Shown: one piece after another, positions 1 to 64,000 of the stretch
Position numbering within the stretch: position 1 is the stretch's first letter
Layout of the letters: every line of letters starts with the position of its first letter
Origin: Scilla litardierei
Taxonomy: Eukaryota; Streptophyta; Magnoliopsida; Asparagales; Asparagaceae
Direction: 5' to 3'
NCBI GenBank assembly: GCA_030789695.1
Contig: CM061130.1
Location: forward strand, 10,593,860 to 10,657,859
DNA: 64,000 nucleotides
Position numbers and translations under genes: made by a program
Notes under the pieces: model-generated
What the model was told of the DNA's origin: nothing
What the model saw: only the letters and a program-made list of their open reading frames with translations
The model's database searches: none

Positions 1-376
1 GCACAGCAGCTTTAGTCCAAATGATCGTTTTGCCCCTAGCCTTTCCAAAAATTTACGGGGCTTGCCATTGACCCCTAACCCCTTTTGCACTAGCATGGCT
101 CTCCCTACACACATCCACGCACATCAATGCCTGTGTACATGCATCACTAACACGTCTAGTACATTCCTGCTGTTTACACCCACGACGTCATTCGCACTTC
201 TCCTGCATTCACATTTCGCATTTTCTACCCTCAGCCACGTATTATGGGCCAATCCCCCTTGCACTACGTCACATATATCAATATCTACACTCATTTCATG
301 CCTACCCATGCTCCGTAAGTAGAAATACCACGTGTGTTCAGTAGAATACACGTGTAGTGCAAAATAGGGCATGAAA
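1..376 (-). mobile_element. Chromovirus-like LTR fragment (copy M1)
   Basis: Read on the minus strand this begins at 376 with TTTCATGCCC, the degenerate form of the TGTCATGCC LTR start seen at 964, and runs off the left edge of the window. It aligns by eye over its whole length with 964-1340 (plus) and 5142-4760 (minus), at roughly 85-90 percent identity. It is preceded on the minus strand by a purine-rich tract and a GTCCGAGGACGGAC motif, typical of the 3' end of a Ty3/gypsy chromovirus internal region. It is therefore the beginning of a 3' LTR. No coding capacity is seen. Confidence 0.7.
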
Positions 377-645
377 TCCTACCCACCTTAAAATAAAGTC
401 CGTCCTCGGACTTCCTAGGGTGTAAACCTTGCCGAGGTCAGCTAGGTATGATGGTCTCACTACCCATGAAGTACGAGCAAAATTACATACTTACGCCACA
501 CGTATATACACTATATACTTCACTGTCATCCATACACATCTAAATCACATACATATCACGGATACGTCCTACTATTTGTCTAATAGTACATCCATATCGT
601 CATGTGCACTCACTGCGTGTAAATAAGATCCCATTGATAAATTTC
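377..645 (-). mobile_element. 3' internal tail of element M1 (UTR and polypurine tract)
   Basis: Non-coding tail directly upstream, on the minus strand, of the LTR start at 376. It holds the GTCCGAGGACGGACTTTATT motif and an AAGGTGGGTAGGA purine-rich tract. It matches 700-963 in inverted orientation, so it forms one arm of a palindrome centred near 645. No pol coding sequence remains. Confidence 0.6.
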
Positions 646-963
646 ATACTATGAAAACATAATATTTGATAAATTGTCCCAAATGAAAGTTATAGATATA
701 CTAGTCCTGGATACACAGATAAAATAGTGATACACATGACGATGTGTGTGTGCAATTAAACTAATAGTAGGATGTATCCGTGATATGTATGTGACGCGGA
801 TGCGTATGGATAACGATGAAGTATATAGTGAATATAAGTATGATGTAGGTATGTATTCCTGTTCATACTTCATGGGTTGTATGACCATGACACCTAGCTA
901 ACCTTTGGCGAGGTTCACACCCTAGAAAGTTCGAGGACGAACTTTATTTTAAGGTGGGTAGTA
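646..963 (+). mobile_element. 3' internal tail of element P (UTR and polypurine tract)
   Basis: Plus-strand counterpart of 377-645. It ends with TTCGAGGACGAAC, then AAGGTGGGTAG immediately before the LTR start at 964. The arrangement of a GAGGACGAA-type motif followed by a short purine tract and TGT..C is the usual 3' end of plant chromoviruses. No recognisable protein is encoded. Confidence 0.6.
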
Positions 964-3900
964 TGTCATGCCTTATTTTGCTCTATACGTGTATTCTACT
1001 GAACGTATTTCTACCTACGATGCATACATGGGCATGAAATAAGCGTAGATATCGATGTATGTGACTTAGTGCAATGGAGATTGGGCCGTAATACGTGGCT
1101 AAGGGAAGTGAATGTGAAGTGTGAATGCATGAGAAGTGCAAATGACGTCGGGTGTATTATTTAACGCGTATGTTTTAGACGTGTGTGTGTGATGCGTGAA
1201 AGCATGTGTAGATATGCATGGGTCTATGTAGGGAATCCATGCTAGTGTGAAAGAGGTTAGAGGTCAATGGCAACCCCCGTAAATTTTTAGAAAGGCGAGG
1301 GGTAAAATGGTCATTTGGACCAAAAGTGCTGTGTGTACATACTTAAGTGGTCGGTGCATAAAGTAATGGTAAACTTGTAATTACTTAAATGTTGAGGGGT
1401 ATTTTTGGAAGGGTATTTTAGCCATTTTGAGTTATGCATGGCTTATGGAGCAAGCCAAGAGGTGTGTAGAATTTTCCTTAAGAAAATCTTCTCTTTTCTT
1501 TCTTGAAACTTCTTTTCTCTTCTCCCTTTCTCTTTCCCCCTTTTCCCCAAGATTAGGCCGGCCAAACCCTCCCCCTTTTCTCCATTTTTTCCACTCCAAA
1601 ACCCTAATTCTCCCTCACAAAAATCAAGTATCTCAAGTAGGTTGCAAGAGAGAAGAAGATGGAGAAGAAAGGAGGAGGAAGAGAGGAAGAAAATCAAGAT
1701 TTGAGGTAGGGATCTTCTTGGATTTGGAATTCCTTCAAATTGATTTGTGTTATTATGTTATTATAGTATGTTTTACTTAATATGTATTAGGGATGGTGAA
1801 AATTCATGATCCATGTCTCAATTTTCTTGAATATCCCCTTGAAATTCTAAGCAAAATCACTTCTTTCAAAAGGTTGAAATTCTGTTGTGTGTTTATGCTT
1901 GGATTCTGTTATCTATAGCTCGATTTACGGTTAGAAAAAAATATGAGCTTGTAGAGCTTGAAGTTCTACCCCAAAATCATATAAATTTTGATATATGTTC
2001 AACTCAGAATTTGGGAGCAATAAATCCATCTTTACAACATGTCTGTTTGATTTTCAGTGTTGACACAGTTTAGTAAAATTAGCCTAGACACCTGCACACA
2101 CAATGAAATTTTGTGTTCTTGGTCTTGTTGAAAATTTAACAAGTTTGTCTAAAAATTCATCAGAGTGCTCATATTTCAAATTTCGGGCTCCAATATGCTT
2201 AATATTGGCTTAAAATACAGACCCTGAAATCTGTCTGAAAAACAGATTTGACACATTTCACCAATTAATTCACCATAAATCACATTCTTAATATTTTTCC
2301 ATGAAATTTTATCTGTGAATCAAGGACTAATATATATATAACTTCCATTTGGGACACTTTGCCAAATTCGCAATAAAACCTGATGCAATATGCCCATGTA
2401 TTGGCAACTTCTACAAATTCCTGCAAGCTGAATGGTTAAGTGATGTGTTAAATCGTGTATTGTTGTTATTTCACCCACTATGGTACATAATTATTGTTTT
2501 TACATGTAAATTAGATTAATGATATGTCATGCCAATTGATCTGCTAATGTGCTTACGGACATGCACGTCACGCTCACCACGTGTTTGTGAAAATGCCTGA
2601 ATGAGGGCAAATGCCAGAAATGCGAGAAATGCTCAATCATATGGATATGAACTGAAATTTGATATGAACTTGTAATGTTGGGAGCATGTCATGCATGATA
2701 CCATATGTGATGTGATGATGGGTTGATATGAATGCGATGGAGGGCATGACACTTCAGTGCATGACCCATGTTGATATGAATATGAAATGTGACGCCATGC
2801 AACATGACTCCTTCATTACTAAAATGATGAAATGAAACTCTTGATTGTCTCAGTCCTCTCTAATGAGGGTGAGTTAGCAAAGCCCGGGTTTTAGGTGGGA
2901 TTTGAGTAAATCGTGGATATGAGGCCTGGACTGAGAAGTTGGGGGAAATGATTATGTGATATGTGATGTTTATACCCACCCGTCTTTACCGGGAATGGAG
3001 GGGATTTTTATACCCACTCGCCTTTACCGGGAGTGGAGGGGAAGTGGACATACGGAGGTTGTGATATGAGCCTCACTCTTGCCAGGGACGGGGGAGCTGA
3101 GAGGCCCGGCGTACAGTGCTCGCGTCTACAGCGTTGTGTGCTATTTTCGCCCCAAATTTGGGATGAAGTCCAGGTCCTAATATCATACAGTTTACCCAAG
3201 TTCCAATTAATTCAATTATAAAATAATAAAATAATAATTTGTGTGTTACTCCTTCTGCTGGTAGCACTTTCCCTTCCCTTTGCCTGCTTCTTGGTGACTC
3301 TGTGTTATGCCTCAGGCACTTGTACTCTTCTTATTAGACAATGTTTGCTTGAACACTTGTATTATTATTATTATTATTCGTGCTAACCCCTTTTTTGCAG
3401 TAACTCGACAACAGACCGTGGGTATGATTCTCTTGTTTAGCTATTCATTTTTCATTATATTACTTAGTTAAATGTCTTATTTCTCTTGCCTTGCCTTGTG
3501 GTTTGATAACCTTAGAACGGTGTTCCAAATCCAAGTTGGTTCCTACTGGGGCACGCATTGACGTGCTCCTCCCTATTTTTTAGGTAGCAAGGATAGCTTG
3601 GTTGGTGATGACTTAGAGTTGGGTTTCAGGGGGTAGTACTCGGTGTGAGCTGTAGCTTGTAGAGTGACTTGGTTGTCTTGGGAGATGGAGAGTATTGGTG
3701 TATGTGAAATGATGTATCTGGGCAATGTATGTAAATGAAAGTTGTTATATAAATTTGTTGTTGTTGTTCTATGTTATTTATGGGTTGTTTGATGTTTTAA
3801 TGAAGCTGCACTTGTACTATCCTAGCATGTGCGCAGTGGCCTACTTATTCAGTTTCTTCTTTCTCTCTCTTTCCTCTCTCATCACCCTCACTCTTCAGGA
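964..3900 (+). mobile_element. Chromovirus-like LTR (copy P)
   Basis: The LTR starts at 964 with TGTCATGCC after a purine-rich tract. Its first ~1.2 kb matches the minus-strand copy at 5142-3946. The remainder (about 2180-3900) has no second copy here, so the right boundary is approximate. A CT-rich stretch at 1480-1640 resembles a transcribed leader. Two near-identical segments around 2970-3040 carry a TTTACCGGGA core flanked by partly complementary bases. Short ORFs inside are not conserved and are not considered genes. An ATT trinucleotide run lies at 3361-3380. Confidence 0.5.
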
Positions 3901-3945
3901 TAGTTGGAAAAAAAATTAGAAATTAAATGCCAGGTATTCTGGGGA

Positions 3946-5142
3946 ACGTGGCATGAAAGTTTCTAGAAAAACTTGTTAACTTTCCAACAAGACCAAGATC
4001 ATAAAATTCCATGATGTGTGCAGGTGTCTAGGCTAATTTTACTAAACTGTGTCAACACAGAAAATCAAACAGACATGTTGTAAAGATGGATTTATTGCTC
4101 CTGATTTCTGAATTGAAACTATGTCAAAATTTATATGATTTAAGGGTAGAACTTCAAGATCTACAAGCTCATATTTTTTCAAACCCTAATTCGATCTACA
4201 GTAACCACAATCAAGGCAAAATCAGACATCAAGATTTCTGAATTTCAAAAGGAGATGACTTTGCTAAGAATATCAAAGGGAAATTGTGAAATTAAGCCAT
4301 AGCATGTAAAGAATGACTATCCTCATCACATATTGGATAAAACATGCTATAAAAACATATTAGCAAAAATTAAATTGATGGAATTCCAAACCAAGAGAGT
4401 TCCTACCTTCAAATCTTAATTTCTTCTTCTCTTCCTCTTTCTTTCTTCTCCACCTTCTTCTCTCTTGAAGCTAGCTTGGATTCATTCTAATTGGGATTAG
4501 AAATTAGGGTTTTTGAGTTGAAGGAGGAGGGGAAATTGGGACTAGGGTGGCCGTCCATGCATGGGAGAAAAAGGGGGGAAAGAAAATGAGAGAAGAAAAG
4601 AAAAGAAGATAAAAGAAGAAAGGAGAAAATTCTCCTAAAATATCTAATACTAGAAACCTCTTTAGGATAAGCATGCACTTAGTTAAATGACCAAAATACC
4701 CCTCCATTTCTAGTTATTTACAAGCTTTCCATTACTTTACATACACACAACTTTAGGATGTACGCACAGCAGATTTAGTCCAAATGACCGTTTTGCCCCT
4801 ACCCTTTCTAAAAATTTACGGTTGTTGCCATTGACCCCTAACCCCTTTCACACTAGCATGGCTCTTCTTACACACATCCGTGCACATCCATGCATGCATA
4901 CATGCTTCATACACACACGTCTAACACATTCCTGTTGTTTTACTCCCACGACGTCATTTGCACTTCTCCCGCATTCACACTTCGCATTCTCTTCCCTTAG
5001 CCACGTATTACGGCCTAATCCCCCTTGCACTACATCACATACATCGATTTCTATGCTTATTTCATGCCCACGTATGCATCGTATGTAGAAATACCTTGTG
5101 TGTTCAGTAGAATATACGTATAGTGCTAAATAGGGCATGACA
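3946..5142 (-). mobile_element. Truncated chromovirus-like LTR (copy M2)
   Basis: On the minus strand this starts at 5142 (TGTCATGCCC) and matches the first ~1.2 kb of the LTR at 964, including the CT-rich leader (4400-4640). Homology stops near 3946, so this copy is truncated. It faces copy P, giving a long inverted repeat (964-2180 against 3946-5142) separated by about 1.8 kb. Confidence 0.65.
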
Positions 5143-5389
5143 TCCTACTCACCTTAAAATAAAGTCCTTCCTCGGACTTCCTAGGGTGTGATCCTTGCTG
5201 AGGTCAGCTAGGTATGCTGATCTTACTACTATGAAGTACAAATAAGAATAAGTATCTACATCACACTTATATACTCTATATGCTTCATTATCATCCATAC
5301 ACATCTGTATCGCACATATGTCACAGATATATCCTATTACTCATCTAGTAGCACATCCATATTACTATATGCGTCATTACATACACATA
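5143..5389 (-). mobile_element. 3' internal tail of M2, interrupted by Athila-1
   Basis: Minus-strand internal tail homologous to 377-640, carrying the same GTCCGAGGA motif. It is cut at 5389 by the Athila-1 insertion. The last five bases (ACATA, 5385-5389) are one copy of the target-site duplication. AC-rich sequence of the same style resumes at 23924. Confidence 0.55.
5385..5389. repeat. Target-site duplication, left (ACATA)
   Basis: ACATA immediately precedes the TGATGTGCG LTR start at 5390. It recurs at 23919-23923 immediately after the right LTR end. A 5-bp duplication is standard for Ty3/gypsy integrase. Confidence 0.9.
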
Positions 5390-5635
5390 TGATGTGCGTT
5401 TATATTTTATATATTCACGCACGTTTTCTTTTGTGTTTCTCCGTATTTTTTCGCCGTCTTTTATTCGTCTTCTCGTATTTTCTCGTTTTCTTTCCCTTTT
5501 CTTTGTTTCTCCATGTTTGCAGGGGATTGACCACGTAGGGGACGTCTAACGACGATATCTCAAGTCCCCGGAGCAACGGGAGGAGTCACGCGTGATCCAG
5601 GGGGTCAAACGTCAAAGAATACATCTTTCAGCCCC

Positions 5636-6008
5636 TCACCCGGTCGGTTGGTCATCTCCAACCGATCGGGTGATGCACGCGTGCACCACTCGGTCTCAGC
5701 CGGAGCTCAAGTGAAAGTCACCCGACCGGTTCACAGGACGGTTCAGCGGGGGCCTGTTCTCTGTCTTTTCGATCCAAATTCCAACCGATCGGGTGACTCT
5801 CACCCGATCGGTTCATCTGTAGCTGATGCTGAGGAGCCGAAGACACGGGCACCCAACCGATCACTTCACCCGATGGCGCCAAGATCCAACCGGTCACTCC
5901 AAGAACTCACCCGACCGGTTCATATGACCGGGTGAAAGCTCGCCGTTTTCTGTTCATTATCTGTAACGGATCACCCAATCGGTTGACTTGTCAACCGATC
6001 AGGTGATA
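5636..6008 (+). repeat. Array of CCGATCGG-type palindromes in U3
   Basis: At least ten half-sites of the forms CAACCGATCGGTTG and CACCCGATCGGGTG, many paired into larger inverted repeats. One clear pair is 5783-5796 with 5800-5813 (14-bp arms, 3-bp spacer). The array ends 9 bp before the TATA box. The 3' LTR version (22588-22960) holds a near-perfect 38-bp palindrome at 22922-22959. Function is unknown. Position suggests promoter sites for a dimeric protein, or hairpin DNA. Confidence 0.85.
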
Positions 6009-6016
6009 CGAGAGTC

Positions 6017-6024
6017 TATAAATA
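6017..6024 (+). promoter_or_regulatory. TATA box of Athila-1 5' LTR
   Basis: TATAAATA just downstream of the palindromic array, and about 950 bp upstream of the primer site. The same element lies at 22969-22976 in the 3' LTR. Confidence 0.7.
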
Positions 6025-6457
6025 GAACCCCTAGGGTTCCAAAAACGGGGGAGCTGCTAGTTTTTACTGTTTTCTCCTATTGTGACGGCTGTAATTTCTG
6101 TTCTTTTGTAAGTTGTCGGATCTTTCTCAAACTTTAGTATTGTCTTAATTACTCTATTACTTCCGCATTCCAATCGCCTCATTATGATTCCAACGGTTCA
6201 TTTTCATTTAGATCGCTTTTTAATGAATTTTTGTGAGTAGTTCCCAAATCTGGGATTTTGGTGGAAACCCCTTCGGGGGCTCTTCCCGATGCATCCATAG
6301 GGTTAGGAAATCGACATGGATTAGGATTCTAACGGTTACGCGGGGTGTTTCATTGTCATCGGTGGGAAAAAGATCGCCTTTGACCGTTGGGCCAAGGGGG
6401 AATAAACTTGGCGGTTGACTCCCTAGCCATAGCTTACGCCCTTAGCGTAGACGCCGA

Positions 6458-6565
6458 ATCCTAGCACGCGGGAGCGGCAGGATGAGACGTTGGGAGTTAT
6501 CGTTGCAAGCTTAGTGCTCCCGGAATCGATCAGTGTTAATGGACACGGGAGTGCCCACTGATCGA
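6458..6565 (+). other. Structured leader hairpins in Athila-1 LTR
   Basis: Two hairpins. The first has stem ATCCT/AGGAT (6458-6462 and 6479-6483) around the 16-nt loop AGCACGCGGGAGCGGC. The second has a perfect 10-bp stem TCGATCAGTG/CACTGATCGA (6526-6535 and 6556-6565) around a 20-nt loop ending GGACACGGGAGTGCC. In the related LTR at 54072-54111 the second stem is TCGGTCAGTG/CACTGACCGA, a compensatory A:U to G:C change. The region lies downstream of the TATA box, so it should be transcribed. Confidence 0.7.
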
Positions 6566-6972
6566 ATCCGGGAAGTCCGGTGTATCATCCTGGGCATCGA
6601 CCGGAATATCGGGCACATGGGATGCCGGTACCACTTTCAGAGGCAATGTCTCACCATTAGACCCTAATTCCGATCGCTATCCTACCCGTAGGTCGTATCA
6701 GGGAGAGTCGCTCGTTGGAGTGGAAACCAAGGTCCCGGGTTTATTTTCTTATTGTTCATACCTTGAATTCTTATATCTTGACAACCATCTATCGATTCGG
6801 GCTAGCTCACCGACGGGGTGAATTTGGTCCTCCTTGACACAAGCACAACCTAGCCTCCCTGTGTTCGACCCCCAAGCCACACTACAACACCGTGCGCTTG
6901 CGGTTACAAATATTTTAAACCCCTTGTCTGCCACGCGGCCACACACACGCGCGGCGGCACCGGTCAAGTTTA

Positions 6973-6990
6973 TGGCGCCGTTGCCGGGGA
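6973..6990 (+). other. Primer-binding site (tRNA-Asp type), Athila-1
   Basis: TGGCGCCGTTGCCGGGGA lies six bases after the LTR end. It is complementary to the 3' end expected for plant tRNA-Asp, a primer used by Athila/Tat elements. Confidence 0.85.
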
Positions 6991-7159
6991 GGCAACGTGC
7001 TTGTTATTTCAGGATCTCTTGAGCCCTAGTGTCTAGCTCTCATCCCTACCCCGCGATAATTTTCGCATTCTCCTTTTTCCTTTTTATTTTTCTTATTTTT
7101 ATTTCTTATTTTATCTGTTTCTCTCCCACTTGTCGCTTCACGGGTGTTTGTTGTTTTTC

Positions 7160-8791
7160 ATGCGCAGGAGTTCAAGAAGTCTCGACGACTTGATTCCCGT
7201 CGATCCAGAGATAAACGCCACCCTTAGGCGTTTGGCCGCCGAGAAGCGAAGAAGAGATGATCCCGAATCCATGGAGGAGAACACCCCGCCTCAAAAGTCT
7301 CTGCTGGAGTACTCGATGTCATCTATCGAGTCCACTTCCGCCATCCGTCCTCCAGCTATCACGGCCCAAAGCTTTGAGCTGAAGCTGTCTTTGGTGACAT
7401 GGATCCAGCAGGATCAGTTTGCGGGTGCACCTATGGAGAGCCCGATCGAGCATCTAGACTCCTTCTTGGAGAAATGTGACACCTTCCGGATTAATGGTGT
7501 CACGACTGAGGCGATCCGTCTGAAGCTGTTCCCCTTCTCGTTGCGAGACAAAGCCAAGCAATGGCTTAGGGGGAAGGACCCCAACACTTTCAATACCTGG
7601 GAGAAGCTCTCCAACGCTTTTCTGACAAAGTTCTTTCCTCCGGGGAAGACCATGAAGTTGAGGAGTGAGATCTCCTCCTTCTCCCAGGCCAGCCACGAGT
7701 CCTTGCATGAAGCTTGGACGAGATACAAGGAGATGCAAAGAAGATGCCCTCACCATGAGCTTCCGAAGTGGCAGATTATTAATATATTCTACAATGGGCT
7801 GAGGGATGACCTAAAATCTTCTATGGACGCTGCGGCTGGGGGTTCCTTCATGTCTAGGAGCGAGGAAGATGTCGGACATATTCTGGAAAATATGGCATCC
7901 AACAATGAGCGGTGGTGTGACGAGAGAGCCACACCAAGGTCTGGGGGGATACACAGAGTCGAGGACGTCGACAAACTTTCAAGCAAGTTCGACTTGCTTT
8001 CGACCCAGATCTCCGCACTAATGGCAGGAGCCGGTGGGGCCGGTGCACAACAGATTGCAGCAGTAGAATCTGAAGTTCTTGGGGAATTCGACGGTGGTGA
8101 CATCTCACCACCATTGGATCAGGCGAGCGCACTATTTTACAACCCCACGGAAAATGCGCCGTATCCACCGAGAACCAATTCCAACCCGGCCTACTCTCCA
8201 AACAACCGAAACCACCCTAACTTTGGTTACCGGGCGCCATTTCAGCCCTCGCCACCTCAACAGCAACAATATCAGCAGCAGCCTCAGCAACAATTTTACG
8301 CCCCCAGGAATCAGCAGCAGCAGCAGTATGGCAAACAAAAGGCCGTCTCTCCGGTTGAGTCTCTCTTGACTCAATATATAACCAACCAGGAGAAGATCAA
8401 TCAAAAGCTGGAAAGGGGTCAGCGGGCCCTCACGGACCAAGTAACCCAGTTGGGGTTACAAGTGGCGAATCTTGCAAGGTCACAAAACCAATTGCCGCCA
8501 CAACCGAAGGTGAACCCGATGGTAGCAACCCAACTGTCGGCACTCGTGCACGAGCACGCAAATGTGTCCGCTATCGTTCTGAGAAGCGGGACACAAATCC
8601 CTACTAGAGTGCCCTCTAACAGTCTAGAAGCACCATTGGTCGTCGAGCGACCGATTGAAAAATCTAACGACACGGTGCTTCGTCATCAAATCCTACGACT
8701 CCGGAGGGAGTCTCTGAAGAAGAGAAGAAAAAGAACGAGGAAGGGAGCTCGAAAGTGTTCAAACCCGTTGTGCCATTTCCACAACGGTTAG
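7160..8791 (+). CDS. gag: Athila-1 gag polyprotein (gag part, out of frame at its end)
   Basis: About 543 codons from the ATG at 7160 (MRRSSRSLDDL), the first ATG in this frame; related copies start identically at 48615 and 54715. The N-terminus is basic. Residues ~75-270 are a plant retrotransposon gag domain: WIQQDQFAGAP, FLEKCDTFRINGV, LFPFSLRDKAKQWL, TWEKLSNAFLTKFFPPGKT and FYNGLRDDLKSSMDAAAGG are the family's conserved blocks. Residues ~365-400 are rich in glutamine. No CCHC knuckle is seen. Gag forms the cytoplasmic virus-like particle. In a related copy gag and protease read as one frame, but here a one-base loss near 8669-8675 sends the last ~40 codons out of frame. The frame is otherwise intact for more than 500 codons. 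Confidence 0.88.
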   Translation: MRRSSRSLDDLIPVDPEINATLRRLAAEKRRRDDPESMEENTPPQKSLLEYSMSSIESTSAIRPPAITAQSFELKLSLVTWIQQDQFAGAPMESPIEHLDSFLEKCDTFRINGVTTEAIRLKLFPFSLRDKAKQWLRGKDPNTFNTWEKLSNAFLTKFFPPGKTMKLRSEISSFSQASHESLHEAWTRYKEMQRRCPHHELPKWQIINIFYNGLRDDLKSSMDAAAGGSFMSRSEEDVGHILENMASNNERWCDERATPRSGGIHRVEDVDKLSSKFDLLSTQISALMAGAGGAGAQQIAAVESEVLGEFDGGDISPPLDQASALFYNPTENAPYPPRTNSNPAYSPNNRNHPNFGYRAPFQPSPPQQQQYQQQPQQQFYAPRNQQQQQYGKQKAVSPVESLLTQYITNQEKINQKLERGQRALTDQVTQLGLQVANLARSQNQLPPQPKVNPMVATQLSALVHEHANVSAIVLRSGTQIPTRVPSNSLEAPLVVERPIEKSNDTVLRHQILRLRRESLKKRRKRTRKGARKCSNPLCHFHNG

Positions 8792-9333
8792 CTCAGGCCA
8801 GAATTGACGAGAAATATGGCAAGTTCTTCGCCATGGTCAAGGACCTGAGCTTGCAAATCCCCTTCCTGGAAGCAATCGAAACAATCCCATCCTATGCAAA
8901 ATTCCTGAAGGATTTGGTGACGAGAGGGTCTAGAAAAGAGAAAGTAGTATTGACAGTGGAGTGTAGCGCTCTCATCCAGAGGGCAAATCCGCCGAAACTT
9001 AAAGACCCGGGGAGCTTCTCAATTCTTTGCACGATCGGGGCAGTAAAGATTCATCGTGCACTCGTCGATCTCGGAGCGAGTGTAAGTTTGATGCCCTTGT
9101 CGATGTATAAAAGGATAGGAATGGGTGATTTGGAGCCCACCGGTATGACCCTACAACTAGCTGACCGGTCGGTCAAATATCGGGTGGGGATTGTTGATGA
9201 CCTCCCTGTCAATGTGAAAGGGGTGCATGTGCCAGTGGACTTTGTAGTCATGGACATGCCTGAAGACGCACACACTCCCATCATCCTAGGACGGCCTTTC
9301 ATGGCCACTGCTGGCGTTTTGATTGATGTGAAG
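8755..9333 (+). pseudogene. Athila-1 protease, split by LARD insertion
   Basis: Continues the gag-protease polyprotein in the frame after the one-base loss near 8670. It starts with FKPVVPFPQRLAQ, a conserved linker of Athila/Tat elements. The retropepsin part carries VDLGASVSLMP (the active-site aspartate in D-L-G-A instead of the commoner D-S/T-G-A) and the C-terminal IILGRPFMAT motif. The protein would cleave the Gag precursor. The frame is broken after GVLIDVK at 9333 by the LARD and resumes at 18720. No RT motif follows in any copy. Confidence 0.85.
9329..9333. repeat. Target-site duplication of the LARD, left (TGAAG)
   Basis: TGAAG directly precedes the TGTCACGCC LTR end at 9334 and recurs at 18715-18719 directly after the other LTR end. 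It lies in the protease coding sequence. Confidence 0.92.
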
Positions 9334-10392
9334 TGTCACGCCCCGCTTCCCAAAAATATGGAGGCGAAGCGTGAGAAGGTCCGCTCAGACTTGAAGCAAC
9401 AAAGCTGCAAGTCCGATAAGCGTCGATCAAGTTTAAAACTGCAGGTCCTTGCAACGCTAACGAAACAAAGATAATAATAATGAAACGAGATAAAAGAAAT
9501 ATCTCAGAATATCCATAAAATAAGTTTCAACATCACAGAAAAAGCCACCAGGCTAAAAGAAAGAGACTAAAGGCCCAAACATGGCCAACAAAAGTACAAA
9601 GTACAAAACAACGGTGCTACGCACCAACAACTAACAAAAGGCCTAAAACAACATAAAGCTCAACAAAACTCAAAGCATGGTCATCGGTGTCCACCAAAAT
9701 CCTCCTGGGCAATCATGGACTCAGACTCAGCGTCAGCAACTCATCACGTACACAGCAACGATCTCTGGCTCAGGTCTAACATGTGACACCCAAAAGAGCA
9801 AGGGGCACATGTCAGCAAGTCTGGGAGACTTGTGCAAGGAAACTACAAGTGGGTAAAAGTAAAGCAACCTAGCAGTTCTAGTATGAATACGATGACACGG
9901 CAGTTTAAAGTATGAGTGCAACAGGTAAAGTAAAGTAAAGTACAGTACGAGCATGGCATGGCATTCACAAGACAAGTACAAGGCAAGGAAAGTAAGCACC
10001 TCGTGCACAGAGATTCCGCCTTTTGGCTAGAGTGGCTGCACGGCCAGCTCCTAGCTCAAGTGATCGTTTATCCCTACCCCTCCACGTGTATCGGGCATTG
10101 GTTTTCAGCCAACACATGAGGCCCGCTTCTGGACCACGAGCCAGGAAGTGTTTTAAACAAGTATGGCGTAGGGGTGCACCTAGCCGGTCCAGGGAACCCG
10201 GGCATTGGCTTTTGACCAACACATGAGGCCCGTTTCCCCCGGAAGTAGTATTCAAGGAGTACAAGTAATGTAGCGTGTGCTACGATGCAACAATCAATGC
10301 ATGGATGACATGGCATGGCAAGTAGTAAAGCGTACAAGTAAGAAAAGTAAACGTGACAGTTTAGCATGCATGAATGACAAGTTTAAGGGTTG

Positions 10393-10458
10393 GATCTAGC
10401 TTCGTTGTCAAGCTAGATCATTTAGGTGACGGATCTAGTTTCGTTGTCAAACTAGATC
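10393..10458 (-). other. Twin loop-conserved hairpins in LARD LTR
   Basis: Hairpin 1 has arms GATCTAGCTT and AAGCTAGATC (10393-10402, 10410-10419). Hairpin 2 has arms GATCTAGTTT and AAACTAGATC (10432-10441, 10449-10458). Both have the same 7-nt loop, CGTTGTC on the plus strand. The stems differ by one compensated base pair. The same pair lies at 16874-16939 in the other LTR, and a version at 60673-60739 in the Tekay LTR. Confidence 0.8.
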
Positions 10459-11640
10459 AAGTAGGCGTCTAGCCAGCTATCATTTCACTGACTAGTCTCT
10501 TTTACGCTAGGAACAAGAAAGTGGCCTAAAAACATGGCCCTACTCAAGAGTTGGCAAGTTTCACTTGCCTGCAAATTCGACGTCTGAGCACACCGTCCAA
10601 TGAGTCCAAAAATCACAATTATCTACGTGCAAGGTCCACCGGCCTAAAGTCCATATTATTAATATTGATTAGTGAATTTAAAACATTTAAAATAATTTAA
10701 AAATACTGATTTTTAGTCTTGATTAGCATGCAATTGGGTTGGGGTTCCTAGGGGTGCAAAACGTTACCTCAACACGACGCGAAAGCTACACCGGCGTCGG
10801 GTAGCGACGCCGGGGGTTGGAATAAGAGAACGCGCTCCAAGTCCTGATTCCAATATAGTTTCCTCGCTGGAAAGTTCAGAGCATCAATCGGAGCGACGGT
10901 TCCAGATTCCAAAGCTCGCACGTGCGACGACGGGCTACGACGTGCGACGACGTCGTACGCGACGGATCCTTGAAGAGCAAGCACCTAGGTGGGGCCCACA
11001 GTAGTCCTAGGGGCCTTTGGGGGACCCACAATAACTCTGGAGAACTTGGGGGGCCCACGGTGGCAAGCGATGCGACGGGTGTGGGGTTGCGACGATTGGC
11101 CATCGGTCGTACTCAGCCAAAAGCGGGGATCTCCTTCGGTCAGACACTAGGGAACGGCTGTGCAGCTGCGGGGGTCGGTCACGAGCCTTGGTGCGGAGAG
11201 GTCCATCGGTCGGGCGCTTGGGGCGGCTCGGTCACAGCGCTTGGATGCGGGGAGTGGGGTGCTGCAACGTTGCAACGGTTGCAACGTTGTGGAGCTGCGG
11301 TCGGTGCGGAGAAGCGCCTCGGTCAGACATGGCGCTGAGCGGGGGACGGAGCGGGGTTGGATGCGAGCGGCTGTGCGGAACGGAAGCGGGCGAAGCTCTC
11401 GGTCTGACCGAGAGCTTCTCTCGGTCGGTGCGGTCGAACGGGGCGGCGGCTGCAACGGGTGCGGGCGGAGCTTGGATGCGGGTGGAGCTGCCGGTCAGAG
11501 CGGGGGAACGAAGCCCGTTCTCTCGGTCTGAGCGGGGGAAGTTCGTCGCAACGTTGCGACGATTCGTCGCAACGTCCAAATTGAGTTTTGGAAGAGACTA
11601 GGGCTAATTTCTTGCGAAAATAGGTCTTCCTAGGGGTTGC

Positions 11641-11647
11641 TTATATA
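11641..11647 (-). promoter_or_regulatory. TATA box of LARD 3' LTR
   Basis: TATATAA on the minus strand, about 590 bp inside the LTR start, with a GC-rich transcribed part beyond. The same site lies at 18122-18128 in the 5' LTR, the active promoter of the element, and a similar one at 61829-61836 in the Tekay LTR. Confidence 0.65.
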
Positions 11648-12233
11648 GTATAGATGTGTTGACTTGGTCTAGGGCTAAATCTAATAGGATTAGAAGTTTA
11701 AAAAGATTTAAAATTTGAAATTCAATTACTCCAACTCATCCAAGGGTTTGACCTGGTCCAAATGAGCTGGAAATTGGCTCAAAAATTCTTTAAAACGTTT
11801 TAAACTCAAATAAATTTTATTTGGCCGAAATTAATTTAAAAATAAATTATTAAAAATAATATAAAACTTGTTAAAAATATAAAAGTGGTCAAATAAACTC
11901 CAAAAATTATAAAATAAATATCGGGGTGATCGTGGTGACAAAAGTGAGCTAACTAAGAAGACGGATCTCAATTTCGACGTCGGACGACGAAACTAAAAAT
12001 AGAAACGTCTCCCGTCAAGAGTGAGAATCGCCACGTCTCATCGAGTAAGGTTAAATTGTGGGAAAACGACTCGAGAAACGTCGTTCCAAATTAGTGCCAC
12101 TATTTAATACTCTCAGAGACGTTCACAACGGTATGTCACACGAAAGTGTTCACAAACGAACAACGTCTAAAACAAATACGTGCATGGCCAAAGCACGTGC
12201 ACGAAAAACGTACAACGAAAAGTGGTCGTTACA

Positions 12234-12247
12234 TCCTCCCCAACTTA
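12234..12247 (-). other. Polypurine tract of LARD
   Basis: Minus-strand TAAGTTGGGGAGGA directly before the 3' LTR, preceded by GTCCGAGGACGGAC. It is the expected start site for plus-strand DNA synthesis. The same layout is found at 62424-62440 in the Tekay element. Confidence 0.8.
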
Positions 12248-15200
12248 GAATAAAGTCCGTCCTCGGACTTTCTAATATATCTAGTCGCTCTAATAACTAC
12301 CCCAAATCAAGTCACATTATATTTCAAACCAAGTATAGTCATTACAAGTGCTCATATATGCACTAGGTAGTCAAACATTATTCTTACCAACACGTATATA
12401 TATACATTCACGTACGTATACACTTATACCTATTATAGTCCGTCAACTCCATACATGTATTTCAATCAGGTCTATAAACATACATCCCTTATATAACAGC
12501 TACTACTTACCTAAACACAAAACAATATTTCAGATACTTATATACAGATAGTTTCACGCTTAGCCAATACAATCATCGCTCTACCTATATGTAGCTACTT
12601 ATGCACAAACATCAAGGGTAAACTACCCCCTAATATTCATCCAATACCAAACATCTCAACACATATAGTCACACCATACCATTATTAAATCAAGTTCACT
12701 ATATCTAATATACATTCACCACTACTATAATTTCACAATATATAGTCATACAAATGCATGCAATAATTTCACCGTATATTCACATCACATTCGGTCCTAT
12801 AACTATATTTACGACACGCCACATATACCATAGTCATCCACACCTATAGCTAAGCACATACTTACCCGTGCATGGTGCACTCCCATACACGCTAATATTT
12901 CATTTACGCATACCAATCATACTATTATATAACTAGCACACAAACACACCTAATTTTTAGCTAGTACACATACGTTCACATAACAAGTTCTTAGTAATTA
13001 ACTATACCACAAGACCAGCACCTATAACTATATACTGGCGTAGCGACCCACAATCATGTGCGTAGCACAACCAGGCACAAACACTCCTATCACTATACAT
13101 ACATCAAGCATCGTTATATTCAAGCTACAAACATACATTCAATATACTTAGAGTTTACCCACTCAAGCTTGAGTGAGACTCAATACACTCATCAGGATAT
13201 TCTATATACGTAACACGGCATTCATACCTATACCAATACCATTCCAATATTTATACGTCTATCAATACAACCACATACATTCCATAAATCAATCACACTT
13301 AATATTTAGTCAGGCAATACTCACGTAGTTCAATCATTCTATATACCATAATAATAATACAGACATTAGCACACGTATATTTATAATACACTCCCTAGTA
13401 CATGCATACATATTCATGGTATAGTCACACACATGTAACATATATATTTATATATTCACACCATAGCCTACTACCTATAATTAGTATACTAACACATCCA
13501 CACATACATAATTAAGATGTGCAATAGTCGTGTATACCTCACGATATGCACGCATGCAACATCCCGCGAAAGCAAACAATACCAATCAAAATTTTAACCC
13601 TACTTCCATATGTATAACACATATATACTCCTGCAAAGAAACATAACTACTTACATATAAGCACATATATATCTACCTACGAGCACATACTCACACGTAC
13701 TAGTATATGGGTCACTCAATAGGCCTACTTACTTAACTATACATACACTTATTATTATCACACATAGCACACACATAACTTTACCAATCATTTTATTTCA
13801 ACCATTATAAGCATCACTAACTACATACACTCCATTAGATATTCCAACGCTAGCTCTTATATACACAGGCATCCCTAGTATGGTATAGCTAACCACATAC
13901 AAATCTATCAATAATAATACACATATAACTTCATAATATACGAATAACTCCGAGTATATATATATATATATCACACAATAGGCAAGCATCAATATACTAT
14001 GGGGTTATACTCATTCAAGCTCACGTACACAAGGTACGTGCACTACGACACCTCACAGGGTCCAAGGGCCTACTAACAGTTAAGGGTTGACACAGACATT
14101 GACGGACCCTAAGGTCAAAAAATAAAGAGGGGTCGAGAGCGTGACGAGGGAAGGATCGATAAGCACGAGTTCAGATAGGACGAATACAAGGAGACGGCTT
14201 GGTTAGGGAAAACATTAACTCAATGGTGATGTTTAGGTTGAGGGAAAAGAAGGTGTAGTGATACATACATAGGATATAGAAAGGAGATAGGGTAGGTAGT
14301 TCATGCTAAAATACGTGAAATCTGAAAACTGTTGTACTTTAAAATCCTCGGCTGAGAAGAAATGTTTGGGGATCGATAAAACGAGTTGTTCAAATAAATC
14401 TGAGTCGAATATTCAAAATAATAGAAAATGGCCTATTGGTTTTAAAAATTCATTTTAAAAGGTAGTAAAATCATTTACACGAATATTAAGGACATGGTTT
14501 AGAAAATTTATACGTCAATAATTTAATATAATGTTGTCAAAAGTTTTTGAAAGTCAAAGAATTGAATCAAGCAACGGAAGAATTTAAAATCAGGTTAAAT
14601 GCTTTCAAAACTTTAGGCTATGGAAATTGAAAATAATCAATTTGAAACTACTTTTTAGGGAACCAAGGTTTGCCAAAAAAGTGAAACAGATTTGCACAAG
14701 GTTCTTAATATACGAGCACAACAAGTCTGGCACGGTTATAAAAATAGTTGTAATCCAATTTGGTTTAGAAATTTTTCTAAAAGCGTGTATGGTGAGCGGA
14801 AGAAAATAGTAGTAACTTAGCATAAGAATTATCAGGATCAAATAGCAAATCTTTAAAATCAAATCAGGGAGGGTCTAGAGCAGGAAGAGGTTATGAAAAT
14901 AGTAATTTTGCAAAAAAAATCTGAAATAGTGAGAGCGACGAGCAAAAACCAACTTCCTGAAATCTGAAATTCTATGTGACTTGAGAAGTATAGTAAAAGT
15001 AAACACGATGTATTATTCAAAGGGCATAAATAAGAGGGAAAATTATAAATCAAACTGAGCAAAATAAAAGTACGGTTCAGAATAGAATTAATATATGTAG
15101 GAACGACACATTTACACAAGTACGAAAACATAGGCTGGGAAAAATATTATCAGCTAGAGTTCAAAATTCCGACAAACGTTTTTTTTTAAAATTTAAATCA

Positions 15201-15787
15201 ATGAAGAAGTATGAAGTATAAGTATTTTAAAATTTTGAACAAATTTGAACCTAGGGAAAGAGGAAATCGAAAGATACTTTTGGAAGATTCAAGATTGTAA
15301 CGGAAAGATTTGAAAATTGACGACGATCGTCATGGGGCGATCTCGTGAATCGAGGCAAGGAAATTGGTCAGGTGATACGCCTAGGATATGAATCAGAAAA
15401 GTCTACGGAAACTCCTACGGTCGTCCAACTAAATATTTGAAACTAAGCACTAAGACTTTCTAAGGGGCTAGACGGAAACGAAATACGTTCAGCTTGATCC
15501 GAAATCGTTGAACCCAGGTGAACGACAAAAGGAAAATTTAGAGGTCTAGTATGGTCAGGGTTAGGCAAGGACCACTAAGGTAACTCCTACGGCGATCAAT
15601 TGCTAGATGGGGGTCTAACTATCAATCAGAGGCTTCTAACTAGTAAGCACAGACGTCTAACTAAGTCCCTTACCACCTAGTGTCCTAAGAAATCGACTAG
15701 ACTCAGGGCTTATGACTCGGATGTTGCAATTTATTTAATGGACATTCTGTTATTATCGTTGTTCCGTTAATTCGCAATTGCAAGATT
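12248..15787 (-). mobile_element. Non-coding internal region of LARD
   Basis: About 3.5 kb without a recognisable protein. Two compositional halves are visible. From about 12290 to 14040 the plus strand is very poor in G and rich in A, C and T (many ACATAC and TATATA words). From 14040 to 15790 the sequence is more balanced and purine-rich. A TA run lies near 13955-13970. The first half resembles the AC-rich tails at 430-640, 5200-5389 and 23924-24147. No gene, RNA gene or nested transposon end is seen. Confidence 0.8.
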
Positions 15788-15806
15788 GGACCTGCATGGG
15801 CTACCA
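15788..15806 (-). other. Putative primer-binding site of LARD (tRNA not assigned)
   Basis: Minus-strand TGGTAGCCCATGCAGGTCC starts 8 bases inside the 5' LTR end. Element C has TGGTGGCCCATGCAGGTCC in the equivalent place (40869-40887). A start with TGG fits pairing to a tRNA CCA end, but I cannot name the tRNA and the 8-base gap is larger than usual. Confidence 0.45.
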
Positions 15807-15814
15807 ACAAAACC

Positions 15815-18714
15815 TGTCACGCCCCGCTTCCCAAAAATATGGAGGCGAAGCGTGAGAAGGTCCGCTCAGACTTGAAGCAACAAAGCTGCAAGTCCGATAA
15901 GCGTCGATCAAGTTTAAAACTACAGGTCCTTGCAACGCTAACGAAACAAAGATAATAATAATGAAACGAGATAAAAGAAATATCTCAGAATATCCATAAA
16001 ATAAGTTTCAACATCACAGAAAAAGCCACCAGGCTAAAAGAAAGAGACTAAAGGCCCAAACATGGCCAACAAAAGTACAAAGTACAAAACAACGGTGCTA
16101 TGCACCAACAACTAACAAAAGGCCTAAAACAACATAAAGCTCAACAAAACTCAAAGCATGGTCACCGGTGTCCACCAAAATCCTCCTGGGCAATCATGGA
16201 CTCAGACTCAGCGTCAGCAACTCATCACGTACACAGCAACGATCTCTGGCTCAGGTCTAACATGTGACACCCAAAAGAGCAAGGGGCACATGTCAGCAAG
16301 TCTGGGAGACTTGTGCAAGGAAACTACAAGTGGGTAAAAGTAAAGCAACCTAGCAGTTCTAGTATGAATGCGATGACACGGCAGTTTAAAGTATGAGTGC
16401 AACAGGTAAAGTAAAGTAAAGTACAGTACGAGCATGGCATGGCATTCACAAGACAAGTACAAGGCAAGGAAAGTAAGCACCTCGTGCACAGAGATTCCGC
16501 CTTTTGGCTAGAGTGGCTGCACGGCCAGCTCCTAGCTCAAGTGATCGTTTATCCCTACCCCTCCACGTGTATCGGGCATTGGTTTTCAGCCAACACATGA
16601 GGCCCGCTTCTGGACCACGAGCCAGGAAGTGTTTTAAACAAGTATGGCGTAGGGGTGCACCTAGCCGGTCCAGGGAACCCGGGCATTGGCTTTTGACCAA
16701 CACATGAGGCCCGTTTCCCCCGGAAGTAGTATTCAAGGAGTACAAGTAATGTAGCGTGTGCTACGATGCAACAATCAATGCATGGATGACATGGCATGGC
16801 AAGTAGTAAAGCGTACAAGTAAGAAAAGTAAACGTGACAGTTTAGCATGCATGAATGACAAGTTTAAGGGTTGGATCTAGCTTCGTTGTCAAGCTAGATC
16901 ATTTAGGTGACGGATCTAGTTTCGTTGTCAAACTAGATCAAGTAGGCGTCTAGCCAGCTATCATTTCACTGACTAGTCTCTTTTACGCTAGGAACAAGAA
17001 AGTGGCCTAAAAACATGGCCCTACTCAAGAGTTGGCAAGTTTCACTTGCCTGCAAATTCGACGTCTGAGCACACCGTCCAATGAGTCCAAAAATCACAAT
17101 TATCTACGTGCAAGGTCCACCGGCCTAAAGTCCATATTATTAATCTTGATTAGTGAATTTAAAAAATTTAAAATACTTTAAAAATACTGATTTTTAGTCT
17201 TGATTAGCATGCAATTGGGTTGGGGTTCCTAGGGGTGCAAAACGTTACCTCAACACGACGCGAAAGCTACACCGGCGTCGGGTAGCGACGCCGGGGGTTG
17301 GAATAAGAGAACGCGCTCCAAGTCCTGATTCCAATATAGTTTCCTCGCTGGAAAGTTCAGAGCATCAATCGGAGCGACGGTTCCAGATTCCAAAGCTCGC
17401 ACGTGCGACGACGGGCTACGACGTGAGACGACGTCGTACGCGACGGATCCTTGAAGAGCAAGCACCTAGGTGGGGCCCACAGTAGTCCTAGGGGCCTTTG
17501 GGGGACCCACAATAACTCTGGAGAACTTGGGGGGCCCACGGTGGCAAGCGATGCGACGGGTGCGGGGTTGCGACGATTGGCCATCGGTCGTACTCAGCCA
17601 AAAGCGGGGATCTCCTTCGGTCAGACACTAGGGAACGGCTGTGCAGCTGCGGGGGTCGGTCACGAGCCTTGGTGCGGAGAGGTCCATCGGTCGGGCGCTT
17701 GGGGCGGCTCGGTCACAGCGCTTGGATGCAGGGAGCAGGGTGCTGCAACGTTGCAACGGTTGCAACGTTGCGGAGCTGCGGTCGGTGCGGAGAAGCGCCT
17801 CGGTCAGACATGGTGCTGAGCAGGGGACGGAGCGGGGTTGGATGCGAGCGGCTGTGCGGAACGGAAGCGGGCGAAGCTCTCGGTCTGACCGAGAGCTTCT
17901 CTCGGTCGGTGCGGTCGAACGGGGCGGCGGCTGCAACGGGTGCGGGCGGAGCTTGGATGCGGGTGGAGCTGCCGGTCAGAGCGGGGGAACGGAGCCCGTT
18001 CTCTCGGTCTGAGCGGGGGAAGTTCGTCGCAACGTTGCGACGATTCGTCGCAACGTCCAAATTGAGTTTTGGAAGAGGCTAGGGCTAATTTCTTGCGAAA
18101 ATAGGTCTTCCTAGGGGTTGCTTATATAGTATAGATGGGTTGACTTAGTCTAGGGCTAAATCTAATAGGATTAGAAGTTTAAAAAGATTTAAAATTTGAA
18201 ATTCAATTACTCCAACTCATCCAAGGGTTTGACCTGGTCCAAATGAGCTGGAAATTGGCTCAAAAATTCTTTAAAACGTTTTAAACTCAAATAAATTTTA
18301 TTTGGCCGAAATTAATTTAAAAATAAATTATTAAAAATAATATAAAACTTGTTAAAAATATAAAAGTGGTCAAATAAACTCCAAAAATTATAAATTAAAT
18401 ATCGGGGTGATCGTGGTGACAAAAGTGAGCTAACTAAGAAGACGGATCTCAATTTCGACGTCGGACGACGAAACTAAAAATAGAAACGTCTCCCGTCAAG
18501 AGTGAGAATCGCCACGTCTCATCGAGTAAGGTTAAATTGTGGGAAAACGACTCGAGAAACGTCGTTCCAAATTAGTGCCACTATTTAATACTCTCAGAGA
18601 CGTTCACAACGGTATGTCACACGAAAGTGTTCACAAACGAACAACGTCTAAAACAAACACGTGCACGGCCAAAGCACGTGCATGAAAAACGTACAACGAA
18701 AAGTGGTCGTTACA
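15815..18714 (-). mobile_element. LARD 5' LTR (minus orientation)
   Basis: 2900 bp, nearly identical to 9334-12233 with no net length difference. Twin hairpins lie at 16874-16939, the TATA box at 18122-18128, and the 18-bp palindrome at 18025-18042. The right end is fixed by TACA at 18714 followed by the TGAAG duplication. Confidence 0.92.
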
Positions 18715-18719
18715 TGAAG
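18715..18719. repeat. Target-site duplication of the LARD, right (TGAAG)
   Basis: Second copy of TGAAG. After it the Athila-1 polyprotein frame resumes at 18720 with NRKLSLNVSGEKVEFDLG. Confidence 0.92.
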
Positions 18720-19220
18720 AACAGAAAACTTTCTCTAAACGTCAGCGGAGAAAAAGTTGAGTTTGATCTAGGGTTATCCATGAAGTACCCCGATCCCCCA
18801 GACGACCCTCGGTGTAATTTGCTGGAGATGGAAGAAGAAAAAGCTGTTGAGGAGAGCTCTTGGGATGTTCTCTTAAGAAACCCCCCCGATGACTTGGATG
18901 ATTTAGAAGACCAATACGGCCCTAAGAACAATGATGCTGCTGGGAGAGCGAACACAGCAATAACGACCCCTCCCGGGTTCCCCAAGGCTCCTCCTGCGAG
19001 GAGAACGGGGAAAGAACCCATGGGCCTCACCAAAGACGAGGTCCAGATCCTAAAGAAGATGGCGGTAAGCACCAATACGAAAAAGAAGCCCCCGGATCCC
19101 AAGATCAAGGAGAGGGTAGTCGAGCAAATCTTTCTCCAACCGCTGACTGTTCCAAAGGCCTTAAGCTCCGATGAAGAAGAGATGCCGAACTTCGGGCATC
19201 ACCCGTATCAACCACCGTGA
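18720..19220 (+). pseudogene. C-terminal part of Athila-1 gag-protease polyprotein
   Basis: The continuation of the frame broken at 9333, about 166 codons ending in TGA at 19220. It matches residues following GVLIDVKNGKLSLN in the copy at 56259-57290. The segment has the conserved LSLNV..EKVEFDLGLSM and PDPPDDPRCN blocks, then an acidic, low-complexity tail. In complete Athila/Tat elements RT would begin after a tail of this kind; here a stop codon and the post-pol stem-loop follow at once. This shows that RT-RH-INT is missing from the family and not only displaced by the LARD. Confidence 0.85.
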
Positions 19221-19225
19221 ACATC

Positions 19226-19410
19226 TCTTGCGGGCGTCGAGCCAACGACGTTAAACAAGTGCGCTTCATGGGAGGCAACCCATGCTCTAAACTTTTGCCC
19301 CACTTTTTCGTGCTATTTTTGACTTTATTTTATCTATTTTTATAAATAAAATCAGCCGCGAGAACATCCGTTCAGGGACTTAGACAATCTGTTGGTTTTT
19401 GCAGGAAACA
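19226..19410 (+). other. Conserved post-gag-protease segment with stem-loop
   Basis: Contains GGGCGTCGAGCCAACGACG and a hairpin CATGGG-AGGCAA-CCCATG (19267-19284). The same segment follows the reading frame at 49730-49790 and 57465-57520. A related segment is, as I recall, common just after pol in plant Athila/Tat elements. If so, it marks where the deleted pol would have ended. Confidence 0.65.
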
Positions 19411-19416
19411 AAGACC

Positions 19417-19745
19417 CAACCGATCGGTTGATAACTCACCCGATCGGTTGGGATGTATCAGATACAAGCCGAGATCTGTCCCCAAGTGAACCGATCGGTT
19501 GAAGAATGAAGAGACTGGGTGATCTGGGGAGAATTCTCGGGAAATTTTTGGGGAATATCAACCGATCGGTTGAGTTCGAGCGCGATCGGTTGAGGAGACC
19601 GGGTAAGCAACCCTCAATTCTCGGGAAAATGAGTGGAGCGGCCAACCGATCGGTTGACAAGTCAACCGACCGGTTCGCCTGTAGCATTTTTTCGGCAAGA
19701 ATTTTCGACCTAACCATCAACCGATCGGGTGACAAGTCACCCGAT
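19417..19745 (+). repeat. Internal array of CCGATCGG-type palindromes
   Basis: Same palindrome classes as the LTR array (CAACCGATCGGTTG, CACCCGATCGGGTG), at least nine half-sites with several paired arms, ending 18 bp before a TATA box. Equivalent arrays occur at 49914-50258 and 57648-57994. It appears to be a second copy of the promoter module, placed before the 3' ORF. Confidence 0.85.
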
Positions 19746-19763
19746 CGGTTCGACTTAAAACCC

Positions 19764-19771
19764 TATATAAA
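19764..19771 (+). promoter_or_regulatory. Internal TATA box before the Athila-1 3' ORF
   Basis: TATATAAA, 18 bp after the palindromic array and about 430 bp before the ATG at 20203. Related copies have TATATAA at 50270-50276 and 58005-58011 in the same position. Confidence 0.65.
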
Positions 19772-20202
19772 CCCTCGACCGCCCGTTCGATCTGCACTCG
19801 CATTTTCGAATCCAGAACCGCCGTTTCGCCTCTCCCTCGTGCGCCTGCCCTCTTTCTTCCCTAAAATCAACCTCGATCACCTTCACCCCCCATCTCCCTA
19901 CCCATCCCCATCGATTTCTCTCCATTCTCCTCGATTCCACCCACACACAAAACCCTAACCTCCACCCGTTCTCCCCAATTTCGAAACTTGCTGGAAGAAA
20001 TCGCTGCGGCTTCACAGCGTGCTCCTATCGAGTAGCATCGGGTCATCTACGAGCAACGATCTTCATCTCATTTGGGTAAACTCGCTCCTTTGCTCAATTT
20101 TAATTTTACCCAAGATATTCCATTTGCTCGTTGGGCGTATTTCGTGTTTGTGTTGATTCATTGTACTTTTACTTACTCACACACACGCACGACACCCGCA
20201 CA

Positions 20203-20604
20203 ATGCCTCCCCGTCGTGATAAGCCCACCGACGCCAGCTCTTCAAACCCTAGGCCCACCCGTCATACCCGTCGCGCACAGCCCCCCGCTCAACCCACCAC
20301 CTCCAACCCTTCTACCACACCACGCACCACTTCCCCACCTCACGTTTACGATCCCGAATATGGGATGCAATTCCAAACCGACAACCATGCCGACCGGTTC
20401 GCGGCCATGGTCCTCCTAGATGGACAGGGTGGTCGGATAAACCAGGAGTCCGTCGACCGAGGCCTCCCCTTTCTTCAAAGCTTCATTCGCCACATCCGTG
20501 AAGACCCACCCGACGTCTCCGAGCTCCACATTCCACCCCCCACGACTCCTGGTCCCCAGCGCAGGCCCCCGTCACCACCCCCAGAGGGTGGTGCCCCCGC
20601 TTGA
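20203..20604 (+). CDS. Small proline-rich accessory ORF of the Athila-1 family
   Basis: 133 codons from ATG 20203, the start conserved in all three copies (MPPRR/MPPRC). The protein has a basic start, a Ser/Thr/Pro/Arg-rich linker (residues ~8-48), a more ordered core (~50-110) and a Pro-rich tail. The core holds ADRF, a LL.G.GG block, Q.SV.R.LP, LQS.IRHIR and PDVSEL. The 134-residue copy at 58453-58857 is about 60-65 percent identical by eye with indels kept in frame, which suggests past selection. No signal peptide, membrane segment or zinc finger is seen, so it is not an obvious envelope protein. The MPPR start and the A.RF motif recall the extra 3' ORF of some Athila/Tat elements. I infer a shortened derivative of that, of unknown function. 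Confidence 0.7.
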   Translation: MPPRRDKPTDASSSNPRPTRHTRRAQPPAQPTTSNPSTTPRTTSPPHVYDPEYGMQFQTDNHADRFAAMVLLDGQGGRINQESVDRGLPFLQSFIRHIREDPPDVSELHIPPPTTPGPQRRPPSPPPEGGAPA

Positions 20605-22302
20605 TTTTTCTTTCCCTCTTTTGCCCCCCCGTATTTGTGCCCATCTGTCTTTTCGGGGCCCTGCTTTGTCTCTGCCCGGGGGGGAAACCATTCACGTGTC
20701 CTGCTTTCTGATTTCTCCTTGTTTGTTTTTGACTCCCCCTTGCATATTTCTGCATTTCACGATCACATTTTATTCGCTAGCACTGTCTGGTCTAGCTTGG
20801 GGGACGTCTAGTTTTGTGTGTGTCGTGTTTTGTTGTTTTTCTTATTTTTGTGTGTGTGCTTGTTTTTTCCCCTTTTGAGTGTCGTGTCGTGTGATTTTAT
20901 TTCTTTTTTTTGTGTCGTTTGATTTTGAGTTTGATTTTCCTTTATTTTCTGTTTCATCTCTGTGTTTTTCTCGTTTTTATTTCTTGTTGTGTCGGCGCGT
21001 ACTCCCCCCATCTTCATTGCCCTCCCGTACTCACTCATATTGCATTGAGGGCAATGCAAGCTTCAGCTTGGGGGAGTCGCTGTGTGCGTCATTTGAGTCC
21101 TTCTTTTTCGCTTTTGTGTCGTTTTCATCGTGTTTTGTTATTTTTCCTTTTTTCTCTTTTCTTCTTTTTTTTCTTTTTTTATCTCTTTCTCCTAGAGATG
21201 AATCCTATGATGAATCGTCACAAAGTCACACACACACCTAGCACGGCATCGATAGTCATATTCACTAACCCTAGGATTTCGAGTCCTCTTGCATTTCATG
21301 CATCGTGGGTCCACTTAGCTTTTTTGTGAGTCGTGCGTCGTGCCTAGCTATTTGGTGTGCTTCTACCTTGTGATTTTATTTTATATGCCTGTCCAGGAAT
21401 GACCCCTAGATTATCATGCTTCGATTTGAATATGCGGTATTTGCTTTTACTATATGCATGCTATATTTATATCGTATATTTCAATTCGCATGCGTCGGGA
21501 TTCCACAATTAAGGAATAGGATAACCCATTTAGCCTATGCTCTATTTAGCGAGAATAGTTTCCTTTGCCCAAGTGTTTAGATTTCGACTTCTTTTTTGTT
21601 TTACTTGGTGCAAATCCACTCGTCGTGTACCGTTCTCCCACTTGGGAGAGTACACATGTGTATAGCCAAAAACCCAAAAATCAAAAAAAAAGAGAAAAGA
21701 AAAATTTTGTATAGCCAAAAAGCCAAAAAAATATACAAATACCCAAAACCCAAAAAAATATACACTGTGAATATTTTTCCTACCTACCGAGAATAAAGGG
21801 AAGGCGAGAATTTGCACCAAGTGTTCTACTCCACATCATCTCAACCCCCGTCGTTTTCGAAAACACTTGGCTTATGAACTTTTTTAGCTAGTATCTAGGC
21901 TATAGTGACGTGATTTCCTAGACCCTAGTTGTGGAGTCCCCGATGCATGATACGTTTCACTTCTTATACTCTTCTCATGCATGCTTGAAATAATATTCAC
22001 CGCAATTTCAAATTCGAATCGGTATTTGGGTCATTTCCTGGATTTGCGTATATGAGCTCATAGCACATTGTAGAAAGCGACACCATTTGCTAGCACACGA
22101 CCGCACTCACACGCGCTTCACCGCGTGGGCCCACGACACTTATTTGGACTCGTTTTCCTAGGTTTAGTGATGTGATTTGATGTTTGCTCGCTTGGTGTGT
22201 CATTTTCGATTTTGTTGGCTCTGACGGATGATCTAGGATATAGAGTTCTCTTTTTCTCTCTTTCTCTCTATTTTCTCCCTCCGAGCTCCTACTCTCACTC
22301 GT
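20605..22302 (+). other. Athila-1 3' untranslated region
   Basis: About 1.7 kb of T-rich, GTGTCG-rich and later A-rich sequence with no protein. It contains two AGCTTGGGGGA motifs (20794-20804, 21065-21075) identical to the core of the true polypurine tract. A hairpin TTGCATTG-AGGG-CAATGCAA (21040-21059) lies just before the second motif. An A-rich block of repeated CCAAAAA words occupies 21664-21760. The order is conserved in the copies at 51140-52810 and 58860-59672. Confidence 0.7.
21040..21075 (+). other. Hairpin followed by polypurine-like motif
   Basis: Arms TTGCATTG and CAATGCAA with an AGGG loop, then AGCTTGGGGGA five bases further. In the two related copies the right arm reads TAATGCAA (about 51542) and CAGTGCAA (about 59274). 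Both changes keep G-U pairing in RNA, which supports the hairpin. Confidence 0.6.
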
Positions 22303-22322
22303 CTTCCTCGAGGACGAGGAAG
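22303..22322 (+). other. Hairpin upstream of the polypurine tract
   Basis: CTTCCTCG-AGGA-CGAGGAAG, a perfect 8-bp stem with a 4-nt loop, 5 bp before AGCTTGGGGGA. An identical hairpin lies at 52815-52834 in the related copy. Confidence 0.7.
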
Positions 22323-22327
22323 AGTTT

Positions 22328-22341
22328 AGCTTGGGGGATTT
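22328..22341 (+). other. Polypurine tract of Athila-1
   Basis: AGCTTGGGGGATTT directly before the 3' LTR at 22342. The GGGGGA core is the expected plus-strand primer. Confidence 0.75.
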
Positions 22342-23918
22342 TGACGTGCGTTTATATTTTATATATTCATGCACGTTTTCTTTTGTGTTTCTCCGTATTT
22401 TTTCGCCGTCTTTTATTCGTCTTCTCGTATTTTCTCGTTTTCTTTCACTTTTCTTTGTTTCTCCATGTTTGTAGGGGATTGACCACGTAGGGGACGTCTA
22501 ACGTCGATATCTCAAGTCCCCGGAGCAACGGGAGGAGTCACGCGTGATCCAGGGGGTCAAACGTCAAAGAATACATCTTTCAGCCCCTCACCCGGTCGGT
22601 TGGTCATCTCCAACCGATCGGGCGATGCATGCGTGCACCACCCGGTCTCAGCCAGAGCTCAGGTGAAAGTCACCCGACCGGTTCACATGTCGGTTCAGCG
22701 GGGGCCTGTTCTCTGTCTTTTCGATCCAAATTCCAACCTATCGGGTGACTCTCACCCGATCGGTTCATCTGTAGCTGATGCTGAGGAGCTGAAGACACGG
22801 GCACCCAACCGATCACTTCACCCGATGGCGCCAAGATCCAACCGGTCACTCCAGGAACTCACCCGACCGGTTCATATGACCGGGTGAAAGCTCGCCATTT
22901 TCTGTTCATTATCTGTAACGGATCACCCGATCGGTTGACTTGTCAACCGATCGGGTGATACGAGAGTCTATAAATAGAACCCCTAGGGTTCCAGAAACGG
23001 GGGAGCTGCTAGTTTTTACTGTTTTCTCCTATTATGACGGCTGTAATTTCTGTTCTTTCGTAAGTTATCGGATCTTTCTCAAACTTTAGTATTGTCTTAA
23101 TTACTCTATTACTTCCACATTCCAATCGCCTGATTATGATTCCAACGGTTCATTTTCATTTAGATCGCTTTTTAATGAATTTTTGTGAGTAGTTCCCAAA
23201 TCTGGGATTTTGGTGGAAACCCCTTCGGGGGCTCTTCCCGATGCATCCATAGGGTTAGGAAATCGACATGGATTAGGATTCTAACGGTTACGCGGGGTGT
23301 TTCATTGTCATCGGCGGGAAAAAGACCGCCTTTGACCGTTGGGCCAAGGGGGAATAAACTTGGCGGTTGACTCCCTAGCCATAGCTCACGTCCTTAGCGT
23401 AGACGCCGAATCCTAGCACGCGGGAGCGGCAGGATGAGACGTTGGGAGTTATCGTTGCGAGCTTAGTGCTCCCGGAATCGATCAGTGTTAATGGACACGG
23501 GAGTGTCTACTGATCGAATCCAGGAAGTCCGGTGTATCATCCTGGGCACCGACCGGAATATCGGGCCCATGGGATGCCGGTACCACTTTCAGAGGCAACG
23601 TCTCACCATTAGACCCTAATTCTGATCGCTATCCTACTCGTAGGTCGTATCGGGGAGAGTCGCTCGTTGGAGTGGAAACCAAGGTCCCGGGTTTATTTTC
23701 TTATTGTTCATACCTTGAATTCTTATATCGTGACAACCATCTACCGATTCGGGCTAGCTCGCCCACGGGGTGATTTTGATCCTCCTTGACACAAGCACAA
23801 CCTAGCCTCCCTGTGTTCGACCCCCAAGCCACACTACAACACCGTGCGCTTGCGGTTACAAATATTTTAAACCCCTTGCCTGCCATGCGGCCACACGCGC
23901 GCGCGGCGGCACCGGTCA
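22342..23918 (+). mobile_element. Athila-1 3' LTR
   Basis: TGACGTGCG to ACCGGTCA, 1577 bp, co-linear with the 5' LTR. Palindromic array 22588-22960, TATA box 22969-22976, leader hairpin 23478-23517. In the latter one pair of the 10-bp stem has become G-U. It is followed by the ACATA duplication. Confidence 0.93.
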
Positions 23919-23923
23919 ACATA
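23919..23923. repeat. Target-site duplication of Athila-1, right (ACATA)
   Basis: Matches 5385-5389. Confidence 0.9.
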
Positions 23924-24147
23924 CGTATATGTTCTTCACTTGAACATCTTGGCCCACATATTCACACTTTAACACATACATCACACGTCACAATTAAGTC
24001 TTTATACGTATGATTACACATATTTAGATCACTACTCACATCCATGTGCATACGACATCACATTGTATCCACATCATGATACCTTCAAGTATAACGACTT
24101 ATATTCTACCTGCTTATATATATATACACACACACATACATATATAT
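23924..24147 (-). mobile_element. AC-rich tail, probable continuation of element M2
   Basis: Low-G, ACATAC-rich sequence with CA and TA runs near 24115-24150. It follows the Athila-1 right duplication, so it is the other side of the insertion site at 5389. No gene is seen. Confidence 0.45.
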
Positions 24148-24180
24148 ATCTATATTATAAAACAAGGATGTTATCATGGG

Positions 24181-24330
24181 TTATTGGATAAGAGATTTTG
24201 GATAAGAGATGAGATTTTGAGGGATAAGAGAGGTTGATGAATTTGGATAAGAGAATTTGGACAAGAGAAATTGGATACGAGATGAGATTTTGAGGGATAA
24301 GAAAGGTAGATGAAAATGTATAAGAGAAAT
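24181..24330 (+). repeat. Degenerate GGATAAGAGA minisatellite
   Basis: The words GGATAAGAGA, TTTGGA and GATGAGATTTTGAGGGATAA recur six or more times with variable spacing. One ~65-bp segment is present twice (about 24188 and 24270). Confidence 0.6.
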
Positions 24331-27300
24331 TTTAGGGAGAAAACTTTTGAATTTGGAAGGGAAATGTGTTGGTGGAAAATCGAAATGATAGCTTCCCCAT
24401 TTCAAACTGAAATCTGTGCTTCCCCATTTCAAAACATCTGCAGAAATTCCTTAGGGGGAAACCAACATCTCTCCCAAAAAACCCTCCCCCGTTCCTTTCT
24501 CAACCACAGCCACCAAAATTCCTTTGGAGATTGAATTCATGTATCGATTTCTCCTTCCTCACCTCTAGCTGTCTTCTTCCTCTTTGCCGTCCAACTCCAT
24601 CCAGTGTCTGTCAAAGAGCAGCGCCTGAGCAACTTAATGCAGGCTACGCTAGTATGAGGCTTGCGGCCATGCCGTTGATTCCAACATCGGTTCTATGGGG
24701 TTACTTTGCCTTTATGGCCATCGAAAGCTTGCATGGCAACCAGTTTTGGAAGATGATCCTGCTGCTCTTCACTGCTCCAAGCCGAATTTTGCAGACGTTG
24801 GTTCTTTTGAAGTAAAATTATTTGCAAAAAAAGTTGCATTTTTTCCATTTTTACGAATAGATCTGGTCTAATTTGATGGGAACATGTTAAATCTGTGGCT
24901 GATTTTGTAGGATTCAAAGTTCTGTTCTTTTGTTCATGTTTCAATTGTTTTGCTTCTAAAGGTTGGATTTTGATTTGCTTTTTACTATGTTTTTGAGCTT
25001 TATCCATTCAAATTGTAGAAAACTTTGTCTTTTTCATCAAATTCATGAAAAAGCCGTCATACATATCATAGGTTTTTGTCTGCAAAAAGTCCTGTTGGAA
25101 TTCTAGAATAATCTCATCGGCACTGATTAAGTACCCTAAATGATTACACTCCATTAATTTGTTGTGATTTCTGGAATACCTTGCCGGCACTAATGAAATA
25201 CTCACATGTGCGCTCAATCAAGAAGGTTAAATTGTATTATTGTATTTTAGATTTGGCATGATAATTCTGTGTGTTTGTCAGATGCCAAAGGATTAGATGG
25301 TCATCATTTATATTAGTTGCAAACAGATAGTCAAAAATTTGGTCTTTGTGGTCCAATGCACAACAACCAGTATATCAAGGCCTTCTGCACATCGTTGGGA
25401 GAAAACTTTCATCTATATCTGTTGATTAACCAAGTTGCAAGAGTCTTCTCAAGTTTGTAGTACTTAGTGACTAAAAGAAATGATTTCCCTATTTGAAGAC
25501 TTTGCTTCTTGGCCAAATGACCATTACATTTGGCATTTGTTATCATTGCAGCACAGGTTTAGTTCCTTTTCTTCAAGAATGCATGACAATAATCAACTTA
25601 ACCTCCAGAGTTATAGCTTGTAAATTTTATGTGACATTGTCTAAATTATTCAATGTGCTAGGAAACTTCTGTCACTGAATCCATGTTAACCTTCTAACTT
25701 AACAAGATAATGCAGGCTTTTCAAGTCAATATCTATCCATGATGGCTGTCAGACTTTGCTTTGTGTCATGACTTCTTTTATGGTTGTTGTACTCTTCTAA
25801 CCATTACTTGCATGTTGCGATTGGAAATAATTTCACTCCACAAGCTTTCCGTTTCATTTTCACTACACAGTCTCCAAGTATATCAATTAATAGTAAACCG
25901 TGAGCCGTTTATATTAACATACATCCCCTGAAAATAATTTCACTCCACAGACTGCATCTTTTGAGGGAGACACAGAAGAATCTTGGACTCTGCCATGACG
26001 TCTTAGGACGCGAGCTCCTGCGCGGTCATCTTCCACTTTTCTCCAGCCTCCCTTAACGACTACTGCTTCCTTCAAGTTCAAGGGAGCCGTCAGCCTCAAG
26101 GTCACAGTGATTCATAAATCAAATTCCATTATTATTGCTTCAAGCTTTCTGTTTGGATTCTAAGTTTAGTTCTCAATGCATTTATTAACATATTCTGATA
26201 TCTATCATACCAACATTTTGGATCATCCAAATTGAGATTTTACAAAATTTAGTTGACTTCTTAAGCTGCTAGAAGCTCGTGAAGCTCCCGTTCTTCTCTC
26301 AAGCTGCTAGGTTGAGATGGTTTTAATTTTGCTATGAAGCTTCCATTCTTCATCTGTTTAATTATGCTTACGTTAATTATTTACTCGGTTTAATTTTTCC
26401 ACGGAGCAGAATAGGAGGTAGCTCGGGCTCACGGCTTACACCTCTTTGATCACCGATCTCTTTCTCTCTCACCACCGCCTCGCTCACTCCGTGCTCCGAA
26501 GAATCCTGTTAGGAATTTGTTCCTCTGTTTAATTTTTATTTTTGTTTGAGCCATTGTTTTCATTGTGGCATTATATTTGTTTTGTTGATTATGACTAGTG
26601 AAATTCAGTTTGATTTGTTATAAAAAAGTGCCTGAATTGCTTTAATTTAAGCATGATGTGGATACATTTTTCAACAATTTCCAGTTGGGTTTTGGATTGA
26701 ACTTTGCTTCCTTTGGTGTCTAGGGGTTGAATTCCAGTGGAAAGAAAGGGATCTAATGTGTTCTTACAGAAGTGTAAATACCGCAGCAATGGAAGGGATG
26801 TCGGCACGACAATGGGATCCATTTGAAAGAAAACCAGAAAGATCAGCATCGCAGCTGGGTTTCCCAACATCAGGGCAATTTATTTGGTGGACCATTTCTT
26901 TGCCATGCTGGAGTTTCAGAAGTAGATGTAGACGAGTAACTGATAGCATTTGATATGAAACTGGAGAGTTTTGTTATCAACTGGAGAATGGTTTGTACTT
27001 CTTGCCACAAGCTCATGTAGGCATTACAAAATTTTCTGGGTTATCTGAGATAATTTTCTCCCATTTATTTTTTTTCAGAAATGGGAGTGAGAATAAAGCC
27101 AGGTGGTTAAGTTTAGAGCTCTCATGGCCGTGAGGTTCTCTTTCCTCTTATATTGGACTTGAAAAGGAAAGTCGAAATAACTCTGGGCATCATTCTAGGC
27201 ATGGTAAGCTCCTTTTGTCCAGGACCCAGAGGAGGTAGCAGAAGGTTTCTATAAGAAATTTTTATTGCTACCCTCGAATCAAGTGAAATACATGAACGAG

Positions 27301-27530
27301 TACCAAAGGCCCTCATGGCAAGAGATAAGGTGATTTTCCTTTGTTGGTACTGAAATTTTTATAAAAGGGGTTACTGTAGTTAACTTTTCTCTTATATTTT
27401 TTGGCTATTGAATTTCTGAAGGTTGAATTTGTCATTTTGTACGTGTCGGGGCATTCAATAAAATTTCTTGAATATATTTGATGTTATTGCAGATTTGATG
27501 TTCTAAAAATAGAAATTTTTGTCATATATT

Positions 27531-27638
27531 TTGTGTCATATATTTAATGTTCTTGAATGCCCCTATGTCTTATATTTTCAATACCAATAGATTAGAAAAA
27601 AGTTACTGAATGCCCCTACACATAAAAGTTATTGAACA
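27531..27638 (+). repeat. ~105-bp direct repeat, copy 1
   Basis: Starts TGTCATATATTTAATGTTC and holds GAATGCCCCTA twice. Copy 2 lies at 28172-28280 with about 90 percent identity by eye. Confidence 0.7.
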
Positions 27639-28171
27639 ACAAATTTGTGTCATATTTTTTAGAACTGTTCTCAAAATACATGTGTCAGAACTGTTCTCAA
27701 AATATAGGTTGGTACAGAAAATAGAAAACTTCAGAAATTTGTGTCATTCGTGTCATTCTGTATGTGTATGGTCATTCAAAGAATAGTTCTCAAAATATAT
27801 TTGATGTTAATCTGCGCGGTTGATGTTAATTACTACCCTAACCTTTAAAAATTGGCATAGGTATCAAGCCAATTTTTTGAAATCAAGCCTGAGTCCAGTT
27901 TGTATTTTGTTAATTCTAAAATTTTCTTTAACTCATGTTGTAGAAGCTCGCATAAAGGCATCCATATAACTCTTTCCCGTGAGAACCTTCAAAGCTATGG
28001 TGATCAAGTCCTTTGCATCAAATATGTTTTTTCCTCTTTATTATTTTTCCTCTGTTTAATTCAGGAACTTGAAAGGATAGCAAACATGAGTCCAGTCATG
28101 TGTTTTTCGTTTAAAACCAAAAAAAGTTTAAATCTTTATTAATTTCAATTATGTTCATGATCTGTGTATTT

Positions 28172-28280
28172 TGTGTCATATATTTGATGTTCTTGAATGC
28201 CACTATGTCATATATTTTCAGTACCAATAGATTAAAGAAAATTTATTGAATGCCCCTACACAGAAAAGTTATTGAAAGTT
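28172..28280 (+). repeat. ~105-bp direct repeat, copy 2
   Basis: Second copy of 27531-27638, 641 bp downstream, ending close to the right edge of the unclassified segment. Confidence 0.7.
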
Positions 28281-28286
28281 ATTTGT

Positions 28287-28347
28287 CATGGCCTATTTAG
28301 CTCTATATGGAGACTGATACGGTACCCCTCTACACGCGAGTAGAGGG
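28287..28347 (+). other. Junction fragment with LTR-start-like sequence and hairpin
   Basis: 28287-28312 (TGTCATGGCCTATTTAGC...) resembles the LTR start of copies P and M2. It is followed by a hairpin CCCTCTAC-ACGCGA-GTAGAGGG (28326-28347). RT-coding sequence begins right after. It is probably a breakpoint scar. Confidence 0.35.
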
Positions 28348-30997
28348 AGTATAATCAGTACTTGGACAAATATGTGGTGGTATTCATCGATGATATCCTG
28401 GTATATTCAAGGAGCAGGAAGAGCATGCGAAGCATCTACGGATGATATTGGAGACACTGCGAAGCCATCAGTTGTATGCTAAGTACAGCAAGTGTGAATT
28501 CTAGTGGGAAAGAGTGGCATTTCTTGGCCACATTATGTCTGGCGAAGGCATATCTGTATATCCAGAGAAGGTGGCAGCAGTCAGAAATTGGCCAGCCCCT
28601 CGGACAGTTACTGAGATCAGAAGTTTTCTTGGGTTAGCATGATATTATCGGTGCTTCATTCAGGATTTATCTAAGATCGCTGAGCCTATGATGCGACTTA
28701 CGAGAAAGGAGGTGGAATTCATTTGGTCAGATGCATGTGCCTAATCTTTTGAAAAGTTGAAGGCTGCGTTGACAAATGCACCAGTACTAACCATTCCCGA
28801 CCGGCTTGGAGAATTTGAGGTGTATTGTGATGCCTCTGGAAAAGGCCTTAGCTGCGTACTACATCAACACGGGAAGGTAGTAGCCTATGCATCGAGGCAG
28901 TTGAAGCAGCATCAGAAGAATTATCCTACTCATGACTTGGAACTGGTTGCAGTAATTTTTGCTTTGAAGATATGGAGGCATTACTTATTGTGAGAACATG
29001 AGACGATATTTACCGATCATGAGAGTCTGAAGTACATCTTCACATAGAAAGAACTTAATATAAGGCAACCGAGGTGGCTGGAACTTATGGCAGATTATGA
29101 CATTGACCTACACTATCACCCTGGGAGGGTTAATGTCGTTCCAGATGCATTAAGTTGACCTCCAGCTATGATGACCCTTACAACTCAGTGGAGGCTTCAA
29201 CAAGAAATTTGCAAGATGGGGATCGAAGTCATTCTACCTGAGATTACTGCGACACTTATGGACTTGCACATTCAGTCAACTTTAGTTGATCGAGTCAAAT
29301 CTACTCAGGATGGAGATGTCAAGTTACAGAAGATCAAAGAGCATGTGGAAAACAGTCTTCGGACAGATTTTCTTATTCATGAAGATGGATCCTTGAGATA
29401 CAACAGTAGAATTTGCCTGCCAATGGGTGATGTTAGAGACGAGTTGTTAAAGGAAGCACATAACTCTCCATACTTTATTCATCCCGGTGGCACTGAGATG
29501 TATAAAGATCTACGTCAAAATTTTTGGTGTCACGGCATGAAAAGAAGTGTTGCACGGAGCGTAGCCAAATGTTTAGTATGCCAGCAGGTAAATGCTGAAC
29601 ATCATCGCACCGCAGGGTTACTTCAACCATTACCTATCCCAGAATGGAAGTGGCAGCATGTTACCATGGATTTCATGACTAAACTACCTCGGGGTTCTAA
29701 GAAAAATGATGTCGATTGGGTGATCGTTGATCGATTGAACTAGTCGGCACATTTCATACCATTTCGACTAGGACAGTCAACTGAACTTCTTGCGAAGAAG
29801 TATATGGAGGAGATAGTAAGACTACACAGAGTTCCAGTGAGTATTATCTCTGATCGAGACAGTCTCTTCACCTCTCATTTTTGAAAGAGTCTGCAAGTGA
29901 GTTTAAGTACCAATCTTAGTTTCAGCACTGCGTACCATCCTCAGACTGATGGACAGTCTGAGCGCACCATTCAGATATTAGAAGATATGTTGGGAGCTTG
30001 TATGCTAGACTTCAAATGTTCATGGAAAGATCATCTACACCTAGTGGAGTTTGCTTACAACAATAGTTATCAGTCTAGTATTGGTATGGCGCCCTTCGTA
30101 GCAGTGTATGGGAGGAAGTGTCATTCCCCTTTGAATTGGGACGATGTTGGTGACAGAGAACTTTTGGGGCATGAACTGATCGTGGAAGCCATGGATGTAG
30201 TGAGGACTATCAGAGAAAAGCTTCGAATTGTACAGGATCGCTACAAGCATTGGGCAGATACTAGGCGCCGTCACTTAGAGTTTCAACCAGGTGACCATGT
30301 ATTTTTGAAGATCTCACCCAACCGAGGACTTATTTGTTTCGGAAGGCGAGGGAAGCTTAGTCCACGGTATACTGGACCATTCAATATATTGGAGCGAGTA
30401 GGATAAGTGGCTTATCGCCTTGCATTACCACCTACCTTGGAAGGAGTACATGATGTGTTCCATGTCTCGCAATTGTACACCTTGGAAGCTGTGGATGTAG
30501 TGAGGACTATCAGAGAAAAGCTTCGAATTGTACAGGATCGCTACAAGCATTGGGCAGATACTAAGTGTCGTCACTTAGAGTTTCAACCAGGCGACCATGT
30601 ATTGTTGAAGATCTCACCCAACCGAGGACTTATTCGTTTCAGGAGGCGAGGAAAGCCTAGTCCACAGTATATTAGATCGTTCGATATATTGGAGCGAGTG
30701 GGAGAAGTGGCTTATCGCGTTGCATTGCCACCTACCTTGGAAGGAGTACATGATGTGTTCCATGTCTCGCAATTGTGACAATATATGAGTGATCCTAGTC
30801 ATATGGTGGACTACTCAGAGATTGCAATTCGTCCAGACTTGACTTACGAGCAATGGCCAGTGGGAATATTAGATCGACGACAGAAGGTGTTCAGAAACAA
30901 GGTTGTCGATCTAGTGACAGTTATGTGGCGTCACGACTCACCTGATGAATCTACCTGGGAGCGAGAAGATGAGATGCGTGAACGCTACCCCTACTAA
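28348..30997 (+). pseudogene. pol: Tekay-like chromovirus pol, 3' part (RT end, RNase H, integrase)
   Basis: Starts inside [19 protein letters not shown] (28350-28400) is the catalytic block, with its FIDD aspartates. RNase H follows (28757-29160: [32 protein letters not shown]). The integrase then has an HHCC finger (H and H near 29460-29490, C..C in KCLVCQQV at 29569), a DDE core ([26 protein letters not shown]) and a C-terminal GPF...VAYRLALPP module. The tail STWEREDEMRERYPY is typical of Tekay/Del elements. The 5' half of RT, protease and gag are absent. Many in-frame stops (28502, 28741, 28992, 29047, 29157, 30404 and others) make it non-functional. Several fit CAG to TAG or CGA to TGA transitions. 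It copies RNA and integrates DNA in intact relatives. Confidence 0.85.
30184..30775 (+). repeat. 300-bp in-frame tandem duplication in integrase C-terminus
   Basis: 30184-30475 and 30484-30775 are near copies with a period of exactly 300 bp (100 codons). They cover EAMDVVRTIREKLRIVQDR to VHDVFHVSQL. The units differ at roughly 5-6 percent of sites and only the first carries the TAA at about 30404, so the duplication is not recent. The sister element at 62465-63343 has one copy. Confidence 0.85.
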
Positions 30998-31037
30998 TTC
31001 ACCGCGATGTGATGAATTCCGAGGACAGAATTTTTGT

Positions 31038-31050
31038 AAGGAGGGTAGAA
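31038..31050 (+). other. Polypurine tract before the Tekay-like LTR
   Basis: AAGGAGGGTAGAA directly before TGTGACGGCC, preceded by TTCCGAGGACAGAA. Confidence 0.65.
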
Positions 31051-32667
31051 TGTGACGGCCTGGACCCGTAAGTACTATTTTTAGAACGTTCCTGTCATTT
31101 TCTGTATTTTTTAGAATTTAAAATTATTTTTAGAGTCATCCTGAATCTGATAACTTTTAGCCCCAAAACGAACATTCTGACGTCCAAAAAATTTATCGGA
31201 ACTCATTTTCATACTTGTCACATCATCCCGAACGTGTGGTATTTTTATTGGAATTTTCCAGAAGCATCCATGTAAATTGATAATTTAATACTAATTTAAT
31301 AATTTAATAATATTATAAAAATTATTAAAAAAACAAAAACGAAAATTAAAAAATACAAAAAAATACAAAAGAAGCAGCCCACGTTTTCACATAGGTGCTT
31401 AATTTTCAAACCCCAACTAAACCTCATTAAGAGGTTGACCCAAAATTTATTTAGCAATCAAAACATTCATCCCCCCTAATTTCTTCCCCTCTCTTCGTTG
31501 GAAATAAAAATGGGCAGCAGCATTACTCTCTCTCTCTCCCCTCTCTCTCTCTCCCAAACTCCATCTTCAATCTCAACCCCCTTCCTCCAAGAACCCATAG
31601 CTTCTTTCTTCTCCATCCTTCAATTCCTTCCTCTCTTCTCTCCTCCCCTCCCCCTTTCTTTTCCAGCCAACGACAAGGGGGCCGAATCTCATCTACCTCC
31701 ATCTTCTTGTTACCGGTAAGAGGCAGACCACCGGTGACCCAACTCCCTCTGCCCTGCCGCCTGAGGACCCCGCTGCTCCTCCCCCTCCTCCTGATCCACC
31801 ACGCCGTCGACCACTGGAGGCCGACAGCCTCTTTCGACGCGCGTCGCCCGCTGCCCTGCCTACAGCCAGACCACCGTCGGTCGGCAGCCTCAGGCCACTT
31901 CTGCTGCTGTGAACCTCCCTTGCTGCCCTGAGTCCCCATCACCTCAAGCCAAGGTAGGTTCCCCTAAGCTTTTATCTTTATGTTCCCTTTTCCTTGCATT
32001 TTCAGTTTGATTATACAACATACCAAATTAATAGAGATAAGTCTGCATGATTACACAGTTATAATACAAATTTGTAGATGTTATCAGAATTTTAGATGTT
32101 ATCAAGCCCCATTTCTATTAATACAACCATGTGGACACAGGTTAAATAATTTAATAATTATACTCATTCTTTAAACTTCTGTTAGGAACCACATTCACTC
32201 TTTATACTTGAATTTTTGACCTTGATGATGTTCATGTATTAACTCCAATCACCTGCTCTTTTGTATCTGAATTTTGACATTGAATAGACCAAGTTGGAAA
32301 TTGAGTGTTAATTGGATTTGGACTGTTCTAAACAGAATAACAATAGATATACAATTAACAGGTTATATTATCAGGTTAATTGTGTTAACATGTATGGATA
32401 TTTATGTGTTCAAATAATATCCATATAAATTGTGTATTCTTCTCATGCTGTATGTGCCAAGTTAATTGATAAATATAAATTTATCAAAGAATTGCCTATA
32501 TTATTTATGAGTATATAATTATATGCTTGGGATTGTAGTACTAAGTAAAGGAATTATGTCAAAACTTGAGAATATGAGTAGGGTAATTTGTCTTAGATTT
32601 AAAATAAGAGAATAATAGTTTAATAATAGGTAATAGTAATTATTTTGACCTGATTATAATTGTTATT
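31051..32667 (+). mobile_element. 3' LTR of the Tekay-like element (partial)
   Basis: Begins TGTGACGGCC after the purine tract and is interrupted at 32668 by another LTR. It has a CT-rich leader at 31480-31660 followed by a GC-rich patch (31700-31940). No second LTR copy is in the window, so the right end is set only by the interruption. Overlapping open frames on both strands at 31500-31940 are not supported as genes. Confidence 0.6.
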
Positions 32668-33489
32668 TGTCATGCCCCGCTTCCCATTGTACTTGGAAGC
32701 GAGAACGTGAACGGGTCCGCATGTGCTTAAAGCAAAGAAGTACTTTTTTTCTTTCTTCCTTGACTTAAGCACAATAAGCGTTTTATATTTAATAAGCAGG
32801 TCCTTGCATGCAAAGTTCTCAGAAATAGTATAAATAATGATCACCATTTTTATTCCAGAGTTCAAACAAAGTACACAAATAAATTAGGGCCCAGCATGGC
32901 CGTACAATTTTATTGCTGAACGCAACACACCTGAAAACAATAATACGACTAAATAAATTTAGACATCAATAACTCTCTAGTCTTTAGCAGGGAGGATCTC
33001 AGTGTCCTTATAGCACTGATCAGCCGGGTTTACCGCCAAGGTGGGATCTTCAAAAGCAGGGTCTTCAACGTAGCCTGACCCTGAACCTAACATATATTTC
33101 ACATTTACATTTGAAATATATGTCAGCGAGAAAGCTCGACAAGATTTTATAGTAATGAAAGGCATTAACTTGCAATTTAAGGAAACAAGAATGTTAGAAC
33201 ATATGAGAGCAGGTGCATAGTCAAAAACGAGAACATGCTAAAAGTGAGGCATGAGGTTCATCAACAATTAATATATTTTTGCATTTTAAATAAGGTAAAC
33301 GAAGTGCATAACATTAAAATATGAGCATGCTGCAACAATTAACATATGATATGTGTTTTAACGGAATTAACACAGTTACAAATGGAATAATTTCAGTTAT
33401 TTGTGCTCTTGCAAGTCCATGTCGGAGTAAGTAAAGTGTTCTTGATACACACTATCATCGGGGGTTTACCGTGACGCATTCTTGACATC
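32668..33489 (-). mobile_element. Partial LTR related to the LARD/Tekay family
   Basis: Plus-strand start TGTCATGCCCCGCTTCCC followed by GGAAGCGAGAACG parallels the TGTCACGCCCCGCTTCCC end of the LARD LTR, so the fragment is the end of a minus-oriented LTR. It is cut at 33489 by element C. No coding sequence. Confidence 0.55.
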
Positions 33490-36400
33490 TGTAACGACCC
33501 GCTCCTGGGGCCCGTTACTTATTTAATTATTTCGCAAGTCTGCAGGTTACCAGTGAAACTAAAATAGCCACGATGCAGAGATGTACAAAATACTCAAACC
33601 AGCGTACATTATTACAGTCCATAATTTAAGATACAGCACCAACAACACTCTCTCACCAAATACATGGCAGTAAAGTATAGAAAGGAAACACATAGACAGT
33701 ACATCACATATACACTCCAAATATAAAAGCCGGCAGTCTCAGGATCGAGCTACGGCATTGCGAACTCAGGAGTACCTAAGTCAACATGTGCGTCGTCTGC
33801 GGTGCCACGGAGATAGAACCGTAGGTAAGTCACAACAATTCTAGCAATAGAAATAGAGTAGTGCTAAAGTATGGAACAATCTATAGTAAACAAAAGATGG
33901 TCATGCATGTGTAAAAAATAAAGTAAGAACGGACATGCATATACGAACGAAAAGTAAAGTACTTGTGGCTGCTCAAGTGTGGTAAGTAAAGTGCATGTAA
34001 TGCATAAAGTAAAGGTGACTGTGCAAGTACAAAAGTAACGTACAAGAACAACAACTGTGGCATGGCATATGGAAGCAACAATGTTTTAACCAACATGCAA
34101 TGTGATGACAATAATAAGACAACCAGGTAGATGTAATAACACTAAAAGGACAAGTAAGTAAAAGTAAAGCTAGAAACTACGTGACTTATATAGGAAAGTA
34201 CAGTGTGCAACCATTGAGCCTATCTCCTGCCACGGGGGCGCTCACCAGGGCGGATCTCAAATCACTTTAGACGGTACATTTCATTTAGACGGTCGGTACA
34301 GTACGGTGCAATGTGTAGATGGCTCGCGGTCGCTCCTGCACTTTCTCTCATATAAGTTACCCCAAAACCCAGTGAAGTGCCAATTACTTATAAGCATTCA
34401 ATATCAATAAGACGTTCCACGGTGTACCATTCAATCATTACTTTTCAATACGGTACGCCAATCCGTTGTTTCAAAGGCAAAGACAATAATGACGGTTGTG
34501 ATAGACCGACTTACATACCAATAGAGTTATGCAAAATAGTCTCACTCCAAAGATGTTCAAAGGCATTAACAACACTCCAAAGATGTTCAAAGGCATTAAC
34601 AGCATTAACAACACTCCAAAGAGTTTTGCTTGTTGAAAAGTCAAGGCAGAAGCCTCAACAGAGAATGTCAGTCCTGAGCAATGCTTTGAAGTCCAACAAC
34701 TATGATACCAATCCATGCTTCGAGCATGCGGTAATTCCATAAAGTACACTATCTCAATTGCTAAAGTTAGAATTTATTATGAATTACACTATCGAGATCG
34801 TCGTAGTAAGACGAGGTTGGACCGGAGCACGGGGATTGGTACCTGCAAACACAAGAAACAATCGGTTAAAGTACACACTATTTTCTATTTATTAAACTTG
34901 GTCGTTTTGATTTTTAACACTGGTTGAAACGGTGTTGAAAAACGTTCTAAATTTTTTTATATGCTAGATATGATGAAAATAATTTTACTGCAGGAGGAAA
35001 TATTTTTCAGAAGCTCCTAATAATTTTCATAATTTTTAAAACTAGTTGAAACGATGGCGATGGCGACGGCGGAGAGGAGCAGTCGGCGACTTGGGCAGCT
35101 CTGTGGGGCAGGGTCGAGGCCGGAGCAGCGGAACTCGTCGGAGCTATGGCAGAGCTCGGGGGCTCGAGCTAGGGGCGTGAGGCGCCGGCGATGGCGAGGG
35201 GAGCTCCGGAGGCGGGTGTTGGCTTGGGGCTGCGGCGGTTGAGCTTAGGCGAGAGGATGGCGATGGTCGGACGTCGGGAGCAGAGCGAACGAAGCAGCGG
35301 GGGGTGGCGGGTTTTGTGCGCAGTCTCTCATCGGAGGGATGCCACGGGGTTCTCGAGGGCGAAGGGAGAAGCGGCGTTCGGGGTGAGTGAGGGCGGTGGC
35401 TCTTCGGAGCTTTGGGGGAGGCAGAGCGGAGCAGGGCGAGCTGAGGGCGTCGAAGGTGAGAGAGAGAGAGGGGGGGTGATATGTGGTGGGGTTCGGGTCA
35501 TCGTGGAGAAGAGAACGTAGAAGAAGGAGAGGGTTTTGCGCGTGCGTGCGTGGGTTGAGTTCGGGTGCGTGAGTGTGGGCTTGGGGAAGAGAGAACGGGA
35601 GAGAGAATCAGAGGGAGAGAGAAGTAAGAGAAAGCGGGTTAGGTTCGTTGCATTTCGAACGGGAGAAAACAAGAGGGAGAGAGAAAAATCTGTGTGCGTG
35701 GGTTGAGTTGCCTGTGGGTTTGGTTTTGTGTGCGTCGATCAGAAGAGATATGGAGAGAGTGAGTGTATGTTTGGGTTGATGAACGAGAGAAGAGGGCCTG
35801 GGTTGCGAGAGAGAGAAGTGCTAATAATGGGTTAAATTTTGAGAGAGAGATACTTGGGGAGAGAGAAGAATTAGGGTGGTTTTATAGTTATTAAAATTAA
35901 TAAACAATTAGTTTATCAAGTCAAACTTAATTAATATGTTTTATGTATGTATTTATTGTAATTAAGTAATTGTCTTTGATTAATCGTAGAAAGGTCTTGG
36001 CCTGAATCACATGGGCTGCTAATCAGGTAGGTTAGGTAGGTGATTAGGTTACATAATTAATTAACATGGTGATTAGTAAACGGTAATTAGTAAAATTACG
36101 ATTTTGCCCCTGAAGTCAAACGACTCCGAAAAATTACGAAAACATACCCACGGGATCGTATCGTCGCGAGGATCGCGAATACGAAGTCCGTTTCGGGGTT
36201 TAAGCTATAGAGATACGAGTTTTGGGCCAAAACATTTAGGAAGCAGGTTTACGGGTTCTCTATTGATTTGACTTCAGAAAATTACGAAATTAAAATGGGA
36301 AGTCCTAAATGATCATAGGATGATACTGTAGAAATTTGAAAATATTTTGAGGATGTTTATATAGGAAACTAATTCATTAAGCCTAAACAGTAATAATTGA

Positions 36401-36607
36401 AAATGAATTTTTTATCAGATTATTTAGAGGTATTTGATGAAACTCGAACTTACTAAAATACTCCATAACTAGTTTAATACTTGAAAATAATTTTATAAGA
36501 AAATTTTGAAATCGTAACACTCTTGACAAATCATTATAAAATAGTTTTAAAAAATGAAAATACATGAATTACGTAAATAGATGTATTGAAAAATGCGGAT
36601 CGTTATA
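33490..36607 (-). mobile_element. Element C 3' LTR
   Basis: Plus-strand ends are TGTAACGACCCGC and GATCGTTATA, so the minus-strand start is TATAACG, altered from TGTAACG. Compared with the other LTR it lacks ~490 bp between 35042 and 35053 (equivalent to 42410-42897). It also carries extra copies of a 30-bp unit at 34545-34620 and has a GC-rich patch (35050-35520). The overlapping open frames there are not supported. Confidence 0.75.
34545..34620 (+). repeat. 30-bp minisatellite in element C LTR
   Basis: AACACTCCAAAGATGTTCAA-type units in 2.5 copies. The other LTR has a single unit at about 41945-41985. Confidence 0.75.
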
Positions 36608-36813
36608 TCCTACCCTTCTTAAAATAATTCCGTCCTCGGAATTAAGAAACAAATAATAGCGGTTATGAAGAAGCTCAAGCAAATGATAAAGAAGATAGTA
36701 ATCTAGTAAATCAGGTTGTAAATAACATGAAATATAATGTGATATCACATCATCAAGAAAACATGAGATGTTGTTTATGAATACATACTATTGACATCAC
36801 CATAGCTTCTATG
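36608..36813 (-). mobile_element. Element C internal region, 3' side with polypurine tract
   Basis: Minus-strand AAGAAGGGTAGGA lies next to the LTR, with TTCCGAGGACGGAATT just upstream. No coding sequence. Interrupted at 36821 by the hAT element. Confidence 0.65.
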
Positions 36814-36821
36814 GCTAGTCT
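36814..36821. repeat. hAT target-site duplication, left (GCTAGTCT)
   Basis: 8-bp GCTAGTCT, repeated at 40269-40276. Eight bases is the hAT signature. Confidence 0.92.
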
Positions 36822-37010
36822 TCAGGGTGGCAAATAGGCCCACCGGGCCGGCCCGGCCCGGGCCCGGCCATGGCCCGCCCGGGCCATGGGCCGGCTCGAC
36901 CCGGGTTCAAAAGTTTCCCGGGCCGGGCCGGCCCGGCCCGGGTCGGCCAAATGCCGGCCCGGGCCCGGCCCGCCGGCCCGGGCCAAGGCGGGCCGGGCCG
37001 GGCCTTTTTA
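36822..37010. repeat. hAT left terminal and subterminal repeats
   Basis: TIR plus about 170 bp of tandem GGCCCGG/CCGGGCC palindromic words. The right end (40139-40268) mirrors this. Such motifs are usually transposase binding sites in hAT elements. Confidence 0.85.
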
Positions 37011-37501
37011 ATTAAAAAAATTAAAATCTTTTAAAAAAACTTAAATACCTACAATCTAAAATCAAAAAAATATTACAAAACTTATAATCTAATATCTAAA
37101 AATCAAAAATATAGATTTAAACTTGTAAAAATTCCAAAAAAAAATATAGAGCACTTCTAAAAAAATCAAACATTTAAAAACATGAAAAAAAGTTTAAACA
37201 TGTACAAAAATCTTTAAAAAATTATTTCAAATTAAATTTTTAATAACATACTTAATTTCTTGGGTAAGTTAACAATATATATTTAATTGTATATGTTAAT
37301 GTTACTAACAATACAAGAAAAAATTAATATATAACAAAAAGTTTAATCCCGAAATTCTCGAAGGTCCCGGGTTGAACCTTTAAATTTTATTAATTGAATT
37401 TTTTTTTGAGGGGGGACATACGTTGGCCAGCCTTAACCCTCATACATTGGCAAAAAAAAGAAACTAATACATGTTATAAACTGCTAATACAAGCAAATAT
37501 A

Positions 37502-39699
37502 TCAAGTCTCTGCTGCTGCTTCTTCCTCTTCTTCTTCAGAGTCTTCAGAAAGGTCGGTCTGATATTGGGTTCTCGATTCAGCCCTGAACCAATCCTTCAC
37601 ACAAACCGACGCTTCTACGATATCTGGCTTCAGCCGTGACCTCTTGTTGCTAAGAACACGACTACCTGCACTAAAAGCAGACTCCGAAGCAATAGTGGAT
37701 ATGGGTACGGCTAACAAATCACGAGCCATCATGGAAAGAATTGTATAACTATTCTTATATTGTTTCCACCATGACAGAACATCAAAACTCTCATTATTCA
37801 AGTCTTCTTCAGAAAATAAACAAGAACTTGACAAATACCTAGACAGTTCACTAGCTGTGTCAGATGTTCTTTGCTTCTTCTTGCCCATAATCAGGCGGAC
37901 TCTGCTTGGAGCACTTGAAGATGCTTGAACAATAGATGTGTGTGCAGAACTACCATATCGTGTCTCATATACAGAAAAAAGTGATCTTAAGCTACTCTTA
38001 AAACTAGCTTTGTGTTGTTCAGCTTTTTTTTGAAGGTTCAAGTTTTCGTAATAGTGATCTAAGAAGTCAAGTACTACATCCTCCTTAAAACGGGGATCAA
38101 AAACCTTCGCTAAAGTGTATTGCAAAGGAATGGGATTCCAATACTTACGGAGTTTAATCTCCATCTGTTCTATCATTGCTTTAAGGTCTGGAGTCCTAAT
38201 GGTGTCATTATCTCTATGTTTTTGTATAACTTCATAGATCACAGCTAATTGGTCTAAGCCTAAAACTGAAGTGGAGTAGTAAACACCAGAAAACTTGTTT
38301 GTTGTCAAGTAGAAAATTTCAAAAAAATCATAAAGTTCATCTATAATTAGCCACTCATAATCACTAATTTCATAATCACTATCATTTGCAAGGTATGAAC
38401 TTGCAAACTCATTAAGTTGGGTTCTATTCCGTCTCATACAACGTATCATTAGATACGTTGAATTCCACCTATCGGGGACACTAAATTTGAATGCCCTATA
38501 AGGCAGTTGGTTACTACGACAAAACTACCTACATTCCCTCTTTTTTTGTGAATTAGTGGTAATTAAAAGCATTAGGTTTCTAGCCTTTTCCAGATAAACA
38601 GAAGCAAGTTTAAGACCATCTTGAACTACTAAGTTTAAAACATGGCATGCACAACGTTGATGAAAAATTAACCCATCTAGATCTGGGTTCCATTGACGTT
38701 GCAAAAAATTAATGGCTAAAGAATTATTCGAACCATTATCAAAAGTAATTGTAAAAATTTTTTGCTCAATATCATAATCACGACAAATATTTTGCAAAGT
38801 CCTACCAATAACCACACCCTTGTGTGCATGCTCTAACACCTTAAAACCAATAATTCTTTTCTGAATGATATAATCGTGATCTACATAATGGGCCGTAAGA
38901 CATATGTATGATGCACCCCATTTTGTAGTCCATATGTCAGAAGTTAATGAAATTCTAGATTCTAAATTAAGAAAAATCTGATGCAAATTTGCCTGTCCTT
39001 CATGAAAAATAGTCATACAATCTTTTCTAAGAGTGTTCCTAGATAATTTTCTAAATGCAGGGTTAAATGCATTTTGCTGTAATCGCTCTAATTCTGGGCT
39101 TTCAGCATAATTTAGAGGTAGTTCTTTGCTTAAAACAAATCTCGCCATCTCTTTTCTCATATTTTCAACAGAATATGAGAAAGAAGTAAGAGAGGAAGAT
39201 GATGAAGATAAATTTAATGTTGCTTGTCTAGCATCTTTTTAACATGCGATTTCATGTGTCTTAGCAGATGTGATGTGCCGGCAGTATGTGCGGCAGCAAA
39301 ACTAGTTCTACATATCTTACAAAAGGCACGAATTTGTTCGATGCCATTACTATCTTTTACCATTTCACGTGAAAAGTGATCCCAAACACCGGACGTTGGT
39401 CCTTTCTTTTGGGTTTGTGTAGTAGGTGCAGGCATATGTGAAGCAGGTGTTGATGTTTGTGCAGGTGAACTTGTGTACGTGTGAGCAGCATGCGAGAAAG
39501 GTGAATGTGCAGGTGGTGGCATGACGGGGCTAAGATTATTACTAGCCCCATAGTTATCAGGTTCTTGTGTTTCAAAATATGCCATATCAGGATTATTACA
39601 GCGTAGTAAATCAGCATAATATTCATAATCGGCAGTATTAGTCTCATCATCTATATTAAAATTCATATTGATGTTCCTAGATCGAGACGGTCCTGCCAT
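37502..39699 (-). pseudogene. hAT transposase with two lesions
   Basis: Minus-strand frame from ATG 39699 to the stop at 37502, about 730 codons in total. The N-terminus is Pro/Thr-rich, then a BED-type zinc finger (WDHF, C..C in FCKIC, H...H in HLLRHMKSH). Then comes the RNase-H-like core (SLTSDIWTTKWGASYICLTAHY, FTITFDNGSNN, RCACHVLNLVV, WNSTYLM). The C-terminal hAT dimerisation region has PISTIASESAFSAGSRVLS and ends acidic. Breaks: a one-base loss in an A-run near 39236-39240 (frameshift just after the finger) and one in-frame TAG at 38525-38527, fitting CAG to TAG. Otherwise complete. It would excise and reinsert the element in the nucleus. Confidence 0.9.
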
Positions 39700-39809
39700 T
39701 ATGCTAATCTAAAATTTATACTACAGAAACCTGTTTGAGTATGCCCGGAGTTGTATAGCCCGGAAGCCGCTAGAGACCGTCGAGGGAAGCTTGCACGGTA
39801 TTAGCGAGA

Positions 39810-39935
39810 GAACGGACGGTAGTAGCGAGACGGTTGACGGTTGACGGTAGTAGCGAGACGGAGGTAGACGGTAGTAGCAAGATTGACGATTGTAGAGACG
39901 GTAGACGGAGGTAGACGGTAGTCGCGAGAGTTGTA
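39810..39935. repeat. GACGGTAGTAGCGAGA minisatellite in hAT 5' region
   Basis: The words GACGGTAGTAGCGAGA, GGTAGAC and GGTTGAC recur about seven times between the transposase start and its TATA box. Confidence 0.65.
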
Positions 39936-40040
39936 GAACACCGAGTAGAGAGGAGTTTAGAGAATTAGAGTTTAGAGATTTTGTGAGGGTAGAGAGGAGT
40001 GTAGAGATTTTGTAAGTGTAGAAATAAGGGGGGAGGGGGG

Positions 40041-40047
40041 TTTTATA
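40041..40047 (-). promoter_or_regulatory. Putative hAT transposase TATA box
   Basis: TATAAAA on the minus strand, about 340 bp upstream of the transposase ATG and inside the right subterminal region. Confidence 0.5.
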
Positions 40048-40138
40048 GAGATTTTTGTATGTTAAAAAAATAAAAAAAAGACAACCGTTGCAAAACGGGC
40101 AAATTTTTGCCCGTTTGGTAACGTGCATTTGCAGCCAG

Positions 40139-40268
40139 CCCGGGCCGGGGGGAGCGCCCCAGCCGGGCCCTGGGACCGGGCTCGGGCCGCAGCCCGGCCC
40201 GGGATTGGGTTCCCAGGCCCGGGCCGCGCCGACGGGCCGGCGGGCCCCGGGCCTAATTGACACCCTGA
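40139..40268. repeat. hAT right subterminal and terminal repeats
   Basis: GC-rich GGGCCGG/CCGGCCC words followed by the terminal repeat ending CACCCTGA, inverted relative to the left end. Confidence 0.85.
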
Positions 40269-40276
40269 GCTAGTCT
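40269..40276. repeat. hAT target-site duplication, right (GCTAGTCT)
   Basis: Identical to 36814-36821. Confidence 0.92.
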
Positions 40277-40868
40277 CAAGTCAAAATAAGTTCAGATAGA
40301 AGAAGAAGACGAGTCCAAGAAAGATGAAGAAGTAGCGGCAACAGCTTACATGTCTCGGTTTGATTCGTCTCAATTTCTCTAGCACCATCCTCAAATACTT
40401 CTGGGTGTCCTTCGATTCACTTTTTGTGTCGAACTCGAACTTCTGGTGATCTAAAATTGAATGCTACCCTCCTTAAAATAGAAGTAGCTAGAGTATGGGT
40501 GAGCTAAGCACAACTATGAATACTCCAAGACTAAGAAGGATAACTGAGTGGCTATCATCAACCGAAGGAAGGGTGATGATGAAGAAGTGAAAGAATAGTT
40601 CAACTTACGAAAAATCACTCTAACTACTAGCAAAGGAGTTACTAGGGAAGGTATATTCAAAGAATGGAACACGAATTTCTAGACAAGGGTTAAGAGTTCA
40701 AAGGAAGTGATGAGGATCAAGAAAGACCTAAAGACGATGGTAATAAGGACGCTTCACCCGTATATCCAATACAGGTGAACACCCAAGACATCTCGTACTC
40801 GAGGTTAATTCGAGTATTTTATATTGTACACCCTGATCTTGCTATATTGTTCATGAGGTAGTTAGTAT
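40277..40868 (-). mobile_element. Element C internal region, 5' side
   Basis: About 590 bp of purine-rich, non-coding sequence between the hAT element and the primer-like site. I see no gene. Confidence 0.6.
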
Positions 40869-40887
40869 GGACCTGCATGGGCCACCA
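40869..40887 (-). other. Putative primer-binding site of element C
   Basis: Minus-strand TGGTGGCCCATGCAGGTCC starts four bases after the 5' LTR end. It differs by one base from the LARD site at 15788-15806. The tRNA is not assigned. Confidence 0.5.
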
Positions 40888-40891
40888 AAAC

Positions 40892-43008
40892 TGTAACGAC
40901 CCGCTCCCAGGGCCTGTTACTTATTTGATTATTTCGCAGGTCTGCAGGTTATCAGTGAAACCAAAATAGCCACGATGCAGAGATGTATAAAAATACTCAA
41001 ACCAGCGTATATTATTACAGTCCATATTTTAAGATACAACACCAACAACACTCTCTCACCAAATACATGGAAGTAAAGTACTGAAAGGAAACACATAGAC
41101 GGTACATCACACATACACTCCAAATATAAAAGTCGACAGTCTCAGGATCGAGTACGGCTTTGCGAACTCAGGAGTACATAAGTCAACATGTGCGTCGTCT
41201 GTGGTACCACGGAGATGGAACCGTAGGTAAGTCACAACAATTCTAGCAATAGAAATAGAGTAGTGCAAAAGTATGAAACATGCTATAGTAAACAAAAGAT
41301 TGTCATGCATGTGCAAAAAGTAAAGTAAGAACAGACATGCATGTACGAACGAAAAGTAAAGTACTGGTGGCTGCTCAAGTGTGGTAAGTAAAGTGCATGT
41401 AATGCATAAAGTAAAGGTGACTGTGCAAGTACAAAAGTAACGTACAAGAGCAACAACTGTGGCATGGCATATGGTAGCAACAATTTTTAACCAACATGCA
41501 ATGTGATGACAATAATAAGACAACCAGGTAGATGTAATAACACTAAAAGGACAAGTAAGTAAAAGTAAAGCTAGAAACTACGTGACTTATATCGGAAAGT
41601 ACAAATTGCAACTATTGAGCCCATCTCTTGCCACGGGGGCGCTCACCCAGGCGTATCTCAAATCACTTTAGACGGTACATTTCATTTAGACGGTCGGTAC
41701 GATACGGTGCAATATGTAGATGGCTCGCGGTCGCTTCCGCACTTTCTCTCATATAAGTTACCCCAAAAACCCAGTGAAGTGCCAATTACTTATAAGCATT
41801 CAATTTCAATAAGACGTTCCACGGTGTACCATTCAATCATTACTTTTCAATACGGTACGCCAATCCGTTGTTTCAAAGGCAAAGACACTAATGACGGTTG
41901 TGATAGACCGACTTACACACCAATAGAGTTATGCAAAATAGTCTCACTCCAAAAATATTCAAAGGCATTAACAACACTCCAAAGAGTTTTGCTTGTTGAA
42001 AAGTCACGGCAGAAGCCTCAACAGAGAATGTCAGTCCGGAGCAATGCTTTGAAGTCCAACAACTATGATACTGATCCATGCTTCGAGCATGCGGTAATTC
42101 CATAAAGTATACTATCTCAATTTCTAAAGTTAGAATTTATTGTGACTTACACTATCGAGATCATCGTAGTAAGACGAGGTTGGAGCTGGAGCGCGAGGAT
42201 TGGTACCTGCAAACACAAGAAACAGTCGGTTAAAGCATACACTATTTTCTATTTATTAAACTTGGTCGTTTTGATTTTTAACACTGGTTGAAACGGTGTC
42301 GAAAAACATTCTAAATTTTTCTATAGGCTAGATATGATGAAAATAATTTTACTGCAGGAGGAAATATTTTTCAGAAGCTCCTAATAATTTTCAAAATTTT
42401 TAAAAGCTCAAAAATCAATTTAAAAACTAATTTTAATTAGGTACCGTTTTTATTCAATAATTTCTTCTGGATGCAATCTGCATCGAAAAGTTGCAAGTAA
42501 GCTGTCAAAATGACCGTCTTGAAGAGTGCTACAACATATATTTTTCTCACGTATCAGTGTACGTGAAAATAACAAGGTACAGATTTTTAAAAGAAATTTA
42601 CGTATTTAAGTTTTAGGTATAAAATTTTATTCTGGAAAAACAAAGATTCTGATTGAGATAAAACCAGCGCCATTGGATCTAGAACGTCGTTTCTGATTTT
42701 CTGGAGCTGTTCTAGTGTTTTTCTGACCCCTATATGATTTATTATTAATTTTAAACTAGTAAACCCATATTATTTAATTAATAAAATATGCAATTACGTG
42801 TATTTATACAAATACGTTTTAATAAAACGTATTCAAATTACGTTTTTACCTCTCCCCGCTCTCGAACGTGCATGGGGGGATTCGACGTCGCCAACGGCGA
42901 TGGCGACGGTGGAGAGTAGCAGTCGGCGGCGTGGGTGGCTGCGTGGGGCAGGGTCAAGGCCGGAGCAGTGGGACACTGCTCGTCGGAGCTATGGCAGAGC
43001 TCGAGGGC
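40892..43008 (-). mobile_element. Element C 5' LTR, interrupted by Athila-2
   Basis: Plus-strand start TGTAACGACCCGCTCC, co-linear with 33490-36607 and including the ~490 bp missing there. It is cut at 43008 within a GAGCTCGAGGGC context by the Athila-2 LTR. Confidence 0.75.
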
Positions 43009-43312
43009 TGATCGCTCCTTATTTTACCCTTTTTTCTGCATGTTTTCATGACATTTCGATCGCCCATATTGCGTTTTTCACGATTATTCGATGATATCGC
43101 ATTACTTTTCACTATTTCTTGTTTTTTGTCGTATTTCAGGAGATATGGAGCGATCTGGAGCGAAAATGAGATCAAGGGACTTTCACGCATACCAGAGCAT
43201 CGCCCACGGCTTATTTGAGGAGTTAGCAGCGCTTAAGTATGAGCGGAAGAGGAAGAAATTCGATGGAATCGACGAGGAGGCGAGGAGGAGAAGAAAAGAG
43301 CCCAGAAGCAGC

Positions 43313-43765
43313 TCACTCGACCGAACAGATAGTTTACTCGGTCGAGTGAAGGATTGCACTCGCCCGAGTGAAACGGATACATACTGCCAATTTTTAATGT
43401 TCACTCGACCGAGCAATATAGTTCACTCAGCTGAGTGAAGGATTGCACTCGCCCGAGTGAAACGGATACACACTGCCAATTTTCAACGTTCACTTGGCTG
43501 AGCAAGGAAGTTCACTCGGTCGAGTGAGAAAACTCACTCGCCCAAGTGCGACAGGGATTTTCTTCCGAGAAGCGGCCAAGTTACTGGAAATTTTAAGAAG
43601 ACCCACTCGGCCAAGCATGATTTCTCACTCGGCCGAGTGAAGAAGCCCACTCGCCCGAGTCAGACAGAGCGACAGACCCCCAACTTTCCTAGACTTTCTG
43701 TCTTTTATTGGGTCTGTCACTCGGCCGAGTGACATAGGTCACTCTACCGAGTGATGCAGTCCGAC
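43313..43765 (+). repeat. Array of CACTCG-NC-CGAGTG palindromes in Athila-2 U3
   Basis: Fifteen or more half- or full sites such as CACTCGGCCGAGTG, CACTCGCCCGAGTG and CACTCGACCGAG. One 89-bp unit is tandemly duplicated (43351 and 43440). The array lies in the same place as the CCGATCGG arrays of Athila-1, with a different sequence but the same 14-bp palindromic form. Confidence 0.85.
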
Positions 43766-44191
43766 TGCTACGCAAATTTGGTTTTCTGGGCTGTGCAGGG
43801 GCAATTCTGTCAGGATTTTTTGGACGAATTTGGCTTGCATTTAAACCTAGTTTTATCCCTAGTTTTAGGAGAGACTTGAATTATTTTTTGACGGCTATTT
43901 CTTTTGTAAATCTCAGCTGGAGATCATAGACACGCAATTTGGTTTGTTCTTTCTTGCTAAAACTCTTATTTTTATGAATTGTTCTTTCTCTACAATGAAT
44001 TGTGCTATGATCTTATTTGTTATTATTTGTTATTTTGAGATTTCCATGATGATTTGTGAGTAGTTTCGTCGTTCTAGAGTATGGGGATGAACCCTATGGA
44101 CCCGATCTTTGAATTGTGATGAATAAATTGAATTGTTGCTAAGATTGAAGAAAGGTTAGGTTGTGATTGATTTATTGCGAGTAGCTAGGAA

Positions 44192-44503
44192 TTTCCATCG
44201 ATTGGGATTTGCAAGAGATTGGATCCCAATTGATGGGAAGGCCTAGATATTCGACTTAGGTTTATAATTGAGATTCTCTAGATTTGGTTTGCAAGAGATT
44301 GGACCAAAGCTAGGATTTTTATTATAAATCTATACTAATATTCGTTTGCAAGAGATTGGATGAATATGAACTATCATAACCTAGATCGTAGCTCGACTTT
44401 GCATGAGAGTGGGCTCGAGGTGCGATTGGACGATGATGTTGATCTTTATGCTAGTGGCTTAGGTTAGGGTTTGTACGAGAGTGGGCCCTAATCTAGGTTG
44501 CTA
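44192..44503 (+). ncRNA. Five iterated hairpins with conserved 16-nt loop (Athila-2 leader)
   Basis: H1 44192-44239: 16-bp stem with two G-U pairs, loop TTTGCAAGAGATTGGA. H2 44278-44313: stem CTAG.TTTGGT, same loop core, plus a perfect outer stem TTTATAAT/ATTATAAA (44261-44268, 44321-44328). H3 44338-44367: 7-bp stem ATATTCG/TGAATAT, same loop. H4 44385-44426: about 11 pairs, loop core TTTGCATGAGAGTGGG. H5 44452-44503: 18-bp stem with five G-U pairs, loop TTTGTACGAGAGTGGG. Stem sequences are unrelated while loops are kept. They lie between the promoter and the primer site, so they should be in the genomic RNA leader. A cis-acting RNA element of a retrotransposon, not an independent RNA gene. 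Confidence 0.75.
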
Positions 44504-44852
44504 TAGACCGGCAATAGCGCGAAAGCATGAGCTTGGTTCTACATTAAATTGCGACTAGTTCACCTACATTCAAGCTTTGCAATATTAAGATTCATGATTC
44601 ACAAGGATAAGTGACGATCCGTAGCGGGGATTTCCTATCCCTAGACGCTTTATTATATTGAATTCTATTTGCTATTTGAACGATTGTGACACTACTATCA
44701 AAACCATTCTTATTCCATCAATAGCTAGGTGATCAAAGTGGGATACTGTCAATTGTCCTCCCTGTGTTCGATACCCGATCGCCACTATGTCGTGCACTTG
44801 CGGTAAAACTACAGTCGTTTTCCGGGTGTATATCCAGGCGCGATCAAGTTTT

Positions 44853-44870
44853 TGGCGTCGTTACCGGGGA
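44853..44870 (+). other. Primer-binding site (tRNA-Asp type), Athila-2
   Basis: TGGCGTCGTTACCGGGGA, two mismatches from the Athila-1 primer site, six bases after the LTR. Confidence 0.8.
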
Positions 44871-44981
44871 GGCGACGGTATTTTATTCTTTTTACTTAGC
44901 TATTTCTTTTTATTTTATTATTTTCACTCTTCTATTCCTCTATTGTGCTAACAATTCCATCAAGACTCTCTTTTTCTGTGC

Positions 44982-46738
44982 ATGTACAAGAGATCGAAGG
45001 TACGTCAAGAAGATATATTATTTGATCCCGAGATCGAGCGTACAGCAAGGAGGCTTAGAGTCGAGAGGAGACTTGCTATAGAGGAAGATCATATGACCGC
45101 TCCAAAGACACCAGAGGAGTTAGCGGCGCGCATGGCTAGGCTTGTCTCTATCCGAGATAGGCTATGGCCTAAGACTACTTCTACTAACTCTTCTATTGTG
45201 ATGCCAGAGTTGGCGGCAGACAAGAACTTTGAGCTTAAAACGGGACTTGTGGTGTTGATGCAACAAGACCCATTTCATGGGAACTCCCAAGAAAACCCAC
45301 ACTACCATTTACAGTTGTTATTGTCTAGATGTGCTAATTTTGAGATGCCCGGCGTGTCGGCCGACGCTATTCGACTGCGCCTCTTCCAATTTACTCTTCG
45401 AAACAAAGTATTGTATTGTGAGGATGCAAGCGGAGGGGATCTTTACCACTTGGGATGAGCTGGCGAGCGCATTTGTCAACAAGTTCTACCCGCCATCCAA
45501 GACCGTCAAGATAAGAAGCGCGCTCATGTCCTTCAAGCAAGGACATCAGGAAACTCTATTTGAGGCATGGGAGCGTTTCAAAGATCTCCAACACCAATGC
45601 CCCCATCATAGTATTGAAGCATGTGAACTTGTACATAGATTTTACAACGAATTGCAACCGATCACAAAGCAAATAATCGATGCAACCGCCAATGGAGCTA
45701 TTTTGTCTAAGACACCGGATGATGCTACGGCCTTACTTGAGGAGATGGCCTCAAATAACCAACAATGGGGCGACGAGAGGGGACATTCTTCGTCATCCTT
45801 GAAGCCAACAAGTATTTATGAGGCAAAGGCCGTAGCAGAGCTCTCTACAAAGTTTGATTCTCTCCACAAGGTCGTGGAGAGATTGGAGAAGTTGATTAGT
45901 GATCCGCATGGAACCCCCACTGCATCTACACCGGGAGAAAGTATGGGCGATTGGCAAGATCAAGCCCATGTTATGTATGTTGGAGGAGAGCAAGGAGAAG
46001 GAGCTACGAAGCAAATCCAATATGTTGCGGGAAGCACTGGCTATTGGGCAAACCCGGCTACGAGGAATCACCTGGGGTTTTCATATGCTAATAATGATGG
46101 AGCCTTGAATCCACCACCGCAACAACCACAAGTTCGGCCTCCACAACAACCGCAATATCAACCGAGAGGACCCCAACAACAAAACTTTCCACCAAGGCAA
46201 CAAGCGGGACCATATAGACCATCGGTGGTACAATCAAGGATGGAGAGCTCCTAATCCACCTCAAGCACCGCCGAGGTCGGGCCATGAAGCAAGGGTTGAT
46301 GAATTCATGGCCGAACAAAAGAAGGTAAATGCTAGATTGACGGCCCAACAAGACTCCCTCAACACCGTCGTGGCACAATTATCGAAGCAAATAGCGTTGC
46401 TCAATAAGAACACTCAACAATTGCCGGCTCAACCGGAGCAAAACCCACGGAGCAATACCGGCCACATCAATGCGGTGGTGGCGGTAACTACTAGGGGTGG
46501 GAAGGACACTACCCCCGCCATGATTCAAACCAAGGAGCTGAGGGAAGAAATTTGGATGACAAGGAGCCGGTCAATGAAGAGGAGTGCGCAAAAGAGCCAA
46601 ACGAGGGTGAAAAATCTGAAATTGAAAAGCCACGAGAGGAGCGCAACTATATGCCACCGGTACCCTTCCCACAACGATTGGCAAAGGCAAAGATTGATAA
46701 GCGGCTCGCCAAATTTCTGGAGTACTTGCGAGGAGTGA
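44982..46738 (+). pseudogene. gag: Athila-2 gag, frameshifted
   Basis: Starts at ATG 44982 (MYKRSKVRQEDILFDPEIE). The gag domain blocks are LVVLMQQDPFHGN, LRLFQFTLRNK, TWDELASAFVNKFYPPSKT, LFEAWERFKDLQHQCPHH and VHRFYNELQPITKQIIDATANGA. A Gln/Pro-rich region follows (46110-46250). A frameshift near 45405-45430 separates the first two frames. A second break near 46250 ends the frame, and a third frame (46307-46738) carries the C-terminal VNARLTAQQDSLN and the conserved PVPFPQRLAKAKI linker. The protease would follow but is cut off at 46752. About 30-40 percent similar to Athila-1 gag by eye. Confidence 0.82.
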
Positions 46739-46752
46739 GCCTAAATATCCCT

Positions 46753-48421
46753 TGACGTGCGTTTATATTTCATATATTCACGCACGTTTTCTTCCGTGTT
46801 TTTCCGCTATTTTCTGCCGTCTTGAATTTATTTTCTCGTGTTTTCTTGTTTTCTTTCACTTTTCCGTATTTTTGTATGTTTGTAGAGTTTGACGGCATAT
46901 GGGACATAAAACGACGATATCATGAGTCCCCGAAGCAACAGGAGGAGTCACGCGTGATCCAGGGGGTCAAATGACGAAGATCGCATCTTTCAGCCCCCCA
47001 CCCGATCGGTTGGACACAGCCAACCGATCGGGTGATGCACACGTGCACGACCCGGTCAACCGCTGAAGCGACGAAGGTATCAACCGATCGGGTCACCGCC
47101 CGGTTCAACCGACTGATATCTTTGGAAACTGGAGCTGAAACTCAACCGATCGGGTGATCTTCACCCGATCGGTTCACCTATAGCCGTTTCCCGAAGAAGA
47201 CGACCCGGAGAGCTCACCCGACCGTCAGCAGACCGTGCCAAAATGCCCGAAGTTACTGTCTTCTGGATCAACAATTCCAACCGATCGGTTGATTTATCAA
47301 CCGATCGGTTCACCCGACGACGATCAAGATCCAAACGACGAGCAGCTTCTATCAACCGACCATGTCGTCTGACCTGGTGAAGTCTCGAAGATGGCTGCCG
47401 AAGTTCGTAGCAGGTCACCCAATCAGGTGATTCTTCACCCGATCAGGTGATGTCGTTTTCTATATATACAGAACCTAGGTTTCCAGCTTCGGGAGAGTTG
47501 TTATTTTTGCTGTTTTTTCTCTCTCTTGACCGCTGTAATTATTCAGATATTAGTAAGTTGTCTGATCTTTGTTAAACTTTAATATAGTGTTATTTGCATT
47601 GCTCTTACTACTTTTCAATCGTCTGATCATGTTTCTAACGGTCAATTTTGATTTAGATTTCTTTTTAGTAAATATGTGTGAGTAGTTCTCAAATCTGGGA
47701 TTTTGGTGGAAACCCCTTCGTGGGTTCTCCCCGATGTGTCCATAGAACTAGGAAATCGATAGGGACTAGGAATCTATCGGTTACGCGGGGTGTTTTATTG
47801 TCATCGGCGGGAAAAAGACCGACTTTGACCGTTGGGCTAAGGGGGAATAAACTTGGCGGTTGACTCCCTAGCCAAAGCTCACGCCCTTAGCGTAGACGTC
47901 GAATCCTAGCACGCGGGAGCGGCAGGATGAGACGTTGGGAGTTATCGTTGCGAGCTTAGGGCTCCCGGAGTCGGTCAATGTCAATGGACATGGGAATGCC
48001 CACTGACCGAACCCGGGTAGTCCGGTGTATCATCCTGGGCACCGATCGGAATATCGGGCCCATGGGACGCTGGTATCACTCTTAGAGGCAGCGTCTCACC
48101 ATTTGACCTAATTCCGATCGTTTTCCTATCCATAGGCCGTGTTGGCGAGAATCACACGATAGGGCGGAAACCGAAGTCTCGGGTTTCCCTTTATATCGTT
48201 TATCCCTCGCATTCTATTTTCCGTGATAACACATCTACCGATTCGGGCTAGCTCGCCCATGGGGTGAATCTGTTCCTTCTTGACACAAGCACAACCACGC
48301 CTCCCTGAGTTCGACCCCCAAGCCACACTACAACACCGTGCGCTTGCGGTTATAAATATTTAAATCTCACGCCCCCAATCATATATTGAACACATCTGAC
48401 ACGCACATCGAGGGGACGTCA
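46753..48421 (+). mobile_element. Array LTR 1
   Basis: TGACGTGCG to ACGTCA, 1669 bp, related to the 1577-bp Athila-1 LTR but clearly another subfamily. Palindromic array 46998-47450, TATA box TATATATA at 47461-47468. Leader hairpin 47971-48010, with one A-C mismatch in its stem. Confidence 0.88.
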
Positions 48422-48428
48422 AGATTTA

Positions 48429-48446
48429 TGGCGCCGTTACCGGGGA
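48429..48446 (+). other. Primer-binding site, array copy 1
   Basis: TGGCGCCGTTACCGGGGA, seven bases after the LTR. Confidence 0.8.
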
Positions 48447-48614
48447 GGCAACATGATTGTTATTTTAGGATCTCATGAACCTTTGAGTCTAGCTCTCATC
48501 CCTATCTCGCGATAATTTTCGCATTCTTCCTTTTCACTTTTATTTTCTTATTTTTATTTTCTATTTTATCTATTTCCTTCCCACTTCTCGCTTCACGGGT
48601 GTTTGTTGTTTTTC

Positions 48615-49639
48615 ATGCGTAGGAGTTCAAGAAGTCTCGACGACTTGATTCCCGTTGATCCGGAGATAAACGCCACCCTAAGGCGTTTTGCTGCAGGGAA
48701 GCGAAGAAGAGAAGATCCTGAGACCATGGGGAGAGCACCTCACCTCACAAGTCCCTGCTAGAGTACTCGATGCCATCCATCGAGTCCACCTCCGCTATCC
48801 GTCCTCCTGCTATTACGGCGCAAAGCTTCGAGCTTAAGCCGTCTTTGGTGACGTGGATCCAGCAGGATCAATTTTCGGGTGCACCCATGGAGAGCCCCAT
48901 CGAATATTTGGACTCCTTCTTGGAGAAATGTGACACCTTCCGGATAAACGGTGTCACAACTGAGGCAATCCTTCTGAAGCTATTCCCCTTCTCTCTGCGA
49001 GATAAGGCCAAGCTGTGGCTTAGGGGGAAGGACCCAAATACGTTCAACACTTGGGAGAAGCTTTCAAACGCTTTTCTGACAAAGTTCTTTCCTCCGGGGA
49101 AGACCATGAAGCTGAGGAGTGAGATCTCCTCCTTCTCCCAAGCCAGCCACGAGTCCCTGCATGAAGCTTGGACAAGATTTAAAGAGATGCATCGAAGATG
49201 CCCTCATCACGAGCTTCCCAAGTGCCTGATAATTAATCTGTTCTACAACGGATTGAGGGATGATTTGAAATCGTCGATGGACGCCGTGGCTGGAGGGTCT
49301 TTCATGTCCAGAAGTGAAGAAGATGCCGGGAACATTCTAGAAAATATGGCATCTAACAATGAGCGGTGGTGTGACGAGAGAGCCACACCTAGATCTGGGG
49401 GAATCCACAGGGTCAAAGACGTCGACAAATTATCCAGCAAGTTTGACTTGCTGTCGACCCAGATCTCCGCATTGATGGTAGGAGCCGGTGGCACCGGTAC
49501 ACAACATATTGCAGCGGTGGAGGCCGAAGTCTTGGGAGACTTCGAGGGTGGTGGCATCTCACCACCGTTGGACCAAGCGAGCGCACTATTCTACAATCCT
49601 ACGGGAAATGCGTCGTATCCACCACGATCCCCCGGATGA
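48615..49639 (+). pseudogene. gag: Athila-1-type gag, array copy 1, truncated
   Basis: ATG 48615 (MRRSSRSLDDLIPVD). One G lost near 48727 causes an early frameshift. The frame is regained for 289 codons (48770-49639) with the gag blocks FLEKCDTFRINGV, SLRDKAKLWLRGK and KFFPPGKT. It ends at a deletion junction near 49625 that joins gag directly to the PPDDPRCNV tail. A second junction near 49700 removes most of that tail. No protease remains. Confidence 0.82.
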
Positions 49640-49913
49640 TCCAAGATGTAACGTGCTGGAGTTAGAAGAAGAGAGAGTTGTGGAGGAAAGCTCCTGGGAA
49701 ACCCCCGTCCACCTTGAATATCATCAACGGGCGTCGAGCAAACGACGTTAAACAAAAGCGCTTCATGGGCGGCAACCCATGCTCTAAAACTTTTATCTTC
49801 GTTTTTAGGATTTTTATTATCTTTATTTTTTCTATTTTAATAATTAAATTCAGCCGCGGGATCAACCGTCGAGGAACTTAGGGCATTCGTGAATTTTTGC
49901 AGGAAACAAGCCC
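49640..49913 (+). other. Post-gag segment, array copy 1
   Basis: Residual polyprotein tail (49640-49700), then the GGGCGTCGAGCAAACGACG segment and stem-loop CATGGG-CGGCAA-CCCATG (49764-49781). The T-rich sequence after it is non-coding. Confidence 0.6.
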
Positions 49914-50258
49914 TCACCCGATCGGGTGACTACTCAACCGATCGGGTGAGACGTATCAGACAATGGCCGTATCTGAGCTCCAACGAACCGGTCGGGTGAA
50001 GCAAGCAGAGACCGGGTGACAGACAGTGTGATCTGTGCAGAAGTCTCGGGAATTTTGGGGAGTTGATCAACCGATCGGGTGAAGCTAAGCATGACTGGGT
50101 GGAAGACCGGGTGAGCTGTACTAAACTTTCGGGAAAAAGTGTGAAGCGACGAACCGATCAGTTGAGTTCTCAATCGATCGGGTCGCCTGTAGCCAACTTT
50201 CAGCAAAAATTTTGACCTAAAAGTCAACCGATCAGGTAACATTTCACCCGATCGGTTC
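49914..50258 (+). repeat. Internal palindromic array, array copy 1
   Basis: CACCCGATCGGGTG and CAACCGATCGGGTG-type sites, ending 11 bp before a TATATAA box at 50270-50276. Confidence 0.8.
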
Positions 50259-50269
50259 GACTTAAACTC

Positions 50270-50276
50270 TATATAA
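50270..50276 (+). promoter_or_regulatory. Internal TATA box, array copy 1
   Basis: TATATAA in the same position as 19764-19771 and 58005-58011. Confidence 0.6.
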
Positions 50277-50694
50277 GCCCGACCCCCTCACCCGTTCATA
50301 TCCCTCGCCCGACCCCGATTCCTTCTCGACCGATTCGACTTCCTCTCCTTCAACCGTCCTTGTTCATCCTCTCAACCGGTCACAAACCTCCCCCAATCGA
50401 TCCATCAACTCACTTTCTCCATCTCTCCATCTCTCCATCAATCTCTCTCCCTCTCCCATCAATTTCACCCCCCCCGCAAAAGCCCTAATTTTCGCCCATT
50501 TCCCCCCATTTTCGAAATTTGCTGAAAGGAGTTGTCGCTGATTCACACTACATCCCGTTGCGTTGCGTTGGGACCTATACGAGCAAGGATCTTCATCTAG
50601 CTTGGGTAACTTCGCTCCTCAGCTCAATTTTATATTTTACCCTAAAATTTCATTTTGCTCGATTGCCGTGTTAGTGTGTATTCATCGTATCTTG

Positions 50695-50696
<2 letters not shown>

Positions 50697-50725
<29 letters not shown>

Positions 50726-50726
50726 G
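50697..50726 (+). repeat. CA microsatellite
   Basis: About 14 CA units just before the accessory ORF start. Related copies have only short CA or CTCA runs here. Confidence 0.9.
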
Positions 50727-50737
50727 ACTCCTGCACA

Positions 50738-51016
50738 ATGCCTCCTCGCTGTGCTAAACCCACCAACGCCAGCACGTCCAACCCTAGACTAACCCGACGT
50801 GCTCGTCGCACACAATCCCCCACCCAACCCACCACAACCACCAATTCATCCACCACCCCACGCCCCTCTGACCCCGTTTACATTGGCGACACCGAATACC
50901 AGGTGTTATTCCATGACGACGACCAAGCTGACCGGTTCATGTCCATGCTCCTCCTAGCAGGAGTTGGTGGTCAGGCAACTCAGCAGTCAGTCGAGCGTGA
51001 CCTACCTGTCCTTTAA
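50738..51016 (+). pseudogene. Accessory ORF, array copy 1, truncated by a stop
   Basis: Same MPPR start and core (DDDQADRFMSMLLLAGVGGQ) as the copy at 58453, but a CAA to TAA change stops it after 92 codons at LPVL. Beyond the stop the sequence still reads as the conserved SLIRHIRTDSPDVSELDI block to about 51140. Function unknown. Confidence 0.7.
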
Positions 51017-51140
51017 AGCCTCATTCGTCACATTCGCACTGACTCACCCGATGTTTCCGAGCTTGACATCCTCCCCCCCACCACTCCTGGTCCTCAGCAC
51101 AGGGCCCCATCACCACCCCCAGAGGGTGGTGCCTCTGCTT

Positions 51141-52853
51141 GATATATTCCCATCAAGGTTTTGCCTCCCCCTATTTTTACTACCCATCTGTCTTTGCGGT
51201 GCTCTGCTTTACCACAGCTAGGGGGAGGACCCATCCACGCATCAGGTCCCTTCTTTTTTTCATTCTTTTCTTTTATTGACCTCCCCCTTGCATATCTCTG
51301 CATATTCACGATCACATCATATCGCTAGCACTGTCACGTCTAGCTTGGGGGAAGTCAACTTTTTCTGTGTGCTGTCGTGTGTCGTTTTTCTTTGTGTGTT
51401 TGTTTATTTTTCGTGTGGTGTGATTTTTATTTTTATTCTTCTTTTCAGTTTTGACTGTGTGATTTTCTTGTTTTTCGTGTCTTTTTGTGTCTTCTCCCCC
51501 ATATTCATTGCCCTCCCGTATTTAATTCTATTGCATTGAGGGTAATGCAAGTTTCAGCTTGGGGGAGTCGCACCTCATGCGTCATTTGTCTCTTTTTCTT
51601 TCTTATTTGAGTCGTTTTTCTCCGTGTTTTTCTTTTTCTTTTTCTTTTCTTCTTTTTATCTCTTTCTCCTAGAGATGAACCCTATGATGAATTGCCACGA
51701 AAATCACACGCACACCTAGCACGGCTTCGATAATCACATTCACTAGCCTTAGGAAGTCGAGTCCTCTTGCATTTCATGCATCGCGGGTCCACTTAGCTTT
51801 TATGTGTGTCGTGTGTCGTGACTAGAGTTGGGTGTGCTTCTACTTTGTGATTGTGTTTTATATACCTGACCAGGAATGACCCCTAGATTATCATGCTTCG
51901 ATTTGAATATGCGGTATTTGCCTATCTTGTCTGCTTCTATATGCATGTTATATGTTTATATCGTATGCTTCAATTCGCATGTGTCGGGATTCCATAATTA
52001 AGGACTAGGATAACTCATTTAGCCCATGCTCTAATTAGCGAGAAATATCTCCTTTGCCCAAGTGTTTAGATTCCGATTTCTTTTTTATATTACTTGGTGC
52101 AAATCCCCTCGTCGTGTACCGTTCTCCCACTTGGGAGAGTACACATGTATATATCCCAATATCCAAAAATCCAAAAAAAGGAGAGAAAAGAAAAACACAA
52201 AAAAGAAAAAAAAGAAAGAAAAAAGAAAAAAAATATGTATAGCCAAAAATCCAAAAAAATACAAATACCCTAAACCCAAAAATTTCCAGTGTGAATATTT
52301 TTCCTATCTACCGAGAATAAAGGGAAGGCGAGAGTTTGCACTGAGTGTTCTACTCCACATCATCTCAACCCCCATCGTTTTCGAAAACACTTGGCTTGGG
52401 AACTTTTTAGCTATTATCTAGGCTATAGTGTGGTGATTTCCTTAACCCTAGATGTGGAGTCCCTGACGCATGATATGTTTCGATTCCTGCTTTATTCTAA
52501 TGCATGCTTGAGCTATATATTCACTGCTTAATTCAAATCGAATCGATATTTGGGTCATTTCTTGGATTTGTGTATATGGAGCTTACTGCACGATGTAGAT
52601 AGTGACACCGACTGCTAGTACACGACCACACTCACTCGCGCTTCACCGCGAGGGCCCACGGCACTTGTCTGGACTCGTATTCCTTGGTTTAGTGATGTGA
52701 TTTGGCTTTTGTCTGCTTTGTGTGTCATTTTTGGTTTTGTTTGCCCTGACGGGCGATTTAGGATTTAGAGTTCTCTTCTTTCTCTCTTCCCTCCGAGCTC
52801 CTACTCTCACTCGTCTTCCTCGAGGACGAGGAAGGGTTCAGCTTGGGGGATTT
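51141..52853 (+). other. 3' untranslated region, array copy 1
   Basis: Non-coding. AGCTTGGGGGA motifs at 51342-51352 and 51556-51566 and the polypurine tract at 52840-52853. Hairpin with a G-U pair before the second motif, and CTTCCTCG-AGGA-CGAGGAAG at 52815-52834. An A-rich block lies at 52155-52285. Confidence 0.7.
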
Positions 52854-54522
52854 TGACGTGCGTTTATATTTCATATATTCACACATGTTTTCTTCCGTGT
52901 TTTTCCGCTATTTTCTGCCGTCTTGTATTCGTTTTCTCATGTTTTCTTGTTTTCTTTCACTTTTCCGTGTTTTTGTATGTTTGCAGGAGTTTGTCGGCGC
53001 AGGGGACATAAAACGACGATATCATGAGTCCACGAAGCAACATGAGGAGTCACGCGTGATCCAGGGGGTCAAACGACGAAGATCGCATCTTTCAGCCCCC
53101 CACCCGATCGGTTGGACACAGCCAACCGATCGGGTGATGCACGCGTGCATGACCCAGTCAGTCGCTGAAGCGACGAAGGTATCAACCGACCGGGTCACCG
53201 ACCGGTTCAAGCGACTGATCTCTCTGGAAACTGGAGATAAAACTCAACCGATCGGGTGATCTTCACCCGATCGGTTCACCTGTAGCCGTTTCCCCGAAGA
53301 AGACGACCCGGAGAGCACACTCGACCGTCAGTAGACCGTGCCAAAACGCCCGAAGTTACTGTCTTTTGGAGCAACAATTCCAACCGATCGGTTGATTTAT
53401 CAACCGATCGGTTCACCTGACGACGATCAAGATCCAAACGACGAGCAGCTTCCATCAACCGACCGTGTCGTCTGACCGGGTGAAGTCTCGAAGATGGCTG
53501 CCGAAGTTTGTAGCAGGTCACCCGATCGGGTGATTCTTCACCCGATCGGGTGATGTCGTTTTCTATATATACAGAACCTAGGTTTCCAGATTCGGGAGAG
53601 ATGTTATTTTTGCTGTTTTTCTCTCCTTGACGGCTGTAATTTTTCAGATATTAGTAAGTTGTCTGATCTTTGTTAAACTTTAATATAGTGTTATTTGCAT
53701 TGCTCTTACTACTTTTCAATCGTCTGACCATATTTCTAACGGTCGATTTTGATTTAGATTGCTTTTTAGTAAATATGTGTGAGTAGTTCCCAAATCTGGG
53801 ATTTTGGTGGAAACCCCTTCGTGGGTTCTCCCCGATGCGTCCATAGGACTAGGAAATCGATAGGGACTAGGAATCTATCGGTTACGCGGGGTGTTTTATT
53901 GTCATCAGCGGGAAAAAGACCGCCTTTGACCGTTGGGCCAAGGGGGAATAAAATTGGCGGTTGACTCCTTAGCCAAAGCTCACGCCCTTAGCGTAGACGT
54001 CGAATCCTAGCGCGCGGGAGCGGCAGGATGAGATGTTGGGAGTTATCATTGCGAGCTTAGTGCTCCCAGAGTCGGTCAGTGTTAATGGACATGGGAATAC
54101 CCACTGACCGAACCCGGGTAGTCCGGCGTATCATCCTGGGCACCGACCGGAATATCGGGCCCATGGGACGCTGGTATCACTCTTAGAGGCAACGTCTCAC
54201 CATTAGACCCTAATTCCGATCGTTTTCCTATCTATAGGCCGTGTTGGCCAGAATCGCACGATAAGGCAGAAACCGAAGTCCCGGGTTTCCCTTTATATCG
54301 TTTATCCCTTGCATTCTATTTTCCGTGACAACCCATCTACCGATTTGGGCTAGCTCACCCATGGGGTGAATCCAGTCCTTCTTGACACAAGAACAACCAC
54401 GCCTCCATGAGTTCGACCCCCAAGCCACACTACAACACCGTGCGCTTGCGGTTATAAATATTTAAATCTCACGCCCCAATCATATATTACACACATCTGA
54501 CACGCACATCGAGGGGACGTTA
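52854..54522 (+). mobile_element. Array LTR 2
   Basis: TGACGTGCG to ACGTTA (the last CA changed to TA), 1669 bp. Palindromic array 53100-53554, TATA box 53564-53571. Leader hairpin TCGGTCAGTG/CACTGACCGA at 54072-54111. Confidence 0.88.
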
Positions 54523-54529
54523 AGCTTTA

Positions 54530-54547
54530 TGGCGTCGTTGCCGGGGA
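54530..54547 (+). other. Primer-binding site, array copy 2
   Basis: TGGCGTCGTTGCCGGGGA, eight bases after the LTR end. Confidence 0.8.
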
Positions 54548-54714
54548 GGCAACGTGCTTGTAATTTTAGGATCTCATGAACCTTTGAGTCTGGCTCTCAT
54601 CCCTATCTCGTGATATTTTCACACTCTTCCTTTTCACTTTTATTTTCTTATTTTTATTTTCTATTTTATCTATTTCCTTCCCACTTCTCGCTTCACGGGT
54701 GTTTGTTGTTTTTC

Positions 54715-56258
54715 ATGCGCAGGAGTTCAGGAAGTCTCGACGACTTGATTCCCGTTGATCCAGAGATAAACGCCACCGTAAGGCGTTTAGCCGCAGAGAA
54801 GAGAAGAAGAGAAGATCCTGAGACCATGGGGGAGAACACCCCACCTCATAAGTCCCTGCTGGAGTACTTGATGCCATCCATCGAGTCCACCTCCGCCATC
54901 TGTCCTCCTGCTATTACGGCGCAAAGCTTCGAGCTTAAGCCGTCTTTGGTGACGTGGATCCAGCAGGATAAATTTTCGGGTGCACCCATGGAGAGCCCTA
55001 TTGAACATTTGGACTCCTTCTTGGAGAAATGTGACACCTTCTGGATAACGGTGTCACAACTGAGGCGATCCGTCTGAAGATATTCCCCTTCTCTCTGCGA
55101 GATAAGGCCAAGCTGTGGCTTAGGGGGAAGGACCCAAATACGTTCAACACTTAGGAGAAGCTTTCAAACCCTTTTCTGACAAAGTTCTTTCCTCTGGGGA
55201 AGACCATGAAGCTGAGTAGTGAGATCTCCTCCTTCTCCCAAGCCAGCCACGAGTCCCTGCATGAAGCTTGGACAAGATTTAAAGAGATGCAGCGAAGATG
55301 CCTACATCACGAGCTTCCCAAGTGGTAGATAATTAATCTGTTCTACAATGGATTGAGGGATGATTTGAAATCGTTGATGGACGCCGCGGCTGGAGGGTCT
55401 TTCATGTCCAGAAGTGAGGAAGATGCCGGGAACATTCTAGAAAATATGGCATCTAACAATGAGCGGTGGTGTGACGAGAGAGCCACACCTATATCTGGGG
55501 GTATCCACAGGGTCAAAGACGTCGACAAATTATCCAGCAAGTTTGACTTGCTGTCGACCCAGATCTCCGCATTGATGGTAGGAGCCGGTGGCACCGGTAC
55601 ACAACATATTGCAGCGGTGGAGGCCGAAGTCTTGGGCGACTTCGAGGGTGGTGACATCTCACCACCGTTGGACCAAGCGAGCGCACTATTCTACAATCCT
55701 ATGGGAAATGCTTCGTATCCACCACGGACTAGCTCCAATCCGGCCTACTCTCCAAATAACCGGAACCACCCCAACCTTAGTTACCGAGCGCCGTATCAAC
55801 AGCCGCCTCCTCAGCAACAACAGCAGCTAATATATCAGCCGGCTAGGCCTCAGCAGTAGCAGCCTCAGTAGCAGTAGTTTCAGTAGCAGCAGGCTCCACA
55901 ACAGTATCAGCAATATGCTCCCAGGAATCAGTAACCCATTCAGCAGCAATATGGCCAGCAGAGGGCCATCTCTCCGGTTGAGTCCCCTTGACTCAATACC
56001 TCGCCAACCAGGAGAAGATAAATTTGAAGCTAGAGATGGGGCAGAGAGTTCTCACTGATCAGGTAACCCAGCTAGGGTTACAAGTGACGAACCTTCAGAG
56101 GCCACAGAATCTATTACCGCCACAACCTGAAATGAACCCGAGGGGAGCAAATCATACTTTGGCACTCACGCACGAGAATGCGAATGTGTCCGCTATCGTG
56201 TTGAGAAGCGGGACACAAATCCCCACAAAAGTGCCCCCCCAAGGAACCGGAAGCACCG
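54715..56258 (+). pseudogene. gag: Athila-1-type gag, array copy 2, heavily damaged
   Basis: ATG 54715. A one-base loss near 55045 (after the CDTFW block) shifts the frame. Stops follow at 55153 and 55327. A cluster of TAG codons lies in the Gln-rich region (55857-55935), where CAG codons are expected. Another frameshift lies at a C-run near 56230. All gag blocks seen in the copy at 7160 are present in order. Confidence 0.85.
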
Positions 56259-57424
56259 TTGGTCGTAGAACGACCAATTGAAAAATTGAATGACGACGGT
56301 GCTTCGTCGCCAAAGCAAACGACTCCGGAGGGAGCCCCTGAAGAGGAGAAGAAGAAAACCGAGGAAGGGAGCCTCAAGGTGTTCAAGCCCGTTGTGCCTT
56401 TTCCACAACGGCTAGCCCAAGCCAAGATAGACGAAAAGTATGGCAAATTCTTTGCCATGGTCAAGGATCCAAGCTTGCAAATCCCCTTCCTTGAAGCTAT
56501 CAAGACGATTCCCTCCTATGCCAAATTTCTAAAGGATTTAGTGACGAGAGGGTCCAGAAAGGAGAAGGTCGTATTGACGGCGGAATGCAGTGCTCTCATT
56601 CAGAGAGCAAATCCGCCTAAGCTTAAAGACCCGGGGAGCTTCTCTATCCCTTGCGCAATCGGGGAGGTAAAGATCCATCGTGCGCTCGTCGATCTTGGAG
56701 CGAGCGTCAGTTTGATGCCCCTGTCGCTGTATAAGAGGATAGGGATGGGCGACTTGGAGCCCACCGGCATGACATTACAGCTTGCAGACCGTTCCGTCAA
56801 GTATCCAATGGGTGTTGTTGATGACCTCCCTGTCAATGTGAGAGGGGTGCATGTGCCGGTGGACTTCTTCGTCGTGGACATGCCTGAAGATGCGCACACC
56901 CCCATCATCCTAGGACGGCCATTCATGGCCACTGCCGGCGTTTTAATAGATGTGAAGAACGGAAAGCTTTCCCTTAACGTCGGTAACGAGAAAGTCGAAT
57001 TTGACTTGGGGTTGTCAATGAAGCGCCCTGATCCCCCGGATGATCCAAGATGCAACATGCTGGAGTTAGAAGAAGAGAGAGTTGTGGAGGCAAGCTCCTG
57101 GGAAATTCTTTCAAGAAATCCCCCCGATGGCTTGGGGGACTTAGAAGAACCAGTCGGCTGGAGAATTATGACGTTGCTGGGAGAGCGGATGCGGCACACA
57201 CGGTCCCTCCCGGATTTCAAAATGCTCCTCCAACGAGGAGGAAAGGGAAAGAGCCCATGGGGATCACCGGAGAAGAGATTCGGATCTTGAAACGAGTGGC
57301 GATAGACACCAAATTAAGTGAGAAGCCCCGGATCCTGTCAACAAGGGGAGGGTCGTCGAGCAAGTTTTCCTTTCACCGCCGACGATACCGAAAGCCGCCA
57401 ACTCTGAACCCGAAGCGATGTTGA
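56259..57424 (+). pseudogene. Athila-1-type protease and polyprotein tail, array copy 2
   Basis: Open for 343 codons from 56259 to 57290. Linker VFKPVVPFPQRLAQAKIDEKY, retropepsin with VDLGASVSLMPLSLYKRIG and IILGRPFMAT, then NGKLSLNVGNEKVEFDLG. This uninterrupted copy shows what the LARD split in Athila-1. Near 57100-57170 a shift moves the tail to another frame (57050-57424). As in Athila-1, no RT follows. The stem-loop segment starts near 57465. Confidence 0.85.
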
Positions 57425-57647
57425 CTTTAGGGCATCACCCCCCGTCCACCTTGAATATCATCAACGGGCGTCGTGCAAACGACGTTAAACAAAAACGCTT
57501 CATGGGAGGCAACCCATGCTCTAAAACTTTTATCTTCGTTTTTAGGATTTTTATTATCTTTATTTTTTCTATTTTAATAATTAAACTCAGCCGCGGGATC
57601 AACCGTCGAGAGACTTAGGCCATTTGTGAATTTTTGCAGGAAACAAG
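57425..57647 (+). other. Post-protease segment, array copy 2
   Basis: GGGCGTCGTGCAAACGACG, stem-loop CATGGGAGGCAACCCATG at about 57502-57519, then T-rich non-coding sequence. Confidence 0.6.
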
Positions 57648-57994
57648 CCCTCACCTGATCGGGTGATTACTCAACCGATCGGGTGAGACGTATCAGACAA
57701 TGGCCGTATCTGAGCTCCAACGAACCGGTCGGGTGAAGCAAGCCGAGACCGGGTGACAGACCGTGTGATCTGTGCAGAAGTCTCGGGAATTTTGGGGAGT
57801 TGATCAACCGATCGGGTGAAGCTAAGTGACCGGGTGGAAGACTGGGTGAGCTGTACTAAACTTTCGGGAAAAAGTGTGAAGCGACGAACCGATCGGTTGA
57901 GTTCTTAACCGATCGGGTCGCCTGTAGCCAACTTTCAGCAAAAATTTCGACCTAAAAGTCAACCGATCGGGTGACATTTCACCCGATCGGTTTG
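57648..57994 (+). repeat. Internal palindromic array, array copy 2
   Basis: Paired sites include GGGTGACATTTCACCC context near 57970. It ends about 10 bp before the TATA box. Confidence 0.8.
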
Positions 57995-58004
57995 ACTTAA
58001 ACTC

Positions 58005-58011
58005 TATATAA
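58005..58011 (+). promoter_or_regulatory. Internal TATA box, array copy 2
   Basis: TATATAA, about 440 bp before the accessory ORF ATG. Confidence 0.6.
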
Positions 58012-58452
58012 GCCCAACCCCCTCACACGTTCATCTCCCTCGCCCGACCCCGATTCCTTCTCGACCGATTCGACTTCCTCTCCCTCAACCGTCCTCGTTC
58101 ATCCTCTCAACCGGTCACAAACCTTCCCCAATTGATCCATCAACTCACTTTCTCCATCTCTCCATCAATCTCTCTCCCTCTCCCATCGATTTCACCCCCC
58201 GCAAAAGCCCTAATTTTCGCCCATTTCCCCCCATTTTCGAAATTTGCTGAACGGAGTTGCTGCGGCTTCACATTACATCCCATTGCGTTGCGTTGGGACC
58301 TCTACAAGCAAGGATCTTCATCTAGCTTGGGTAACTTTGCTCCTCAGCTCAATTTTATATTTTACCCTAAAATTTCATTTTGCTCGATTGTCGTGTTAGT
58401 GTCTATTCATCGTATCTTGCATACACTCACTCACACACACGACTCCTGCACA

Positions 58453-58857
58453 ATGCCTCCTCGCCGTGCTAAACCCACCAACACCAGCACGTCCAACCCT
58501 AGACCCACCCGACGCACTCATCGCACACAATCCCCTACCCAACCCACCACCGCCACTAATTCATCCACCACCCCACGCCCCTCTGACCCCGTTTACATTG
58601 GCGACACCGAATACCAGGTGACATTCCATGATGATGACCAAGCTGACCGGTTCATGTCCATGCTCCTCCTAGCAGGAGTTGGTGGTCAGGCAACTCAGCA
58701 GTCAGTCGAGCGTGACCTACCCGTCCTTCAAAGCCTCATTCGTCACATTCGCACTGACTCACCCGATGTTTCCGAGCTTGACATCCCACCCCCCACCACT
58801 CCTGGTCCTCATCACAGGGCCCCATCACCACCCCCAAAGGGCGGTGCCTCTGCTTGA
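58453..58857 (+). CDS. Accessory ORF, array copy 2 (intact)
   Basis: 134 codons from ATG 58453 (MPPRRAKPTNTSTSNP), the start shared with the other copies. An upstream in-frame extension exists but is not conserved in the 20203 copy. Same layout: basic start, Ser/Thr/Pro linker, core with DDDQADRFMSMLLLAGVGGQ and LQSLIRHIR, tail DIPPPTTPGP. It is intact although gag in the same element carries many stops. No known domain is recognised. See 20203 for alternatives. Confidence 0.7.
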   Translation: MPPRRAKPTNTSTSNPRPTRRTHRTQSPTQPTTATNSSTTPRPSDPVYIGDTEYQVTFHDDDQADRFMSMLLLAGVGGQATQQSVERDLPVLQSLIRHIRTDSPDVSELDIPPPTTPGPHHRAPSPPPKGGASA

Positions 58858-59672
58858 TATATTCCCATCAAGGATTTGCCTCCCTCTATTTTTAGTGCCC
58901 ATCTGTCTTTGCGGGGCCCTGCTTTACCACAGCTAGGGGGAGGACCCATTCACGCATCGGGTCCCTTCTTTTTTATTTTTATTTCCATTCTTTTCTTTTA
59001 TTGACCTCCCCCTTGCATATCTCTACATATTCATGATCACATCATATCTCTCGCACTGTCACGTCTAGCTTGGGGGAAGTCAACTTTTTCTGTGTGTTGT
59101 CGTGTGTCGTTTTTCTTTGTGTGTTTGTTTATTTGTCGTGTGGTGTGATTTTTATTTTTATTCTTCTTCAGTTTCGTTTGTGTGATTTTCTTGTTTTTCG
59201 TGTCTTTTTGTGTCTGTGCGTCTTCTCCCCCATATTCATTGCCCTCCCGTATTTAATTCTATTGCATTGAGGGCAGTGCAAGTTTCAGCTTGGGGGAGTC
59301 GCACCTCGTGCTTCATTTGTCTCTTTTTCTTCGTTATTTGAGTCGTTTTTCTCCGTGTTTTTCTTTTTTTTTCTTTTCTTCTTTTTATCTCTTTCTCCTA
59401 GAGATGAACCCTATGATGAATTGCCACGAAAATCACACGCACACCTAGCACGGCTTCGATAATCACATTCACTAGCCTTAGGAAGTCGAGTCCTCTTGCA
59501 TTTCATGCATCGCGGGTCCACTTAGTTTTTATGTGTGTCGTGTGTCGTGACTAGAGTTGGGTGTGCTTCTACTTTGTGATTGTGTTTTATATACCTATCC
59601 AGGAATGACCCCTAGATTATCATGCTTCGATTTGAATATGCGGTATTTGTCTATCATGTCTGCTTCTATATG
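58858..59672 (+). other. 3' untranslated region, array copy 2, cut by Tekay insertion
   Basis: AGCTTGGGGGA motifs at 59067-59077 and 59287-59297, hairpin with a G-U pair before the second. Ends at ATATG (59668-59672) where the Tekay LTR begins. The uninterrupted sequence is seen at 51881-51960. Confidence 0.7.
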
Positions 59673-62423
59673 TGTCACGCCCCGCTTCCCAAAAACGTGG
59701 AGGCGAAGCGTGAGAAGGTCCGCTCAGACTTGAAGCTACGAAGCTGCAAGTCCGATAAGCGTCAATCAAAATTAAACTGCAGGTCCTTGCAACGCGAAAC
59801 GAAGCAAAGATAATAATAGCGAAAAGAGACAAAAGAAACATCTCAGAATATCCATAATAATAAATCTCAACATCGCAGAAAAAGCCACCAGGCTAAAATA
59901 AAAGAGTCTAAAAGAGGCCCCGGTATGGCCAACAAAAGTACAAAGTACGAAGAAAAAATAATGGTGCAAGCACCGACAACTAACAGCAACCTAAAGCAAA
60001 AGCAACTCAACAGTCTCTAAGACTGGTCTCCGGTATCCTCGAACTCCTCAACGAACGTGGGCTCGGGCTCAGCGTCAGCAAACACCTCGTCCTCAACAAC
60101 TGTCTCTGGCTCAGGGTCTAACATGTGACACCCAAAAGAGCAAGGGGCACATGTCAGCAAGTCTGGAAGACTTGTGCAAGGAAACTGAAGGTAGGTAAAA
60201 GTAAAGCAACCTAGCAGTTCTAGCATGATGCAATGACATGGCAGTTAAAGTAATGTAAAGTAAAGTACGAGCATAGCATTTAGACATGGCATGAATCATT
60301 CACAAGACAAGTACAAGACAAGTAAAGTAAGCACCTCGTGCACAGAGATTCCGCCTTTTGGCTAGAGTGGCTGCGCGGGCCAACTCCTAAGCTCAAGTGA
60401 CCGTTTATCCCTACCCCTCCACGTGTATCGGGCATTGGTTTTCAACCAACACATGAGGCCCGCTTCTGGACCACGAGCCAGGAAGTGTTTTAAACAAGTA
60501 TGGCGTAGGGGTGCACCTAGCCAGACAAGGAAGTACAAGTAGTGTAGCGTGTGCTACGAATGCATCAATCACTAGGATGACATGTAAGATGCAATGCATG
60601 GCAGTTAAAAGTGCATACATGTAGAGAATTTAAACGTGGCAGATATCAATGCATGAACAAGTTTAAGGGTTGGATCTGGCTTCGTTGTTAAGCTAGATCA
60701 ATTTAGGTGACAGATCTAGTTTCGTTGTCAAACTAGATCAAGTAGGCGTCTAGCCAGCTATCATTTCACTGACTAGTCTCTTTTACGCTAAAAGTAAGGA
60801 AGTGGCCTAAAAACATGGCCCTAAGCAAGATTTGGCAAGTTTCACTTGCCTGTAAGTATCACGTCAGAGAAACACCGTCCAACGAGTCCAAAGTCACAAT
60901 TCCTACGTGCACAAGTCCACCGGCCTACATCCGTTTTATTAATCTTGATTAGTGATTGCTAAAACATTTAAAATACTTTAAAATACTGATTTTTAGTCTT
61001 GGTTAGCATGCAATTGGGTTGGGGGTCCTAGGGGTGCAAAGCGTTACCTCAACACGACGCGAAAGCTACACCGGCGTCGGGTAGCGACGTCGGGGGTTGG
61101 AATAATAATATTGCGCTCCAAGTCCAGATTCCAATTAGATTCCTCGCTGGAAATTTCAGAGCAATCAACCGGAGCAACGATTCCAGATTCCAAAGCTAGC
61201 ACGTGCGATGACGGGCTACGACGTGTCGCAACGTCGTACGCGGCAAATCCTCGAAGAGCAAGCACCTAGGTGGGGCCCACAATAGTCCTAGGGACCTATG
61301 GGGGACCCATAATACCTCTGGAGAACTTGGGGGGCCCACTGTGGCAAGTGGTGCGACGGGTGCGGGGTTGCGACGAGTGGCTCTCGGTCGGACACAGCCA
61401 AGTGCGGGGGATCCTCTCGGTCGGGCGCTAGGAACGGGCGCTGCACAACGCTTGGGTCGGTCGCAGCAGTGGGTGCGGGGCTGTCTCTCGGTCGGTGCGG
61501 AGGGAGCGGTCGGTCGGGCACGGTGCGGAGCGGGGGAACGAAGCGGGCGACAGCTGCGGTGCGGAGCGGGCGTGAGCGGGGGCGGCTATCGGTCTGACCG
61601 AGAGATCTTCTCGGTCGGACACGGGGGTGCGAGCGGGCGGCAGCAGCAGTGCGATGCGGGGCTTGGTGCGGGGGTGGCTATCGGTCAGGGCGGGGAAACG
61701 GGGCTTGTTTCTTCGGTCGTGCGGCAGAAGTTCGTCGCAACGTTGCGACGATTCGTCGCAACGTCAAATTTGGGTTTTGGGAGCGGATAGGGTTATTTTC
61801 TTGCGAAAATAGGTCTTCCTAAAGGGTGTTTATATATTGTAGAGGGGTTGGCTTGGTCTAGGGCTAAATCTAATAGGATTAGAAGTTCAAAAATATTTAA
61901 AATTTGAATCTCAACTTCTCCAACTCACACAAGGATTTGACGCGGTCCAAATGAGATGGAATTTGGCTCAAAAATTCTTTAATACGTTTAAAACTCAAAT
62001 AAATTTTATTTGGCCGAAAATAATTTAAAAATTAATTATTAAAAATATTTTAAACCTTGTTAAAAATATAAAAGTGGTCAAATAAACTCTAAAAATTATT
62101 AAATAAATATTTGGGTGATCGTGATGACGAAAGTGAGCTAACTAAGAAGACGGAACTCAATTTCGACGTCGGACGACGAAACTAAAAATAGAAACGTCTC
62201 CCGTCAAAAGTGAAAACCGCAACGTCTCATCAAATAAGATTAAATTGTGGGAAAACGACTCGAGAAACGTCGTTCCAAATTAGTGCCACTATTTAATACT
62301 CTCAGATACGTTCACAACAGAAGATCACACAAAAGTGTTCACAATCAAATAAAGTCTAAAACAAACACGTGCAAGGCCAAAAGCACGTGCACGAACAAAG
62401 TACAACGAAAAGTGGTCGTTACA
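59673..62423 (-). mobile_element. Tekay 3' LTR
   Basis: 2751 bp, co-linear with the 2900-bp LARD LTR. It has one of the two ~32-bp GGGCATTGG units (60431), twin hairpins (60673-60739), the 18-bp palindrome (61733-61750) and a TATA box on the minus strand (61829-61836). Confidence 0.88.
60673..60739 (-). other. Twin hairpins in Tekay LTR
   Basis: Equivalent of 10393-10458. The second hairpin is identical. The first has one changed base in an arm and one in the loop (CGTTGTT). Confidence 0.7.
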
Positions 62424-62440
62424 TCCTCCCCACCTTAGAA
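62424..62440 (-). other. Polypurine tract of Tekay element
   Basis: Minus-strand TTCTAAGGTGGGGAGGA next to the LTR, preceded by GATTCCGAGGACGGAAT. Confidence 0.8.
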
Positions 62441-62464
62441 ATGATTCCGTCCTCGGAATCAACA

Positions 62465-64000
62465 TCAAGCACTGCTCGGGAAAAGGTGCGGGAAGCGCTC
62501 TCTCATCTCATCCTCATGTTCCCAGGTAGACTCACCAGGGGAGCCGTGACGCCACTGCACTCGAACCAAGTCGACGGTCTTATTCCTCAGCTGCTTCTGT
62601 CGACGATCCAGAATCTCGACTGGCTGCTGATCATAAGACAGATCCAGACGTACCGTAATCTCTGAGAAATCCACAGTGTGGGATGGATCACTAACGTATC
62701 GACGTAACTGAGATACGTGAAATACGTCGTGAACTCCCACAAGCGACGGTGGCAACGCCAAGCGATAAGCCACAGATCCAACTCTCTCTAGAACATCAAA
62801 TGGTCCAATGTACCTCGGACTCAGCTTGCCTCTCTTCCCAAATCGAATAACTCCGCGGTTCGGAGAAATATTCAGGAAGGCATGATCGCCGGGCTGAAAC
62901 TCCAAAGGTCTCCGTTTAGCATCAGCCCAATGCTTGAAACGGTCCTGCGCAATCCTCAGCTTCTCTCAGATATTCCTCACAACATCCACGGCCTCCACGA
63001 TCATCACCGGTCCTAACAGCTCCCGATCTCCAATGTCATCCCAGCTCAGTGGCGATCGACATTTCTTTCCATATAGCGCGGCGAAAGGCGCCATTCCAAT
63101 ACTCGCCTGGTAGCTGTTATTGTAAGCAAACTCAACGAGATGGAGATGATCCTCCCAAGATCCCTTAAAGTCCAGCATGCACGCTCTCAACATATCCTCC
63201 AAGATCTGAATCGTCCTCTCGGACTGGCCATCCATCTGCGGGTGGTACGCCGTGCTGAAACTCAGACTCGTACCCAAGCTCTTCTGCAGACTCTGCCAAA
63301 ACTGAGATGTGAATCTCGTGTCTCTGTCCGACACGATACTCACGGGGACTCCGTGAAGTCATACGATCTCCTGCACGATTCACGTTACATCACTATCTAA
63401 ACTAGGAAAAGGAAATAGAAACAGAGAGTAAACGTATTTACCTCCATGTATCTCCTCGCTAGCGTCTCAGTAGACTGTCCCACTCGGAAGGGAATAAAGT
63501 GCGCGGATTTGGTCAATCGGTCTGCGATCACCCAAATCGCGTCGTTCTGTTTCGGACTCAGAGGTAGTCCAGTCATGAAATCCATAGTGATGTGCTGCCA
63601 CTTCCACTCCGGAATCGGAAGCGGTTGTAGCAACCCTGCCGTATGCTGATGCTCCGCCTTTACTTGTTGGCAAACCAAACACTTGGCTACACTCCGAGCC
63701 ACACTCCTCTTCATACCATACCACCAAAAGTTCAGACGAAGATCCTTGTACATCTTGGTCCCACCAGGATGCACAGAATACGGCGAACTGTGTGCCTCCA
63801 CCAATAATTCCTCTCTGATGTCTCCAGCCGGCACACACAACCTGGCTCCAAATCTCAACGAACCATCCTCGTGAATCAAAAAGTCAGTCCGTAGACCGGC
63901 TTCCACCTGCTCCCGAATCTTCACAAGCTTAGCATCTCCAGCCTGTCCAGCCTTGATCCTATCCACGATCGTCGACTGTATCTGCATACTCATCAACGAA
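62465..64000 (-). pseudogene. pol: Tekay integrase with two stops and a 71-bp intron-like gap
   Basis: Minus strand, continuing past 64000. N-terminal HHCC finger (HSSPYSVHPGG...KCLVCQQV), DDE core with MDFMTGLP, SDRDTRF and [12 protein letters not shown]-terminal GPFDVLERVGSVAYRLALPP and HVSQLRRYVSDPSHTVD. The tail ESTWEHEDEMRERFPHLF is of the chromodomain type seen in Tekay/Del. All segments share one frame once the gap at 63371-63441 is skipped. Two TGA codons (63359-63361 and 62966-62968) stand where the sister copy at 28348 or the family has arginine, fitting CGA to TGA. Otherwise intact. Confidence 0.87.
63371..63441 (-). other. Putative 71-nt intron in Tekay integrase
   Basis: On the minus strand it begins GTAAATACG and ends CGTGCAG, between codons for ME and EIV of the conserved RRYMEEIV block. 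The sister element at about 29803-29815 reads through this point without any insert. Exact GT-AG borders, phase 0, a pyrimidine-rich stretch and no duplicated flanks suggest a spliceosomal intron. Confidence 0.6.

Follow-up and report, generated by a model that had tools for sequence, protein, structure and literature searches.

A pair of GACG hairpins is reportedly a leader signal in murine-leukaemia-type viruses, and alphaviruses and RNA phages carry multi-hairpin packaging signals in which a tip motif is shared and the stems are free in sequence. In the HIV-1 leader, NC contacts a GGAG tip (accessible part of PMC7599994). Repeated symmetric motifs also occur in plant LTRs, and in Sireviruses these are palindromes built around a CGG-CCG core and located upstream of the TATA box (available text of PMC2829016). 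In Diaspora and Calypso the LTR is followed within a few bp by a tRNA-Asp primer site (PMC1142308, available sections), and the words hairpin, leader and secondary structure are absent from the same sections on Diaspora. A word search of the accessible portion of a review of packaging structures (PMC8472981) returned nothing on retrotransposons. In the open-licence literature searched, none of the matches listed describes an array of the form reported below, and no account of own-RNA selection by plant Ty3/gypsy elements was found.

We analyzed a 64-kb window (the whole stretch of Scilla litardierei DNA considered here), in which comparison of copies showed five consecutive predicted hairpins, at 44192-44503, with nearly constant tips and with arms that pair but are free in sequence. 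The nearest precedent is the retroviral leader with a small set of tetraloop hairpins. Both have tetraloop hairpins in a reverse-transcribing element's 5' leader; the present array differs in having five or six hairpins with a single tip, a UG bulge and GAGA in place of GACG or GGAG, in its position within the LTR and before the primer site, and in belonging to an element whose Gag has no detected zinc knuckle. With the multi-hairpin signals of alphaviruses and RNA phages it shares common tips and free stems, in a different class of element. Several described types were tried and rejected. The GACG-hairpin pair of type C retroviruses does not fit, the tetraloop columns being G, A, G, A, and neither does the Sirevirus repeated motif, the tips having no CGG-CCG core and the array lying downstream of the probable promoter. 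A described Rfam family was likewise set aside: a search with 43300-45100 gave two matches (E 1 and 1.2), both below the gathering threshold. In IMG/VR, neither the double loop nor the primer-site pattern had a match, and among 241 pattern matches no relative of gag was confirmed.

The hairpins, with the percentage of cells paired in 49 aligned copies, and one additional cap read from the alignment, are as follows.

44192..44239, + strand: hairpin 1; 18-bp arms; UG bulge at 44210-44211; cap stem CAA/UUG; GAGA at 44215-44218; 96.6% paired
44277..44314, + strand: hairpin 2; 13-position arms; UG bulge; cap stem CAA/UUG; GAGA at 44295-44298; 96.1% paired
44338..44367, + strand: hairpin 3; 9-bp arms; UG bulge; cap stem CAA/UUG; GAGA at 44352-44355; 98.1% paired
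44384..44427, + strand: hairpin 4; 16-position arms with mismatches; UG bulge; cap stem CAU/GUG; GAGA at 44405-44408; 98.3% paired
44452..44503, + strand: hairpin 5; 20-position arms; UG bulge; cap stem UAC/GUG; GAGA at 44477-44480; 95.5% paired
44518..44527, + strand: candidate sixth GNRA cap, directly 3' of the five, without a UG bulge

The first-pass annotation of this DNA had described a near-constant 16-nt loop on unrelated stems. Its constancy was borne out: the five loops start at 44208, 44288, 44345, 44398 and 44470, all remaining loop sites listed by the scan of the window have three mismatches, and no second set occurs elsewhere within the 64 kb. As an unpaired loop it did not survive, since most of it is paired. 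Each unit reads arm, U, UG bulge, three nucleotides, GAGA, three nucleotides, G, arm, so that a GNRA-type tetraloop sits on a 3-bp stem with a two-nucleotide bulge on the 5' side only, and below the bulge lie a U.G pair and the longer arm. The arms adjoining the cap extend over 18, 13, 9, 16 and 20 positions in hairpins 1-5. When the nine cap-adjacent arm positions were compared among hairpins, they agreed at one to six places, with a constant UU on the 5' side; hairpins 1 and 5 have the most similar arms. A simple tandem repeat, which the annotation had already discounted, is ruled out by these differing arms and by the uneven spacings between successive hairpins (80, 57, 53 and 72).

The minimum-energy fold of 44160-44530, a calculation proposed in the annotation, gave -139 kcal/mol; 100 shuffled versions averaged -92.9 (sd 4.85), which corresponds to a z of -9.5. 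In this fold, hairpins 1, 2 and 5 have their 3-bp caps. Hairpin 3 is missing from it but appears if folded in isolation; in hairpin 4, 14 of 16 arm pairs are retained below a different tip, whether within the segment or alone. The evidence for hairpins 3 and 4 is thus the comparison of copies, which supports all five. A descriptor consisting of 3 bp, a GNRA loop, a 5' bulge and an arm matched six places on the + strand of the window, five of them the array, and none on the - strand, whereas 30 shuffled windows had 0.5 matches on average and never two within 312 nt. With the comparison of copies, fold and descriptor confirm the five consecutive hairpins. The candidate sixth cap reads CGC-GAAA-GCA in the window, with one of three pairs lost, and CGC-GAGA-GCG in most of the 49 rows; RNAalifold predicted two of its pairs (368-375 and 369-374).

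To compare copies, we aligned 49 family-A leaders (alignment A1: 48 loci and the window; 12 loci came from a loop-motif list and not from the primer-site sample, and L083 was excluded). Because both LTRs of an element are present in some cases, the rows are not independent, and the 71-pair structure imposed on A1 was written with knowledge of these sequences; under it, 96.9% of lettered pair cells hold. Five pairing measures exceeded those of shuffles, which reached the observed values in 0, 1, 0, 12 and 0 of 500 cases, and sliding the partners by 1-3 columns lowered pairing to 15-50%. In a null that scatters the changes of each column on a tree built from non-stem columns (300 simulations), 3,035 ± 52 cells were canonical, with a maximum of 3,191, compared with 3,360 of 3,479 observed, a value reached by none of the simulations. 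On the tree, 12 changes were compensatory on one branch, 114 one-sided changes kept the pair and 69 single changes broke one. RNAalifold, run unaided on A1, found 91 pairs, 22 of them with a compensatory change. Two arm pairs of hairpin 3 are U-A or C-G, each in about half of the 49 copies, and the third cap pair of hairpin 5 is A-U in 33, C-G in 15 and U-G in one. One pair, at columns 312-335, is intact in just 30 of the 49 rows. In 14 held-out copies, 966 of 993 cells were paired (97.3%).

Complementary arms, on which the first-pass annotation had staked its interpretation, are thus kept in the 49 aligned and 14 held-out copies, and pairing in A1 is above that of shuffled controls. The R-scape-style test that it had also proposed went the other way. 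Our own strict version, run over all column pairs of A1 against a tree-based null of 40 simulations, returned no pair at E 0.05 (best 0.075); our reading of this result is low power from few dominant subfamilies. Taken as a whole, the annotation's interpretation is partly supported.

The annotation had also taken the structure to act in RNA, and both the pairing above the nulls and the direction of single changes agree with this. Changes away from Watson-Crick pairs gave G-U in 76 cases, A-C in 36 and other mismatches in 19 (G-U versus A-C, p 2e-4). The same classes numbered 26, 5 and 2 on internal branches (p 2e-4) and 50, 31 and 17 on tip branches, and outside stems the two directions balanced (C>T plus A>G, 145; G>A plus T>C, 155). 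Since G-U is commoner than A-C, the family-A bias points to a structure acting in sense-strand RNA. Constraint is concentrated in the tips: changes per column were 0.75 in caps, 1.73 in arms and 2.00 elsewhere, with 0.50 in the bulge and 0.45 in the tetraloop. In all five hairpins the bulge U is present in 49 of 49 rows, the bulge G in 47-49, and the tetraloop columns read G, A, G, A in 47-49.

The element that carries the array, which we call element A, has the following parts.

43009..44846, + strand: LTR of element A, 1,838 bp, TGATC...GATCA; the array is in its 3' part
44853..44870, + strand: primer binding site of tRNA-Asp type, two differences from the pattern, 6 nt past the LTR end
44982..46254, + strand: gag of element A, two overlapping open frames; PF03732 (E 9.4e-15) in the second frame only

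The LTR ends were read from LTR pairs of relatives, and the start and end of the LTR are 80% and 73% identical to those of a relative's LTR. The element is cut at about 46750, and another copy begins at about 46752. The first-pass annotation had placed the hairpins in a leader between promoter and primer site; they do lie upstream of the primer site, with the correction that the array is inside the LTR itself. Its Athila/Tat label is consistent with the tRNA-Asp primer site and the gag domain. A primer site for tRNA-Asp within a few bp of the LTR end and a Retrotrans_gag domain, followed in relatives by an aspartic protease, are features of the Athila/Tat type, and primer site and gag domain fit assignment of the family to plant Ty3/gypsy elements of this type.

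The LTRs of eight loci were scanned and contained no TATAWAW box; the sole TATAWA match in the window's LTR, at 44323, is inside the array. Family B, a second family in the window, has TATAAATAG at 6017, upstream of its own hairpins, and a TTTAAA stretch lies at the corresponding position in the window, 43840. From these two positions we infer that the array lies within the transcribed 5' leader, downstream of a probable promoter. This leader contains 19 ATGs from 43900 to the gag start. Further upstream in the same LTR, at 43304-43780, is a different palindrome array of type CACTCGGCCGAGTGA, with units about 89-113 nt apart; these palindromes resemble the CGG-CCG repeated motifs of Sirevirus LTRs (PMC2829016, available text), yet they are in a Ty3/gypsy LTR.

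The zinc-knuckle motif CX2CX3-4HX4C was not found in any forward frame of 44980-46750. Across 20 fetched gag regions, many of them decayed and one (L107) with a long frame unlike gag, a knuckle in any forward frame was seen in none of seven regions from family A, six from B and three from c2, and in one of two from c3 and the single regions from c4 and c5. Intact Gag-protease frames gave the same picture: those of one family-A locus (L103) and two family-B loci (L112, L115) have both domains without the knuckle, and those of L119 (c3) and L121 (c4) contain it. Diaspora, which shares the tRNA-Asp primer site, differs from family A in having a CX2CX4HX4C finger in its Gag (PMC1142308, available sections). 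Among the matches listed for homologous proteins (one list being the best 120 of 398), 122 of 201 had the motif; among those of at least 600 aa it was present in 93 of 150 and absent in 57. Loss of the knuckle as the cause of the array is a weak proposal, since 57 of 150 long homologues also do without it, and we draw no causal link between the two.

In the Scilla litardierei genome (3.68 Gb), exact matches to the 16-base loop number 139,488 (reversed control, 0), those to a 15-base form with C-G for A-U at the third cap pair 31,788 (control, 1) and those to the non-pairing A..G cap form 291 (control, 2); shared ancestry enters into these counts, and they do not test pairing independently. Identity between the two LTRs of a pair is 97.8, 98.1 and 99.3% in three cases and 95.8% in a fourth, and all eight of these LTRs have the five loops with at most two mismatches. 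Judged from such counts and identities, family A is very abundant and recently active. We sampled leaders at 98 of the 100 primer sites listed on one contig (C1), in batches of 8, 60 and 30, skipping two tandem duplicates. By similarity, 51 belong to family A, 28 to B, 7 to c2, 5 to c3, 2 each to c4 and c5 and 1 to c6, and 2 were unplaced. In the first sample, 38 family-A leaders, including the window, had a mean of 4.34 descriptor matches (reverse strand, 0.00; shuffled, 0.04), and one of them, L083, was without a recognisable loop. The 14 held-out family-A leaders had 3-5 matches each and none on the reverse strand.

Hairpins with tips of their own also occur in other families of this genome. 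Two were located in family B.

6458..6483, + strand: hairpin B1, AUCCU...AGGAU with a CGC-GGGA-GCG cap; the identical stretch recurs at 23410-23435 and 47903-47928
6519..6572, + strand: hairpin B2, CAC-GGGA-GUG cap with long arms

In 30 family-B leaders (27 from the sample and three from the window; L040, whose B1/B2 stretch is unlike the others, was excluded from 31), pairing was 96.3% for B1 and 92.4% for B2, compared with 21-43% in slid controls, and three changes were compensatory on one branch. The arms of B2 differ strongly among some copies (GGAAGGTG/CACCTTCC versus GATCAGTG/CACTGATC), and its third cap pair is C-G in 18 leaders, U-A in 9 and U-G in 2. The strand test showed no bias in family B (G-U 21, A-C 23). 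The GNRA descriptor found 0.06 matches per family-B leader, the same as in shuffles; it is nearly blind to this family because the B caps have a further inner bulge.

In c2, a CAC- or CAU-GAGA-GUG hairpin was present in all six first-sample leaders and CGU-GAGA-GCG in two of them as well, so its tip is also GAGA, in surroundings that differ from those of family A. Leaders of c3 have a constant CAAAA (or CACAA) loop on differing stems: three to five identical loops occurred in four of five leaders, compared with at most two in 50 shuffles, and U-A and C-G alternate at the same stem place between copies. Simple hairpins numbered 3.8 per leader in c3 (five leaders), 0.5 in c4 (two leaders) and 0 in the other families; this search detected c3 and not family A, whose stems its stem rule cannot see. 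Both c4 leaders have two GCGA hairpins, and neither the descriptor nor the simple-loop scan revealed an array in c5 or c6. Repeated caps, searched for automatically, turned up as groups of two to four in 10 of 11 leaders of family A and as a pair in one c4 leader of two; there were none in 13 B, 6 c2, 5 c3, 2 c5 and 1 c6 leaders. Families A, B and c2 all have GNRA tips, which makes the tip differences between families partial.

A constant tip repeated five times, on stems of which only the pairing is kept, would be the trace of repeated binding by one ligand. The tips may be equal docking sites for a single RNA-binding partner, with the arms as scaffolds, and five or six of them together would form a multivalent, high-avidity site in the leader RNA. 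The likeliest partner would be the element's own Gag, which would pick out its genomic RNA, perhaps in dimeric form, for inclusion in the virus-like particle; an element-encoded partner is favoured over a shared host protein because families in one nucleus use different tips. We regard a multivalent docking array, most likely for packaging with Gag as the predicted partner, as about an even call. Against packaging by Gag stands the lack of a zinc knuckle, the usual RNA-binding motif of packaging, in the intact A and B frames, and against docking more generally stand the negative strict test, the 69 changes that broke pairs and the absence of a strand bias in family B. Of the features of a packaging signal, a conserved RNA structure was found, probably within the transcribed leader, and a zinc-knuckle Gag was not; for the latter reason we do not claim membership in retroviral-type packaging signals, which the array resembles in form.

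The 19 ATGs before gag fit a role in translation too, the array bringing ribosomes to gag past a long AUG-rich leader by internal entry or shunting. GNRA tips are found in known internal ribosome entry sites; ribosome shunting, however, relies on one long stem and not on many small hairpins with the same tip, and repeated equal tips suggest one ligand binding repeatedly. We consider translation control, our second choice, unlikely. In its favour, plant pararetroviruses shunt past structured leaders (PMC5902531, accessible part).

Docking of a host protein, for nuclear export, stability or silencing avoidance of the unspliced RNA, would account for a multivalent RNA signal of the sense strand that was seen in both LTRs of each of the four pairs examined; different tips among families of the same genome are less expected for one host protein, and we think this reading, third in order, rather unlikely.

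A function in RNA-RNA contact only, with genomic RNA dimerising through tetraloop docking or tip contacts, has a precedent for paired leader hairpins in the GACG pair reported for murine-leukaemia-type viruses, but GAGA tips are unable to form long loop-loop pairs and the conserved UG bulge would be left unexplained; we hold it to be quite improbable. Least credible, to the point of being nearly dismissed, is a DNA-level feature, that is, palindromic protein sites or chance inverted repeats in the LTR. Palindromic boxes in LTRs of other plant elements (available text of PMC2829016), the similar array upstream at 43304-43780 and the missing strand bias in family B speak for it, whereas the conserved U.G pair and bulge, the one-strand G-U bias in family A and the absence of family-A descriptor matches on the other strand speak against it.

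If the docking array is generalised to the other families, plant Ty3/gypsy leaders would contain an undescribed class of RNA element, in which family-specific constant tips on drifting stems form a self-recognition code, each family's particle picking its own RNA and some families using the array in place of a zinc-knuckle contact. We put this forward tentatively, as possible but short of an even chance. Were it true, reverse-transcribing elements, like some RNA viruses, could use many equal sites and not one large signal. A compact repeated tip in an abundant, recently active family makes the choice of own RNA directly testable.

Several further features of the window were recorded. The family-B LTRs at 46921-47400 and 53041-53640 have upstream palindromes of their own, of the CACCCGATCGGTTG type, with strong local folding. 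The region 46752-59672 is arranged LTR-internal-LTR-internal, with primer sites at 48429 and 54530 and a middle LTR apparently shared, as after recombination of two copies. Inside a family-B element at 5390-23919, 9334-12234 and 15815-18715 form a direct repeat, 99.2% identical, probably the LTRs of a recent nested insertion. On the minus strand, 37502-38449 is a fragment of a hAT-type transposase, which further open frames adjoin up to 39699.

The primer-site pattern also occurs in six contigs of prokaryote assemblies, three of which (L002, L003 and L005) look like plant DNA; no GAGA array was seen in the stretches read of these three. L002 and L003 are plant-like retrotransposon DNA in assemblies named Streptomyces clavifer and Candidatus Burkholderia humilis, probably as contamination. 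In L005, a plant-like contig of the Blastococcus endophyticus assembly, the leader at 4880-5320 has repeated hairpin-like units of TCCACTTGGA, perhaps another array of similar kind in another plant.
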